Of a stretch of 64,000 nt of DNA, positions 1 to 64,000 are shown piece by piece (position 1 is the stretch's first letter; every line of letters begins with the position of its first letter). The notes beneath the pieces were generated by a model. The model saw only the letters and a program-made list of their open reading frames with translations. It ran no database searches and was not told the origin of the DNA. Origin of the DNA: Diacronema lutheri. Taxonomy: Eukaryota > Haptophyta > Pavlovophyceae > Pavlovales > Pavlovaceae. The DNA lies in contig JAGTXO010000027.1 in the NCBI GenBank assembly GCA_019448385.1, positions 393,507-457,506 on the forward strand, written 5' to 3'. The position numbers and the translations under genes are program-made.

Positions 1-908
1 CCGCGGCCGGCGGCTTCGCGCCCGACGGCCGCACCGGTCGCAGGGAGCTGGCGCAAGTATGAGAAGAAGCGGGGCGTGGGGTAGCCGTGCTCGCGCCAAA
101 ACGGCGCGTCGGGCGAGAACACGCCGAACAGAGCGCGCGCGAGCTGCAGCGGGAGCACGCCGTCGAGGATCGCGACTGGCTCGGCGTCGCGCGGCTCTGC
201 GCTGCCGGAGCTGCAGATTTCGGCAACGTCGAGCGGCCGCTTCTGCCCCGCGAGGGCGGAGACCGTGGCCGCGTCGAGCTCGATGCGCTCGCACGCGTCG
301 CCACCACCGCTGCCGCCGCGCGCGCCGCACGCGCCCGGCGGCGGCGGGCGCGCCCACTCGAGGAGGGCGGGCGAGAGCTTATGCCGCATGCACAGCTGCG
401 CGAGATGCGCGTCCGCCTCCGCGTGCCGGCCGAGCTGCGAGAGAAGAAGGGCGAGCTCGTGCTGCGCGATAAGGCCGCCGCACACCTGCGCGCGGCACAC
501 CGGGTCCTCCTGCCAGATCTCGCCCTCCTCCTCCTCGGCATCGTCCGCATAGTCGGCGACTGCGACGCGCGCCTGCTGGAGCGCACTGCGCCAGTCGGCC
601 TCCGCGAGCTCGAGCTCGCCGCGCGCGCGGCGCAGCGCTCCGCGTAGCACGAGCGCGTCCGCGTTCTCCGGCAGTGACGCAAGCGCGCGGTTGCACGCGG
701 CCAGCGCCTCGTCCGCGTGGCCGTCGCGGTCCGCACGCCGGGCGACCTCGACGCGCACGTCGGCGAGAAGCATGACCGATGTGGGCTCCTCCAGCCGCTC
801 GATTGCAGCATCAAGCCGCGCCCATTCGTCCGCCGTCGACTCCGCCCGCTCAGCGAGCGACGAGAACGCCTCAGCGCAGCCCTCGAGCGTCGACACGTTG
901 CCGCTCAT
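1..908 (-). CDS. Partial TPR-like protein, 3' end outside the window
   Basis: The minus strand is open from an ATG at 908 to the window edge, about 300 codons. The first 130 residues hold helical repeats that look like tetratricopeptides: a run near residues 60-85 reads ADEALAACNRALASLPENAD, followed by a second A/E/L-rich pair. An acidic stretch (DDAEEEEGE) follows. The C-terminal part contains VAILDGVLPLQLARALF and PFWREHGY, which resembles the start of a 2-oxoglutarate/iron oxygenase-like region, but no iron-binding HxD is visible before the edge. A GTGCGG donor-like site at 34-29 suggests an exon end at about position 35. The start is chosen because it is the first ATG and lies 39 bp from the divergent gene. 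Its role is unknown; a protein-modifying or scaffold role is only a guess. Confidence 0.6.
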   Translation of the reverse strand, partial: MSGNVSTLEGCAEAFSSLAERAESTADEWARLDAAIERLEEPTSVMLLADVRVEVARRADRDGHADEALAACNRALASLPENADALVLRGALRRARGELELAEADWRSALQQARVAVADYADDAEEEEGEIWQEDPVCRAQVCGGLIAQHELALLLSQLGRHAEADAHLAQLCMRHKLSPALLEWARPPPPGACGARGGSGGGDACERIELDAATVSALAGQKRPLDVAEICSSGSAEPRDAEPVAILDGVLPLQLARALFGVFSPDAPFWREHGYPTPRFFSYLRQLPATGAAVGREAAGR

Positions 909-947
909 CGGCCGACGCCGCGGCCATTTAATTTGGTTTGGAGCCGG
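909..947. promoter_or_regulatory. 39-bp divergent intergenic region
   Basis: Only 39 bp separate the ATG of the minus-strand TPR gene (908) from the ATG of the plus-strand small membrane protein (948). It holds the only AT-rich patch nearby, CATTTAATTTGG. Both transcripts must start in this patch or inside each other's coding region. Confidence 0.4.
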
Positions 948-1298
948 ATGTTCATGGCGCGAGTCCTCGCCCTAGTCGCGATTTTCGCCGCCGGTGCCGA
1001 GGCGCTGCACTCGTCGCACCCGGCGCCGCGCGCCCCGATCAGCCAGCGGGTCACGCTTCGCGCGCGCGCGGCCGTGCGCGCCGCCGACGACAAGAAGGAG
1101 GAGGCTCTCTACGAGGACGATGCGCCGCCCAAGCTCCCGCCCAAGCCGCCTGTGAGCAAATCGATGCGCGACCGCTTGATCAAGGAGAACCGCGCGCTGG
1201 GCGGCGACCCGGATGCATCGAACGGGAACCCCATCCTTGTCGTTTCGGTCGTAATTGCCGTCCTCGCGATCCTCGTTGTGGGAGGCGGCATGGCGTGA
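948..1298 (+). CDS. Small signal-peptide protein with C-terminal membrane segment
   Basis: The product is 116 residues. Residues 1-20 (MFMARVLALVAIFAAGAEAL) form a typical signal peptide. A basic, Ala-rich stretch follows, as in the bipartite plastid leaders of secondary algae. The middle is charged and proline-rich (KLPPKPP), then comes an amphipathic segment (SMRDRLIKENRALGGDP). The C-terminus is a single membrane span, ILVVSVVIAVLAILVVGGG. The start is the first ATG; a second Met lies two codons later. I read it as a small thylakoid or plastid membrane protein, but I do not recognise the family. It is expressed divergently from the TPR gene. Confidence 0.6.
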   Translation: MFMARVLALVAIFAAGAEALHSSHPAPRAPISQRVTLRARAAVRAADDKKEEALYEDDAPPKLPPKPPVSKSMRDRLIKENRALGGDPDASNGNPILVVSVVIAVLAILVVGGGMA

Positions 1299-1403
1299 GA
1301 CGGGGTGGGCCCCCCTCCATGGTGCGGTGTAATTAGCGAGGCTGACATTTCTGAGCGAGCTCTGCGCCACGGTTGGCCAGCGTCACGGCCGTGGCGGCGG
1401 GCG

Positions 1404-2963
1404 TCACCGTGAAGCGCGCGCCTGCTGCACGATGGAATGCGTCAGCGGGTCGATGTCATAGCTTGGCGCGAGGAAGACGCGGCACGCGCCTCGACGGAAT
1501 GTGACGACGCCTCGGTAGCCGGTGCGTGGCACGCCGGCCTTGAGCTCGGGCATCAGGCCGAGCTGCTTGGCGATGCGCGCAAATTCCTTGTGCGACGAGT
1601 ACGAGATGCGCTGGTCGCCACAGTCGTCCGCGCCGCGCGCGGCGAGCGCGTGCGGCGCGACCTCGGCCGCGGCCGCGAGCTGCGCGTCGAAGATGCGGTC
1701 GTACGCGTCGCGCTGCAGCCAGCGCACGTCGGTGGCCGCCCAATCAACGCCGCCCTGCGCGAGCTGCATCGAGCGCAAGAAGTTCGAGAACTGGCCGCTG
1801 CTTACGCCCTTCACGCCATACGTGTACGTGCGCGAGATCTCGGGCCGGATCGACACGCGCCCCTTGCGGTTGGCCGGCTCGCGCAGCCAGTCGTCCCAGA
1901 ATGAGTGCGGCCACTTGGGGCCAAGCTCGGCCCACAGCTTGCGCGTCATCAGCCAGCCAAGACCGGGGAAGAAGTCGGAGCGGTAGACCGCGGCTGGGTC
2001 GTGCACGTGCTGCGGCTGGCCGTTGTCCGAGAACGCCTGTGCGCTCGGACGGCAGGGCGCGTCGGCGGAGCGCGGCGCGCGCGCGGGGCACGCGCGGCGC
2101 AGGCTGGGCCCGCACGGCGTGCCGCGCGCGGTGCGGCGCACCGAAATAGTAAGGATTGTCGGGTCCTCTTCGAGCAGCGGCGCCATCGCCTTGAAGTAGT
2201 CGAAAAAGTCGGGCGCCACCTCGATGTCGTCCTCGAGGATTATGACAGACTCGAAGCGGCGCGTGCCGAGCAGCTCGGACAGAGCCCAGCCATAATGCTG
2301 AGCGAGGCAGTAGTAACCGAGGAAGCGGCGCTGTTTGGGCTCGAGAACTACCTCCGCGCGCGCGTGCCGCAAGTGCAGCACCTTGCCGTTGCCCTCCCTC
2401 GCCACGACCGCCGCGACCTGCGGGTCGTCGCCGTCCTGCGAAACCGCGACCGTGTAGCCGCCTTCGGCCGGCAGCCGGCTGAGCACGGAGCGCAGCGCGC
2501 GCTCGAGGTAGGCTGGTCGGTTGTACGCGAAAATGACGACCGCGTGCGGCGTCGGCGGCGTGGGCGGGCTCATCGCCGCGCTCGCCTCGCCGTGCGACGC
2601 GGCGGGCACGGCCACCGCGTCGGCAGGCGCTGCGCCACCGGACGCGCCGCGCGCAACGCTCTCGGCGCGAGCAAGGCCTGCTAGTGCGTGCGACCGCGCC
2701 ATGCCATCGAGGCGCCGCGCGAGGCTCGCGATCATCCGGCCCTGCTCGGCGATGTGCGCATTCAGGCGCCGCAGCGCCTCCTCGTCCGTCAGCCCGTCCA
2801 CGCTCGACACGACGACGGGCGGCGCGACACCATCCGCACCGTCACCATCGTCAACTCGCCGCCGGTGCTCGCGAAGGGACCCGTTGAGCAGGCCAAGCGA
2901 GAGGAGGAAGAGGCAGCTGACCGCGAAGATGAGCGCGAATAGATAGAGCTGCAGGCGCCTCAT
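1404..2963 (-). CDS. MGAT1: Alpha-1,3-mannosyl-glycoprotein 2-beta-N-acetylglucosaminyltransferase (GnT-I, GT13)
   Basis: This Golgi enzyme transfers GlcNAc from UDP-GlcNAc to the alpha-1,3 mannose of Man5GlcNAc2, opening complex N-glycan synthesis. Residues 5-27 form a type II membrane anchor, then a stem of about 110 residues. The catalytic part starts at VVIFAYNRPAYLERAL, has the metal/donor motif ILEDDIEVAPDFF, and contains the family blocks GLGWLMTRKLW, SFWDDWLREP and RPEISRTYTYGVKGVSSGQF. A segment of 105 nt (2037-2141) is most likely an unspliced in-frame intron: it starts GTGCGCC, ends GCACAG, and its removal joins ILTIS to AFSDNGQ, as in the family. The spliced protein would be 484 residues. 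Its start is 81 bp downstream of the SERINC stop codon, so the two genes are co-directional. Confidence 0.93.
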   Translation of the reverse strand: MRRLQLYLFALIFAVSCLFLLSLGLLNGSLREHRRRVDDGDGADGVAPPVVVSSVDGLTDEEALRRLNAHIAEQGRMIASLARRLDGMARSHALAGLARAESVARGASGGAAPADAVAVPAASHGEASAAMSPPTPPTPHAVVIFAYNRPAYLERALRSVLSRLPAEGGYTVAVSQDGDDPQVAAVVAREGNGKVLHLRHARAEVVLEPKQRRFLGYYCLAQHYGWALSELLGTRRFESVIILEDDIEVAPDFFDYFKAMAPLLEEDPTILTISVRRTARGTPCGPSLRRACPARAPRSADAPCRPSAQAFSDNGQPQHVHDPAAVYRSDFFPGLGWLMTRKLWAELGPKWPHSFWDDWLREPANRKGRVSIRPEISRTYTYGVKGVSSGQFSNFLRSMQLAQGGVDWAATDVRWLQRDAYDRIFDAQLAAAAEVAPHALAARGADDCGDQRISYSSHKEFARIAKQLGLMPELKAGVPRTGYRGVVTFRRGACRVFLAPSYDIDPLTHSIVQQARASR

Positions 2964-3044
2964 CCGCCATTGCTTGCAGTCAGTTTACCAAAAAAATCCA
3001 AAAAATCGGACGTCTTGTCAGTTGGTTGACCAGCAAGAGTCAAG

Positions 3045-4364
3045 TCACACGTGAAAGTCGCGGTCGGGCAAGAGCGCAGGCGCGATGAGCGACCACGCGT
3101 AGAGCAGAACCGTCGCGACGAGCGATGCGACCTGGATCCAGACCGACGCCCAGCTGAATGAGTAGGGAAGCCGGGCGTCGTACGCGGCCGCGATCTCGCT
3201 GTCGGGCGCCTTGTTGAAGTCGATAACGGCCGCGCGCCAGCCGGTGAGCAGCGTCGCCGCATAGCACGAAACCGCAAGCATGATCACCTGGAACGCGCAC
3301 ACGCCGCGCACACCCTGCTCGTCCTCCGCCATCGCCGTGTTGACGCCGCGGCCGGGCGCCTCGGCGGGCGCACGCGTGCCGTGCGCGAGCGTGGTAAATG
3401 GGTCGGCGAGGCCAGCAGGCGCGGCGCGCGTGAGCCGCGCCTCAGGCTTGGCCGGCTCGCGCTCGCCGACGGACGCGCCGTACGCCCACGCGCAGTAGGC
3501 GACGGAGACGGCGGCAAACACGAGGCCGACGGCAAGGCGTAGGTCGTCATACTGCTGCTGCACGAGCGGGTTGCACGCCGCGTCGGGCACCCCCGTCAGC
3601 GCCGAGTAAACCAAAAAGAAAAGCCAAGAGGTGACGACCGCCGACGTGAGGATTGCGCCGTGCTCGGCGACGGGCGAGACGGACAGCGCGCTGAGGCCGA
3701 CGCTGCAGACGAGCGTGCACGAGATGAGCGCCGTGTTGAACACGCACCCCTCTGCCGTAAGAAACTGCAGCATCAGCGCGCACGCCGCCAGCGAGAGCGC
3801 GTACAGGGCCGCAGAGACCGCGAGGATCGCGCCGCGCCACCGCCACTCGCCCGCCAGCTCGTCGTCTTGCGCGAGCCACGCCGCGTTCCAGCCATAAGCA
3901 AGGTCGATGAGCATCACGATCTGAAAGAGGAGGAAGAGCATTGCCACCCAGCGGCACAGCTCGCCGAAGACGAGCAGCCCGCGCAGCGGCAGGAAGGCGC
4001 CCGCCGCGAGCAGCCCGCCGAGGAGGAGCAGCTTTGCCGCCCAAAAGCCCGTGTGCACGCGCGCACCAAAGCGCGTGTCGCCGAGCGTGAGCAGAACGAG
4101 TACGGCAAACGTGCACGCGAGCCCAAAGCAGACGCGCAGCACGCCCTCGTCGCCGCAGTAGGCGCAGCCCTCGCCCGCGACGAGCGTGTCGCCCCAGTAC
4201 TTGAGCGCGACCGCCACGGCCGTCGCGACAAAGATGGTCGCAGTGTAGGCGGCACGAGCAGCTGGCAACGACAAAAAACAGTTGCACGAGCAGCACGCCG
4301 CGAAGCTCGCGCACGCGGCCGCGCCGAAGCACGAGCCCACGCACGACGCGAGCATCGCCCCCAT
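3045..4364 (-). CDS. Serine incorporator (SERINC/TMS1 family) membrane protein
   Basis: A 439-residue polytopic membrane protein with about ten hydrophobic segments. The N-terminus is cysteine-rich (CCSCNCF), as in SERINC proteins. Family blocks are RVHTGFWAAKLLLLGG, the WNAAWL loop after the fourth span, and the C-terminal FSWASVWIQVASLVATVLLYAWS. The acidic loop MAEDEQG precedes the last two spans. SERINCs are lipid-scrambling membrane proteins of the secretory pathway and plasma membrane; the serine-incorporation role of the original name is debated. The frame is uninterrupted and of normal length for the family. The ATG at 4364 puts the cysteine-rich segment at the N-terminus, as expected. 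Upstream, 4365-4483 is AT-rich and shared with a divergent plus-strand reading frame. Confidence 0.92.
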   Translation of the reverse strand: MGAMLASCVGSCFGAAACASFAACCSCNCFLSLPAARAAYTATIFVATAVAVALKYWGDTLVAGEGCAYCGDEGVLRVCFGLACTFAVLVLLTLGDTRFGARVHTGFWAAKLLLLGGLLAAGAFLPLRGLLVFGELCRWVAMLFLLFQIVMLIDLAYGWNAAWLAQDDELAGEWRWRGAILAVSAALYALSLAACALMLQFLTAEGCVFNTALISCTLVCSVGLSALSVSPVAEHGAILTSAVVTSWLFFLVYSALTGVPDAACNPLVQQQYDDLRLAVGLVFAAVSVAYCAWAYGASVGEREPAKPEARLTRAAPAGLADPFTTLAHGTRAPAEAPGRGVNTAMAEDEQGVRGVCAFQVIMLAVSCYAATLLTGWRAAVIDFNKAPDSEIAAAYDARLPYSFSWASVWIQVASLVATVLLYAWSLIAPALLPDRDFHV

Positions 4365-4483
4365 GCCGGGGAGGCGGACGTGGAGATGGGCCCTACAACC
4401 CTTCCGCCCCCGGCAGTTTTAATAATATTTTACTTCAGCGCGAAAGTTGCGGGTGGGAGGCGCCAACGGCGCGATCAGCGACA

Positions 4484-5232
4484 TGAACGGCTCGCGCGGG
4501 AGCCTCGGAGGGCGACTCAGCGGAGCCGCGCGCAGCCGCGTGTCGGCTGCGCGAACGCTACCTGTTCGGGTCACTAAGAACGCGCAGCCGCCGCGAGGCA
4601 CTCCGTCCGCAGGCGACGCCGCGGTCGCGTTTGCGGTGCGCGCGTTCGCCGGCGTGAGCGCGCGGCTATCGGAGGAGATAAAGGAGATGCGGGCGCAATT
4701 GGCAGACTTGAAGGAGCAGAATGCAAAATTGGCATGCCGGCTCAATGACGAGGACCGGCGACATGCCTCCGTCGAGCCGCTGCAACTTCGGTCCAACCTC
4801 CCATCTCTACGTCGACGGGCCCGTCGCGGCGCGATCGCTCGGCAGCGGCGCCGCCCTGCGTGATCGGCCGCACGCCGGAGGATCGCGCGGCTCGAAGCTG
4901 ACGCACAGCTCGCTCATATTGAACGACATCCACAAGGATCAGGACCGCTACCCGGTGCCGTACGGCACGATGCGCGAGTGGATGAAAGTCGATGACGATG
5001 GCATTGCGAAATGGGTGCATGCGAGGGACAAGGAGGCCGCACGGAGCTGCCGTGCTCGGGCGGAGTCCAGGGCGGCGGCACGATGCTTGGCGGCCTGGCC
5101 GAGAAGCAGTTGATGGTCGACATGGCGCACGCGGCTGCTGCGCACTGCCCGTACACGTACGACGAGGTCGAGGACATGCTGCGCAAAGGTGAGGAAGACG
5201 GTGCACCGATGCTGGCGTGGACTTTCTTGTGA
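4484..5232 (+). pseudogene. Unknown gene, coding potential split over three frames
   Basis: Coding-like sequence switches frame twice. The first part (4484 to about 4750) ends in a coiled coil, SEEIKEMRAQLADLKEQNA. The second (about 4750-5050, next frame) reads SSRCNFGPTSHLYVDG and LILNDIHKDQDRYPVPYG. The third (about 5095-5232) reads EKQLMVDMAHAAAAHC and YTYDEVEDMLRKGEEDGAP and ends at a stop. I could not place introns with GT-AG ends and matching phase, so it is either a decayed gene, a gene with very short introns, or affected by sequence errors. No family is recognised. It is divergent from SERINC and convergent with the aminotransferase exon 67 bp away. Confidence 0.35.
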
Positions 5233-5299
5233 AGCGCGGTCGCATGCTCGGGCTGCAGGGACACAGCAACCAGGACCACGCGCTCGAGGAGGCGCTCAT

Positions 5300-5972
5300 T
5301 CACCGACGAGTGTCGCGCGCGCACTCGGCAAGGCCGCGCAGCAGCGCCTCGACGTCAGCATCATCGCTAAAATAGTGCGCGCTCACGCGCAGCAGAGTGG
5401 GTAGCCGCCGTCGCGACGCGTCGAGCGCCGTCGAGCCCGGTGGGCTCGTGCCCACCAAGACACGCGCGCGTGCGAGCGCGGCGTGGACGGCGCTCGCGCC
5501 GCCGAGTGCCTCAACGTCGAGCGCGACGATACCCGACAGGCCGCATGCGCCATCGCCGTCCGCCGCCGGGTCGGCAAGTCGCACGCCGCGCACGCGACAC
5601 GCGGCGTCGCGCACGCGCGCCGCGCGCTCGCGTACTGCCCGTTCAATACGCTCCGTGCCGAGGGCGAGCGCGTAGTCGACGGCCGCACCGAGGCCGAGGC
5701 GCGCGCCGACGCTCGCCTCCCAAAACTGAAAGCGCCGCGCGTCCTGCCGGACCGCGTACGCGCCGAGCCCGCCAAGGCAAAGCGCGCCGCGCACGCCGTC
5801 CGCGCCGCTGTCGCGGCCGCCGCGCGCTTCGGGCGCCGCGCCGGCGGGCGCAAGCCACTCGGCGGAGGCGTGATCGAGCATTGGCGGCTCGGCAAGCAGT
5901 TGGCATCCTGGCGCAAGCAGCGCGCCGCGCGCGTACAGCAGTCCGGTCCCGCGCGGCGCGCGCAGCCACTTC
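5300..5972 (-). pseudogene. Class V aminotransferase / cysteine desulfurase-like, last exon only
   Basis: This is the C-terminal half of a PLP-dependent fold-type I enzyme of the class V group. The exon opens, right after a TGCGCGCAG acceptor, with the lysine of KWLRAPRGTGLLYAR, the residue that would bind PLP. It continues through FQFWEASVGARLGLGAAVDY and RVLVGTSPPGSTALDASRR to LRVSAHYFSDDADVEALLRG and a stop. About 200 residues of upstream protein should lie on the minus strand above 5973. Instead there is a 40-nt poly-G run (6027-6066) and then a repeated 1.6 kb element. No upstream exon is visible up to 8 kb. I infer a gene truncated by insertion or rearrangement, although very distant exons cannot be excluded. 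Confidence 0.65.
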
Positions 5973-6026
5973 CTGCGCGCAGAGCAGGTGAGCGATTGGG
6001 CGACGACGCGCGCAGGGAGGAGTGGA

Positions 6027-6027
6027 T

Positions 6028-6066
<39 letters not shown>
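6027..6066. repeat. Poly-G run, 40 nt
   Basis: A run of 40 uninterrupted G sits in what would be the intron before the aminotransferase exon (poly-C in the sense of that gene). Similar runs lie in introns of RPA1 and of the pseudokinase gene. Confidence 0.9.
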
Positions 6067-6068
<2 letters not shown>

Positions 6069-6314
6069 GGGGGGACGGGGCATGCCGACCGTCGTGGTAT
6101 CCGGGAGTGCTGGCTCTCCCGGCCAAATGCACTCAGGCCTACGGCCACGACTAGCTCTCCCCGCCCGCGGACATCAAAGTCGGGGCGCAGCGGGCTTTGG
6201 GCGCGCAGGGCGCGTGCGGCTTGGGCGCAAGAGCGCCTCGTCGCGCCCGCCGTCTCCGTGCCTTGTGCGCGAGGCCACACGCGGTGCATTCGCGCGCAGC
6301 ATCGTCGTCGTGCC

Positions 6315-7870
6315 GAACGGCATGCCCAGTGTCCTCGCACAACGTGTACTTCAAAGACTTCTCCAAGCTGCTGCCCGCCGAGATCGTCGGCGACGACCTG
6401 CTCGTCGCCCGGCACTACCGCGTGCGCGTCCTGCGGCGCATCGCACGCCGCCGCGATGCGGTCGGGGCCGAGTTTTGGCACGACGGCGGGCCCGCCGACT
6501 CGGTCGTCGGCGCGTGCATGTGCGGCCGGGTCTACGCGCTTAAGTGCGTGGGCCGGCTCGTGCGCGGCGCCCGGATCATCACGCTGCTGCGCAAGAATGT
6601 CGCGCTCGGCACGTGCCGCGCACACCTCATGGGCCACATGCTCCAGCGCATCGTCGGCGACGGTGGCGTCGCGCGGCTGCTGCAGCTGGTTGCAGCTCGT
6701 TCGCGTGGATCACGACACGCTCAACGCCGAGCTCCAGGCCTTGGAAGCACAGCATGACACCGGCCAAATCATGCGACGGCATGTGCGCGCGCGCCGATGC
6801 GCTCTCCAAGGACCTCGCACGGGCGCACGTGCACGCTTACAAGCTCGATGGCTTTCTGGTGTGGTGCAGCGAGGGCCTCCGAGAGAATGCCTTTTTCAAC
6901 GGAGCGCTCAAGAACCGGATCACGCAAATGCAGCACGAGATCTGCTGGCTCCACGCCGAGATATCGTCGCTCGTTGCGAGTTCGCCCGAGGTTTACGCGA
7001 ACGACAGCGGGGCCACCGACTACAAGGACCACGGCGTGTGCGTCGAGATCGATGTCTTCAACCGCGACGAGGTCGAGGGCGCGCCCGTGCCCGCGACCGC
7101 GCCCACGAAGGCAGAGCCGGGCATCGAGTCCAAGTGCACGGCGCCCGCACAGGCAGAGCCGGGCAGCGACTCCGAGAACGTCGCGCCCGCGCCCGTGCCC
7201 GCGCCGGCAGAGCCGCGCACCGAGCCCAAGTGCGCCAACGTGCCGCCGAACTCGCCCAAGCTCTCGTCGGTCGACAGCCAGGCCACCGAGTACAAGACCT
7301 ACTACGAACTCACGTGCTCGCCACCTGCAAACGCCTCGCATACACGCACGCGTTCGAGTCTGCGTAGGCCGAGGTCGCCAAGTCAAGGCGCGCCAAGGTT
7401 CCGGCCACCGGCGCTGACAGTCGCTGGCTGCGCAACACGGCCGTGCGCAACACCCGCAGCTCGGCCAAGGGCAAGTAGCGCGCCGGCGCAGCGCACGGCA
7501 TGCCGCGGCGAGACGCGCACTTGGCGCGGTCAGGTCAGTCAGAGCGCCTCAGCTTGCGCGATGCCAGTTGCGACCCCCCCGGAATCCGCCATTCAATTTT
7601 ATTGGGCGTCAATCACTCGAGCCCTTCCCGTCGCCCGCATTCCGGGGTCGGACCGTTCGTCGGCCCGGCTCGGGCCCTTCTCCGCGCTCGCTCAACCCCG
7701 AGTTCTGCTCAAAAACGACCGGTCATGGGGGGGTTGGGGGGGGGAAGGGGGGGTCCCAGTCCTGGACTCGTCCTAGACCTCGCCTTGGCCCCTCGAGCGC
7801 TCATTGGCTGGCTTTTAACCCTTGATTGTACGACCCGGGTCGTACTCTCAGCTCCCTACTGGCCGGACCA
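6315..7870 (+). mobile_element. Repeated 1.6-kb element, copy 1, with degenerate reading frame
   Basis: This stretch is repeated in inverted orientation at 33001-34620, conserved at protein level. The first frame (about 6340-6690) reads FSKLLPAEIVGDDLLVARHY, GGPADSVVGACMCGRVYALK and HLMGHMLQRIVGDGGVARLL. After a +1 shift near a duplicated decamer (GCAGCTNGTT at about 6689-6708) it continues as a coiled coil, VDHDTLNAELQALEAQHD. After a second +1 shift it reads ADALSKDLARAHVHAYKLDG and a Pro/Glu/Ala-rich tail to about 7350. The element ends with non-coding sequence containing an 18-bp palindrome at 7828-7845. I recognise no transposase and no known family. It may be a non-autonomous element carrying a captured gene, or a multicopy gene family. 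It interrupts the region upstream of the aminotransferase exon. Confidence 0.6.
7828..7845. repeat. 18-bp perfect palindrome at the 3' end of element copy 1
   Basis: GTACGACCCGGGTCGTAC is its own reverse complement and recurs at 33001-33018 at the matching end of the inverted copy. In both copies it is followed, outward, by a similar stretch with GGCCGGACCAGCC and a TATATA-containing motif. Confidence 0.9.
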
Positions 7871-8012
7871 GCCCCAAAAGCCGCCCTATATAGGCTGAGT
7901 GTGCATGGCATGCGCGCCCCCTTGCGCGTGTCTGGGAGAGTATGCGCGAAGGGCAGTGTTGAATCCAGACGACATCTTTACTAAAATCTAGGCAAACCTA
8001 GATTCAACGCTA

Positions 8013-8300
8013 AGCCGTGCTGTCGCGTTGATCAAACACACAAAGTTGGACCCTTAGGCGAAAGGCGTGGAGCATGCGCAGTCGCGCCATCTTACGTTTG
8101 TGCAATCTGCATGTTGTTCGCATGTTGTCACGCTGACGTCCCATGCATCTCACGTGTGCGGTTCCGGTTTACGTCGGCAGTAGCATTGGTCTGCAGTAAT
8201 TTCTAGTTTGTCTGATACCGTTCGCCGCCCAAATACGCAGCAGACAGCTTCAAGCTGTGCGTGAATGTTGACGTGTGCACCACAGAGGTGCATAGGAATA
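8013..8300 (+). repeat. Diverged direct repeat, left copy
   Basis: This segment matches 11190-11540 in the same orientation. Shared landmarks include CAAACACAC, GTGGAGCATGCGCAGTC or its GATGGAGCATGCGCAGTC variant, CTGCATGTTGT, CGTTCGCCG, and a TGTGCGYGAATG/GACGTGTG pair before ACACGATG. The left copy directly precedes the hAT remnant, so the repeat may be the 5' flank of that transposon. No gene is seen between 7870 and 8340. Confidence 0.6.
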
Positions 8301-8339
8301 CACGATGCATGAGCTCGTAAACATTCTTCGCATCACGCC

Positions 8340-8801
8340 ATGAGCTGCGCGCTCAGCTCCCCCGCCGCTGCGCAGCAAGACTACCTTGATTTGGATGACC
8401 TGGCCAGCGATGAGGACAACGACGCGCCGCAGGTCGCCGAGCCGATCGCCAACACCAAGTCTGCCGCTGCGCGTTGCGAGCTCGAAGATTTTCTTAATAC
8501 GTCGCACATGAAGGTGTCCCTTGACGAGTTCTTTAAGGACGCCGTCAAGGCCAAGTACCCACACCTGCGGCTTGTCGTTCTCGCCGTGTTGGGCGCCTTC
8601 CTAACCTCTGTCGAGTCCAAGCGCGAGTTCTCGACGGCAGGAAAAGATGCGACGGCTGCACGCTCCGCACTGCGCCCGGAGATCATGCGCAACCTAACCT
8701 ACCTTGCTCTCAATGCGGAGCGCCTGCGCGATTTCACCGAGGACGACGAGCGGTGCAAGAAGATCACCGCGCCAGAAGGAGCGTCGTCAGGTGCTCCTTG
8801 A
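8340..8801 (+). pseudogene. hAT-type transposase remnant (C-terminal dimerisation domain)
   Basis: A 153-residue frame ends with the hAT C-terminal dimerisation signature: DAVKAKYPHLRLVVLAVLGA, then SVESKREFSTAGKDATAARS, then LRPEIMRNLTYLALNAERLR. In hAT transposases this block forms the dimer interface and carries the last catalytic acidic residue in its neighbourhood. The BED finger, the RNase-H-like core and the usual tryptophan of this block are missing, so the frame is far shorter than an active transposase (600-800 residues). The first ATG at 8340 follows a repeat that recurs near 11.2 kb. I read it as a decayed or internally deleted copy. Confidence 0.75.
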
Positions 8802-9327
8802 GATCGAGAACTTCTAAGCCGAAGACGACGATGACGAGGCCGCAGCTAAGGCCCCGCGCGACGAGAGCCAGGAGCCAGGGGGCTCGTGCTCGGCGACTGC
8901 TTCTGCTGGTGTCGAGCTGGATTAAGATTGCCAGATTGTGTTGATACAACACGCCGTATTGGAGCGCTGAAAGAGCACAAAGCCGGACGCCGTAGGCGCC
9001 CGGAGCTCTGCGACAGTGGCCAGCTGCAAGGCGCGCTTGACAGGTGGCTTGACTGACTTGAGTCAGTAGTCAAGTCCGTTGTCGATGGCGAGTAAGTTCC
9101 GTACAGGCGCCGCTGCGCGGCTCGGCGGGCGAGTCCGTACCGTGCACCAAATCGCTTCGCGAGTCGGTTGACGGACTCGCGTCTACGGACTCGTTTTAGT
9201 GACATCGAGAGCTCACATAAAAAGCCATTGGCAGTGTGAATTGCGAATTTGCAAATGGACAACGTCACTCGGGGCAGCGCGCTCCAAATCATCTCGAGCA
9301 GCATGCGTACCCAGACGAAACCATGCT

Positions 9328-9385
9328 TCCCCCCAGCCCCCCCCCCCCCCCCCCCCCCCCCTCCCCCCCCCCACAACCCCCCCTA

Positions 9386-9417
<32 letters not shown>

Positions 9418-9418
9418 A
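9328..9418. repeat. Compound poly-C tract
   Basis: About 90 nt are almost pure C, with runs of 25 and 31 broken by a few T and A. Open frames crossing it are artificial polyproline or polyglycine. The stretch 8802-10041 holds no gene that I can support. Confidence 0.9.
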
Positions 9419-9876
9419 CTCCCTCCCCCGCCCTCCTTGCGTCTACCTTTTCCATACGACGACAAGCCCAATGCCGAGCCCCAACGCGACGGCGAGGGCC
9501 CACTGGCACACCAAGACGCCACAACTCGCACACGCGATAACCGCGGATCTTCTCAAAGTCAGCATGCCCCCCGATGAGTGCACTTGCGGCAACACACGCG
9601 CGTCGCTCGGTGCCGCGCTGGCGTTCGCGGCGGCATTAACGGGCCGGCACGCGACGATGGTCCCGCGCCGCCTAACGCGGCCGCGTCAGCTGGCACGTAG
9701 CTAAAAGGAACGCGTACCTGGCATGGCCGCAGCTACCTTGACCCCAAAAGCGCACGCAGCAGTTCACGCAAATTGCCCGGCGGAATCACATGCTCGACCG
9801 CAAACTGCCCGCCGTCGGCGCCGATCAAAGACTAAAAGTTGCGCAAGTGAGCGCTCGCTCGCGTGGCGACCGCCCG

Positions 9877-9972
9877 CCCCTGTTGGTGCCGTCAACGCCG
9901 CCGTGCGCTGCTGGTGAAGTGCGCGCCCCTGTTGGTGCCGTCAACGCCACCATGCGCTGCTGGCGAAGTGAC
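9877..9972 (+). repeat. Two-copy tandem repeat, unit about 48 bp
   Basis: The segment beginning CCCCTGTTGGTGCCGTCAAC is repeated immediately, each copy ending in GCTGCTGG(T/C)GAAGTG, with a few substitutions. There is no coding evidence. Confidence 0.7.
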
Positions 9973-10041
9973 GGGCGCGCTCGCTGCTGGAGGAGTGAAA
10001 TTGCCGCTTCCTCGCCCGCGCCCGCGCGAGCGTTGCGCCCG

Positions 10042-10756
10042 CTATGTCGTCCGCCTCTCACGCCGCCCCGCATGCCAGCGGAAGCCGCCGCTTTTCGCTC
10101 TCGCGCCGTCCCGTTCATCGCGGCCTCGTCGTGCGCAACCGCAACCGTCTTCTTCACGCCGACGTTGCTCAGCAGCTCTCGCTCGGTACACGACATTGCG
10201 CGTGACGCCTTCCTGGCTGAGCTTGAATCGGATGCGCGAGGGATAGCCCATGCACGAGTTGGCGACGTACACCTGGCCGTGCGTGCAGCACGAATTGATT
10301 AGCAATACGCTTGCGCACTCGAGCGTCTGCCTGTGGGCTTTGTTGAACGTCATCGCAAGAAACGCTGGCCGGACGGGGAACTAGCGGCGCATTCGGATGA
10401 AGCCGAACGTGTTGTCGTCCGGCGAGACGTTGTCTACGCGCGGGATGAGCACCGTGCAGCCCTCACTTGCGTCCGCGCCGCGCCGCACGCACTGTTGTAG
10501 CCGTCCGCCTGCGCGCACTCGCCGCACAATCAGCCGCGTTCCGTTGCACAGCCCATCGCCAGGCGCGAGATTGCGCAGCAGCATCATGATCAATTCTGGC
10601 TGGGATTCGTGAGCGTAAGGGGGCACCATGGCGTGCTTGAGCGAGTTGGGGACTTCGACGGACGCCCCCGAGGTCTGGTCGTGCACCACCTCCTACCGCA
10701 GGTCGTACACCGACTCGCAATGCATGACCTCGCCTGGAAAGCATAATCCGCGCCAA
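10042..10756 (-). pseudogene. PIF1-type helicase remnant (C-terminal part)
   Basis: The minus-strand frame reads MMLLRNLAPGDGLCNGTRLI, then TVLIPRVDNVSPDDNTFGFI, then MRR, a TAG stop, FPVRPAFLAMTFNKAH and CTHGQVYVANSCMGYPSRIR. These are the terminal blocks of PIF1/RecD-like helicases (GTR motif, MTxNKxQGQT motif V, THGQLYVALSR motif VI). Aligning with the related plus-strand copy at 38.3-38.7 kb, the stop lies exactly where the family has glutamine in RRQFP, so CAG has become TAG at 10383-10381. The same frame continues on both sides. The N-terminal helicase motifs are absent. It is probably a fragment of a Helitron-like or other helicase-carrying element. Confidence 0.75.
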
Positions 10757-11073
10757 GTGCGTGTGCTATGCCGTCGCGATGGGGTCGCGGATAGCGGCTG
10801 ACCGCTCAGCATCGTCGCGCAGCATGCCGCGGGCCGCGCAGGCCGCCTTGACCATCGGGTATCCAATGTAACTGTACGTGCGCAGAGTTGCGTTACACGT
10901 CGCTCCGCGCGTGGTGCGGTAGCACGCGCAGAAAGAAGCGCTCACCCTTGCTCCAAAAAATTGCGCCAATTGATATGCTGCTGCGAAAGCCCTTTTCTTG
11001 ATGCGCTTGTTTTATCGAGATCGAGACTTTCTTTCTTCCTTGCCCCTTTTCCTCCTCCCCTCCTTCCACTCTG

Positions 11074-11099
11074 CCCCCCCCCCCCCCCCCCCCCCCCCC
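11074..11099. repeat. Poly-C run, 26 nt
   Basis: An uninterrupted C run follows a pyrimidine-rich stretch. There is no gene on either side (10757-11190). Confidence 0.9.
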
Positions 11100-11189
11100 A
11101 CCCTCATCCGCCCTGAGCCCTTTCCCTTCCCAGACCGCACACACGACAATGAAACGAAAGCCGCAAAAGAAATGTTCCTGTATTGGCAA

Positions 11190-11540
11190 GCATTGAGCAA
11201 ACACACGGATTTTGGCCGTTAGACAAAAGGATGGAGCATGCGCAGTCACGCCGTATCACAATTTAAGCACTCTGCATGTTGTGCGCACGTTGTTTAGCTA
11301 ATGTTCAATGCATCTTTGTTGCACGGACGCGTACGGCTTTGTTCGCGTCGACAGTAGCGTTGGCTTCTAGTATTGATGACGGATAACGTTCGCCGCAGCG
11401 CCACGATTTACCGTTTGCCGCCAGCGTTCGCAGGATCCGTGGTCGACAAGCAAAACCAACATTTTGTGCGCAAAGCACTCAGCAGAACAACCCAAGTTGT
11501 GCGCGAATGATGACGTGTGTAGATATATTGGAACGTGCAG
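11190..11540 (+). repeat. Diverged direct repeat, right copy
   Basis: This is the partner of 8013-8300. It carries an extra insert of about 30 bp at 11520-11550 containing ATATATTGGAACGTGCAG, the same core motif as the inverted repeats that follow. The repeat therefore seems to have been hit by a second, smaller repeat family. Confidence 0.55.
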
Positions 11541-11775
11541 TGTGTAGATATGTACACGATGGCCGCGCGCGGCCATGCGCAGCTCATTTTCACGCGCCTG
11601 CGCTTCATCGCTCCGCTCGCCGCGCAGCGCGCGTCCAGTCGCGCGCCCGCGCGCAGTGTCTTCTCCCTGCGCTCGCTTGAGGTGGCGCTCATGGCGCAGG
11701 GGGCCGGCGGGCGCTGTTTTGGTGGTGCGGTGGCGGCGTAGGGGGGTTTCGGCTCTCGTGCGGCTTTCAGGCGGT

Positions 11776-11921
11776 GGCGCGACACGTGATACCATGCCGT
11801 CCTCACGATCTCAGACTGCACGTTCCAATATACGATCTCAGACTGCACGTTCCAATATATGCACGTTCCAATACATATTGGAACATGCAGTCTGAGACCG
11901 CATGGTATCACGTGTCGCGCC
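11776..11921. repeat. Imperfect inverted repeat with TATTGGAACGTGCAGTC core
   Basis: The left arm begins GGCGCGACACGTGATACCAT and the right arm ends with its complement. Both contain the core TCTCAGACTGCACGTTCCAA and its complement, in places doubled. Related single arms lie at about 11928-11965, 12147-12183, 13444-13490 and 30452-30500. This is a short dispersed repeat family, possibly the termini of a small non-autonomous transposon. Confidence 0.7.
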
Positions 11922-11924
11922 ATC

Positions 11925-13440
11925 ATCTTTTGGCACGTGCAGTCTGAGATCGTGAGGACGGCATATACATACAGCTTGTGCACATCAATTGCATTGCGCC
12001 ATATGGCTTTTGAGTTGTTCAACAACCGACCGCTGCTTGGACGGCTCATCTCCGCGATTCCAGCTTTCAACACTAAAATGTTTCAAACAGAGCTTACATT
12101 ATTAAGCCATATCAAACGGCAAGAAGGGTCGAATGTAAATAGAGTGTGAGATCGTGAGGATGGCATGATATCACGTGTCGCGCCTAAAACAATCATGCGC
12201 GACCGCAATATGCTCGAGTATCAAGCCTTGATGCACATGCTCCAGGTATTTCGTATCACGTCGTGCAAGGTTTCAACGTGAGTCAGATAAGGTGCACTGT
12301 GTTCTTCTTTCGCCCCGCGCTCTACGCTTACCGCGCAGCGCGCCTCGAGTCGCGCGCGCTCCAATATGTCTAAAAGGGCTGCGGCAAGAGGGGCCATGGC
12401 GTACGACAGGAAATAATAGCGACTTTCGATTGGTGATTATATGCAAAGGCAGCAGCGCAGGCGAGTGCGGTGAGACAGAGCGCACCCAGACATTTCTCAC
12501 TTTGCTCCTTTCCGCCATTTATGGGGATATGCCTCCGCGACGCGTCTCTCTTCGCTTCGACCCCACACGCGCGCTTTAAATGCAACGCTTGATTCCGCGT
12601 TTGAAATTTTATTGCGTTTCGAGACGTCTCAACGACTCTCCGCTGGATCAGCAGATGCCGAGGCACAGATTTGAGGGTTGCTTCAAATCCGCGTATGGTT
12701 TGCGCGCAAAATCGACCGCGAGCTGGATCGGGAGTGCCTCGCGCTTGAATTCATCTGCACACTGCCAATCGTTGGGTCCAAGATTGGCCTGGATCTACAA
12801 TTTCTGCCCGCAGATCCAAATCGCTTCGGATCTAGGACGGCTTTCGTTCATTTTTGTTGTTTTGTGTCCCTTCCTTCTCCTTAGAGAAGTTTACGCTGCT
12901 CGGCAAAATGCGACGGAGCACTTAGTCTTCGGCTTCCATCTTACCAATATCCCCATATGCGTGCGTACATCCCCCCCTCACGTGCGCACATTACGAGACC
13001 AGCGGTCGTTCCAGGTAATCGTTCCAAAACACAGGTGCGACTCTGGTTTGGCCTTGTGTCACACGACACAAGAATCATTGGCGAGACGCGAGCGTTTACA
13101 AGACGACGCATCTGCATTTTGCGACCTTGCGTCCTAAAGCCTACGCTTCCCTGCACGCGTTAGCATTGGCCTGCACAGTGGACGAGCTTCCTGAGGCGAC
13201 GTCTGGTTCGGCGCTGCATTTTCCAACGCGCCTCTTCCGCATGCCAGCCTGTCCCCAATGAGCAAGAGGCAGGCCTGGCGCGGCAAGGCGACAAACAGCC
13301 AGGCCGTAAATCGTTCATTCGCAATTGCGAAACGTGGTTGCTAGGCATTTCGAAGCTCATTTAATTTGTAAGCCAGGCACAAAGTTGTCGTGCTACCGCC
13401 GAAGTGCTATGGCCGAAGAGCCATGCTACCGTCGAGGAGA
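11925..13440. other. AT-richer island without a recognisable gene
   Basis: Base composition here is close to balanced, unlike the rest of the window. Open frames are short and show no family motifs. Degenerate copies of a block rich in CGCGCAGCGCGC and CAGTCGCGCGC occur near 11.6 and 12.33 kb. I see repeats only and call no gene. Confidence 0.5.
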
Positions 13441-13443
13441 CAA

Positions 13444-13490
13444 TATGCCGTCCTCACGATCTCAGACTTCACGTTCCAATATATAAGCTG
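13444..13490 (+). repeat. Single arm of the TATTGGAACGTG repeat family
   Basis: It matches the arm of the inverted repeat at 11.8 kb: TGCCGTCCTCACGATCTCAG followed by ACTTCACGTTCCAATATA. The stretch from 13491 to 14462 shows only short open frames without motifs. Confidence 0.65.
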
Positions 13491-14462
13491 CCCACCTTGC
13501 TGCCTTACTGCGACAAAACTGCAATGTGCCAACGGCCTGTGCCGTCGGCGCAAGCCCTACGAACAGGGAAGGCTGACTTGGCTCCGCACGTGCTTGTGTG
13601 CGCACGGCGCTGCCAGGCCACCAAGGTGCCCGACTCGCCGCACGCGCCCGCGCGCGGCGAGCCGGCCGACACGAATGCAGGTTCGGCTTGCCTACGTGCG
13701 CTTCTCGGCGCGTACGAGGGAAGCCAGCAAATTGAAGCGCGAGGGAGGAGAGCGGTCTGCGCAAGCATCTTTTTATGATCTACAAACCGCTCCTTCTTGA
13801 ACCTGCGCCTAATTTCGCTACTTTCGTCACGGCTCTCGCACGCCAACCATGTGCTTGCCCCTTCTCCACGTCGAGATGCCCATTTTCCAGCTTCAGCGCA
13901 ACGGCGAGGGCCCGCTGGCACACCCTGCACTCCGCAACAGGCACCGGTGTTCGTCCGGCCATCGCGCGCCGCGACGTGGTCTCCGTGGTCCTTGCCGCAC
14001 GCCCCGTACCTCCACCTGGACTGGGGACCGTTGTTCAGCCACCAGCCGTCGATCTTGCCCAACGTGCGCGCAGCTCGATGATCTCATTCGAGCCCTTGGG
14101 CGTCAAGCGCTGGCCCCCATATGCCGGCGTGCACAGCGTCGTCGCCCTGACCGCTGCTGCACTCTTTCGCGGGGTGCCGGCGCGGGGTGGCTAGGCGTCT
14201 GTGGGTGTCCGCCCATCCCGCGTCCTGCCGCGCCCTTGCCGTCCCGGCCGGGGCAAAAGCCTGCCAGAGCGCAGCTAGCATTGTAGTCGATGAGCACGCT
14301 CACCTCACATGGCGCTGCCTGCGCATCGCAGCGCCGGTGCAGAAGGACGCGGCGGCGACGCGGGAGGCGACGGCGACACCGAGAGCACGGAGGTCAAGGT
14401 CGCACTACGCGGCGCCGTCGTCGGACAGGGAGACGCGGCAACCCAACGGCCCCCTCGCGCCT

Positions 14463-14640
14463 AGCCGCCGCGCGCCGCACACGCAGAGGCCCGAAGGCGG
14501 CCGGCAACTGCCGCCGCCCCCGCACCGCCACCGGCCACGCCACTGTACCGCCCGCCGCCGCCGAAAAGCGAGCCGCCTGGCACCAGTAAGTTGCCGCCCT
14601 CCGCGCCGCCGTGCAGCCCGACGCCGCCAACGAGCGCGCC
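14463..14640 (+). repeat. Dispersed repeat, copy 1
   Basis: About 170 bp match 29921-30085 in the same orientation with scattered changes. It starts near CGCCGCGCGCCGCACACGCA and includes GCCACTGTACCGCCCGCC and GCAGCCCGACGCCGCC. Both copies are Pro/Ala-codon-rich but lie outside any gene I can support. Confidence 0.7.
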
Positions 14641-14666
14641 ATTAGCGAGCCGCCGCCTTGAGGAGA

Positions 14667-14719
14667 GGGGGGGGGGGGGGGGGGGAAGGGGGAGGGGGGG
14701 GGGGGGGGGCGGGGGGGGA
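14667..14719. repeat. Compound poly-G tract
   Basis: Runs of G interrupted by AA, A and C, just upstream of the Rieske gene. Confidence 0.9.
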
Positions 14720-14879
14720 GGTCGTCCGAACACTGCCCCAACATGAGCATCAGCCGCCACCCCACACCGCCATCCCGCGCGGCGACCTCCATACTGTCGA
14801 GCTCGGTCGCTTCGCAGACGTTCCTCACGACAGCGGCTTTGGCGTGGACGTCCTCACCCCTCATCTCGGCCAAAAAAAA

Positions 14880-16625
14880 ATGGCGGCATGGGCGATGGTC
14901 GCGCTCCTCGCAACGTCGTCACGCGTGACGGGTTTCCGCGCGCACGCGCGCCGCGCTTCGAGGCGCGCTGCCGCGGGTGCGTTGCACGCGTCGCCAACGA
15001 TGCTCGCGACGGGCGCGTGGCTGCCAGTCGGGTCCGTCGACGCGCTCTCGACGCTCGGCCCGACCCGCGTCGAGATTGCCGGCCAAAAGTACGCGGTGTG
15101 GGAGCACGAGGGTGTTTGGTCTGTGCTCGCCGATGCCTGCCCTCACCGGCTCGCCCCATTGTCGCAGGGTCATGTCGACAGGAAGACGGGCTGCCTCGAG
15201 TGCCCCTACCACGGCTGGTGCGATTGTTGGCCGCGGCGCGGCGCCCATCATGCCCGTGCGCTCGCGTGTGGTCTGCTCGCGTCGTGCGGCCGACGAGCGC
15301 CGATGGCCGATGCCGCGCGCTCGATTTGCCGCGCAGGCAATTTGACGCATCGGGCGAGTGCACAAAGGTTCCGCAGTCAGACCGCGGCGCGTCCGTCGGG
15401 ACGCGTGCGGGCGGCGTGCGCACCAAAGTGCTCGGCGACATCTTGTGGGCACAGCTCGACGGCCTGGGCGACGCGCTCGCAGCGTGGGACGGCGCGGAGG
15501 GCACGTCCGCGGAGTCGCCCGAGCAGCTGTGGCCTGTCCTTGCAAACCTGAGCTCGACGACGGTGCGCGAGCTGCCCTACTCGCTCGAGTTCCTCGTCGA
15601 GAACTTCATGGACCCGGCGCACGTCCCATTTGCGCACCACGGCTTGCAGGGCGTGCGCTCGGACGGCTCGCCAGTGCCCATGGCGCTCGTTGCGTCGACG
15701 CCGTCCGTGCTTGAGGTCTCGTTTGCCGACACGATCCGCGGCAAGCGCCGCACGGGCATCGCGTCCTTCCGGCTGCCGTGCATCTACCACTTCCGAACGC
15801 AGGATGAGGGCGGCGAATTCAAAGTGCGCCTCGTCATCCTCTGCACGCCCGTCCGGGTGCGCGCGACGGCGCGCACGGTGGCACTCCGCGCCGGCGTCCA
15901 TCGTGCGCTCGCACTCGCGCGCCTGACAAGGCGATCGCGCCGCGCGTGGCGACGTGCCGCCCCATGACGCGCGCGTGCCCTCGTCCCCGCGCGCGTCCTC
16001 TCGCCAGCCGGGCGTCTCGCGCGCGTTCGTGTCGGTGATGGGCCGGGCGGCGCCGGGCTGGTTCCCAAAGTGGCTCTCGCACAGCCTCTCGAACCGCTTC
16101 CTTGACACGGACGTCTGGCTGCACGACGCCGAGCGATGGGCGCGCGGCACGGCGACGACGGCGCCGCTCTCGGGCAGCGCGGGCGGCGCCGACGCCGCCG
16201 CGCCGGGCGCCACTGGCCTTGGCGGCCTGCCGTACGCGCTGCCGACCAGCTCGGACGCGGGCACGCGCCTCTTTCGCCAGTGGTGGGCGAGGAACGCAGT
16301 GGCCGACTGCGTCGGGTTTGGCGCCGCGCAGCCGGCGCAGCTGCAGTGGGAGTCGCGCATGGCGCAGTTCGACCGCTTCCACGCGCACACCGCCTCCTGC
16401 CAGCACTGCCAGCGCGCGCTCCGCCGATGGAAGCGCGTGCGCACGGCGGCTCCTCTCGCGGCAATCCTGCCGAGCGCCCTTGGCCTGCCCGTCGCCGTGC
16501 GGCTTGGTGGCGTGCTGCTGTGGCTTGCGCTGCACGCACTCTCGACCAAGGCGATCCCCGCGCTCGAGGGCCCGGGCACGCCTGGCGAGCTCGGCGCGAG
16601 AGTCCTCGTCGCGGACGACGAGTAG
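14880..16625 (+). CDS. Rieske oxygenase of the pheophorbide a oxygenase/TIC55 group
   Basis: Three exons (14880-15217, 15337-15856, 16008-16625) give 491 residues; both introns start GTGCG and restore the frame exactly. Residues 1-40 (MAAWAMVALLATSSRVTGF, then Arg/Ala-rich) look like a bipartite plastid leader. The Rieske cluster motif is CPHR followed 17 residues later by CPYHGW, with the second intron-spanning block reading YHGWQFDASGECTKVPQ. The mononuclear-iron block is FLVENFMDPAHVPFAHHG, with Asp and two His. The C-terminus has HTASCQHCQRA, the CxxC of the PaO/PTC52/TIC55 group, and a membrane segment (VRLGGVLLWLALHAL). Members of this group work on chlorophyll breakdown products or in the chloroplast envelope. 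The exact substrate cannot be told from the sequence. Confidence 0.9.
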
Positions 16626-16787
16626 ATCCACGGCCTGTCGGGGGCCTCTCGTCGGGGGGCTCTCCTTTGCCCCGTGGAGCGACTGCCACGGTTTGCGGTG
16701 CGCCTCGACACGCTTTGTCGTTTTTCACTCGAAATCGAATGCCACAGCGCGCCGCGCGACTAGGCCACACGTCCAGTTTCAATTGGC

Positions 16788-18197
16788 CTAGACCGCGCCA
16801 CGATCGTCGCTCCGCTCGCCCCTCCCAGCGTCGGCGAGGAGCCGCGCGCCGCGCACTCTGGCCGCGCGCCGGCCGTCGGGCGATCGGTCGTCGGCTGGCG
16901 GCTCCCCGCTCGCGCGCGCGGCGTCGGCCTCGCGCTCGTGCTCGTCGCGCCCGGCTGCACGCCCGCCTGGTTGCCGGTCCGCGCCGTGCTCGTCGTGCGA
17001 CGCGTGCGGCGAGCGCGAGAGCGGCGCGGCCATTTCGACGCTCTCGTGCGCGCCGCCCTCGTCCAGGCGGCTCGACGTCACGTGCGGCTCGGCGCCGGGG
17101 GCGCGCGGCGGGATGTGCGACCAGCGCGTGGCGATAAACGCATCAACGAAGATCTGCAGGATGTGCGAGACGATGCACGGCACGGCGATCAGACCAGGCT
17201 CGCCAAACTCAGCGGGCATCGCCGCGAGCACGGCCATCGCCATTGGCAGTGTCTTCTGACTCGCCATGATCACGACGGCGCGCCGCTCGTCGTCGGGCAG
17301 TCGAAGGAGCGCGCAACCCAGCGCGTTGAACGCGAGGTAGAGCGCGTGGATCGCGAAGGCGAGGAGCACGACGAGGAGTAGGGAGAGGCCGCGCGCAGAG
17401 CGCAGCTCCGCTGCCGAGTCGCTCAGCTTCATCCAAGGGATCAGCACGAGCGCACCGTTGGAGCAGAGCGAGAGGAGCTGCTTGTGCGTCGCGGCAAAGG
17501 CGCGCGCGCCGCTCGAGAGCTCGCGCGTCCCCTTGCCCACCACGAGCGGCGCGAGGATGAGCACGAGCAGCTTGAGCAGCAGCCGGACCGCGTCGATCCG
17601 CACGGCCGTGAGCTGCAGCACGGCCGAGAGGAAAAAGGGGACGGTGAAGACGGCGAGCAGGTTGGTCACCACCGTGATCACGAGCGCGAGCGCGAACGAG
17701 CCCTTCGCCTGCGTCGTGAGCGCCACGCCCGTGTTGATCGTCGTCGGCATCGCGCAGAAGATCGCAAAGCCGAGCGCAAACTCGGCCGGGAATGGCGGCG
17801 GCAGCCGCGACGCGAGCGGCGCGACGAGCGGCGTGGCGCCGAGGATGGAGAAGATGGCCCACGCAAGCGCGCGCCGCGCGCCGAGCGCCTTGATCGCGTC
17901 TTCCGTCTTGAGCGTCAGCCCCGAGACAAAGAAGATGAACCAGACACAGAGCGTGTCGACGACGCCAACCCCCGCGAGCCGCGCGGACGCGGCCGCCTGC
18001 CCGACGATCGGCGCGGTGAGGCCAAGCACGATGGCAAACGCGAGCCCGATGGGCAGGCACTGCTTCACCATCCCCGACTTCACATCGGCGACCACATCGT
18101 GCAGGTGCTCGATGTCGGACGGCGACAGTAGGATCGTCGGCAAGGACGGCATGATGCCGCGGATTCGATGAAGTCTACGGACCCCGAACTCGGACAA
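16788..18197 (-). CDS. Bile acid:sodium symporter-like carrier (SLC10A7/SBF-like)
   Basis: A 469-residue membrane protein, with a possible internal start at 18152. About ten hydrophobic segments span residues 50-370. Family blocks include LAFAIVLGLTAPIVG, CVWFIFFVSGLTLKTEDAI, the signature FCAMPTTINTGVALTTQAKG and ALVITVVTNLLAVFTVPFF, and SQKTLPMAMAVLAAMPAEFG. The last 90 residues are hydrophilic and probably cytosolic. SLC10A7 relatives affect calcium handling and glycosylation in the secretory pathway; plastid members of the wider family import other organic anions, so the substrate stays open. It ends 162 bp from the convergent Rieske gene and starts 37 bp after the stop of the GT64 gene upstream. 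Confidence 0.88.
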   Translation of the reverse strand: MSEFGVRRLHRIRGIMPSLPTILLSPSDIEHLHDVVADVKSGMVKQCLPIGLAFAIVLGLTAPIVGQAAASARLAGVGVVDTLCVWFIFFVSGLTLKTEDAIKALGARRALAWAIFSILGATPLVAPLASRLPPPFPAEFALGFAIFCAMPTTINTGVALTTQAKGSFALALVITVVTNLLAVFTVPFFLSAVLQLTAVRIDAVRLLLKLLVLILAPLVVGKGTRELSSGARAFAATHKQLLSLCSNGALVLIPWMKLSDSAAELRSARGLSLLLVVLLAFAIHALYLAFNALGCALLRLPDDERRAVVIMASQKTLPMAMAVLAAMPAEFGEPGLIAVPCIVSHILQIFVDAFIATRWSHIPPRAPGAEPHVTSSRLDEGGAHESVEMAAPLSRSPHASHDEHGADRQPGGRAAGRDEHEREADAARASGEPPADDRSPDGRRAARVRGARLLADAGRGERSDDRGAV

Positions 18198-18234
18198 CTC
18201 GCGGGCTCCGAGCCTCCGACCACCGCTACGGGCG

Positions 18235-19470
18235 CTACCGCACCGCCACGAGCCGTTTCCGAAAGTAGGCCTGCGCCGGGCTGCGCGGCTCGCTCGCGTT
18301 GGCCAGCGCGCGCAGCGTCGACGGCAACACGCTCACGGCGCTCACGTTGAGCCGGTAGATTGTGTCGCCCGCCAGTCGCACGGCCTCGCGCTGGATCGCG
18401 TCGCGGAAGTCGGCGGTGCGCCAGTGCAGGGTGCCGCCCTTGGCGGCGCGGCAGACCGGGTCGGCCTCGCGCGCCGCCACGCTCGGCGGGCTGACGGCCG
18501 CGAGCCCGTCCGCGAGCTCCGTCGAGCCCGTGCAGCAGAGGTCCGTCACCTGGCTCGCGTGCGCCGCGACGTGCACGGGCGGCAGCCCGCGCGCGGCTGC
18601 GAAGATGACGGAGAGCGAGATGTCTTCGGCGGTGGTGTGCCGGTCCACCTGCTCGACCAGCTGCGAGAATCGCGGCTGCCAGAGCAGCGCGTAGTCGTCG
18701 CGATGCAAAAAGGCGCCCTTGGTCGCGAAGAGCGTGTTCTTGCGGAAGGGTGCGCGGAACGAGGCCATCCAATTGTACCCGCCGCTCGGCCGGAGTAGCC
18801 GCGGGGCGAAGCCGACCATCGGCCCCGCGCCCGTCGACGCGCCCTCGCCCGTTGCCGCGCGGTGCGGCGTGGGCCCGCCGCGCGCGCCCGTGCGCAGCGC
18901 TGCCCAGCGCGCGTGCGCCTCGGCCGCGAGCTCGCACGCAAAGAAAACGTCGTCGTCGACGCTGAAGAGCGCGTCGGACGGCGCGGCGGGGAGCGGGCGG
19001 AATCGGTTGCTTAGCCGGTTGAAGTGGTACACGTCCACGACGAACCGGTCGGGCTCCGCCGCCGCGCAGGCTTGCAGCCACGTCGGCGGCGGCCGCGCGA
19101 TGTCCGACCAGCTCACGCGCACCTGCCGCACGGCGTCGCAACGCGCCCAATGCTCGAAAGCAAGGCGCAGGCACGCGTTGCGCCGGAACGTGTTGAGGAC
19201 CACCGTGAACCCGCCCGGTGCCGCGGACACGTTGCGCACGCGGCACTCATCGAGCGCAAGCGCGCGCACCGGCGCGCCCGCGGCCGCGCCGCGAGGCGCG
19301 AGCCGTGCGGCGAGCGGCACGAGCGCGACAACGCCAAGCAGGCCAACGCAGGCGGTCCAGCGGGAGCGGCGGGCAGAGCGCGACCCCGTGGGGCCCGCCG
19401 GCGCGCTCCCGTCCTCCTCCTCGCTCGCGTGCGAGCGGAGGAGCGGCGCTCTTTCGTGCTCGGACGCCAT
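18235..19470 (-). CDS. Exostosin-like glycosyltransferase, GT64
   Basis: A 411-residue type II Golgi-type enzyme. The cytosolic tail has an acidic dileucine motif (EHERAPLL), followed by an anchor around residues 45-62 (VGLLGVVALVPLAARLA). The GT64 domain begins FTVVLNTFRRNACLRLAFEH, has NRLSNRFRPLP, the DxD-type donor motif DALFSVDDDVFFACELA, MVGFAPRLLRPSGGYNW, and the late acidic block HTTAEDISLSVIFAA. GT64 enzymes add GlcNAc or GalNAc in an alpha-linkage, in animals during heparan sulfate synthesis and in plants on sphingolipids or walls. The in-frame ATG at 19563 lies upstream of a TATA-like TTTTAAGA; the ATG at 19470 lies 36 bp below it and is preferred. GnT-I nearby is another Golgi enzyme, but no operon is implied. 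Confidence 0.87.
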   Translation of the reverse strand: MASEHERAPLLRSHASEEEDGSAPAGPTGSRSARRSRWTACVGLLGVVALVPLAARLAPRGAAAGAPVRALALDECRVRNVSAAPGGFTVVLNTFRRNACLRLAFEHWARCDAVRQVRVSWSDIARPPPTWLQACAAAEPDRFVVDVYHFNRLSNRFRPLPAAPSDALFSVDDDVFFACELAAEAHARWAALRTGARGGPTPHRAATGEGASTGAGPMVGFAPRLLRPSGGYNWMASFRAPFRKNTLFATKGAFLHRDDYALLWQPRFSQLVEQVDRHTTAEDISLSVIFAAARGLPPVHVAAHASQVTDLCCTGSTELADGLAAVSPPSVAAREADPVCRAAKGGTLHWRTADFRDAIQREAVRLAGDTIYRLNVSAVSVLPSTLRALANASEPRSPAQAYFRKRLVAVR

Positions 19471-19501
19471 GCCCGCACGGACGGAGCGCGGAACGGCGCT
19501 T

Positions 19502-19511
19502 CTCTTAAAAT
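19502..19511 (-). promoter_or_regulatory. TATA-like box of the GT64 gene
   Basis: The minus strand reads CATTTTAAGAG about 35 bp above the preferred ATG (19470). It is the only AT-rich stretch between this gene and the stop of the pseudokinase gene at 19560. Confidence 0.35.
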
Positions 19512-19559
19512 GCTGCCGACAGCCGACCTCTATGCGATGCCGGCCTCCGCGGTCTGCGC

Positions 19560-22500
19560 TCACGCGTTGCTCAGGTGCGCGCGCAGCGATCTGTACAGCT
19601 CGTGAAAAGCAGCGTGCGCGCCTTGCAACCGCTCAAAGGAGATGCGAAAATTGCCCGGCCGGGCCGTGGGCAGCACGAGTGCGCGACAGCGCAGGCCATC
19701 GCCTGCGCGGGCGCGCGGCGCGTGGCGGCACGCGCGCGTCACGCGCGAGCCGGTCCTCGCGCGCCGCGCGCCGCGCCCGCCCGCTCGCGCGCAGGTGCGC
19801 ACCCGCGTTGGCGTTGACGGTGATGATCTCCGCGTCGCTCCCGTCGTGCACGTCGAGGCTGTACTCGACGCCCGCGGCGGCGAAGGCGTCCTGTCGCGGT
19901 GAGAGACGGGCCGTGGGTGGGCCCAATGAGGCGCGGCGCCGCGACGCTTCAGGCAACGCTTCAGGCGCGACTGCCTCGCGCCGCGCGCGCGGCCCGGCAG
20001 CGCCGCGCGCATTGCGCCGTGGCGCACCTGCACCCACAGCGCGAGGTACTCGGCATCCCGGTTGGTCGCCTCCCAGCCCAATCGGCGCACGTAGAGGTTG
20101 ACCGCGTGCCAGCTCGGGTCCACGCCGTTCGGCGCCGCGCACCCGACCGTGCCGTCCGCGTTGTCCTCGACGATGATGCGCACGGGGTGCGCGGGCAGCG
20201 ACGAGAGCAGCGGGCGCCGCGCCTCATAGCTGCGCGACAGCTTGAAGAACTGCGACGGGCGCAGCTTGACCATCGGCGCGAGCATGGAGGAGTAATCCTG
20301 CGCGCCGCGGTCAGCGCACGCGATGAGCTCGGCACCACGCCCGCTTGTCCCGTCTCGTCCCCTCGCCTGCCCCCCCCCCCCCCCCCCCCCTTCCCCGCCA
20401 CGGCCCGGTCCGGTCCGGCCCGGCCCGCCACGCCCCACTCGCCCTGCCCCGCCCTGCCCCGCCCCGCCTCGTCTCGGCGCGCACCTTGAGGATGCCTTTA
20501 AAGAGGACGGTTCGCCCCTGGTACTCGATGGGCGAGACGTGCAGCACGTTCCAGAAGCGCTCGCCGCCCTTGCGGTAGTTGAGAAGCTGCACCTTGCATG
20601 CACGCCCGTCGCGCACGGCCGCGCCGAGCGCGCGTATGCACTCACGATCCGTCTGCTCGCCCTGCGTGAGGCGCGGGTTCTGCCCGACCGCCTCGCTGCG
20701 CGCGTAGCCGCACATGGTCGACCACGCCGCCGTCACGGCGATGATCGGGTTGGCCGCGCGCGTCGCGTCGGTCAGCACGACCGAGTCGGCGTCGTCGTCG
20801 AGTGAGCTCATCACCCAGCGTGCGATCTCAGCCTTCTTCTGCTCGAGGTGCGCCGCCTCTTTCGGCGTGGAGGAGAGCGCGCCATCTCGGCCATCGCAGC
20901 CACCGCCGCCACGCCGCTCGCCGCCGTCGCCGCCGCCGCCGCCGCCGCCACCACCACCGCCGTGCGGCGGCGCACCGCACGCCGGCACCGCTTCGTCGCG
21001 CCGCACGCGCTTGGCGGTGCGCTCGCCGCTCGCACTCGCCTCGCCGAGCGCGCGCGCATCGCCCGCGCCCGCCGCCCCCACCGCCAGCCGCGCGTCCGCG
21101 CCCGCTTCGCTCGGCGGCTGCGCGGCGGCGCTCGCGCGCGGCGGCAGCGACGGTGGCTGCAGCGGCGGTGGGAGCCGCAGCGGCGGCTCCGCAGGCGGCA
21201 GCGCTGCGCGCGGCTCGCCCGCCAGCCCGTGCGCGAGCGGCGAGCCATGCTGCGCGAGCCGCGCGAGCCGTGCGGCGACGTGCGACGAGATGCACGACGA
21301 GAAGGAGGAGGATGATCGGCCCTTGCGCATCGCGCAGCCGAGCGCGTCACCACCGGTCGCGCCGACGGTGACGACGCCGCCGCCGAGTTCGGCGCCACCG
21401 CCACCGCCGCCACCCACCGCCACCACGCCGCCGCACGCCACGAACGGCGCCGCCGGCTGCCGGCCGCACGGCGCGAGAGAAGCGGCGAGCGACGGTGTCG
21501 CAAACGCGACGGACGATGGCGGGTGCGCGCGGCGCTCCGAGGGCCGCGCCGTCTCGCGAACCAGCGCCTCGCCCATGCGCGCGAGGCCGCCAACAACCGC
21601 GGCCGCCGCGAGCGGCGGCTCGAGCTCGAGGGTCGTGTGCGTCTCGAATGAACGAAACCCAACGGCGGCGAGCATCGGCGTGCCCGATGGCGTGGGCGTG
21701 CTGCCCGCTTCGAGCTGCGCGGCCGGTTGGTGTGGCGGCGACAGCAGCAGCGCAGCCGCAGCCGCCTCGCACGCCCCGCCGAGCGCGCCCTCGAGCCGCG
21801 CGGACGCGCGTGCCTGCCACGGCACGGCGGCCCCGCGCGCAAGCGGCACGCCCGCCGCTTCGGCGGTGGCCACGCACGCCGGCACGAGCGGCGCGAACGC
21901 GGAGCTGCCCGCCGCGGCCGCGGCCGAAGCCTCCGCGCGCGGCACGACGCGCGGCGCGGCGCGCGCGACCTCGCACCCGCCCGCGCTGCCGCGCGAGACA
22001 AAGCACGCGTCGGCCGCTGCGTCGTCGCCGGCGGGAGGCGCGCTGCACGCGCCGCCCTCGAGCCAGCCGTGCGCGAGGAGCGCGGCCATGCTCGGCCGGC
22101 GCAGCGGATCGATCACGAGCGTGCGTTGGAGGAAGGCGACGAGCGCTTCGCTCATTCGGTCGGTCGGCACGCGCTCGAGCAGCGGCGCGTGCGCGCCGCT
22201 CGCCGGCGCGGCGGCGGGCGGGTGCGCGGGCGCGGTGGCGGGTGGTGGCGCGTCGGGCGGCAGCTCGCCGTACGCGAGCACGAGCGCGAGCATGCCGACG
22301 GTCCACGCCATCGCCTGCGCGGTGAGCGACACGGCAACGACGCTCGTTGAGTCCGCTGCGCTCGCGTCGGCGAGCCGCGCGCGCGCGCGCAGACGCGCTT
22401 CGGCGATCGCCGCCGCGCGCTCGGTGGCGGTCGCGATCGCGCCGATGCGGCCGAGCTCGGGCGGCGCGAAGGCGCCAGCGTCCTGCGCGCCGAGCGCCGC

Positions 22501-23333
22501 CTGCTCGTCCGCCGCCGCGTCCTCCGCCAGCCCGACGCAGCCGACGACCGACAGCTTTGCGCGCCCACTGCCATCAAGGAGCACCTTGCTCGGCAGCACG
22601 CGCGTGTGCGAGAGGCCACGCGCGTGCAAATACGAGAGGGCCGACGCGATGCGCTGCGCGTGCGCACGGGCGAGTGGCGACGCGAGGAGGCGCATGGGCG
22701 CGCCGCATAGGCGTGAGTCGCCGCGCTCGGCATGCTCGCATTCGGCACGCTCGCGGCGCGCCCATGCGCTTCCATGCTCGGCATGCTCGCGCTCGGCGCG
22801 GTGCGGCGCGTACCCGCACGTGGCGCGCGGCCTCAGCCTCCGGCAGGCCGCCGCCGTTCTCGACGAGCGCGTCGAGCAGCTCGCCGCCCGTGCAAAGCTC
22901 CATCACGTAGACGCGCAGCGCGCCATCGTCAGAGTCCCAGATGCCCACCGTCTGCACGATGGCCGAGTGTTGCACGCTAGCAACCTCGTCGTCGATGCGC
23001 GCGGTCTGCGAGTGTCGCCGCGCCGCGCGGGCAGCAGTCGGGCCTCACGCGGCGCGCGTGAGCGCATGGACCATGTCGGTCGCGCCGAAAAACAGCGCGT
23101 CGCGTGCGCGCTCGGACGCGCGCGCGCGCGCGAGCGCGGACCGAGTGGCCGAGTTGCCGTCGCAACACCTTCGCGGCGTACTGCGTCCCGGTGCCAACCT
23201 CCTCGGCCACGCGCACCTCGGCGGTGGCGGAGAAGTGCAGGAGCCCGCGGCACGACAAGTCGATCTCAAAGATGCGAGCGCCCAGGCGTACCTCGCGCAG
23301 CCCGGCGGAGAAGAAGCCCCAGCACGGGCGCAT
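19560..23333 (-). CDS. Pseudokinase-PAS (LOV-like) protein, six exons
   Basis: Exons at 23333-23142, 23005-22820 (or 22814), 22653-20485, 20297-20028, 19890-19803 and 19702-19560 join in phase to about 1015 residues. The kinase N-lobe has the lysine (YAAKVLRR) and a possible alpha-C glutamate (IDDEVASVQH); the hinge is VYVMELCTGGELLDAL. The catalytic loop reads LSHTRVLPSKVLL, so HRD is HTR, and DFG is VVG (AKLSVVGCVG). APPEL and DPLRRPSMAALLAHGWL complete a kinase fold that should be inactive. A low-complexity linker of about 450 residues follows, then a PAS domain with GQNPRLTQGEQTDRECI and ERFWNVLHVSPIEYQGRTVL. Its LOV-type cysteine position is proline. The last 165 residues (SFERLQGAHAAFHELYRSL) are unassigned, perhaps a KA1-like end. 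A regulatory scaffold role is inferred. Confidence 0.78.
20370..20390. repeat. Poly-C run inside a pseudokinase intron
   Basis: Twenty-one C (poly-G in the sense of the gene) lie in the 187-nt intron 20484-20298. Confidence 0.9.
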
Positions 23334-23577
23334 GCCGCAGCCCCCCGATTTGGGGGCAAGGCCGGGGTCCATCATTCCCCCAATTTGGGGGCAAGAATTT
23401 TGCGAATCTTTCGACTCCGAAACGGCGTTTGTAACAGGACGTTCAGGTTGCGACTCGGAGTCGAACGCAACGGCAGCGAGCGGCTGCGCGGTGCCCGGCT
23501 GAAGCGGTGCCACCGAGAGGAAGGGTGGGCATCTCGTCTTGCCGCTGCGGTTCAAGTCCTCCACCGTCCACACGTTC

Positions 23578-24246
23578 ATGCGCGCGAGACGCGATGCCCA
23601 ACACATGCAAGTGGCAACTGACTGGCAAGTCAAGAAGGGGGACTTTTTGCGGCGAGGCGTTTCGGCAGCCAGGAAAATGCACGGGTCGAGCCGCGGCTCG
23701 ATCCTGCTGCGCCCGGTGCGGCCGAGCGCCGGGCGGGTAAACGACGAGTCGCTCGACAAGCAGTGGGCGCAGGATCAGCGACTCTTGGCCGAAAAGGTGG
23801 CCGAGCGCACGGCCGCCGAGCGCGAGCGCGAGCGGTGGCACCACCAGCACGAGTTTGACCGCGAGGAGATGCAAACCCGGCTGAGCACCGAGCGCGACAC
23901 GCACCTTGCGCTCAAGGCGCAGACGGCGGCCGCCGAGCGCCAGCTCGAGCGCGAGCTAGGCAACCTCCCCGGTCATTTTGCCAAGGACTTTGAGGCGAGC
24001 GAGAGTACGAGCGCCGCGCGTCGCGAGGAGACGCGCCGTGCGATGGCGGAGAACGCGCGGCTCATGCGCGAGAGGCTCGACATGGCGCGCGCGGCAAAGC
24101 TCACGGAAATCGCGAGCGAGGCGGCGCAGGGGGACGACTTCAACGAGCGCTTCACCAAGCCCTCGTGGCGCGAGCAGGCCAAGTACGCTCAGACTGCGTC
24201 GTCGCTCGCCGGACTCCTCCCAACGGCTGACGCCACAGCCCCATGA
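23578..24246 (+). CDS. Coiled-coil protein, function unknown
   Basis: About 222 residues from the ATG at 23578; earlier (23539) and later (23605) starts are possible. The central two thirds are one long charged helix: DKQWAQDQRLLAEKVAERTA, then ERERERWHHQHEFDREEMQ, LERELGNLPGHFAKDFE and RREETRRAMAENARLMRERL. The C-terminus (FNERFTKPSWREQAKYAQTA) is conserved-looking. The layout recalls small microtubule or ciliary filament proteins, and the convergent neighbour 56 bp downstream is a PG-rich-repeat protein, a type common in cilia. I could not match it to a named family, so the ciliary link is an inference. Confidence 0.55.
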   Translation: MRARRDAQHMQVATDWQVKKGDFLRRGVSAARKMHGSSRGSILLRPVRPSAGRVNDESLDKQWAQDQRLLAEKVAERTAAERERERWHHQHEFDREEMQTRLSTERDTHLALKAQTAAAERQLERELGNLPGHFAKDFEASESTSAARREETRRAMAENARLMRERLDMARAAKLTEIASEAAQGDDFNERFTKPSWREQAKYAQTASSLAGLLPTADATAP

Positions 24247-24302
24247 CGGCATGGGTCTGGCTTTGACGGCCCCCGTGAGGCTGCCTTTGATGGGCCAACC
24301 CC

Positions 24303-25844
24303 TCACGCCGGTGTCCACCTCTTCAGCGCATTGAAGTGGAACGAGCGCTTCTCGGCCGTGGATCGGTGTGACGGCTTGTAGTAGGCTGGGCCAGGCGCTC
24401 GCGGGCCTGGCGCCGAGAGAGGGGTGGGTACATGCGAGGGCCGCGTGTCATGCGCGGCATCGGTGCGCATGTCCCGTGCGCGCGCGCGCGCACACACGGC
24501 GCGCGGCGCACACCGCGCAGCGCGCGGCGGCGGCGCGCGCGCACCATCGCTCTGCCGCTCCCTGCGCGTGGCGCTCATGAAGGCGGAGGAGGAGATGGGC
24601 GCGCCCTCCTCGGCGGGCGCGAACGTACGCTTGCCCTGCCTGTCGGGTGCGCTGCGCACGTCGTACGCACCGGGGCCAGGGATGTCGACGGCCGCGCGCG
24701 AGAGCCGTTCCGTCGGTCTTCCGAATCGGTCCTGCGCCCGCCACGGCGCGTGGCGCGCGCGGTCCGCGGAGGGGGCTTGCAGTCGGTTGCTTGGGCGCGG
24801 GCGGCATCGGCGCTGTGGGCGCGCATGCCTCGCGCTTCGCGCGGCGCGCACGGTGATTCCCGCGCGGAAGGCGGGCGATGGCCCTCCGATGACGGCGCGC
24901 GCATTTGCCTCGGGCGGCGAGTAGTGGCCAGGCCCAGGCGTGCCCTGTGCGCCGTGCGACGCACGCGCGCCGGCGCAGGCGCCCGCGCCCGCGCCGGCGC
25001 CAGGCGCGCGATGGATGCCGAGCGCCTCCTCGGGTGGTGGCGCGCGCGCCGCGGCATTGCGTGGCGACGTGCGCGAAACGCCTGAGCGGAACGCCGAAGT
25101 CGGCATCCCCCCGCCCGACCGCGCGCCGAGAGAGCCGGACGTAGGCGAGGCATCGTAAGCGCCGGGCCCCGGGCGCACGTCGGACGCAGCGGCATTGGCA
25201 AAGCGTGGCGCCATGCTCGCGAAGACCGATCGATGGCCGGCGTGCCCATCGCCCGCATCGACCCGCCCGGCGATCGTCGGCGCGGCGTACCCATCCCGCA
25301 TGCTGTGCGAGTCAAGGTGCCGGCCGAGGTTGTACGCGCCTGGCCCGGGCGTCTGCTCGTCCGCGTCCGTCGCGCCGTCCGGGCGAAGGGCGCGGCCGCC
25401 CTTGGGCTGCGCGAACGGCCGCGAGATGGCGCGCACGTCCGAGCCGACCGCCCTGTACGTGTGTACGTCATAGTTGCCTGGGCCAGGCGTACGTGCCGCG
25501 CTGGGTGCCGACGAGCGCTTCGTGCGCGACGCGAAGCCGTTGCCATACCCGCGCTTCCCGATCGACGGCGCATCGCGCAGCACGGTTGACGCGTGCATGG
25601 CGTACGTGCCCGGTCCGGGGTTGTCGTTCACCGTTTCGCCGCCGAAGCGGCTCGCCTGCGAGCCGAAGCCCTCGCGCTCCTTCTTCGGCCCGAAGAGGAC
25701 GGTCTCGTACTTGGACGGGATCGTCGCGCTCGGCGGCGGCGGCGCGGCCGGGTGCGTGCGGCCGAGCTGCCCCGACGTGCGTGTGCGCAGGATTTGCCCT
25801 CGGTTGAGTGAGCGCCCCGCTTGCCGGTAGTTGATCTCCTCCAT
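24303..25844 (-). CDS. Sperm-tail PG-rich repeat (STPG-type) protein
   Basis: About 513 residues from the ATG at 25844 (MEEINYRQAGRSLNRG). At least seven PGPGxY repeats occur: DNPGPGTYAMH, RTPGPGNYDVHTY, QTPGPGAYNLGRHL, VRPGPGAYDASPT, GTPGPGHYSPPE, DIPGPGAYDVRS and RAPGPAYYKPSHR. Spacers carry the usual FGxxxxRF or FxSxxxRF elements, for example GFGSQASRFGG and ASMAPRFANA. Such proteins occur in cilia and flagella and on microtubules. Stretches rich in Arg/Ala between repeats five and seven may be unspliced in-frame introns, because they lack the repeat pattern; I could not fix their borders. The frame continues above 25844, but that would run towards the divergent RPA1 start 112 bp away. Confidence 0.85.
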   Translation of the reverse strand: MEEINYRQAGRSLNRGQILRTRTSGQLGRTHPAAPPPPSATIPSKYETVLFGPKKEREGFGSQASRFGGETVNDNPGPGTYAMHASTVLRDAPSIGKRGYGNGFASRTKRSSAPSAARTPGPGNYDVHTYRAVGSDVRAISRPFAQPKGGRALRPDGATDADEQTPGPGAYNLGRHLDSHSMRDGYAAPTIAGRVDAGDGHAGHRSVFASMAPRFANAAASDVRPGPGAYDASPTSGSLGARSGGGMPTSAFRSGVSRTSPRNAAARAPPPEEALGIHRAPGAGAGAGACAGARASHGAQGTPGPGHYSPPEANARAVIGGPSPAFRAGITVRAARSARHARPQRRCRPRPSNRLQAPSADRARHAPWRAQDRFGRPTERLSRAAVDIPGPGAYDVRSAPDRQGKRTFAPAEEGAPISSSAFMSATRRERQSDGARAPPPRAARCAPRAVCARARARDMRTDAAHDTRPSHVPTPLSAPGPRAPGPAYYKPSHRSTAEKRSFHFNALKRWTPA

Positions 25845-25956
25845 CCCGTTCGCGTCGACGGTGGTATGGGGTACTGTAACGGCCGCGGCTTTACAGCCTG
25901 TAGCCCTGTACAGTAGGCCGGTGGCCGCGAAGGCGCGAACTACGCCCCTGAGCGGA
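25845..25956. promoter_or_regulatory. Divergent promoter region, STPG gene and RPA1
   Basis: These 112 bp separate two opposite ATG codons. The segment is less GC-rich than its surroundings and holds GGGTACTGTAACGG and GCTTTACAGCCTGTAG, with short repeats of CTGTA. No classical TATA box is visible. Confidence 0.35.
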
Positions 25957-27441
25957 ATGTCGGTCGCGCTCACGAGCGGCGCCGCGCGCAGCCTCTTCGC
26001 CTCGCTGAACGACGCCAAGGCGGTGGAGGCCGATCTCGCGCATGGGCTGATCGTACAGCTCGTCGACTTCAAGCCGCTGGCCGAGGGCACGCCCAAGGAG
26101 AAGTACCGGTGCGGCGGCGCGCGTCTCGCGTGTGCGCGGCGGTACGCGCGCCCGCGTGCGCCGCGTACGGCGGCCGACGCGCGCGAGCCGCGCACTCCGC
26201 GCGCCGCACCGCAGCGTGACGCTGTCGGACGGAGTCGCTAGCGCGCGTGCGATGCTGGCGCCCAAGTTCAACGAGCTGTGCAAGGACGGCTCGCTGCGCG
26301 AGAAGGCCGTGGTCAAGGTCACGGGCGCATCCTGCGTTCTGCTCTCGACCGAGGCGCGGTGCGTGCGCGCGCGCGCGATTGCGGCGCGCATGAGTGCCAG
26401 GCGGCCGTCAGGAGCCTTTTAGCCGCGGCGGAGGTTGCACTCGCGCTAGCTCACGCGCCCGCTCGTGCGCGCGGCGGCTCGCTGCGCAGCATCATCGTCA
26501 TCAGTCAGCTCGAAATCATCTCGCCGGGCGGCGAGTCCTACGAGCAGATTGGCTCGCCGACATTGATCACTTCGCTCGCCGAGGACGCTTCCACGCCGGC
26601 CGCCGCGGTCGACCCACAGCCGCCAGCGCCCGTCGCGCAGCCCACGGCCGCTGTCGACTCGCCGGCCGGCGGAGCGGCCGACGTGCCGATGCCCAACGCG
26701 CAGGGCTGTGCCGAGGCGAACGCTGGTGCGCGCGAGGCTGCCTTCGAGCCTTCGCCCGAGCCTGTGCCCACGTCCGAGCCCGCCGCCGTGCCGCGTCCGA
26801 GCGTGCCAGCGCCCGCATGCGCGTTGGTTGACGGCATCGCGATGCCGGGCGCGACGGTGGACGCGGCGGACGCCGAGCCGAAGATCGAACCGAAGGCCGA
26901 GCCGACGGCCGAGCCGACGGCCGAGCCGAAGGTCGAGCCGAAGGCCGAGCCAACGGCCGAGCCGGTCACCGAGCCGGTGGCCGAGCCTACGGCCGAGGTA
27001 GCGACCGGGGCGGTGGCCGAGGCGGCGGGCTGCGCGGAGGCTGGGCTGAAGCGCGAGGCGGTCGCCGCGACGGCGCCGGAGGCGGGCGCTGCGCCTGCCG
27101 AGCCCGCCCCGCCGCCCACACCCTCGCAGCCCGCTGCGACGCCAATGGACGTGGACGATGGCCGCGCGACGTGCGCGGAGTCGCCCCCAAAGGCGGCAGC
27201 GCCGATCGACGCGGTGGCGGGCACGCTCGACGCGACGCCCGTGCAGAAGCGGCCGCGCGAGTCTGACGCGGCAGGCGAGCTCCTGAGTGGCGGCGTCGTG
27301 CACGAGCTGTACACGGGCGCAGGCAACGCGTCCGCCATCTCTGCCGTCCTCGCCAAGAAGCCCACTGTGCAGATCATCGAGATGCGCCGCATCGACGGTA
27401 CCACAGAGAAATACAGGTGAGGGCGCGGCTCGCGGGCAGCT

Positions 27442-27479
<38 letters not shown>

Positions 27480-28429
27480 GGGTGGGTGGGCGAACGGGCG
27501 TCTGCGCGCGCCCGTAGCACGCGCCAGCCGGCGCGGGCGCGCCTGCGCTACACGACCCACTGGTAACGACCCACTGGTTGCGACCCACTCGTAACGACCC
27601 ACTGGTTGACCGAGCACGCGCGCCGCGCACGCCCGCCCCACGCCGCGCACGCGCATCCCGCCCCGCCCCAGGCTGACGCTCTCCGACGGCACTCACCACA
27701 TGAACGCCCTCGTGCACCCGCGCTTGAACGCCGAGCTCAAGGGCGTGCAGACACTCGGCACTATCAAGGTCCTCTCGGGCGTGTGCAACATCGTCTCCGG
27801 ACGCCGGTGCGCGCGCGGCGCTGCGCACAACTGAGCAGCCCCCTCCCTCCTCCTCCCCTCTTCCCCGACCCGAGCTGCTGCGCGCGCCTGTCCACACTAT
27901 CGCCGACGCGTCGCAACGCCCTCGTGCGCCGCCCGTCGGCGCGCGCGCCGCGCGCGCAGCGTGGTGATCATCAACAAGATCGAGGTCCTCTCCGCCGCGC
28001 CGCTCGCGGCCGGCCGGCTGGGTAGCTCGGTCGACGTCGAGCGCGCGGCGTGCGGGCTCGGTGAGATGAAGACACCGTCGCCGCACGGCGCGGCCGGCGG
28101 CGGGCCGCTCGGCGCCGACCGCGCGCTCGCGGCGGGTCGTGTGAAGCCCATCTCTACGCTCAACCCGTACGGCACGGGGTGGGCGATCAAGGGCCGGCTC
28201 ACGCTGCTCGAGGAGCCGCGCTCCTTCTCACGCGGCGACCGCGCAGGCCGCGTGATGACTGTCCAGATCGCGGACGAGGTGCGCGCGCGCCCGCACGCGG
28301 CCGTGGGCGCGGCTGCGGCCGTGGGCGCGGCTGCGGCCGCGGCCGCGGCGCGGAGCTGCGCCGCGCTGCGCGCGCGCGCACGTGCTCTCGCGTGCTGGGA
28401 TGGCACGCGCGCCGCCGCGCTGAGCCGTA

Positions 28430-28482
<53 letters not shown>

Positions 28483-29853
28483 CGGCGCCCCGCCGCGCCC
28501 GATTCACCCGACCCGCGCGCGCCCGACCCGCCCGGGCACGCCCCGCTCCGGCCCCGCGCCGCGCCGCGCGTGCGCGTGCGTGCGCAGTCGGACGAGATTC
28601 GCGCGACGCTGTGGGCAGAGGCGGTGGATGCGTACCTGCCGATCCTGCAGGAGGGCGGCGTCTACCTCATTGCCTCGCCCAAGGCGTCAGCGATCAAGAT
28701 CGCCAACAAGCGCTTCTCGAGCCTCAAGAACCCCTACGAGCTTTCGCTCGGCGCCGACGCGCGCATCGTGCGCTTCGAGGAGGAGGAGGGCGGCGCGCGG
28801 GGGCGGGCGAGCGTGCAGGCGCTGCTCGATATCGTGCCGATCGCGCAGCTCGGCGCCAAGCCGGCGCAAGCCGCGGTCGACGTCGTCGGCGTCGTGCTCG
28901 AGGTTGGCGCGCTGCAGAGGATCACGCGCAAGAACGGCGACGAGCTTACCAAGCGCACGCTCCTCCTCGCCGACGAGTCGGGCGCGAGCGTCGAGCTGTC
29001 GCTGTGGGACGCGCACGCGTCCAAGGTGGACGAGGCGATGGCGCCGGGCGGCAGCGCTGCCGGCGCCGACGGCGTGACGGTCGTGTGCGTCAAGGGCGCG
29101 CGAGTGTCCGAGTGGAACACAAAATCGCTCGCAACCGGCCGCTCGTCGCAGCTCGGCGTCAACCCTGAGCGCGCGGAGGCGGACGCGGTGCGCGCGTGGT
29201 GGGCGGCACGCGGCGGTGCGGGCGCCGCCGGCCTCTCCGCCCTCTCCGTCAACGAGCGCGCGGGCGGCGCTGGCGGGCCCGGTGGCGCTGGCGGCCTCCC
29301 GTCCGAGCGGCTCGAGCTTGCGCAGATCACACTCGACGCGCCGCAGATGCTCCTCGCGTCGGGCGCGGGCAAGCCGCTGTACGCGACGTGCCGGCTCTGG
29401 GTGCAGAAGCTGCAGACCGGCGAGAACCGGCCGCTCTGGTACGCCGCGTGCCCAAAGTGCAGCCGCAAGCTGCACGGCGACGAGGCTGCCGGCTGGTCGT
29501 GCGAGGCGTGCTCGACCTCCATGGCCGACGCCGACTTCCGGTTCATCCTCTCGGCGGTTGCGTGTGACCGCTCGGGCAGGCAATGGCTCTCGCTCTTCAA
29601 CGAGACGGGCATCAAGCTGCTCGGTCAGAAGGCCGCCGACCTCAAGGCGCTGCGCGAGGTAGACGAGCACGGCTTTGACGCCGCGCTCGCCGCGCGCAAC
29701 TGGGCGGGGCCTTTCTGCGCGCGCTTGCGCGCAAAGAGCGAGGTGTGGAACGGCGAGGCCAAGCTACGCATCAACGCGCTTGACCTGGCGCCGTGCGATT
29801 TTGCCGCCGAGGCGGCTGCCATGCTCGCCGACATCAAGCGCGTCCAGCTGTGA
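25957..29853 (+). CDS. RPA1: Replication protein A large subunit with duplicated RPA70N-like domain
   Basis: Six exons (25957-26108, 26215-26358, 26490-27416, 27672-27806, 27960-28278, 28588-29853) give 980 residues. RPA1 binds single-stranded DNA in replication and repair. The first RPA70N-like fold runs from HGLIVQLVDFKPL through YRVTLSDGVASARAMLAPK to RIIVISQLEIIS. A linker rich in AEP(K/T) repeats follows, then a second such fold: TVQIIEMRRIDG, YRLTLSDGTHHMNALVHP, VVIINKIEVLS. DNA-binding domain A starts at ISTLNPYGTGWAIKGRL and continues over the intron as ADESDEIRATLWAEAVD. Domain B includes DVVGVVLEVG and LLLADESGASVELSLWD. Domain C carries the zinc ribbon CPKC, about 19 residues, CEAC. 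Intron 3 holds a 36-nt poly-G run and intron 5 a 51-nt poly-C run. Confidence 0.93.
27443..27478. repeat. Poly-G run in RPA1 intron 3
   Basis: Thirty-six uninterrupted G lie 26 nt after the donor GTGAGG, in the sense strand of the transcript. This is the one clearly non-GTGCG donor that flanks such a run. Just downstream, near 27550-27610, the decamer GACCCACTGG recurs several times. Confidence 0.9.
28431..28481. repeat. Poly-C run in RPA1 intron 5
   Basis: Fifty-one uninterrupted C lie inside the 309-nt intron 28279-28587. The intron length is a multiple of three and has no stop in the reading frame, so an automatic caller would translate it as polyproline. Confidence 0.9.
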
Positions 29854-29920
29854 CGGAGCGCACGTGGTGCGGCGCGGCGAGGCATGTATGGGTGCGCAGC
29901 CTGCCCGGCGCTAAGCCGCC

Positions 29921-30085
29921 GCGCGCCGCACACGCAGAGGCACGGAGGCAGCCGGCATCCACAGCCGCCCCCGCGCCGCCGCCGGCAACGCCACTGTACC
30001 GCCCGCCGTCGCCGAAAAGTGAGCCGCCCGCCACCCGCGAGCCGTCACCCTCCACGCCGCCATGCAGCCCGACGCCGCCGAAGAG
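29921..30085 (+). repeat. Dispersed repeat, copy 2
   Basis: Partner of 14463-14640, same orientation. The stretch 29854-30591 between RPA1 and the methyltransferase gene holds no gene I can support. Confidence 0.7.
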
Positions 30086-30451
30086 CGCGTAACAAGCTGC
30101 CGCCCCAACCGCCACCCCGCAAGCAGCCGCAACTCCGACCACAAACCCCATCCCAACCCAGTTAGGCGCCGCCGCGCGGCCCGTCGTCGCCGCAGAGCGC
30201 GCCGCAGCCCGCCGCCAGCGTGCCAACCCCCACAAGCGGCAGGCGCGCGCGCGCGCCTCGCCGTCCCCAAACCGCCGACCGAAGCGAAAAGCACGCTTCG
30301 TTGTGCTGGTGATGCAGCCGTCACCATCAAATTCGGCGTCGTTGAAGCAGTCATCGTCCCGAAGCTGCCGGCCGGCGCGGCCGCGCGGCGCGCAGGCGCG
30401 TGCCGCCCGTCGCAGCAGTTGCGAAGAAGAACGGGGCGTAGGGGAAAATAA

Positions 30452-30500
30452 ACATATTGGAACGTGGGCAGTCTGAATGAATATATTGGAACATGCATTA
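30452..30500. repeat. TATTGGAAC repeat-family arms
   Basis: Two close copies of ATATTGGAAC(G/A)TG, one followed by GCAGTCTGAATG, lie in a short AT-rich patch. They match the family seen at 11.5-13.5 kb. Confidence 0.6.
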
Positions 30501-30591
30501 ATCATATTAATGACCTAAAAATTGTATGGGAGCGGAAGCCTATTTTAGGACTGCCTTTTCTCCCATCTCCCCTACCCCCCCCCCCCTCGCC

Positions 30592-31515
30592 ATGAAGGCC
30601 TCATGGGGCGTCGCCCTCGTCCTTCTCCGCGCGGCGAGCGGTGATAGCGCAAGAGCGTGGGACGCGTGGCTTGCGGCCGTGCCGCTTTCGCGCGACCCGC
30701 TCGTCGTCGAAGTGGGCGCAAACGACCACGGCGACGAAAACCGCGACCCCGGCAAAGACGCGGTGCGTGCAGGCTGGCGTGCTCTCCTCTACGAGCCGCT
30801 GCCGCCCACATTTGCGCGCCTCGCGGCGAGATACGCGGACAATCAGCGCGTTCGCGTTGTCAACGGGCTTGTGTGCGACGACAGGCGCATTCAACCGGGC
30901 TCCTTGTGCCCAGTCGGGGAGCAGGAATTCTACTCCATCGACATAAACAACACGCGCGGCACGCACGGCAGCGCGACGGCTGACACGCGGTGTGCGCAGG
31001 GCCTCTTCGGCCAGTGGGATTCCAAGTGGCTCTCCCACTTGGCCAGCCTGGACCGAGCGCACCTGCTTCGCCATGCGGGCATCTTCGTCGGCAAACGAAA
31101 ACTGTGCGCAGCGTGCGCGCGCCGGCTCGGCAAGCCCGGCGCGCTGCGCAGCGGTTGCATGCGCGACGTCATAGCGCGCAACATGGTTGCCACGCGCGTC
31201 GCGTGCGTGTGCCTCGCCGAAGCGCTCGCGGCCGAGCAGCACGTCGACCTGCTCACCGTGGACGCGGAAGGGCACGATGAGATGGTTTTGAATCAATTCC
31301 CGTTTGAGCGGATCGTGCCCGCAGGCATTGTGTACTCGGCGCACATGAGCAAGCCGGCGATTGCGCGCACGGCTAAAATGCTCAGCGCGCTTGGCTACAA
31401 ATGCCGAAGCCCGCACAACCGCAGGCAGGGCGCCGAGCATGTCTTCTGGACGGCAGGACGCAACGCGAGCGAGCAGGCAGCGGGAACGGCCGCCGCGCGC
31501 GTGATCACTTCGTAG
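30592..31515 (+). CDS. FkbM-type SAM-dependent methyltransferase, secretory
   Basis: A 307-residue frame with a signal-peptide-like start (MKASWGVALVLLRAASG). The methyltransferase fold shows motif I as PLVVEVGANDHGDE, the acidic end of strand 2 as ALLYEPLPPTFARL, and the FkbM hallmark LLTVDAEGHDEMVLNQF near residue 220. FkbM enzymes O-methylate sugars or polyketide hydroxyls. A family of secreted or Golgi FkbM-like proteins is common in algae, so a glycan substrate is plausible but not shown. Several cysteines (CAACARR, CVCLAE) may form disulfides. The start is the first ATG after a pyrimidine-rich leader containing a run of C. Confidence 0.75.
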   Translation: MKASWGVALVLLRAASGDSARAWDAWLAAVPLSRDPLVVEVGANDHGDENRDPGKDAVRAGWRALLYEPLPPTFARLAARYADNQRVRVVNGLVCDDRRIQPGSLCPVGEQEFYSIDINNTRGTHGSATADTRCAQGLFGQWDSKWLSHLASLDRAHLLRHAGIFVGKRKLCAACARRLGKPGALRSGCMRDVIARNMVATRVACVCLAEALAAEQHVDLLTVDAEGHDEMVLNQFPFERIVPAGIVYSAHMSKPAIARTAKMLSALGYKCRSPHNRRQGAEHVFWTAGRNASEQAAGTAAARVITS

Positions 31516-31829
31516 CTCACGGGCTGCGGGGGAGCCGGTCGTAAAAAGAAAACGCCGGGGTCGACTGTTCGGCAGCCTGGCGGCTGGCGCCCCTTGCTGT
31601 GAGGCGCTGACAACTCCACAGACGGCCAGACCCCAGTCCCCACTCCCCGCTCCTTTTGAAAGCGAGGTCGAGAGCGGTCTTTCAGAGAGGCGCTCCAACA
31701 GCGCGTGGTGTGCGCGCAGCCCGACGCGTACGCGCGTCGCGTGGCGCGGTGCGGGCGCTTTCGGCGTCGCGTGGTTCACGTTCGGCCGGGCGGTTTCGCC
31801 GGCGCGCGCTCGCTCGCGTGCAGGCGACC

Positions 31830-32755
31830 ATGGCCGAGGAGGAGCCCAAGAAGGCGCCGGCGGATGGCGACGAGGGCGGCGACGACGACGCGAACGAGCT
31901 CGCGCCCGAGGAGGAGACGGGGGGCGAGTGGGCGCCGCTCGTGCAGCTCGAGGAAGTGAAGGTGAAGACGCACGAGGAGGAGGAGGATGTTGTATTCAAG
32001 ATGTGCGACGCCGCTCGCCCGACGCCGGCCGCGTTCGCCGTCCCGGTCGCCGCGTGTGGCGCGCGTAGCGACGCGCGCCACCCTTACGCGTTGCGCGCGC
32101 CGCGCGACGCGCAGGCGGGCCAAGCTGTTCCGCTTCGACAAGCCGAACAACCAGTGGAAGGAGCGCGGCACGGGCGACGTGCGCTTCCTCCAGCACAAGG
32201 AGACCAAAAAGGTCCGCCTTCTCATGCGCCGCGAGAAGACGCTCAAGATCTGCGCAAACCACGCGCTCTCGCCCGCGATGGCGCTGCGTGAGAACGCCGG
32301 CTCGGACCGGAGCTGGGTGTGGTTTGCGCAGGACTACGCGGAGGGCGAATTGTCCAATGACATGCTCGCGATCCGGTTTGCCAACAGCGAGAGTGCGCGC
32401 GTCGCCGAGCGCAGCGGCCCAGCGCGCGCCGCCGGCTGGTCGGCCGCACCGCTGGCGAGCGCACATGCGCGCACAGGGAGGCCCGAACGACGCGCCGCTG
32501 CGCGCGGCGCGCGCTCTCGGCGACGCGCCACCAACTCCTGCACCCCACCGCCCGCAACGGCGCGCAGACGCGCTCAAATTCAAAGACGAGTTCGAAAAGT
32601 ACAAAACGCATAACGGGACGCTCCCGTCCAGCGCTGACGCGCCGGGCGCGGGCGCGGGCACGGGCGCGAGTGAGGCGGAGGCGAAGCCTTCCGCCGATTT
32701 AGCGCCGGCGGCGCCGGCAGCGCCGACCGTCGCCGCGCCCGCCACGGCCGAATAA
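31830..32755 (+). CDS. RANBP1: Ran-binding protein 1
   Basis: Three exons (31830-32002, 32115-32392, 32568-32755) give 212 residues. The protein binds Ran-GTP through one RanBD domain and helps RanGAP discharge nuclear transport complexes in the cytosol. Joined exons read [14 protein letters not shown], then [37 protein letters not shown], and [18 protein letters not shown], which is the full domain in order. The N-terminus is acidic (about residues 10-40) and the C-terminus is an Ala/Pro-rich tail. Both introns start GTGCG and end GCGCAG, and phases fit exactly. The ORF is open upstream of 31830, but that ATG begins [10 protein letters not shown], like other RanBP1 proteins. Confidence 0.94.
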
Positions 32756-33000
32756 GCGGCGGCTGCTTGGCGAGGGCGGCGAAGTGCGCCGCGCGCCTCG
32801 CGCCGCACGTGCTTTGTGTCCACATCACTTTGGCGCGGAGCCGCATGCCAATGACGATGCGGGCTGGCGATGTCGGGAGAAGCCGGAAGGCGGGCCGGCG
32901 TTGCGTCGCTCAGTGCGTGTGGGCGCGCGGGCAGCGTGGGCGCAGCCCGACGGCTATATACGGCGCGGTCCGGGCTGGTCCGGCCAGTGTAAGGCTGAGA

Positions 33001-33672
33001 GTACGACCCGGGTCGTACAATCAAGGGTTAAAAGCCAGCCAATGAGCGCTCGAGGGGTCGGGGCGAGGCTTATGACGAGCCTAGGACCGAGACACCCTCC
33101 TGACCGGCCGATTTGGAGTAGAATTCGGGGTCGAGCGGGCGCGGCGGACGGAGGGCCCGAGCCGGGCCGACGGAGGGTCCGACCCCGGAATGCGGGCGAC
33201 CGGAAGGGCTTGGGTGATTTACGCCTAGTAGAATAGAATGGCGGATTCCGGGGGGGCTCGCAACTGGCATCGCGCAAGCTGAGGCCCCCTGACTGACCGG
33301 ACCGCGCCGAGTGCGCGTGCACCCCGTGGAGGGCGCGGCCAGTCGGACACTCTTCGCGACTGAGCTCGCCGCGGCATACCGTGCGCTGCGCCGGCGCGCT
33401 ACTTGCCGTTGGCCGAGCTGCGGGTGTTGCGCACCGCCGTGTTGCGCAGCCAGCGGCTGGATGCGCCGGTGGCCGGAACCTTGGCGCGCTTTGGCTAAGC
33501 GACCTCGGCCTGCACAGACTCGAACGCGTGCGTAAACTCGAGGCGTTGCAGGTGGCGAGCACGTGAGTTCGCGTAGGAGGTCTTGTACTCGGTGGCCTGA
33601 CTGTCGACCGACGAGAGCTTGGGCGAGTTCGGCGGCACGTTGGCTCACTTGGGCTCGGTGCGCGGCTCTGCC

Positions 33673-33705
<33 letters not shown>

Positions 33706-34620
33706 CTTCGGACTCGCTGCCCGGCTCTGCCTGTGCGGGCGCGATGCACTCGGACTCGATGCCCGGCTCTGCCTTCGTGGGCGCGGTCGCGGGCACGGGC
33801 GCGCCCTCGACCCCGTCGCGGTTGAAGACATCGAACTCGACGCACACGCCGTGGTCCTTGAAGTCGGTGGCCTCGCTGTCGTTCGCGTAAGCCTCGGGCG
33901 AACTCGCAACGAGCGACGACATCTCGGCGTGGAGCCAGCACATCTCATGCTGCACCGCGTGTTCAGGTTCTCGAGCGCTCCGTTGAAAGAGTCACTCTCA
34001 CCGAGGCGCTCGCTGCACCACACCAGATAGCCATCGAGCTTGTGAGCGTGCTCGTGCGCCCGTGCGAGGTCCTTGGAGAGCGCGTCGGCGCGCGCGCACA
34101 TGCCGTCGCATGACTTGGCCGGTGTCATGCTGTGCTTCCAAGGCCTGGTGCTCGGCGTTGAGCGTGTCGTGATCCTCGCGAACGAGCTGCAACCAGCTGC
34201 AGCAGCCGCGCGACGCCGCTGTCGCCGACGATGCGCTGGAGCATGTGGCCCATGAGGTGTGCGCGGCACGTGGCGAGCGCCACATTTTTGCGCAGCAGCG
34301 CGAGGATCCGGGCGCCGCGGACGAGCCGGCCCATGCACTTGAGCGCGTAGATTCGGCCGCACATGCACGCGCCGACGACCGAGTCGGCGGGCCCGCCGTC
34401 GAGCCAAACGTTGGCCTCGGCCGCATCGCGGCGGCGGGCGACGCGCTGAAGGATGCGCACGCGGTAGTGCCGGTCGACGAGCAGCTCGTCGCCGAAGATC
34501 TCGTCGGGCAGCAGCTCGGAGACGTTCTGGGGGTACATGCTGTGCGAGCGTGCACGCGACGAGATCTCGTCGGGCGTGCCGTCCGTTCGTTCAGAGCAGA
34601 GCGCGTCGGACCGGCAGACA
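33001..34620 (-). mobile_element. Repeated 1.6-kb element, copy 2, inverted
   Basis: This is the inverted partner of 6315-7870. Reading on the minus strand it has SELLPDEIFGDELLVDRHY, GGPADSVVGACMCGRIYALK and HLMGHMLQRIVGDSGVARLL. It then makes the same two frame steps as copy 1, followed by ADALSKDLARAHEHAHKLDG, and after a further frame break HGVCVEFDVFNRDGVEG. The 18-bp palindrome lies at 33001-33018. Amino-acid identity between the copies is clearly higher than expected for non-coding drift, because many differences are conservative. An additional break near 33.97 kb makes this copy more decayed. The function is unknown. Confidence 0.6.
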
Positions 34621-34627
34621 GACGATG

Positions 34628-34828
34628 CAGCGCGCGAAGGCACCTGCGGCGCGCGGCGTGGCCTCGCGTGCCGTCACGAAGCCGCCTGCGCGCACTGCGG
34701 AGGCGGCGAGCGCGACGAGGGCGGGCGCGGACGAGGTGCTGAGCGGCGTCACGTACGCGCCCTCGCTCGCCGAGCTCGACGCCGCGGCGCTGACGATGCG
34801 CGCGGCGTACCACACCGACCGCCCCTGA
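34628..34828 (+). CDS. Short reading frame, doubtful
   Basis: A 66-residue frame lies head to head with element copy 2 and ends before the palindrome. It reads MQRAKAPAARGVASRAVTK and later YAPSLAELDAAALTMRAAYH. It could be the first exon of a gene broken by the palindrome insertion, or chance in GC-rich DNA. No family is recognised. Confidence 0.2.
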   Translation, partial: QRAKAPAARGVASRAVTKPPARTAEAASATRAGADEVLSGVTYAPSLAELDAAALTMRAAYHTDRP

Positions 34829-34956
34829 GACGATGCGCGGCGCCCGCGGAGGACTGGTCCGTTGGCGCGCAAACCGTGGGCGAAAGGGCGCGAAGCCAAC
34901 GGCCGTCCGCGCACGTTCAAACGCGCGCATACGGGTGGCATCCTCCCACCTTCGGC

Positions 34957-35268
34957 GCCGCTTTCTAAAAGGGTGTAGGGTGTAGGGTGTAGGATGCAAA
35001 ACAAGCCCTCCCCACATTTGGGCCCGACGTCATTCCTTCTTCGAAGCCGTGACGTTACTCACATACGAGTACTTTTACTTAGTGTAGGATGTATCTATTC
35101 TCTAGGTATTTGCATAGTGTAGGGTGTAGGATACGTACGGTTACGAAAGTCCTACAGGGAGTGAAGGAATGACGCTGTGACGAAAGAAGGAATGACGTCG
35201 GGCCCAGATGTGGGGAGGGCTTGTTTTGCATCCTACACCCTACACCCTACACCCTTTTGGAAAGCGGC
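34957..35268. mobile_element. MITE-like element, left copy
   Basis: Its 312 bp have terminal inverted repeats of about 83 bp containing GATGCAAAACAAGCCCTCCC and GGGCCCGACGTCATTCCTTC. No target-site duplication is obvious. Confidence 0.7.
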
Positions 35269-35507
35269 GGCGCCTCAGAGCATGGCGGCTCGACAGCATG
35301 GCGCCTATACAGCATGGCGTCGTCCAGCGTGGCGTCCAGGATGGCGACTGCGCCCGGGCCGTGACGCCGCGACGTCGTTCGGCTGCGTCACGGAGGAGCG
35401 CCATCCGTGCGCCACGGAGGAGCGGCAGGACCACGACGCGGCGTGACGCTGGACGACGCCATGCTGTATAGGCGCCATGCTGTCGAGCCGCCATGCTCTG
35501 AGGCGCC

Positions 35508-35819
35508 GCCGCTTTTCAAAAGGGTGTAGGGTGTAGGGTGTAGGATGCAAAACAAGCCCTCCCCACATCTGGGCCCGACGTCATTCCTTCTTTCGTCACA
35601 GCGTCATTCCTTCACTCCCTGTAGGACTTTCGTAACCGTACGTATCCTACACCCTACACTATGCAAATACTTAGAGAATAGATACATCCTACACTAAGTA
35701 AAAGTACTCGTATGTGAGTAACGTCACGGCTTCGAAGAAGGAATGACGTCGGGCCCAAATGTGGGGAGGGCTTGTTTTGCATCCTACACCCTACACCCTA
35801 CACCCTTTTAGAAAGCGGC
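35508..35819. mobile_element. MITE-like element, right copy in mirror orientation
   Basis: Nearly identical to the left copy in reverse complement; single-base differences occur at the inner edge (TTTTCAAAAG instead of the TTTTCCAAAAG arm). Confidence 0.7.
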
Positions 35820-35919
35820 GGCGCCTCAGAGCATGGCGCCCGCCCGCTCGAGCCGGACCTCCGCGCAGCCGGACTCGCCCCGCCCCGGGCTGCTCTGGCT
35901 GGGCGACGTCGTGCGCGCC

Positions 35920-36390
35920 TCAGAACGCCGCGCTCGCCACGCGCACGTAGCCCTCGTCCGGGTCCGGCTCGGGCGCCGCGTCGCGCACCGAGCGCGACGC
36001 GGCCTCGACGCCCGGCGTTTCGGCACGCGAGGCGACGGATGCCTCGTCCGGCCGGCCCCACGGCAGCTGCAGCTCGAGCTGGCGCTGGATGATGCGCGGC
36101 GTCGCCACGCGCCCGTGCTGCACCTCGCGACGTCGCGCGCGCACGTAGAGCACGATCGCCACCGAGCCGCTGAGGCCCATCATCGCGCCGAGCAGCACCG
36201 AGATTGTGGTCTCATTGTCTGCTTGGGCGCGAACGGAAAACGCGCGAAGGGTGGCGACGAAGATCGTTGGGTTGGGTTGGGCCACCGGCTCCCGAGGATT
36301 GCTTGTGGCGCTCGACTGACCGTTGGCCCAGCTTTTTTTTTTCTCGAACCTACTGTGGAGCCCGCCTGCAGCGTGATCTCCCGCGCACAA
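35920..36390 (-). CDS. Single-span membrane protein, probably a last exon
   Basis: The minus-strand frame gives one good membrane segment, TTISVLLGAMMGLSGSVAIV, then YVRARRREVQHGR and an acidic C-terminal tail ending DPDEGYVRVASAAF. An acceptor-like CCCAAGCAG just before DNETTISV suggests that the real exon starts near 36217. The upstream exon would then overlap the plus-strand helicase gene that begins at 36396, or has been lost. No family is recognised. It ends about 100 bp outside the palindrome. Confidence 0.4.
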   Translation of the reverse strand: MCAGDHAAGGLHSRFEKKKSWANGQSSATSNPREPVAQPNPTIFVATLRAFSVRAQADNETTISVLLGAMMGLSGSVAIVLYVRARRREVQHGRVATPRIIQRQLELQLPWGRPDEASVASRAETPGVEAASRSVRDAAPEPDPDEGYVRVASAAF

Positions 36391-36395
36391 CGACC

Positions 36396-38780
36396 ATGGC
36401 CGCCATCGACCTGCGCGCCTTCGACGCGGCGCTCGTCAACTGCGAGATCGTGAGCACGCGGCCGGTCAAGCCGAGCGAGCAGGCGCGCACGGTCGACAAG
36501 CTGAGCTACGGGCCGTCGCGCCGCGCGCTCGCCTTCGTCTCGCCGCCCTGCGTCGTCGACTGGCCCGAGCTCACGGGCGACGGCAACTTTGGCACCATGT
36601 ACGGGCCGACGGACGTCGACAAGGCGGCGTACACGGCCGGCGTGACCGACAAGGAGCTGCCGATTGAAGGCGCGCCGCTCGCGCAGATGGACGCCTACTT
36701 TGGCGCCCTGCGCGCCATCGACGATCAGCGCGTCGAGACGGTGCACGCGCGCCAGAAGGAGCTGCTCAACACGCGCGGCCTCTCGAAGGAGGAGGTGCGC
36801 GGCAAGCTCTCGCCCGCCGTCAAGCCCAAGTACGAGGACGACACGCTCGCGCACACGCGGCTGAACATGTCGACGCGCACGTTCACGTGGGCGGGCTCCG
36901 AGCGCGTCGTGCCGCTCGTCGACGCGCGGCGCGAACCGGTCGACGAGATCCGGCACGAGGACGTCTGCGCCATCGCCACGCAGCTCGACCGCGTCTACAC
37001 GGGGCTCACGGGCTCGATGTTTGGCACCAAGTGGAACGTGTGCGGGGTCATGCTCCTGAAGCGCGCCGAGCAGCGGCCGCAGCCCGGCTCGGACGCCTTC
37101 GCCTCGTACGGCGTGCCCGCCTGGGCCGACACGTTCGACTCCACGGGGCTGTACGTGCCCGACGAGCGCGAGCGCGCGGCGGCGCTCGCGGCGGTGGCCG
37201 GTCTGCGCACGGCGCGCGCGCCGGCCGGGCCGGGCGGGCGCGAGCTCGCGCGCGCGCAGGGCTACCATCGCGCCGAGCGGGCTGCGAGCGCGGCGGCGGC
37301 GCGCGCGGCGATGGCCGAGGGCGGCCAGCAGTGCGCGCTCCACGGCGCGGTCGTCAAATCGGCGCTGCGCGGCGTGGGCAACCGGCTGCAACTTTGCGAC
37401 GCGCCGGGCGGAACGGGCAAGACGTTCGTCGAGCGCGCCATTATCGCCGCCGTGCGCGCGGATGGGCACGCGGTCGTCGTGGGCGCGTCCTCGGGCGTCG
37501 CCGCCACGCTGCTGCCCGACGGCCGCACCTTCCACTCGACCTTCAAGGTGCCCGGCGGTGCCGACTCCGACGGGCAAGCCGTTCAATGGCGTGCCGCGCT
37601 CCGAGCGCGGGCGCTCCCTGGCCGCCGCGGCGGCTGGTCGTGTGGGACGAGGCGCCGATGCAGACGCGGTGCCACCTCGACTCGCCTGATCGGTGTTTGC
37701 GCGACGTGACGGGCGTCGACGAGCGCTTCGGCGGCGAGACGCTGCTGCTCGCCGGCGACTTTCGCCAGTGCTTGCCGGTGGTGCGGCGCGGCTCGCGCGC
37801 GCAGATCGTGCGCTCCTGCCTCAAGTACTCGGCGCCGTGGCAGCACGATCGGCAGCACGCCTTGGTCGAGAACGTTCGCGCCTCGAGCGCGGCGCGCGAC
37901 ACGGGCGACGCGCTCGGCGCGGGCGAGTGGGCGGAGCTGCTGCGCAGCCCCGGCGACGGCGCCGTTCCCGCGGCGGTGCCGGCGGCCGGGGCCATGCCCG
38001 GCGCATTCCCGCTCGATCCCGTGCAGCTGCCCGAGGCCGTCGGCGGCGTCCCCATCCGCGTGGGCTCGGCCTACCCGACGGAGCTCGTGACGACTTTGTC
38101 CACGGCGCGACGTGTTGGACCGACGACGGCTCGCTGTGCGACCGCGCGGTGCTCTGCGCCAAGCAGACGGACGTGGCGCGGATCAACTGGCTGGCGATCG
38201 GCCGCTTCCCGGGCGCGGCGGCGAGGTGCGCGTCGGCGGACGAGCTGGCGCGACGACGGGGCGGGCAAGCAGATTGCGCGGGCGTCGGTCGAATTCCTCG
38301 ACTCGCTCGAGCACGCGCAGATGCCGCACCGCGTCCTCGACCTGAAGCCCGGGATGGTGGTGATGCTGCCGCGCAACCTCTCGCCCGGCGAGGGGCTGTG
38401 CGGCGGCACGCGGCTGATCGTGCGCGGCGTGCGCGCCGGCGGCCGGCTGCTCGAGTGCGCACGCCCCGGCGCGGCCGCCGGGCGCGACAGCACCGTGCTC
38501 GTCGCGCGTGTCGACCACCACTCGCCCGACGACGGCACGTTCGCGCTTGTGCGGATGCGCCGCCAGTTCCCCGGTGCGGCCGGCGTAACGAGGCGCAGGG
38601 GCAAGCGCTCGGGTGCGCGGGCGTGTGGCTCGCCGAGCCGTGCTTCACGCACGGCCAGCTCCACGTGGCCGCTTCGCGCGTCGGGCACACGTCGCGCGTC
38701 CGCTTTGCGCTCGGCGCGGACCTCGTGACGCGCAGCGTCGTCTTCAAAGAGGTGCTCCGCGCGGTCAGCGGTGGCGAGGC
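36396..38780 (+). pseudogene. Frameshifted PIF1-type helicase with unrecognised N-terminal region
   Basis: From the ATG at 36396 the frame is intact for about 390 codons. The first 230 residues are an unrecognised region containing RLNMSTRTFTWAGSERVV, VYTGLTGSMFGTKWNVCGVM and LLKRAEQRPQPGSDAF. The helicase follows: Walker A LCDAPGGTGKTFVERAI, then HSTFKVPGG, and after a frame change Walker B LVVWDEAPMQTRCHL and LLLAGDFRQCLPVVRRG. After further changes it shows CDRAVLCAKQTDVARIN, VVMLPRNLSPGEGLCGGTRL, and motif VI as EPCFTHGQLHVAASRVG. Four frame changes (near 37.6, 38.1, 38.25 and 38.58 kb) and a small deletion before motif VI mark it as decayed. It is the same family as the remnant at 10.0-10.8 kb. 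PIF1 helicases are typical of Helitrons, but no HUH replication initiator is visible. Confidence 0.75.
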
Positions 38781-40302
38781 GGCGGCGGCGGCGCTCGCCG
38801 CGGCCGCCGTCGCCGCCGCGCGCGAATGCGCGGCGGCGGCGCGCGGTGGCGGCGGGCGCGGACGGCGCGCGCGGCGCCGGCGGCGGGCGGCGCGCTGGCG
38901 GCGGGCGCGCCGCCGGCGCGCGGTGCTGGCCAGCACCCGCCGGCGCGACGCCCGCCGCGCCGCTCGCGCCGACGCGCAGCCGTCGGGTGCTCGCCAGCAC
39001 CGCGCGCCGCGCGACCGGCCCGCGTACCTGCGCGCCCTTCTAGGGCGCGCAGGGCGGCGCCAATGCGGCCGGCGCGCAGGGGCCTCACGCTGGCGCGCTG
39101 CCCGCCGCCGCGTGGGTCGCCGCTGCGCGCGTGCCGTCGGCGCTGCCGCCGCCCGGCGTCGCGCTCGCGCCGCAGCCGCAGCCGCCGCCGCCGCCGTCGC
39201 CGCCGCCTGCCGCCTGCCGGCAAGCTGGGCAAGTGCGCAGCGGCGGCGACGGCGGTGCGCGACCCGGCGAGCAGGCGGCGCGCCGCCGAGCCGGGGGCGG
39301 GCTCCGTGGGCGACGAGGCTCGCCCGCCACTCGCACTACTCGCGCGCCAAGTGCGCACAACGCGCCCCCCCCCCCCCCCCCCCCCCACCCCACCCCCCGA
39401 TGAAATTATTGCTCATACCATGGCGTCGCGCCACGGCAGTACGCCCGTGGCCCCGGCGGCCAGCCTCGCGCCGCTACGCCGTGTCGTCGCGGCCGGCGCA
39501 CACAGCGAACTGTGTTTCCGCGGCACATGCCCGGCTGCTCGCGCGCTGCAAGCTTGCCGAACTGCTCGCGCTGGAATGGCGCGTTGCGGGCGTGCCCGCG
39601 CACCGCGCGTGTGCCATGCGCGTTCCGGGAGCGCCGCGCCGCGCGCCAAAGCGGCGCGCGGCGGACGTGCGGCCTCGGGCCGAAGAGGGGCCGGCGCGAC
39701 CGGCCGCGAGGCGGGCGCAGACGCTCGGCGTGCCGGTCGATGCGTCGTCCAAATCCGCGTCGGGCGGATGCGCGCCTGGGCCGGCGCTGCGTGCAGTCGG
39801 CGGGGCCCGGCCACGCGCTCGGGCGTAACGTTCGCGCCTGTTCGGCCGAGGCGCACTCGCCGTCCCCTCGCGCCGGCAACGTGCGTGCGGGCCAGCACGC
39901 AGGCAGCGTACGATGCCACGGCAGCGGCGAGCGCGTCCCCGCCGGTGTGCCGCTCGGCGCCCCGTCACGCGCAACGTGCGCGCCGCCCGCTGCATGCGCA
40001 CGCATACGCGCGCTGGCAGCGTGCGCAAAATTGCCCGGGCAAGATCGTCCCGCGCTCGCGCCGCCGACGCATCATTCCATGTGTCCGTTTCGGCATCTGC
40101 CACCATCCACCAGCCCTCGAAAGCCGGCTTGCGCGTGGGCGCCCGTCCGGTGCGAGAAGCGGCTCGCGTCCTCGCGCGGGGCGCCTCCGCGCCAGGCGCC
40201 CGGCGCGCGCTCGTCTTGCCGCGCCACCACGCTGATCTGCGCCCAACCCTCGCTCGCCAATTCCCCCGTCGTCCCTGCTGCGCAGCCCGCAACAGCGCGC
40301 GC
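38781..40302. other. GC-rich stretch without a supported gene
   Basis: Arg/Ala-rich open frames on both strands are compositional shadows. A poly-C run lies at 39365-39386. No motif is recognised. Confidence 0.5.
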
Positions 40303-41726
40303 ATGGCGCGTGCACGGCGCGGCGCCTTGAGCAAGTTTTACGTCGTCGGTCGGCAGCCTGTGGAAGACGCGTTTGACGGCCCGATGTGGCCGGTGAGAGT
40401 GCCCGGCGTGCCGCGTGGTGAGCGCCTGCACGGCTTGCCGGGCTCGGCGCGCGCCCAGCCAGCCTCCCTCCATCCCGCCGCAAACCGTGCGTGCGCACCC
40501 CGCACACCCGGCGCTGCGCGGCGCGGCGCAGGCGCGAAAAACGAGGGCAGCGCGTGCTACACGACCGTCCTTATGCAATCGCTCTTCGCCCTGAACATGC
40601 TCCGTGCGATGCTTCGCTCCGCTTCGCGCCGTGCCAACAGCGTCGAGAGGGCGCGTTTTCGGGACTTTGGCACGCTGATCGAGGACACCAGGGCGCCGAC
40701 ACGGCTGTGTCTTGTGTCCGTCATCGACGTCATCTCGGGCCGTGGCGCGCGAAGGACGCCGCAGGATGCCGCTGAGTTCTTCCGGTTGCTGCTCGGCCGA
40801 GTGCCCGGGCTCGCTGCGGCCTTTGAAGCCGACACACGCGTCGGGCCAGTGCTCGAGCAGATCGCCGTGCCTTCAGAGGCCGGCGAGGGCATCGCCGTAC
40901 TCGTCAGCGTCGGCGGCGATGCGGCGCGCGCGCTTGCACACGCTCTGGGGGGCGCCGCTGGGCCGCCGCGGGATCGCCACACGAACGCGGGCCACTCGGG
41001 CGTGCTCACGCCAGCCAGCATTGCTGTCGAGGCGCCGCGCACGACGCGCGGCAATGGCTCGCAGTGCAAGAACAACCGCGCGCTCGTGTGCGCGCCGCGG
41101 CTGCTGCTCGGCGGGCGCGACCACCTCCCCGTCGCCGGCGTGGTGCACGTGGGCGAGGGGCCGATGAGCGGGCACCTTGTCGCCATCGTGCTCCGCAACG
41201 AGGCTTGGTTTCCGTGCGACGACTACAACGTGCGGCGGCGCGCACGGTCGCTCGGTGCCGCGACCGGCGGTCGAGCGCAGCCGCGACCGCCCCGTCCTCC
41301 CGCGCGGCACGCGCGCGTGGCCTGAAAGCTCGCGCGCGCGCCTGCCGCACGCACGCGCGTTGCCCGCGCAGATCCACAACGTGCCTGAGTCCGACGCGCT
41401 GGCGTGGGCAAGTGGTGCGAGCATGCTCGTTCACAGCCGGCTCGACGTGGAGCCGTTGGACCCGGCGCTGGGCTCAGCGTCACCGCCGTCGGCCGCATCG
41501 CCTGCGTGGCCGAGCTCGGAGCCCGACGCGCCGACCTTGCCGGCAGCCTGGCCGCGGGTGCGGCAGATGGCAGCGGTGCCAACAGATGCGACGATCGGCA
41601 TCGCGGAGACGGCTGCAGACATCTCTACGGCGGCGATCGGCCCAGCTGCGTGCGAGGCCCGCCAAGTTGTCTCCGTGACGCGCGCATTGCCAACAGCGGT
41701 GAGTGCGTCCTCGTCTCCGGCGGCCG

Positions 41727-41771
<45 letters not shown>

Positions 41772-41947
41772 AACTCTCCCTACCTTCTTCCTCCTTTCGC
41801 ACCTCGCACGCGCACGCCGTCCGCTGTCCGCTGTCCGCGGCCCAAATTGCCTTGCGGAAGCCGAGCAGGCAGAGCCCTGCTTGGATGGCTCCAGCGCGCA
41901 TCTTGTGGATGGCGACGCTGTGGGCGAGCACGGACGCTCAAATGTGA
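40303..41947 (+). CDS. Ubiquitin-specific protease-like (C19) peptidase
   Basis: The Cys box GAKNEGSACYTTVLMQSLF (Cys about residue 85) matches the GLxNxGNTCYxNSxLQxLF signature of USPs. The His box SGHLVAIVLRNEAWFPCDDYN has His about 291 and Asp about 307. Between them lie TPQDAAEFFRLLL, the usual QDAxEFL block. A GTGCGG...GCGCAG intron at 41230-41371 keeps the frame and joins DDYN to IHNVPESDALAWASGASMLV, which looks like the terminal AYxLxY strand. The core is compact, without the zinc-finger insert. After about residue 400 the frame crosses a poly-C run (41733-41757), so the true end is uncertain. USPs remove ubiquitin; here the gene sits inside a mobile-looking block, so it may act on a host ubiquitin-like modifier to protect the element. 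Confidence 0.7.
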
Positions 41948-42764
41948 CCAGTGGCGCGCACGTGCACGTGCGCTAACTGGACGTCGAGCGTGTGCGCCTT
42001 GTCCGCACGTGTGCACTCACGTGCGTCTGCGGCGATCTGCCCGGCGTAGTAGTCCGCGCGCGCGGGAGCCGCGTCGGCAGTAGGAGCAGGATAACGTACT
42101 TGCGCCTGACGAGGACGGCGAGAAGTGCGGCTTTTCGCTCGGGGTCTACCATGCCGCCGAGGTTGGCGCTGGCGCGCGTGAGGCAGTCGGAGCGCGCTGG
42201 GCCCGGGTTGAAGGCCTCACCCCGGGGGACGGGAGGATTCAAGGCGCCGAGCCGCTGCGGGTGCGGCGGGAGGCCCCGGGCGGGTGTGCTAATGCGGCTC
42301 GATGGCCGCCTGCCGGGGGGGGGGGGGGGGGGGGGGAGGGGGGGGGGGGGGGGGGGGGGGGGCGTTGGGCCGCCCGCGGAAACGGAGGTGAGCGTGTGGG
42401 AGCGGCGCGCGTCGGCGCGCGCGGCTGGCGTGCAGCACGGATAAGTCTTGTGTGGACTTCGCGGGGCGGATCCCGGTGCAGGGATTGCCGACGTAGGCCG
42501 CGAGCGCGAGCAGGGCGGGGATGAAGACGGATGATGGGGTTGGGGCCAAGGCCGCCGCACCCGCAGCTATCACGGTGGCAGCGACCGCCACGGTCAGTGC
42601 GAGGCTCGCGTGGCCGCTGCGCGGGCAGCTCGCCCGCCAGGTCCAGGAGGGCCGGCCTGCGGCCTCAGTGCCCAGCGTTGGGCATGTCAGCGTCTGCGTC
42701 TGCGGGCCCGCCACTGCGATGGCGCATTGAGCCTGGCGCACCAAAACGCAATCGGTCCGCCGAT

Positions 42765-42806
<42 letters not shown>

Positions 42807-44711
42807 CGAGGCGTGCGCGGGGGCTTGGGGTGGGCTCCGGGTGCCGGCGCTGTGCCAGCGGCGGGCTTGGTTGACGCCGTCTCGCCGGGGCCCTTGCGCC
42901 TTGCGGCGCGAGCGTCGCGGAGGGGCGTCGGCTGCGCTGGCTCCGCGTCGGCGGTGGCGTGGGGCAGGCTCTTGTGGAGGGCGGAGCGCTCGCGCACGAG
43001 TCGGTTGCCAAGGCGGGCTGTCTGCGTGCCGTTGGGCTGCGCTTGGGCAGGTAGGACCTGCGGCCTCGGGGGCGGGCGGGTTTTCGTGTTGGGCCAGGCG
43101 GCAACGCGCACCGGCCGTGTTCGCGGCCGGCAGGCGGACGTCCGCAGCGGGGCGGAGAATGCGGGTGAAGCGCTTGCACGGGCGCGGTTCGCACCTGGCG
43201 GCCAGGCGATCACGAACCGTTGGGTCGCCCGGCTGTTTGGTGGAGCCGAGGGCAGCAAGGATAGCGAGCTTGGCCGCCTCATCGGTGACGAGCGGCACTG
43301 TTGCCCAGCTCTGTACCTCGAAGCCCTGGATGTGCAGGCGTCGGGGAAGTTCCCGGCAGCGTCGCCTGCGTCCGTCGAGAGGCGGACCGAAGTCGCGCCC
43401 GTGCCCCCGTTGGCGACACCGAGCTCTCGCTCGTTCACACCGGCCCGCCGACGCGGGCGCGTGGTGCGCGCGCGTTGGGTGCGTGTCTGCCTCGAGCAGC
43501 GTGCCCAGTCGCAGTGTGGGCGCGTGTCCGTCTGCCTCAAAACGCCACGTGGAGGGGAAGGCGCGGGGCGGGCTCGCCGAGGAGGTGCCGCCGCTCGCTG
43601 CCACCCGGCGCGGGCTCGGGGCAGCCGTCTTCGGGTGCCGCGCTCTTCGCGCCATGCACGAACGTTCCGCCGCGCTCGCAGCGCGCGAGCGCACACACAG
43701 AGCGCGCGGCGACCCCGGCGGGGGCAGTGCGTCCCGGTGGCACTCGCGGGCGCGCGCCTGGCCTGGGCGCAGCTGGGCGCGTTGCCGCCCGCGCAGCGAG
43801 CCGCCCGCGCGCCTCGCCGCGCGCGCGCTTCGTCGCACGCGTGCGCCCTGCATGCACGCGCACAGCGCGCGGCGGCTCGGCGCAGTGCAAGGCAGAGCGT
43901 GCTGCAACGGTTGCGAGGGCGCGCACGCGCGGCGCGGCGCGCCCCTGTGTGGTCGCCTGCGCGCGGCGCGTGGTCCGGACGCAGCTCGGTGGCGTGATGC
44001 CGTTCGTGCAACACAGTGCGCGTGAGAGCCGCACGTGCACACCTGCAGTGCAACGCGGCATTGCGCGCGTTGCGTGGGCGGAGCGCGGCTGGATGTGCTT
44101 GAGGTCGCGCAGCATGCCGCGCGCCGCGCGCTGTGCGGCGCAGCGAGTCGGCCATGCCCCTGGTCCTCGTCTCCGGGGGGGGGGGGGGGGGGTGGTGGTG
44201 GCAACCAGGATCCGCCAGCGCGTGGTGGGCGCCGTCCAACTCCCAGCCAGGATGCGCCCCGTTCTTCCCCGACACTCTCCGTCCAAACCCGCCGCCCAGC
44301 CTGCCGCCGCACCCGCCGCCAACGCCGCCGCGCACCCATCCGCCGAGCTCACCTCGCGCGCGCTCGCGCTCACGCTGCGCGACGAGGCTGCGCAGGCCGG
44401 CGCGCGGCCGTGCAGAGCAGCGCAGGCCGGCGCGCGGCCGCGCGCGCGCGCTCACGTTGCGGCCGCGCAGCGAGCTTTCGCCGCGTCGCAGCCCCTCCGA
44501 GCAGCCACGATGCACGCCCCCGGAGGACGTTGGCCGCGCTCGGAGGCCGCGCTCGGGCGCGCAAAGAGAGGCGGCGCGGGCAAACGAGTAGGCTCGGCGC
44601 GCTGGCGGGTCCTGGTTGTGGGAGAGCGGGGCATTCTCCAGGGCATCATGTAAATTCTCCCAAGTATCATCCGGGCCGCCATCCGGACACTGACGTGCCC
44701 ACAGTCTGCAG
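41948..44711. other. Stretch with long poly-G runs and no supported gene
   Basis: Poly-G runs lie at 42315-42362 (one interruption), 42766-42806 and 44175-44192. Both strands have long open frames, for example minus-strand 42687-44339 and plus-strand 42531-43997, but none shows a family motif. The part near 43.2-43.45 kb looks the most protein-like on both strands. I leave it unassigned. Confidence 0.4.
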
Positions 44712-47700
44712 ATGGAGGACTCCGTGAAGGACGCTTTGCCCGGCGGGCGGGGCGGCTCGGACAGTTTCTCGCTGGCCCTCAGCACCATTCTGTCGCCGGG
44801 AGATACCCACCCCCACGTGGTCCCATCCACTTGCCTCATCGCCCTGCTGCGTTACGCGGATTTCGGCACGAGCAGGGTTAGGGTGGGCGACACGGGGTGC
44901 TCGCAGCATGCGCTCAAGGTGGCGCTGCGCAACCTGCGCAAAGCATGCGCGGATGCGGACCGGTTTGGGCAGGTGCTCGTGGTCGTGCTACCGCTCTGCC
45001 TCCGCGCGTCCAGCGGCCTCGTGCACTGGACGGCGGCGTACCTGCTCCTCGCGCCGCCCGCGCAGCGCGGCGCGCCGCCCGGCGCCGCGCTCGCCCTGCT
45101 CGCCGATTCGCGCACCTTGGGCAACGGCGAATCGGCGTACGCCACGGCGGCCGGCGTGCTCATCAAGAAGCTTGCGCAGCGCATCGGCAGAACAGCGCCG
45201 CCCATCGATGCCTTCAAGGCGCCCCCGCAGAGTGGGGCCGCGTGTTGCTTCGCCGCGGCAACAGTCGCGGCCGAGGTCGTGGCGAGCGCATCGACGCTCT
45301 ACGGCCGCCGCGCGAGTGTCCTTGTCGACATCAAGAAGGCTTTGGACGCGCGCCTCGCGCGCCTCACGACGGCCGCGTACGAGGAGACCCGCGCGCGCAC
45401 GCTCCGCGCCGCCATCGGCGCTCTGCTCGGCGACCGCGCCAGGCGCTTCGGCCCGTTCACCCGCGAGGCCGCGCGGCTCGCCGAGGCCGCGCGGCTCGCC
45501 GAGGCGTGCGATGCCAGTGTCGGCGGATCCGCGCCCGACGGGCTGCTGCAGGCCGTCGAGGCGGCGCTGCGCGCGCCCGACGACCGCATCGCACGCACGG
45601 CCGCGCTCGACGCGCTCACGGGCGCTGCAGGCCGCGCGCTGTCGACGGCGGCCAGGCCGCGCGGCGCGGCGGCGCCAAGGCCGCCGTCGCGAGCGCCACC
45701 GCCGCGTGCGCCGCAGCGGCGCGCCGCCTCGGCGTGGGGGCCCCGACCATTCAGCAGCCTCGGCGGGGGCGAGGGCGACGGGGACGATGGCGACGCCACC
45801 ACCGCTGACGACGGGGAGGGCGCGGAGGACGGGGACGACGACCCCGCGGGCGCGGCGGCTGCGGCGGTGGCGACGGGCACGGCGGCGACGAGCGCGGTGG
45901 CGGCGGGCGCGGCGCCAACCTCGCCGGCGGCGGCGGACGGCGGTGGCTCGGCGCCGCTCGAACGCCGCTGCGTCTACACTGCGCCTGATGAGGGCGACGC
46001 GGACGCGCGCGTGTACGACGCCAAGGACCCCGAGCAGCTAAAAGCGGGCAGGGCGCGGCCACGGGCGAACAGCGGGCGCGCGCCCGCCGTGGTCGACACG
46101 CTTTTCGCGCACGCGACGGGCACGATCGTCACGCGGCAGCGCACGGAGGGCGTGACCGGCGCGGGCATGCACCACCTCGCCGCCCCGACGCAGGGCGCGG
46201 GGTACGGTACCGTCGTGCGGGCCGAGCTGGGCGAGCCCGGCTTCGCGGGGACGACATGGCACATGACGTCGGGCGTGGAGAACCAGCCGCGCGCGGTACG
46301 AGCGGCCGCGCGCGCGTACGCGCACGACGGCTGGGGCGGCGTGTACAATGCGCACGAGGACTTTGCCGCCTTCGAGGGCTTGCCGCGGCTCGCCGCGCCC
46401 GAATCGCTCGCGGCCATCGCCGGCGGGTCGGCGGACGCGGTGTTCTGCTGGCGGTCCGGCCGGTCCGTCATCGGCGAGGTGACGACGGTTCACTTCAATG
46501 GCGACCGCGCCGCCGCCATCGACCACGCGCGGGCGCTGCGCGTCAGGCCCGATTGGCGCTCGCAGCCCAGGATCTACGAGGCGGCGTGCGGCGCGGAGGG
46601 CACGGTGCTGCTCGTGTGGGTCGTGCCCGACCGTCACAAGAACCCGCGGCTGGACTGGGCGCCGATTCTCGTCGTGATCCACCTGCCCGCCGACCCCGAC
46701 TGGCTCGCGCGCGCCACGCCGGCGATCGCGAAGGCGCGGCGCGAGGTCGAGGACGGACGCGCGCGCGCGGAGGCGCGCGGCGTGCCGCAGCACCTCGCCT
46801 ACACGCTGAGCCCACGCTTCCGAGGCACCGCGCCGCGCGGAGCCGCGCGCGTGCCGCCGCGCCTCGGCGCGAGCGACGCGCGCGAGGCGCGCGCGCTCGC
46901 GGCGCTCGAGCCGGCGCTCATGTTCGCGCCGGCCTGGCGGCGCGCGGTGCGCGCGGCGAGCCGCGCCCCCGGCAGTGGCGCCGCGGCCGTCGAGCGCGCG
47001 CTCGCGCGCCTGCACAACGCGCTCGAGCCCGATGACGAGAGCGCGCCCGAGTCGACGCGCGTCGCGCCGCTCGCCGCCGCGCTCGAGCAGTCGGCGGGCT
47101 GGCCGGCGGGCACGGCGCGCATGGCGGCAAGCGTGACCAAGGGCCCCGGCGTCGGAGATGGCGCAGGTGGCGACGAAGTGACCAAAGTGGAGGAAACGGC
47201 GAAGACGAGCGGCGACGGCTGCACCGGCACGCCTCCTCTGCGCCCGGCCGCGCGCGCGGCCGGCGCGGCGGACGACGGAGGGGCGGCGGTCGTGGCGGGC
47301 GTCGAGGGCGAGCGCGACGCACTCGCCAAGACGGGTGCCGGCGGCTGCGACGACGACGCTCGCGAGCCGCTGTCGGCCGGCAAGCCCGGCGCACTCGCCG
47401 CCGCGGCGACCGTCGGGGGTCTCGGCGAGCTCGTCGGCAGCCTATGCGCGTGGCTGGCGCGCGGCGCGGCTGGCGGCGCCATCGCGGCCATCTCCCCCGG
47501 GACGGCCGCGCGCGGAGCAAACGGCACGCCGCAGCGCGCCGAGCCGCCGGCCGCCGGCGATCCCGTCGCTCCGCACGCGCGCGTCGCCGCTGCGGCGCCC
47601 TTGGCGGGCAGCGCGGCGGCGCCGTCGTCGGCCGCGCGCGACGCGCAGCGCGGCGTCGCGGGAGTCGACGCGGCCGCGCACGCGCACGCGCGCGACGGCA

Positions 47701-50700
47701 GGCGGGCGGCACGGCGGATGCGCGAGCACGAGGGGGCGGTGCACAGGGCCTTCCGCATGTCCCTCTGGCGCGACGCGACGTTTGTCGAGTTCGTTGAGAA
47801 GCTGCGCCCCGACGGCGGCGCGCAGCTGCTCGCGCGCGAGCCCACGCGGCGCGCGGCGGCGGTGCTGTGCGAGCTCGCGCGCGGCCGCGACGGCGCGAGC
47901 GGCGCGGCCGGGCTGCTGCACGAGATGAGAGCCGCCGATGCGCGCGCGCGCGAGGCCGCCAAAGCGGCGGAGGCAGCGCGGCCTGCGCACGGGACGCTGC
48001 GCATCGTGGCAACCGTGGCGCTGGGCGGTGCGGTCTTCGCCGGCATGTCAGCGCTGGTCGTTGCTTGCGCGGCGCGCACGGCGACCGGTGCGCTTTTTGG
48101 GGCCCGCCGCCCGCGGGCGGCCGCGCGCGGAGCCGACGACGCGCTCGGCACGCTGCAGCGCGCCGAGCCGCCGCCCGCCGACAAGGGCAAGCGCAGGCGC
48201 GCCAGAGCCAACGACGACCCCGTCGACGCGGCGCGCAAGGCCGTGGGCAAGGCGGAGGGCAACTGCCGCAAGGCAGCCCGCCGGCTGCACCTCGCTGCAC
48301 TGGGCGAGGAGGAGGCGCAGCAGCGCGTGCTCGACGCCGAGGCGGCGGAGCAGCTGGCGCGCTCGCGCGAGCCGGCCGGCGGCTGGGTAGGCAGCGCGCG
48401 CGCGCGCGCGCGCGCGCGCGCCCCGCCGCGCGCGCGCCCGTCGATTGGCGTGCGCGCAGCGCAGAACGGCGCGCCAGCTCCGTCACCTGCGCGCCGCCGC
48501 GCCCGTGCCCCTCGCGCGCAGGGGCGCCCTGCGGACCTGCGGCTGCAACAGGCGCACTTTGGCATGCGCGAAGATGCCGACGCGGAAGTGCGCCGCGCGC
48601 ACGAGGCGCTGCGCCGGGCGAGACAGGGTGTGGCGTGCGCCAAGGCCAGCGTGCGGCAGATGGAGGCGGCGTTGCTCAACGCGACGCGCTGCGCCACCGC
48701 GGTGCTCGCGCCGCGTGGCGTGCCGGAGGGTGACGAGCAGGCCGCGGCGAGAGAGCAGGCGGCGCTGGACCGGGAGGCGCCGCCGGCCGCGCAACGCGCG
48801 GCGCCGACGGCGCGCTCGCCCTCGGAGCCGCCGTCCGAGTGGGGCCCGCCAGCGGTCGGCCGGCGCCCGACGCCGCGTGCACTGTCGCACGCCGCGGGTC
48901 GCGGGGACGACAACCCGTTTGCGCCGCTCGCAACCGTCAGCGGCGATTGGTCGCCCACGCCGAGCTCGCGCTCGCCGTCCTCGCCGCCGCGGCAGCCGCC
49001 GTCCGACCGCCGCAGCGCGCAGCGTCGCAGCGCGCGCGCGCGGCCGCCGAGGCCGACCGTTTCGCCCGAGGACGCGCTCGCAGCCGAGCGCCAGGCGCGC
49101 GCGCTGTCGGAGCAGGCGGAGCAGAGGCGCGCCAAAAAGGCCGCCGCCAAGGCCGCGCGCCGCGCCGCGCGCGCCGCCGACAAGCGGACGGCGCGCGTCG
49201 TCCACGCGTGCGTAAGCGCCGCCTTGCGGCGCGTCTGCACGAGCGTCGCCACGGGCACGCCGCTCGCCGTGCTCCGCGAGCGCGCCGAGGGGCCGCGCGC
49301 GCCGAAGCCCGCGCCCGCGCCGCCACGCCGCGCAGCGGACGGCGGCCGCGCGCTCCGCCACGCGCGCCGTGCGGCCGCCGCGGCGGCGGAGCGCGAGGCG
49401 GCGGTGGCGGCCGACGCCGACGAGCGGTTCGAGCGGCAGCCCTCCGCCGCCCGGTTCGACGGCGGCGATGGCGGCGGAGGCGGCCACGTCGAGGCGAGCG
49501 CGCGACCGCGCGCCGGCGAGGCCGGCGAGGCTGGCGCGCACGGCGCGCCTGGCGCAGCGGGGCCCCCGGCGGCGTCGCTCGCGTCGCGCAGCCCGTGTGA
49601 TGCGCGCCGCACGGCACGCCTCCCGCACGCACGCGCCGCAGCCACCTGCGCACGCAACGGCGGCTGGGGTGGCAACGTCGGCGGCGACGTGTGCGGCGGT
49701 TGTTTCGGCGGCGGCGGCGTCCGTCGCGACGCCTGCGGCGGCGGCGACGCCACCTGCGGCTGCGGCGATGGCGGCGTCGGTGCTGGCGCTGGCGAGGCCC
49801 CTGCACACGGTGCGCCGGCGCGCGCGACGGCGTCGCGCTTGCTGCGCTTGCTCGGCGCGCCACGCGCCGTGCTCGGTGCGATGGCGCACGCCGCGGCCGT
49901 GTTGGCGCGCGGCGTGGCCGCAGCCGTCGCTGGCGTGCGCGCCGCCGCGCGCGCCGTGCGGCGCGCGCGCCGCCGAGCGCCTCGCGCGCGCCGCACGGCT
50001 GCGCGGCGGGCTCGCGGCCCGCCGATGCGCGACGTCGACGGCGCCCTGCGGCCCTCGCCGTCCTGGTTGCGCACACGCCTCGTCTGCGGCCGGCGCCTCG
50101 CGCCTCTGCGCCGCGCGGGCGCGCGCCCGCCGCCCGCACACGCCGCGCCGAGTTCCCGCGCGCGCGCTGCGCAACCCGACAGCGACGCGCCGGCGTGCGC
50201 GCCGCGGCGCTCGGCGCCTGTCGGTGCGCCGCCGCGCGCGCGTGGCCTGCGCGCGGCGCGCGCACGGCGCTTCCTCGACGTCGCCGGCCGCGCGGCGCGG
50301 AGCGCGCGCCTCGGCGCGCGCATCACGCGCCAGCGCACGCCGGGTTCGCCATCGGAGCCCTGCACGGCCGAGAGCGGCGACGGCGCGGGCGCCGGCGGCG
50401 TCGGCGCGGCGGCGCCTGGCGCGGCGACGATGCGCGCCACCGGCGCGCGCGCAGCGCGCGCTGCGGCGGCGGCGGTCGGTGGCGCCTCGCGTCTCGCGCG
50501 CCGCGCGATGGCAAGCGCCGCCGCCGCTGCCACCTCCATCGCCGGCGCTGCCGCCTCCACCGTCGCCGCCGCCGCCGTTGCCATCGGCGCGGCCGTCACG
50601 TCACCGGCGTTCGCCGCGGCGCGCGGCATGGCGGCCGCATGCGTCGCTGCCTGCGCCCGCCCCACCGCCGCGCAGGCGGCCGCGTCGCGCGCGCTCGGCG

Positions 50701-52969
50701 CGCTCTTCGTGCTCGTCGACGCGGCCGACGCGGCGGGCGACAGCGACGCCGCGCTCGGCGCGCTCGCGGCCGCGGTCGACGCGACGGAGCTGCGCCCGCC
50801 GCCGGCCTTTTGGCGCGCGGGCCGCGCCGCGGCGTACGCACCGCGTCCGCCGCCCCTCGACTCGGCGCGGCCGCGCTACAACCGGCGCGCGCGCGCACCT
50901 AGCCCTCCCGTCGCGGCCGCGCGGCGCAATCTCGCGCGCGCGGTGCGCGAGCTCACGCGCGCCGCGCGCGCTGAGCGCGAGCGCGCGCCGGCGCCGCGCG
51001 GCGCGCGCGGCGGCGTGCTCCACGCGCTGCGCGCGTCGCTCCCCGTGCACGCGCGTGCCGCGCTCGGCACGGACGCGGAGCTGCGCGCGGACATCGCCGC
51101 GTTCGCGCGCGCGCGCCGCGAGCTGCACAGCCTCACCGACGCCGAGGTGGCGGCGCTCGCGCGCCCGGACGGGCCGCCGCTGCCCGTGCGGCTCGCGTGC
51201 ACGGCGGTCGCGCGCGCGCGCGGCGTGACCGTGCTGCTCGACATCGTGCCGCGCGGCGGCGGCGCGCCCGAGCGGCTCGTGTGCCGCGCCCGTCGCCGCG
51301 GCGCCGCCACGCGCACGCCACGGCCGACAGCCGCCGTTATCGCGCGCGCGCCTTGCATAGCGGCGCGCGTTGGCCACACTGAGCCGGCGCGCGCGTGCGC
51401 GGGCGGATCGATCGGGGTCGCGCGCCTCCGTTCAGCGCGCCGCCGCTCTTGGCGTGGGGCGCGGCTCGACGTGCACACCCGCGAGCGGCTGGCCACACCG
51501 GTGCCAGGCCACGTCGTGGCCTGCGCCGCCGCCTCGGCCATCGGCGCGTGCGTCGCTCGCGCGCGGCTTGGGCTTGCACGGCTGGCGCGCGCGTGGCCCT
51601 GCGCCTCCGCTCCACTGGCCGCTGCTGCTGTCGCCTTCGCGCCTGCCGCCGACGGTGTTTTCTGCGCCCCGCTGGGCGCTCCTGCATCCGCCTTCGCGCC
51701 TGCCGCCGACGGTGTTTTCCCCGCCGCACTAGCCGCTGCTGCATCCGCCTTCGCGCCTGCCGCCGATTTTCCCGCCCCACTAGTTGCTCCTGCATTCGCC
51801 TCCGCGCCTGCCACCGACGGCGTTTTCCCCGCCCCACTAGCCGCTGCCGCTGCCGCGTCCGCGCCCGCCGCCGCGGGCGCGTCTTCCGCCCCACCAGCCA
51901 TCGCCGCCGCGCCCGCCGCCAACGCGCGCACCGCCAACGTGCCCGTTGCCAACGAGGCTACCGCCACCGAACCAGCCGCCCTTGAGCTTCCCCTCCAACC
52001 CGCCAACTCGGCGCTGCTTGCGTGGGCGGGCGACGCGGCTGCGCGCCGGCTGGCCGCCGCCGCCGCGAGCGCCGGCCTCCCGCAGGCAGAGGTGGAGCGC
52101 ATCGCCAGCGGCGACATGCTCGCCTCAACCGTCGACGCGTGCTGCGAGGTCGTGCTGCGCGTGCACGGGCAGGCCGGCGGCGGGCATGTCTGCCACGTGC
52201 CGCTCGCCGCGCAACCCGCGGTGTTTCAGGACGACGCCGAGCGCGCCGCGCTGCTGCACCGCCTGCGCAGCGAGGCGACAACGCAGGCTGTCATCGGCGT
52301 GTGGAGCCCGTCGGACGAGCGCGGCGGCGCGGGCGGTGACGACGGCGCGCAGCTCGCCTCCGGCCATTTCACCGCGTTGCGCCTTGTGCGCGTCGCGCGC
52401 GCGGGCGAGCATCGCTACGACGCGGTGCTCGTCGACACGCTCGCGTCGCCCTGCAGGCAGGCGCTCATGCTCGCCAAGGCGATAACTGCCACGCTGCACG
52501 CGGCGGGTCTCGACATTTCGCGCGTGCGCCGCGCGCTGCTGCTCAACGAGGCGGCGCAGCGTGGCGCGACGTGCGGCCTCGCGATAGTGGGCGCGCTCAA
52601 CGACGCGCTCGCCGCGGCGGGCTGCTCGTCCGCGCCGCGCACGTTCAGCGTGGCGGACATGTACGCTGTCGGCGAGCGCCTCCGCGTCGCGCTGACCGGC
52701 GCGGCCAGCGATCGTGCGCCGGGCGGCGTCTGCGCGGTCACGAGCGCGGTGCGCGGCGGGGGCAGCCCCGATCGCGCCGAAACGCCGCCGCAGACGCGCG
52801 GCGCCAAGGCCGCCGCTGGCGTCACCGCCGCCGCCACCGCCGCCGCCACGCCGCCGCCGCCCGCGCTGGGCGCCGCCGCCGCCGCCACCGCCGCCGCCGC
52901 CGCTGCTGCCGCCGCCGTGGCCGCGCCGCCACCGCCGCCACCGCCGCCGCCGGCCGGCGACGCGGGCGA

Positions 52970-53042
<73 letters not shown>

Positions 53043-56000
53043 GCCGCGCGCACGTTCTTGAAGCTCGCGCCCAGGGCGCGCGCGGCCGCCTCGGCGCGTG
53101 AGGCGTTGCGCGCCGCGTGTGCGCGCGCGGACGCGGCGGCGTCGTCACACGCGTCGGCGCCGCACGCGCCCGCCGGTGCGCGCCGCCGGCGGCGCGCGGG
53201 CGCAGGCGAGCTGGCGCTCGCGGCTGCGCGCGCGCTCGCCTCGACGGAGCACGGCGATTTGACGGACGACGCGCTCGAGGCCGCCGTCGAGCAGGAGCTG
53301 GGCGACGAGCGCGGCCAACTGCTGCTGTGCACGCGGGGCGCAGCGGCGCAAAGGCCCGCGCTTTGCCGGCTCCTGAAGCACGCGTGCGCGTCGGCGCGCG
53401 CGGCGAAGCGCGCGCAATTCACGGTGTTCGTCGTGCGCGCGGCCACGCGCGGCGAGCGGGGGGGCGCCGCCGCGAGGCGCGTGGACTCGGTGGTCGAGCT
53501 GTCGTGCGCGCTGCACGAGAAGGCGGGCGCGCTCGGCGGCCTCCAGAGCGTCTGTGTGCGTGGCTTTGCCCTCGAGCGCCGCCGGACACTCGACGGTGGC
53601 GCCGAGGCCGGCGCGTCCGCCATCGGCCAGGACGAGCAGGTCGAGGCAGAGGCGGGCGAGGCGTCCGTCGCCGGCGTGACGATGGCCAAGCAGCTGCGTC
53701 AGTTTGCCGAGCAAGCTGCCCGCGACGACGTGCTCTTCCGCGTCGCCGTGTCCGAGGCCGACGCCCACGCCCGGCTGGCGCGCGTTGCGGGTGACGATGT
53801 CGGCGCGTACAGCGTCGTGCTCGCAGTCGCCGGGCTCGTCTGGCTGGCCAAGGCCGACGAGGTTGCGCCGGCGGCCGCCCGGTCCGCCGCCGCGCCGCCC
53901 GCCGCCCCGCCTGCTGCCGCCACGTCCGCCGACGCCGAGCGCGACGCCTCGCCTTCCGACCGCCTGCGCGCGCTGACGCTCGCCGTGCGAGTCGCGCTCG
54001 CGCGCGGCGTGCTGCGCCACCTCCTCGCCGACGCGTCGCCGGGCGCGTCCGCGACCGCTGGCGGTAGTTGCGCGACGCCCGTCGAGGCGGCCGCGTCCGA
54101 CGCCGCGCCGCCCGCCACGGGCGTCGTGACGAGTGGCGTCGCGGCGGGCGCTGTGGCGGCCGCACCGGCTGCTGCGGGCGGTGCGACGGCGGGTGCATCG
54201 CCCATCACGCGGCCGGCGAAGCGCGCGCGGCGCACGCTCACCGCCGCTCCAGCCGCCTCGGCCGTTGCGGCCGCTGGAGGCGCACGCGCTGGCGCACGCG
54301 GCGCGGCCGGCGCGCCTCGCGCGCGCGCCGCGCGCGCGCCGGCCGAGTACGTCTGGCTTGCCATCGCGCGCCGGATGCTGGCGGCGCGACACGCGGCGGC
54401 CGCGGGCGGCGACTTTGTCGCGTCGTGCGTCGCCGCGATGCAGGCCGAGTACGGCGACGGCTGTGCCGTCGTCGTCGGCGACGCGCCTGATGACGCCTTG
54501 GTCGAGGCTGCGGCGGCGGCGCTGCTCGAGGGCAAGCACGCGGCGGTGAGCCTCGGCTGCGTCGACCGGCCGGCGGTGCTCGTCGTGCAGCGCGCCGTGG
54601 ACGCGCCCACGTCGCGCGTGCACGGGTGGTGCGCGCACGCGGCGGGCGCCGCCGAGTTTGACGAGGGCGCCGCGCACGGCGTGTTCAACGCGATCGTCGA
54701 GCGCGCGTGGGCGCTGCGTCCGGACCCGGCTGACGGCAGCCCGCCGCCCACGCGCACGTGGGAGGTCGAGCAAATCGCTGGCGACGCGCCCGACCAGGCG
54801 GGCGTGGCCGCGCTGCGCGTGCTCTACGCGCTCGTCGCGGCGCACGGCCGCTACCGCTCGGCCGCCGCGCTCTTTGGCGCGATCGCGCAGCTGCACGCGC
54901 CCGACGCCGCCGGCGCGCGCGCGGAGGTCGTCGCGGCGGCGTGCGCGGTGCCGCACGGCGCGCGGCCGGGCGCCGCGCCGGCGGCCGCGCGGGACGACGC
55001 GAGGGAGCGCGCATGGGAGGGCGCTCAGATCGCCGCGCTCGCCGTCGGCGCGGACGCTGCGCGCAGGCGTGTCGCGCCCGTGCGCGCGCTCGTCGACGCG
55101 CTCGGCACGCCACCGACCTCGGCGATCACGGGCGGGCCGGCGGTCCGGCTCGCGGGCGCGGGCGACGGCGGCCACGGTGCACGGTGGGTGGGCGGGCAGG
55201 CGGCGACGCCCGCCGAGCAGCTGCCGAGGGAGCTGCTGCGCGCCTACCACGAGGCGGTGCTGTGCGTCACGCCCGGCAGCCTCCAGCTCGGCCCGGCGGC
55301 GCTCGACGCGGTCACGCGGCCGCGCGAAAACGACACGCTGGAAGGCCTCCTCGCGCGCGTCAGCTGGCAGTGCGGCGCGAGGGCGAGCACGTGCGCCATG
55401 CTCGCCACGTTTTCCGAGCAGGCGGGCACCGGCTCGCGCGTCGCGCTCAAGGCCCTCCGCACGAGCTCCGACCTGGCCGGGCTGACGGCGGCTGCGGTCG
55501 GGCAGCAGGCGCCGCAGACGCCGCCGCCGCCGCTGCTCGTGATGCTCGGCCGCTGCCCCAGCCCGCTCGTCGGCGGCGGCCTCTTCCCGCCCGACCGCGC
55601 GACGGGCGAGCCGGCGGTGCACGCGGCGACGTCCGAGCTCGCCGTCGAGCTGCTGCGCGACGCGCGCGCGCTGGCCGGCACGGACGGGCGGCTCGTCGTG
55701 CTGTGCCTCGAGGCGTCCAACCCGCTCTGGTTCTGCCCCAAGGTGCGCGAGCTCGAGCTGCCGCGGACGCGGTCGGACGGCGTGCGCGCGTCCGGCTGCA
55801 CCTGCCCTGCGACGTGCAGCGATGCGCGCGGCGCGGCGGGTGGCGCTGCCCGCGGCGCATCGACGCGGCCGGCGGCGCGCGCGATCAACAAGGCGGTGCT
55901 CGACCACTTCGTCGCGCTTTTCGGCCGCGAGGGCTTCGCGACCTTTGAGTTTGCGGGCGGCGGCGAGGCGAGCTGGCTGTGCGACAGCGCGGCCGGCACG

Positions 56001-56211
56001 ACGACCGTCGCGGCGTGCGCGTCGCTGCCGCCGCGCATGGGCGATGGGCAGCTGGCCATCCGGCGGCACACGCTCGGCACGGGCGCCGACGCGCCGGCGC
56101 ACGCCGTCGTCTCGCTCCGCGTCGCGCACGTGAGCCACGCCATCCGCCGCGCGGCGGACGACGGCGGCGCGCGCGCCGAGCGGATGGCGCGCGCCGCGCG
56201 CGCGTTCTGCG
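44712..56211 (+). CDS. Giant reading frame with two Ulp1-like cysteine protease domains (part 1 of a long unit)
   Basis: One frame is open from the ATG at 44712 to 57770, and looks coding up to about 56.2 kb (about 3830 codons). Residues 60-190 form an Ulp1/C48-like domain: H105 (GLVHWTAAYL), D132 (LLADSRTLG), Q173 and C178/C179 (PPQSGAACCF). A second domain has H2552 (SGHFTALRLVRV), D2575 (AVLVDTLAS), Q2616 and C2621 (EAAQRGATCGLAIVGAL). A region near residues 500-720 (GGSADAVFCWRSGRSVIGEV) faintly recalls a PD-(D/E)xK nuclease. Near residue 1105 there is one hydrophobic span (VALGGAVFAGMSALVVACA). Residues 1200-2290 are Arg/Ala/Pro-rich with low complexity. Ulp1-like proteases accompany several eukaryotic transposon groups. 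At this GC content length is not evidence; the paired H-D-Q-C sets are. Confidence 0.55.
51630..51885 (+). repeat. Degenerate tandem repeat, unit about 57-60 nt
   Basis: Four to five units encode variants of SAFAPAADGVFPAPLAAA in the giant frame, with one unit shortened. It lies just before the second Ulp1-like domain. Confidence 0.75.
52971..53039 (+). repeat. (GCC)n microsatellite, about 23 units
   Basis: A pure trinucleotide run encodes a polyalanine tract in the giant frame, next to shorter Ala and Pro runs (52820-52960). Confidence 0.9.
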
Positions 56212-59200
56212 ATGTGGCGGCCCGCGCTGCGCGTCGACGCGATCCTGGCGGAGGTGCCCGAGGACCGCCCGACGGGCACGCCCTTCCTTGGCGGGCTGCT
56301 CAAATTTTGGGACAAAGACCACGGGAGCTCGACGGCGCCAGCCACGCTCGCGCTCGGAGACGTGCGCGAGGCGGCCAAGCGGACGGCCGACGCAGCGGCC
56401 GGCCGAGCGGACGAGGTCCCTGCGGCTGGCCGTCCGCAGGTCGCGGCGCGCGCGTGCGCTGGCGCGATTGGCGGCGGCGCGGGCGCGGCGGGCGCCTCGG
56501 ACGCTGCGCCGCGTGCACTGGCGGGCGCGTCGGGTGCGCGCACGGACGGCGGCCCTGCCGACGCACCGCGCCAGCTGGAGAGCCGCTACGGCGAGGCGAG
56601 CAAGCTCGACCTACCCCAAGATTCCACTACGGGCCGCGTCCTCGACGCTCGCGAGGCCCAGGACCGCGCGCGCGTGCCTGCTGCGCCCGACGGCACAGCG
56701 CTGCGCCGCGTGCTCGACGCCGTCGGCGCGGGCGCGCCCGCGCAGCGCAGCCCGCGCTGGCACGACGAGCGATGGGAGGAGGTCACGGGCAGCAAGGTTG
56801 GCGACGTCGTGAACGACAACGCCGGCGTCGCGCACGAGACGCTCACCGACGAGTACGTGCACCGGCGGCGGCGCGAGGTGCGGACCAAGGCGACGACCGC
56901 GGGCATCCTCGGCGAGGCCGTCGCGCTGCGCAAGCTAGCGGCCGCGTACGGCATCACCGTCGTGTGCAACCTGCCGATGGTGCGTGCGGACCCGCACGAC
57001 AAGAGCGCGCCGTTCGCCTTCTCGCCGGACGGGCTCGCCATCCTCCCCGAAAACAACGAGCAGGTCCTCGTCGAGGTGAAGACGCTCACCAAGGCGGGCG
57101 CCACGGCGCACGAGGACGGGCCGCCGCAGCCGCACCGCGATCAGCTGCAGCTCGGCATGCACGTCCTCGGCGTGAGCAAAGCGCTCTACGTGCAGTACCT
57201 CAGGCACGAGGACCGGATCGTCGTGCACGTCGTGACGCGCGGCGCCGGCTGGCTTGCATTCGCGCAGCCGAGGGTGCAGGCCTTCTGGGCGCGCGTCGTC
57301 GAGCGGCGCGCGCGGCTCGAGCGCGCGCGCGCCGACCACCCGGCTGCGAGCCGGCGGCACCGGCGGCAGCAGACGCCGGCCGGGCCGCCGCTCGTGCTCG
57401 CGCTGGACGGGCGCATCCCCGCCGCGCGCGCCGCCGCGCTGCACGCCGTCGCGCACGGCACCGCGAGCGCGGCGGCGGTGACGGCGGCGGCGGCGACGGG
57501 CGACGCGACGGCGTTGCAAGACGCGATCGCGGCGCTGCGCGCGCCCGTCGGCAATGCGGCGATCGACAGCGCAGCGCGTGCGGAGCGCGCGGCCGTCGAG
57601 CGGGCGATCGCGTACCTCGGGCAGCCGGCGGGCGACGCCGCCGCCCGCGGCACGGCCGAGGCGGCCGAGGAGGAGAGGACGGTCGACGCCGACATCTGCG
57701 CGTTGCTGCACCAGCTCGGCGCGAGCGTGGCGCACGTGCACGTCGAGGACGCGGATTGCGTCACGCGTGAGCACTGGGGCGAGGCGGTGCTCGCTGCAGC
57801 GGACGACCCGTCGAGCGCCCCCGCCATTTCGAGCGTCATCGTCGCGCACATCGTGCGCCTCGCCGGCTTTGGCGTCGAGCTCCCGCAGTCGATTCGCGTC
57901 GCCCCCAGCACGGCCGACTGGCACGAGGGCTGGCTCGACGTGCAGTGCGTGCTGCTGCGCACGCGCCGGCGCGGGCGGCGCGACGACGACTTTGTGGCCG
58001 TCGTCAGGCGCGGTGGGCGCTGGTTTGCGTGCGAGCCCGGCCGCGCGCGGCGGCTGCAGTGGCGGTCGGTCCTACGCCGCGCGCGCGGCGGCGTCGACGG
58101 GACCGGCGAGGAGGCGTTCGCGATCGTCTACGTGCGGCGCGGCGACGCGGCCGGCGACGCGGCTGGCGACGCGCAGGCCGCACGGGCGCGCGGCGGGCGC
58201 GCGCGCAGGCGCACGCGCGGCGGCACGCGCAAGCGCAAGCGCGGCGCCTCCGCCGGGCTCGAGGCGGCCGCGCCCGCCGGCGCGCCGGCTGCCGCGCCCG
58301 CCGGCGCGCCGGCGGGCGCTGCTCACCGCCCGCCCGCCATGCGCGCCACGGTCGCCGCGCGCACCACGCGCTCTGTGACCGACGCGCTGCACTCGGCGCC
58401 TGCCGCCACGGTTGCACCTGTCTTCGACTGGCGCGCCGGCCGCCCGCCCCCCGCCGCTCGAGCCCGCCACCCGCGGCCGCGTGGGCGCGCGCCACCGGGC
58501 AAGGCCTGGGACAGCGTCTCGGGTGCGTGGGCGGACAAGCCGACTGGTGCTGCCGTCGCCGCCGCGCCGCCGCCGCTGCCGCCCGCCGCCGCGCCGCCGC
58601 CCACCGCCGCGCCGCCGCCCGCCGCCGCGCCGCCGCCCGCCGTCGCGCCGCCGCCCGCCGCCGCGCCGCCGCCGCCGCCGCCACCGGCGGCGCTCGGCCG
58701 CCGGCAGCACGTCGGCGCGGGCGGCAGCGCGGCGGGCCGGCGGCTCGCGGCCATCGCACGGCGGCAGCGCGGCGTGCGCGCGCCGCCGCCCGCCGCGCGC
58801 TTCCTCGCCACGCTGCCGCCACCGCCACGCGACGGCCTCGCGCGCACGAGCAAGCAGGCGCGCGCGAGGCGCAACGCGGACGGACGGCCGGCGCACGCGC
58901 GCGCGGCCAACGCGCGCGCCTTCTACCGCGGCGTGGAGCTCGGCGTGCACGCGACGCGCGCCATCGTCGACGCGCGCCACGCCGACCTGCCGCAGGCCGT
59001 CTTCGTGGCGGAGGCGCGGGCGATCGTCGCGCGCTCCGCCGGCGGCGGCGCGCTGCTCGCGCCGGACGACGTGCGCGACCTGTGCGACGCGCAGACGGAC
59101 GCCGATCGCGCTGCGATCTGGGCGTCGGTGGGCGCGCACGAGGCGACGCGCATCTTCGCGCTCGTCACGCGCAACGCGAGCTTGGCGGGCGCGGCGCTGC

Positions 59201-59698
59201 TCGTGCTGCACACGCCGGCGGGCGCGCCGGCGCGCGCGCTCGGGCTCCTGGCGACGCGCTCGCGCGCGCCGTCGACGGGCGCGCCGCGCGACGCGCACAG
59301 GGCGCTGGTGCAGCGGTTGGACGTGCTGATGGACGCGATCGCCGCGGCGCGAGGCGCGTCGCCGCTCGAGCTCGAGCTCGCGCTCGCGCCCGAGCCGCAG
59401 AGCGCGTGCAACGCGCGTGCGGCCGCGCTGCTCTGCCTGCAGGCCGTCGCGGACGCGAGCGGCCGTCCCGCCGCTGAGGACGCGCTGGCCGCGCTCGACG
59501 ACGCGCGCGGCATCGACCGGCACTGCCACGCCGTCCGGCAGCAGATCGAGGCGAAGCTCGCGTGGCGGCGCGCCGACGGCGCCGTCGGCGTTGACGGCGC
59601 CGACGGCGCGCCCGCGCTCGCGCCTGCCGCCGCACCGCCGGCGTGCGCGCCGGCGCACGCTGCCGGCGAGGCGGCGGTCGACCAGGCGATCGTCACGC
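56212..59698 (+). CDS. YqaJ-type PD-(D/E)xK nuclease segment (part 2 of the long unit)
   Basis: Coding character moves one frame (+1) near 56.21 kb. An ATG at 56212 (MWRPALRVDAILAEVPEDRP) could start a separate protein, or the step could be a frameshift. Counting from that ATG, the nuclease core has E235 (GILGEAVALRKLAAAYG), D273 (FSPDGLAIL), E288 and K290 (VLVEVKTLT) and Q311/Q313 (HRDQLQLGMHVLG), then ALYVQYL. This is the lambda-exonuclease/YqaJ arrangement, as used in viral and phage recombination. Downstream, about 57.95-58.15 kb, DDFVAVVRRGGRWFACEPG followed by EEAFAIVYVRR resembles the last strands of a USP with its catalytic histidine replaced. After a proline-rich linker, 59.1-59.5 kb (ALLVLHTPAGAP, APEPQSACNARAAALLCL) looks like a degenerate Ulp1-like domain. 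Confidence 0.55.
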
Positions 59699-60860
59699 GG
59701 TGTGCGCGACGCGCTGCGCGCGTGGGCGACGACTGGCACCGCGCCCAGCGCGGCGGTGCTCGACGACGCCTGCGCCGCGTACACGGCCCGCGCACGCGCG
59801 CGCAAGGACGCGCGCACGGCGCTGGGCCCGACGCGCGCGGCCGAGCTGCTCGCCGCGGCCGCGCGCGGCGGAGCCGACGGGGCGGATGCCGCGCGCGCGC
59901 TGCTCGGCGGCACGCCGCGCCTGCTCGTCGTGCTCCTCTGCGTGCCCGTCGCCGCGCCGTCCGGCGAGCCGCCGCGCCCGGTCGGGCTGCTCGTCGCCGA
60001 CCGGCCGACGGACGACTCGCGCCCGGCCGCGCTCGTGCGCTACGACTTTGCGCCGCTCGACGCGGACGTGGCCGTCGCGGTCGGCGCGCATGCCGTCGCG
60101 CTGGCCAGTGCGATCTGGCCGCTGCTCGCGGCCGAGGGGGAGCCGCGGCCATCGCCCGTCGTGCGCTCGCAGCCGCGCGGCGGCGACGATGGCGCGTGTG
60201 CGCTCGCAACGTTCGCGTGCCTCGACGCGCTGATGACCGCCAGCGTCGGCGCGCACGGCCTCGCGGGCGGCGCGGGCATGCTGCCCGCGCTGGTCGCGCG
60301 AGGCGCCGCGGCCGCCCAGCGCGAGCGGCAGCTGCGCGCGGCCGCCGAGAGGCTGGGCGGCACGGTCGCTGGGTGGCCGGACACGGGCGCGAGCGCGGCG
60401 GGCGCGAGCGTCGACGAGGAGGCGCGCACGTACGAGGTCGAGGCGGTCGTCGACGAGCGCCGCAAGGCGGGCAAGAAGGTGACGTTCCAGTTCCGGATCA
60501 GGTGGCGGGGCTACGACGAGAGCGCCGACACGTGGGAGCCTGAGGCCAACGTGAGCAGCGACCTCGTCGCCCAGTTCCGCAAGACGCGCGACGAGCAGAA
60601 GCGGCGCGCGGGCGGATCGGGCAGCGGCAGCGGCGGCGCGGGCGCGGCGTCGGCATTGGCGTCGGCGCCGCTTCGCGCGCACGGCGAGTCGGGCGCCGCG
60701 GGCAAGCGCGCCGCGGCGGGTGCCGCCGCGAGCGCGCGCGACGCCGCGGGCGCGCGCGCGCCGAGCGTTCCCCGCGCGCGCGGCGTCGAGCGCGCGCGCG
60801 TGGACGAGCCCCGCTGCGCCGAGCGCGCGCGCCGCCGGCGGCGCGACGGCGCGCACGCGC
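59699..60860 (+). CDS. Degenerate Ulp1-like domain plus chromodomain (part 3 of the long unit)
   Basis: A second +1 step near 59700 brings in VRDALRAWATTGTAPSAAVL and then LLVADRPTDDSRPAALVRYD with SQPRGGDDGACALATFACL, an Ulp1-like D and Q...C pattern lacking a clear histidine. At about 60430-60590 there is a complete chromodomain: TYEVEAVVDERRKAGKKVTF, QFRIRWRGYDESADTWEPEA, then DLVAQFRKTRDEQ. The three cage aromatics (Tyr of YEVE, Trp and Tyr of RWRGY) are present, so binding of a methylated histone lysine is plausible. A basic Gly/Ser/Ala linker (about 60600-60860) leads into the Fanzor. Chromodomains in integrases of chromoviruses steer insertion to heterochromatin; a similar role is inferred here. 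Confidence 0.7.
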
Positions 60861-63435
60861 GGCAGCGTGCTCCCGGGCTTCGTGGTCAAGCGCTCGACGC
60901 TCAACGCGGGGCCGCAGGCGGTGACGGCGCAGCCCGGTGCGCGGAAGGAGCTGCGGCGCATCGCGGCGGCCGTGCACAGGCTCACGACACAGGCGTACCG
61001 CGTCATCAACAAGGTGGTGCGCGACGAGGCTGCGGTGGCGAGCGCGCAGGCCGTCGGCGCGGCGTCGGGCGGCCCGTCGACCAGCGTGCACACGTCGACC
61101 ACGATGGACAAGGGATCCGTCCGTGCGATCTTCTCGGCCATCGGCTGGCACAAGGACGAGAGCACGTACGGTGCAGCGCCGCGAGGCAAGCCCGCCGAGC
61201 AAGCCGCCGCGCAGACCAAGGCGGCGACGGCGCGCGCCGTCGGCGAGATGGCCGAGGGCGTCCAGCCCGTCTGCGCGGTGGGCCTCACGGAGATCCTCGA
61301 GGCGGAGGCGACGCAGGTGTCCACCGCGTGCCTGATGCACCCATCGCGCGTCGTGAACGGGCTGCTCCGCGACGTCGTCCGCGCGGCAGTCGAGCGCGAC
61401 GAGGCGCTCGTCGCGCTGCCCGAGATGCAGCGAAACGCGCGCGTGCGCGAGCTGTGCGAGCGGCTGCTGCGCGGCGACGTGGAGGGCGCGCGCGTCGGCT
61501 GCCCCGCCGCGCTCGACCGCCACCTGCCCGACATGGTCCTCCACAAGATCGACTACAAGTGCACGCCCACGAAAAGGTGGAACTACGACCGGCACACGAC
61601 GCGCTACTTCCTCGTGCAGATCCGCACCCTGCAGCACGTGGCCGAGGGGCAGGCGCTGCTCTGCCGGCTCGCGCACATCCACACGCAGCTGACCGGACGG
61701 CCGCCGCGGTACAATGTGGCGCCGCTGCGCACGCACAATGTGCGCGCGAGGCGTGGCTGCCGCTGCCGCCGCCGAGCGCCCAAGCGCGCGCGCCGCCGCC
61801 GTGCGCGCCGCCCCGCGGCCAGGTTGGTCACGCGCCCGCGCGCTCGCGCGCCGCGCGCTGCGCGCAGGTGCCGCGCAACGTGCGCCTCGCCGCGAGCGCC
61901 ATCTGGGTGACGCTTTCGGATGACGAGCGCAAGGAGCTGCGCGCGCGGCTCAAGGCGCTGGACCTGCGCGACCACGATGGCGAGCCGATCAAGTGGACAG
62001 GCACAAACGGCAACACCCCGCCGATGTCGGACGTGCGCGTCAGGTACGCGGTCTTTGCGACGCGCTTCGACATCTCCAACCGCGTCTTCGACTACGCCGG
62101 GCGCGAGCGGCCGCCGGCCGATCTGCCGTGGCACGCGCGGCGCTCGTGGGTTGGCCTCGCGCCGCTGCCGCGCGTGCCGCTCCCGGGCCGGCAGCCCGTC
62201 AAGTCGGTGGTGACAGATGGCGTCGCCGTGCACGCCGTCGGGACCGTCCTCGTGCCGAAGGCGCAGGCGCCGGCCGGCGGCTCGGGCGTCCTGCACCGCT
62301 GGCGCCGGCCGGACGGGCGCATCGCCGTCGCGCTCGGCTCCGAGCTGCGGCGGGCGATCGACGTCGAGGCGGCGGTCGTCGTCGCGGCCGACCAGAACAT
62401 GGGCAACATCACCACCTACTCTGCGCACGTCGGGCGGGCGGCCGTCTGGCGGCAGTTCACGCAGCGCGCGCGCGCGCGCGCCGCGGGCTTTGCGCGCGAG
62501 ACGGCCAAGACCAACGCGGCGCGGCGGCGCGTGCGCACCGACGGGCGCGGCGAGGAGTTCAGCGTGGAGGCGGACGAGGCGCGGCTTGGCGAGGCGCACA
62601 GCGCCAAGGTGCTCGACGCGGGCAAATACATCGCCTTCCACCGCGAGAGCGCGCGGGTGCGCGGAGCGCGCCGCCGAGCACGTGTACGACGCGCCGGCGC
62701 GCCGGAAGGAGCGCTGGCGGCGCGACAGCGGCGGGCGGTCCAACGCGGCGCGCGTCGCCGAGGCGCTCATCGCGGCGCACTGTGTCGACGGCGTGACGCG
62801 CGACCGGCTGCTCGTGTGCGTGGGCAAGTGGCTGCGCGACCACAAGGGCGCGCAGCCCAAGGGCGCGCCGCCCGCCTTCCAGGTGGGGCTGCTGCGCGAG
62901 CTGCGGCGGCGCGGCGTCGCGGCCGTCTTCGTGCCCGAGCCGTACACGTCGATGCACTGCTCGATGCCGCGGCTCGCCAAGGGCGGCAGGCTGCAGCGCT
63001 GCGGCGCGGAGCTCGCGCAGAACCCGCGCCTGCCCGTGGCAAAGGGCGGCACGCGCACGGTGCACGCGCTCGTCATCTGCCCGGCGTGCAACGGCGGCAA
63101 GAAGCCCGTGCACCGCGACTACAACGCCGCGCGCAACATCTTCTACGACGTGCACGACATGGCGGCGCACGCGGCCGGGCGCGACACCACGTCGACGCCT
63201 GAGCGCTTTGCCCTCGTGCTCGCCTGGTGGGCGCGCGGCGAGGTGTGGGAGCGTGAGGAGCGCATGGTGCACGGCCGAGGGCGACGACTGCGACGACGAG
63301 TGCGACGGCGACGACGAGGGCGACGACGAGGGCGACGACGACGACGACGACGATGGCAGCGGCGACGGCGGCGGCGGCGAGGGCGACGGCGACGGCGACG
63401 GCGACGGGAGGCGGCGGCGGCGACGACGACGATGA
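60861..63435 (+). CDS. Fanzor (eukaryotic TnpB-like RNA-guided nuclease family)
   Basis: The N-terminal part starts GSVLPGFVVKRSTLNAGPQA and includes HKIDYKCTPTKRWNYDRHTT. A 128-nt GTGCGCGCG...GCGCAG intron (61740-61867) joins RTHN to VPRNVRLAASAIWVTLSDDE in phase. The RuvC core has VVVAADQNMGNITTYSAH (RuvC-I Asp at 62390-62392), RLLVCVGKWLRDHKGAQPKG (RuvC-II region, no acidic residue at the canonical place), VFVPEPYTSMHCS (a Glu at 62937-62939 beside the TSxxCS zinc-ribbon start), and ICPACNGGKKPVHRDYNAAR with the RuvC-III Asp at 63117-63119. This matches Fanzor proteins, which cut DNA with a guide RNA made from the element's end. +1 steps occur before 60861, near 62657 and near 63285; the last leads to an acidic tail (EGDDCDDECDGDDEGDD) and a stop at 63435. 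Confidence 0.85.
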
Positions 63436-64000
63436 CGGCGGGGGAGGACGGCGGCGGCGACGGCGGTGGCGACGACGGCGGCGGGCGCGGCGGCGGTGGC
63501 GGCGGCGGCTCTCGCGCCCGCACCCCCCGCCCGCGGAGCTGCCAGCGCAGTGCCGGCGGCGGCAGCGCGCGCGGGCCGAAGCGCGGCCGGCGTGACGCAC
63601 GGCCGAGCCGCGCAGCGGTCGACGCTTTGCGGGCTTGCCCAGGTCGCGCGCGGCTGGCGACGCGTGCCGCGCGCGGCACGACCGTGCACGCCGCCACCCG
63701 TGGCCGAGCGCGCCGCACCAGCCGGCCCGCTCCAACCGCCGTGCGGATCACGGACGCTCGCTACGGCTCGTCGGCGCGCGTCACCTGCGCCGGCGGCCAC
63801 GGCGCCGTCTGCTCCGGCCCTCGTCGCGAGCAGCCCGACCGCTGCTCGCCGCCCGCACGCCGCCGCAGCAACGCTGCGCGTCGTGCTCCCCCGCTCGCCA
63901 AACGCGAAGAGCTCCCTCACAAGGACGTCCTTCCGAACGGCCCGCGCTGCACTCGGGGCGCGATCGTGCCCTGATCGGATTTGGCTTGACCATCTATACG
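63436..64000. other. 3' flank of the Fanzor gene, no gene seen
   Basis: GC-rich sequence with Arg-rich shadow frames only. In known Fanzor and TnpB loci the guide RNA comes from the 3' end of the gene and the adjacent element end, so this is where one would look. I cannot identify a boundary or a fold by eye. Confidence 0.4.

Follow-up and report, generated by a model that had tools for sequence, protein, structure and literature searches.

Helitrons in general carry a helicase of the PIF1 type, a feature shared by the mobile element of the alga Diacronema lutheri described here. In the Helitron/Helitron2 elements CRe-1, CRe-2 and CRe-3 of another alga, Chlamydomonas, Fanzor1 is found as well, there is no consistent target duplication, and motifs of the 3' end are in excess (Bao and Jurka 2013, PMC3627910). 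Fanzor1 proteins are marked by a TDG motif in the wedge domain and by an alternative glutamate placed six residues upstream of the first zinc cysteine, and the tripeptide DPG in RuvC-I is near-exclusive in Fanzors (NAR 2023, PMC10711439). In the chromoviruses (Ty3/gypsy) a chromodomain sits C-terminally in a polyprotein, adjoining a DNA-acting enzyme, and insertion is guided to H3K9me heterochromatin by the chromodomain of the integrase (Gao et al. 2008, cited in PMC12477314). The original prediction for the present locus knew of no described arrangement joining a chromodomain to a Fanzor, and neither the fusion nor the element family that carries it was found described in the literature searched, a body of work to which the 2023 Science Advances Fanzor survey does not belong. 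The pairing does not occur in the available parts of PMC3627910, PMC10711439 and PMC10432273, and the available part of PMC6338049 mentions chromodomain and Fanzor, but apart.

We analysed a 64-kb window that closes its contig (C14) and contains a single copy of a ~31-kb element, whose 3' end is the end of the contig. What had been taken for a local two-domain unit proved to be the C-terminal end of a predicted gene of ~6,200 codons in this multicopy element (Table 1). Our preferred reading, to which we give slightly better than even chances as a whole, is that the element encodes a giant protein ending in a chromodomain, a linker of ~95 residues and a Fanzor1-like nuclease, and that these work by the mechanism proposed below. 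The anatomy of element and pair is the part of which we are highly confident: the identity and order of the parts, the frame common to the chromodomain and the N-terminal half of the Fanzor, and the copy number are all computed, and the element is present in well over a hundred copies and has recently multiplied. Window coordinates of the element parts were set by alignment to copy C9, from which the Fanzor stop (63595) is also taken; 48733 is the end of the first long frame in that copy.

Table 1. Features of the element copy in the window (window positions).
Feature	Position	Strand	Basis or remark
Whole mobile element, ~31 kb	32955..63998	+	BLAST against other copies, end motifs, C9 alignment
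5' terminus, TATATA(C/G)GGCGCGG	32955..33018	+	20 junctions of other copies
Near-perfect palindrome, ~870 bp	34953..35823	.	93.6% self-complementary
Gene with conserved ~250-aa N-terminal domain and PIF1 helicase	36396..38729	+	
Ubiquitin-specific-protease-like (UCH) open frame	40303..41322	+	PF00443, copy C9
Predicted giant gene, N-terminal part	44712..48733	+	ATG at 44712; coding signal in frame +1
Second Ulp1-like H..D..Q..C pattern	52110..52713	+	By eye only, without Pfam match
YqaJ-like PD-(D/E)XK nuclease segment	56758..57199	+	Below Pfam cut-off
Chromodomain	60431..60583	+	PF00385, E 1.7e-12, 47.5 bits (cut-off 25.1)
Linker, ~95 codons	60584..60866	+	Ala/Gly/Arg-rich
Fanzor N-half (exon)	60867..61739	+	Chromodomain frame in C9; no Pfam match of its own
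Predicted 128-bp GT-AG intron	61740..61867	+	Phase 0, between THN and VPRN
Fanzor C-half and acidic/Gly tail	61868..63595	+	PF07282
3' trailer and terminus, ..TTGACCATCTATAC	63596..63998	+	Expected right-end RNA site

The chromodomain that had been placed at about 60430-60590 was recovered by profile search, and both PF00385 and PF07282 score above their cut-offs in the window. Its matches in the PDB sequences are to HP1 and CDY chromodomains (best E 3.2e-9), and judged by sequence it is of the HP1/CDY type. The cage aromatics, which we take to be Y, W and Y, follow the pattern in seven of the eight copies read, the stretch of C33 not reaching it, and a cage residue is lost in some decayed copies (L078, L079, L090 and L095). 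The claim that both domains lie on one reading path held and can now be put more strongly, since in seven other copies read the chromodomain (E 5e-13) and the Fanzor N-half share one unbroken frame; the single-base frame step that the original prediction placed between them is real in the window (about 60809, in the linker) but private to this copy, being absent from C9, C1, C3, C4, C33, C12 and C71. The proposed start at 59699 reflects another one-base difference (about 59701), common to the window and C71, and is no gene start. Across the D. lutheri genome the two domains occur together and in the same order in 107 of the 110 Fanzor copies checked, which within this genome disposes of the case that they never co-occur, and their spacing is 2,447-2,476 bp in 90 matched pairs. 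That two unrelated decayed sequences merely lie side by side in one repeat might be argued from the window copy, broken as it is in several frames, but this account is scarcely credible and is refuted because the other copies are unbroken across the pair, with the constant spacing just given.

Downstream of the linker the Fanzor gene appears to be spliced, and the predicted intron had been missed when the sequence was first described. The annotated D. lutheri protein KFE25_006464, from a BRAKER2 annotation supplied with RNA-seq alignments, is joined at the same point, and codon periodicity is absent from the predicted intron and present in its neighbours; over the chromodomain, linker and Fanzor N-half GC by codon position is.73/.56/.95. 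The C-half is conserved to about 63270, and several one-base differences of the window copy lie towards the contig end. Its zinc-ribbon/RuvC-III region matches PF07282 just above the cut-off of 26.3 bits, with E 6.4e-6 and 26.7 bits in the window and 27.3 bits in C9. The motifs (TDG at 62213-62221, RuvC-I Asp at 62390, alternative Glu at 62937 and RuvC-III Asp near 63114) are well kept: VTDG, which aligns to the TDG of the canonical family (the wedge domain being assigned by this match in sequence), the D-E-D acids of RuvC with the alternative glutamate, and the placing of that glutamate six residues ahead of the first zinc cysteine, E-PYTSMH-C, are each found in 8/8 copies. The RuvC-I, zinc ribbon and RuvC-III of the original prediction stand as regards PF07282 and D-E-D, but RuvC-I reads DQN in the window and DPN in the other seven copies rather than the DPG of Fanzor1, and the zinc finger lacks the C4 form CxxC..CxxC, for the second pair (CPAC) is present while the first knuckle reads C-S-M-P, another cysteine following after 13 residues. 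Given the absence of DPG we describe the protein as a divergent, Fanzor1-like one and not as a standard member, and the DPN together with the incomplete first knuckle makes its cutting activity uncertain. A catalytically inactive Fanzor part, which would give the polyprotein DNA binding with or without an RNA guide, would agree with these two departures and with the near-exclusiveness of DPG in Fanzors; the retention of all three acids in every copy read argues the other way, and we consider inactivity unlikely. RNA-guided cutting by the element's Fanzor falls, in our estimate, a little short of an even chance. A search of the PDB sequences with the Fanzor gave Cas12f1 as the best relevant match, at an E of 0.42 that is not evidence.

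Codon-position composition suggests that the pair closes a single gene of ~6,200 codons, which like its intron is a prediction. The GC signal runs in frame +2 from 15.6 kb of the element to the splice donor and then in frame +1 to the end of the Fanzor; it is faint in several stretches of low complexity, and many windows of the scan carry a signal on the opposite strand as well. In C9 the frame with chromodomain and Fanzor N-half has 4,513 codons, whereas the longest frame among 300 random sequences with matching trinucleotide composition has 2,148. Of 146 copies, 83 have a chromodomain frame of 4,400 codons or more and 63 a shorter one. Indels in the giant frame relative to C9 sum to whole codons in C1, C3, C4, C33 and C12; C71 has two one-base indels in it, and one-base indels also occur in C33 and C12, within or close to the C-half of the Fanzor or its tail. 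A 2-bp (GC)n difference of the window copy joins the N-terminal part to the next frame, giving a frame of 4,358 aa (44694-57770), the last part of which runs beyond another one-base difference. Further upstream parts are fainter: an Ulp1-like H..D..Q..C pattern at about 45030-45310 seen by eye only, in addition to the second one in the table, and the YqaJ-like segment, which matches PF09588 at E 3.2e-4 and 21.4 bits (cut-off 22) when the C9 segment is used alone and at E 0.0087 and 0.02 within the window frame and the long C9 frame.

Chromodomain and Fanzor might also leave the same gene as separate proteins, through cleavage between them or an internal Fanzor start, and never form one molecule. 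The protease-like parts of the element (the UCH frame at E 9.8e-9 and the Ulp1-like patterns), a linker rich in Gly, Ala and Arg, and a methionine inside the Fanzor N-half speak for such an arrangement, but the reading frame runs on through the linker, where the codon-position signal, if weaker, remains in +2, and C9 has no methionine between the chromodomain and the Fanzor-like start, the first available one removing ~75 residues. Separate products seem to us rather unlikely, though of the rival accounts this is the most probable.

The helicase of C9 matches PF05970 (E 1.8e-24, and 3.7e-14 in a neighbouring frame) and PF21530 (E 5.3e-13), and its gene changes frame internally, through an intron or a break. 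Homologues P0004-P0008 of its N-terminal domain are 53-73% identical, a PDB sequence search with that domain gave nothing useful, and its predicted structure (mean pLDDT 43) was not used. The UCH frame of C9 scores 35.6 bits against a cut-off of 23.9. Pfam scans of the element open frames returned no recognisable transposase and no PolB, integrase, capsid or packaging family, and, at E 0.01, no Rep (Helitron_like_N or other) among 68 and 58 open frames, where a very diverged Rep is possible; the scans and a comparison of the ends found no reverse transcriptase, integrase or LTRs, and tRNA and Rfam scans of the window gave no match. Genome-wide, 204 motifs of the 5' end and 159 of the 3' end were counted. 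The 5' terminus contains an 18-bp perfect palindrome, GTACGACCCGGGTCGTAC (about 33001-33018). No direct 10-mer and no inverted 9-mer is common to both ends, a consistent target duplication was not found (one of 16 junction pairs), and 5'-TC and CTRR-3' ends are absent from the 20 5' and 16 long 3' junctions read. Telomeric insertion was considered, as the ends of many copies coincide exactly with contig ends, but was rejected because contigs C32 and C49 stop at the 5' end of the element as well; a 31-kb repeat whose copies are nearly identical is expected to break an assembly at either end. The size, the helicase with its conserved upstream domain, the YqaJ-like segment, and the lack of a transposase and of terminal repeats in our searches would also suit the remnant of a virus-like or plasmid-like replicon, yet the Pfam scans held no capsid, polymerase or packaging family, the ends are common to the 20 junctions read, and IMG/VR gave no relative with either of two queries (one without a pattern match, the other with 43, none confirmed). 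We regard a replicon remnant as improbable and keep to the term mobile element.

Set beside the known systems, the element resembles Fanzor1 loci in being element-borne, in its predicted spliced gene, and in its TDG, alternative E, D-E-D, second CxxC and RDxNAARNI; the Fanzor differs from them in standing at the C-terminal end of a predicted protein of ~6,200 codons, behind a chromodomain, in a host element without a recognised transposase. With chromoviruses it shares the C-terminal chromodomain adjoining a DNA-acting enzyme, but the enzyme is Fanzor-like and follows the chromodomain, and the retroelement hallmarks were not found. Unlike Helitrons it has no detected Rep/HUH domain and no TC..CTRR ends, is far larger, and has an excess of 5' rather than 3' end motifs; from Maverick/Polinton it is set apart by the lack, in our searches, of terminal inverted repeats, PolB, integrase and capsid. 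The same genome holds a second Fanzor family (for example at C9:378667 and C71:710021; BLASTP 26% identity, E 1e-8), in which the Fanzor likewise closes a long frame on the C-terminal side. This family has DPG and a complete first knuckle, and two of its long frames, which with the Fanzor span 1,410 and 1,076 codons, showed no chromodomain when scanned. The pairing is therefore a property of the 31-kb element and does not characterise the Fanzors of D. lutheri as a whole; our searches gave no homologue of the pair in a named other species.

We propose that the giant product yields a chromodomain-Fanzor protein, perhaps through cleavage by the protease-like parts of the element itself, and that this protein would use RNA from the right end of the element to cut matching DNA. 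The cut would fall mainly on the empty site, whether vacated or targeted by the element, and repair would then copy the element, while the chromodomain would hold the nuclease on chromatin of the H3K9-methylated type, at silenced copies or preferred landing sites. The steering of the nuclease to methylated histones is drawn by analogy with chromoviruses, and use of the chromodomain for chromatin targeting is an evenly balanced proposition. The last 200 nt of C9, where a right-end RNA would be expected, do not fold significantly (z -1.31), which counts against the proposal. The boldest form of the proposal, a self-multiplying giant element that forms a new class and carries an RNA-guided nuclease permanently fused to a reader of histone marks, strikes us as doubtful, if a shade more probable than separate products. 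If true, a homing cut would need both a guide match and silent chromatin, making this a natural chromatin-gated RNA-guided nuclease; such a fusion would show eukaryotic elements adapting a nuclease of bacterial type to chromatin and might inspire editors gated by chromatin. The papers searched yielded no natural case of an RNA-guided nuclease fused to a chromatin reader.

Changes between copies carry no signal of purifying selection in either of two measures, a crude dN/dS of 0.97 (18 synonymous and 46 nonsynonymous changes) from comparison with the copy that had diverged most among those read, and a synonymous share of 32 among 131 changes, with 28.7% expected, a result that fits neutral change after insertion and does not show function. 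The words 'transpos' and 'Helitron' are absent from the main text of the D. lutheri genome paper, and LTRs and LINEs are given there as most of the annotated repeats. By arithmetic from the 159 3' end motifs and sizes of 21-31 kb, the element may make up as much as roughly 8-11% of the 43.5-Mb genome. The Pfam scan also returned a weak HORMA match (E 0.0082).

The chromodomain–Fanzor arrangement at the end of the window is real and is repeated in more than 100 copies in the D. lutheri assembly (43.49 Mb, 103 contigs), and no description of it turned up in the literature searched. Both domains that the original prediction had read from the sequence were recovered with profile models, the chromodomain at a Pfam E-value of 1.7e-12 and the Fanzor zinc ribbon barely over the curated cut-off (PF07282, E = 6.4e-6), and the chromodomain of the reference copy, on contig C9, matches those of CDY, HP1, LHP1, MPP8 and Polycomb among PDB sequences (best E = 3.2e-9). 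The genome holds at least 150 Chromo matches (the best 150 of 260 candidates), 146 of which resemble the element's copies by score; for the other four, three loci compared with the element showed low-complexity stretches or nothing in common. Among the 148 PF07282 matches listed, 113 fall by score in the window's family and 35 outside it, of which the lowest few may be diverged members. Among the matches listed for both domains, at least 90 of the 113 Fanzor copies follow a same-strand chromodomain at a distance of 2,447–2,476 bp, and examination by sequence of 20 of the other 23 found it upstream in 17 and absent in 3; in these 17 chromodomains a Trp has become a stop in three and a cage Tyr is replaced in one. 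Pairs and examined copies together thus place a chromodomain upstream of 107 of the 110 Fanzor copies checked (of 113), a count of presence upstream and not of equal frame. Relatives in which the two domains never occur together, named in the original prediction as evidence against it, are therefore not what this genome contains.

The two domains had also been placed on one reading path, joined by a one-base frame step; the single path stands for the first part of the nuclease. In C9 a single unbroken frame of 4,513 codons holds the chromodomain and the N-terminal half of the Fanzor; the C-terminal half lies in a different frame and is reached through a predicted 128-bp intron (GTGCGC..GCGCAG). 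The annotated protein KFE25_006464, which carries a piece of this Fanzor, reads ..PLRTHN followed directly by VPRNVRL.., a junction identical to that of the predicted intron. RNA-seq alignments went into that annotation (PMC8379373), so the junction is supported indirectly but is not proven. Indels relative to C9 within the giant frame sum to whole codons in copies C1, C3, C4, C33 and C12, C71 (compared without its first kilobase) has two one-base indels there, and the stretch from chromodomain to intron has indels in none of these six. C33 and C12, which end contigs as the window copy does (contig C14, of which the window covers bases 393507–457506, ends with the window), carry one-base indels downstream of that stretch; 13 one-base differences fall in the last 15.6 kb of the window copy, excluding one common to other copies. 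They are densest near the contig end, and one of them is also found in C71. Either sequencing error at contig ends or true decay may account for such differences. A GC tract of the window copy also differs by 2 bp, which fuses an upstream frame to the giant frame.

Across the 146 chromodomain copies the open frame reaches at least 4,400 codons in 83, 4,000–4,399 in 19, 3,000–3,999 in 13 and less in 31 (median 4,501; more than 5,300 in 7), and among the matches listed the 113 Fanzor C-terminal halves lie in frames of at least 1,000 codons (73), 600–999 (34) or fewer (6). The longest frame in 300 trials of random sequence matched in trinucleotide make-up was 2,148 codons. GC content by codon position is.82/.67/.91 in the giant frame,.73/.56/.95 from chromodomain through linker to Fanzor N-terminal half,.75/.54/.96 in the C-terminal half and.81/.91/.88 in the intron. 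Scanned in steps of 300 bases, the element favours frame +1 at 11.7–15.5 kb, +2 at 15.6–28.8 kb and +1 again at 28.8–30.6 kb, a pattern that we read as predicting a single gene of some 6,200 codons; the signal is weak or absent over low-complexity stretches (for example element 16.5–17.6 and 18.3–18.9 kb), and the opposite strand likewise gives a codon-position signal in many 300-base windows. Upstream of the chromodomain 32 of 131 changes among seven copies are synonymous (chance expectation 28.7%), and the most diverged copy compared (2.1%) shows 18 synonymous versus 46 nonsynonymous changes, a ratio of 0.97. These counts suggest neutral drift of the copies once inserted, and the simplest explanation of the long open frame is a recent ancestor that was functional.

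The defining features of Fanzors in PMC10711439 are DPG in RuvC-I and a glutamate six residues ahead of the zinc motif; for Fanzor1 the defining feature is TDG within the wedge. E-PYTSMH-C and TDG are present in all eight element copies inspected; RuvC-I reads DPN in seven and DQN in the window, and the second zinc knuckle is CPAC, the first C-S-M-P. Because DPG and a complete first knuckle were looked for and are lacking, we file the nuclease, on its motifs, as a divergent Fanzor1-like protein. A second Fanzor family in the same genome has DPG and both knuckles; by BLASTP the two align, Fanzor motifs included, at 26% over 334 positions (E = 1e-8), and 13 copies of the second family share an identical score of 43.9 bits among the PF07282 matches listed. 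In 5.8 billion proteins (8,000 candidates scored), a search limited to relatives with short exact words in common, the element's Fanzor found only a 570-residue near-copy (98%, on a 2.4-kb contig) and KFE25_006464, and its RuvC-III part alone (1,998 candidates) the near-copy only.

Bounds set from its copies give an element of ~31 kb that starts TATATA(C/G)GGCGCGG and ends ..TTGACCATCTATAC. C9 is 99.1–99.7% identical to seven other copies, the window's included, over 14.6–23.7 kb, and between the window copy and either C1 or C9 identity is 99.4% over 31.1 kb. Allowing up to 3 mismatches, the genome contains 204 matches to the 5' end motif, 159 to the 3' motif and none to a reversed control; end-to-end distances in the listed coordinates cluster, by eye, near 31.0, 26.3 and 21.5 kb. 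Of 20 5' junctions, 16 have C immediately before TATATA, 3 have G and 1 has T; one of 16 junction pairs showed a target duplication that touches both ends, and the two ends have no direct 10-mer and no inverted 9-mer in common.

In TnpB/Fanzor systems the nuclease uses RNA of the element's right end, with flank sequence as the guide (PMC10711439, PMC10432273). By analogy, the present nuclease would use right-end RNA and be guided by the flank; its position, ~400 bp from the right terminus, agrees with this model, but the last 200 nt of copy C9 gave no significant fold (z = −1.31). The Nature 2023 paper proposes that single-stranded-DNA transposons could be helped to propagate when Fanzors cut at the sister chromosome (PMC10432273). 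Chromoviruses likewise have a chromodomain next to the enzyme with which the mobile element acts on DNA, and there the chromodomain helps insertion into H3K9-methylated chromatin (PMC12477314). Joined, these two models give a proposed mechanism, inferred here at every step, in which a right-end-RNA-guided Fanzor would act together with chromatin targeting by the chromodomain. Mobile elements with a Fanzor are known; the added chromodomain was not described in the literature searched, and the class to which the element belongs may itself be new.

Elsewhere the element carries a PIF1 helicase (E = 1.8e-24), whose N-terminal domain of ~250 residues has free-standing homologues (53–73%) in records of lgn, jgi and ena sources, a ubiquitin-hydrolase-like frame (E = 9.8e-9), a YqaJ-like segment below cut-off and, by eye, two Ulp1-like H..D..Q..C patterns without a Pfam match. 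At E 0.01, frame scans of C9 found no family of transposases, recombinases, polymerases or capsid proteins; they took in 68 of the 73 frames that reach 110 aa in the first part of this copy and 58 of the 71 that reach 150 aa in its remainder, with 7 of the other 13 covered separately. One open frame in the first 12 kb of C9 has a weak HORMA-domain match (E = 0.0082).

Positions of the element, its neighbours and related loci (window coordinates unless a contig is named)
Feature	Position	Remark
Element copy in the window	32955-63998	
Chromodomain	60431-60583	
Near-perfect palindrome, ~870 bp	34953-35823	Within the element; seen in three copies (window, C1, C9)
Inverted partial copy of the element's 5' 1.6 kb (32954-34548)	6334-7893	82-92% identical; separate from the element
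Host-like replication protein A large subunit gene	28066-29850	Upstream of the element
GNT-I, Serinc, SBF-like transporter and SHIPPO-repeat protein genes	1-28 kb	
GTCCTGACGTAAGCGCCGTTAGTAT repeat end	C27:47997, C46:508992	Adjoins the 5' end of an element copy
GTCCTGACGTAAGCGCCGTTAGTAT repeat end	C4:196628	Within the 3' flank of an element copy
Second Fanzor family (loci L074, L076, L075)	C9:378667, C71:710021, C11:803083	Canonical DPG/TDG/alternative-E; C-terminal in long frames
Chromodomains outside the element (loci L003, L004)	C69:981566, C69:982265	Frames holding two chromodomains
Chromodomain outside the element (locus L001)	C30:607158	High-scoring

The chromodomain frames on C69 and C30 are possible host HP1-like genes. 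The inverted partial copy is taken as an older or non-autonomous relative of the element, and the palindrome may be an inserted smaller element or a hairpin. The end of a different repeat, with 111 genome occurrences at up to 2 mismatches, lies beside copies of the element at the three sites in the table, as if both preferred TATA-containing sites.
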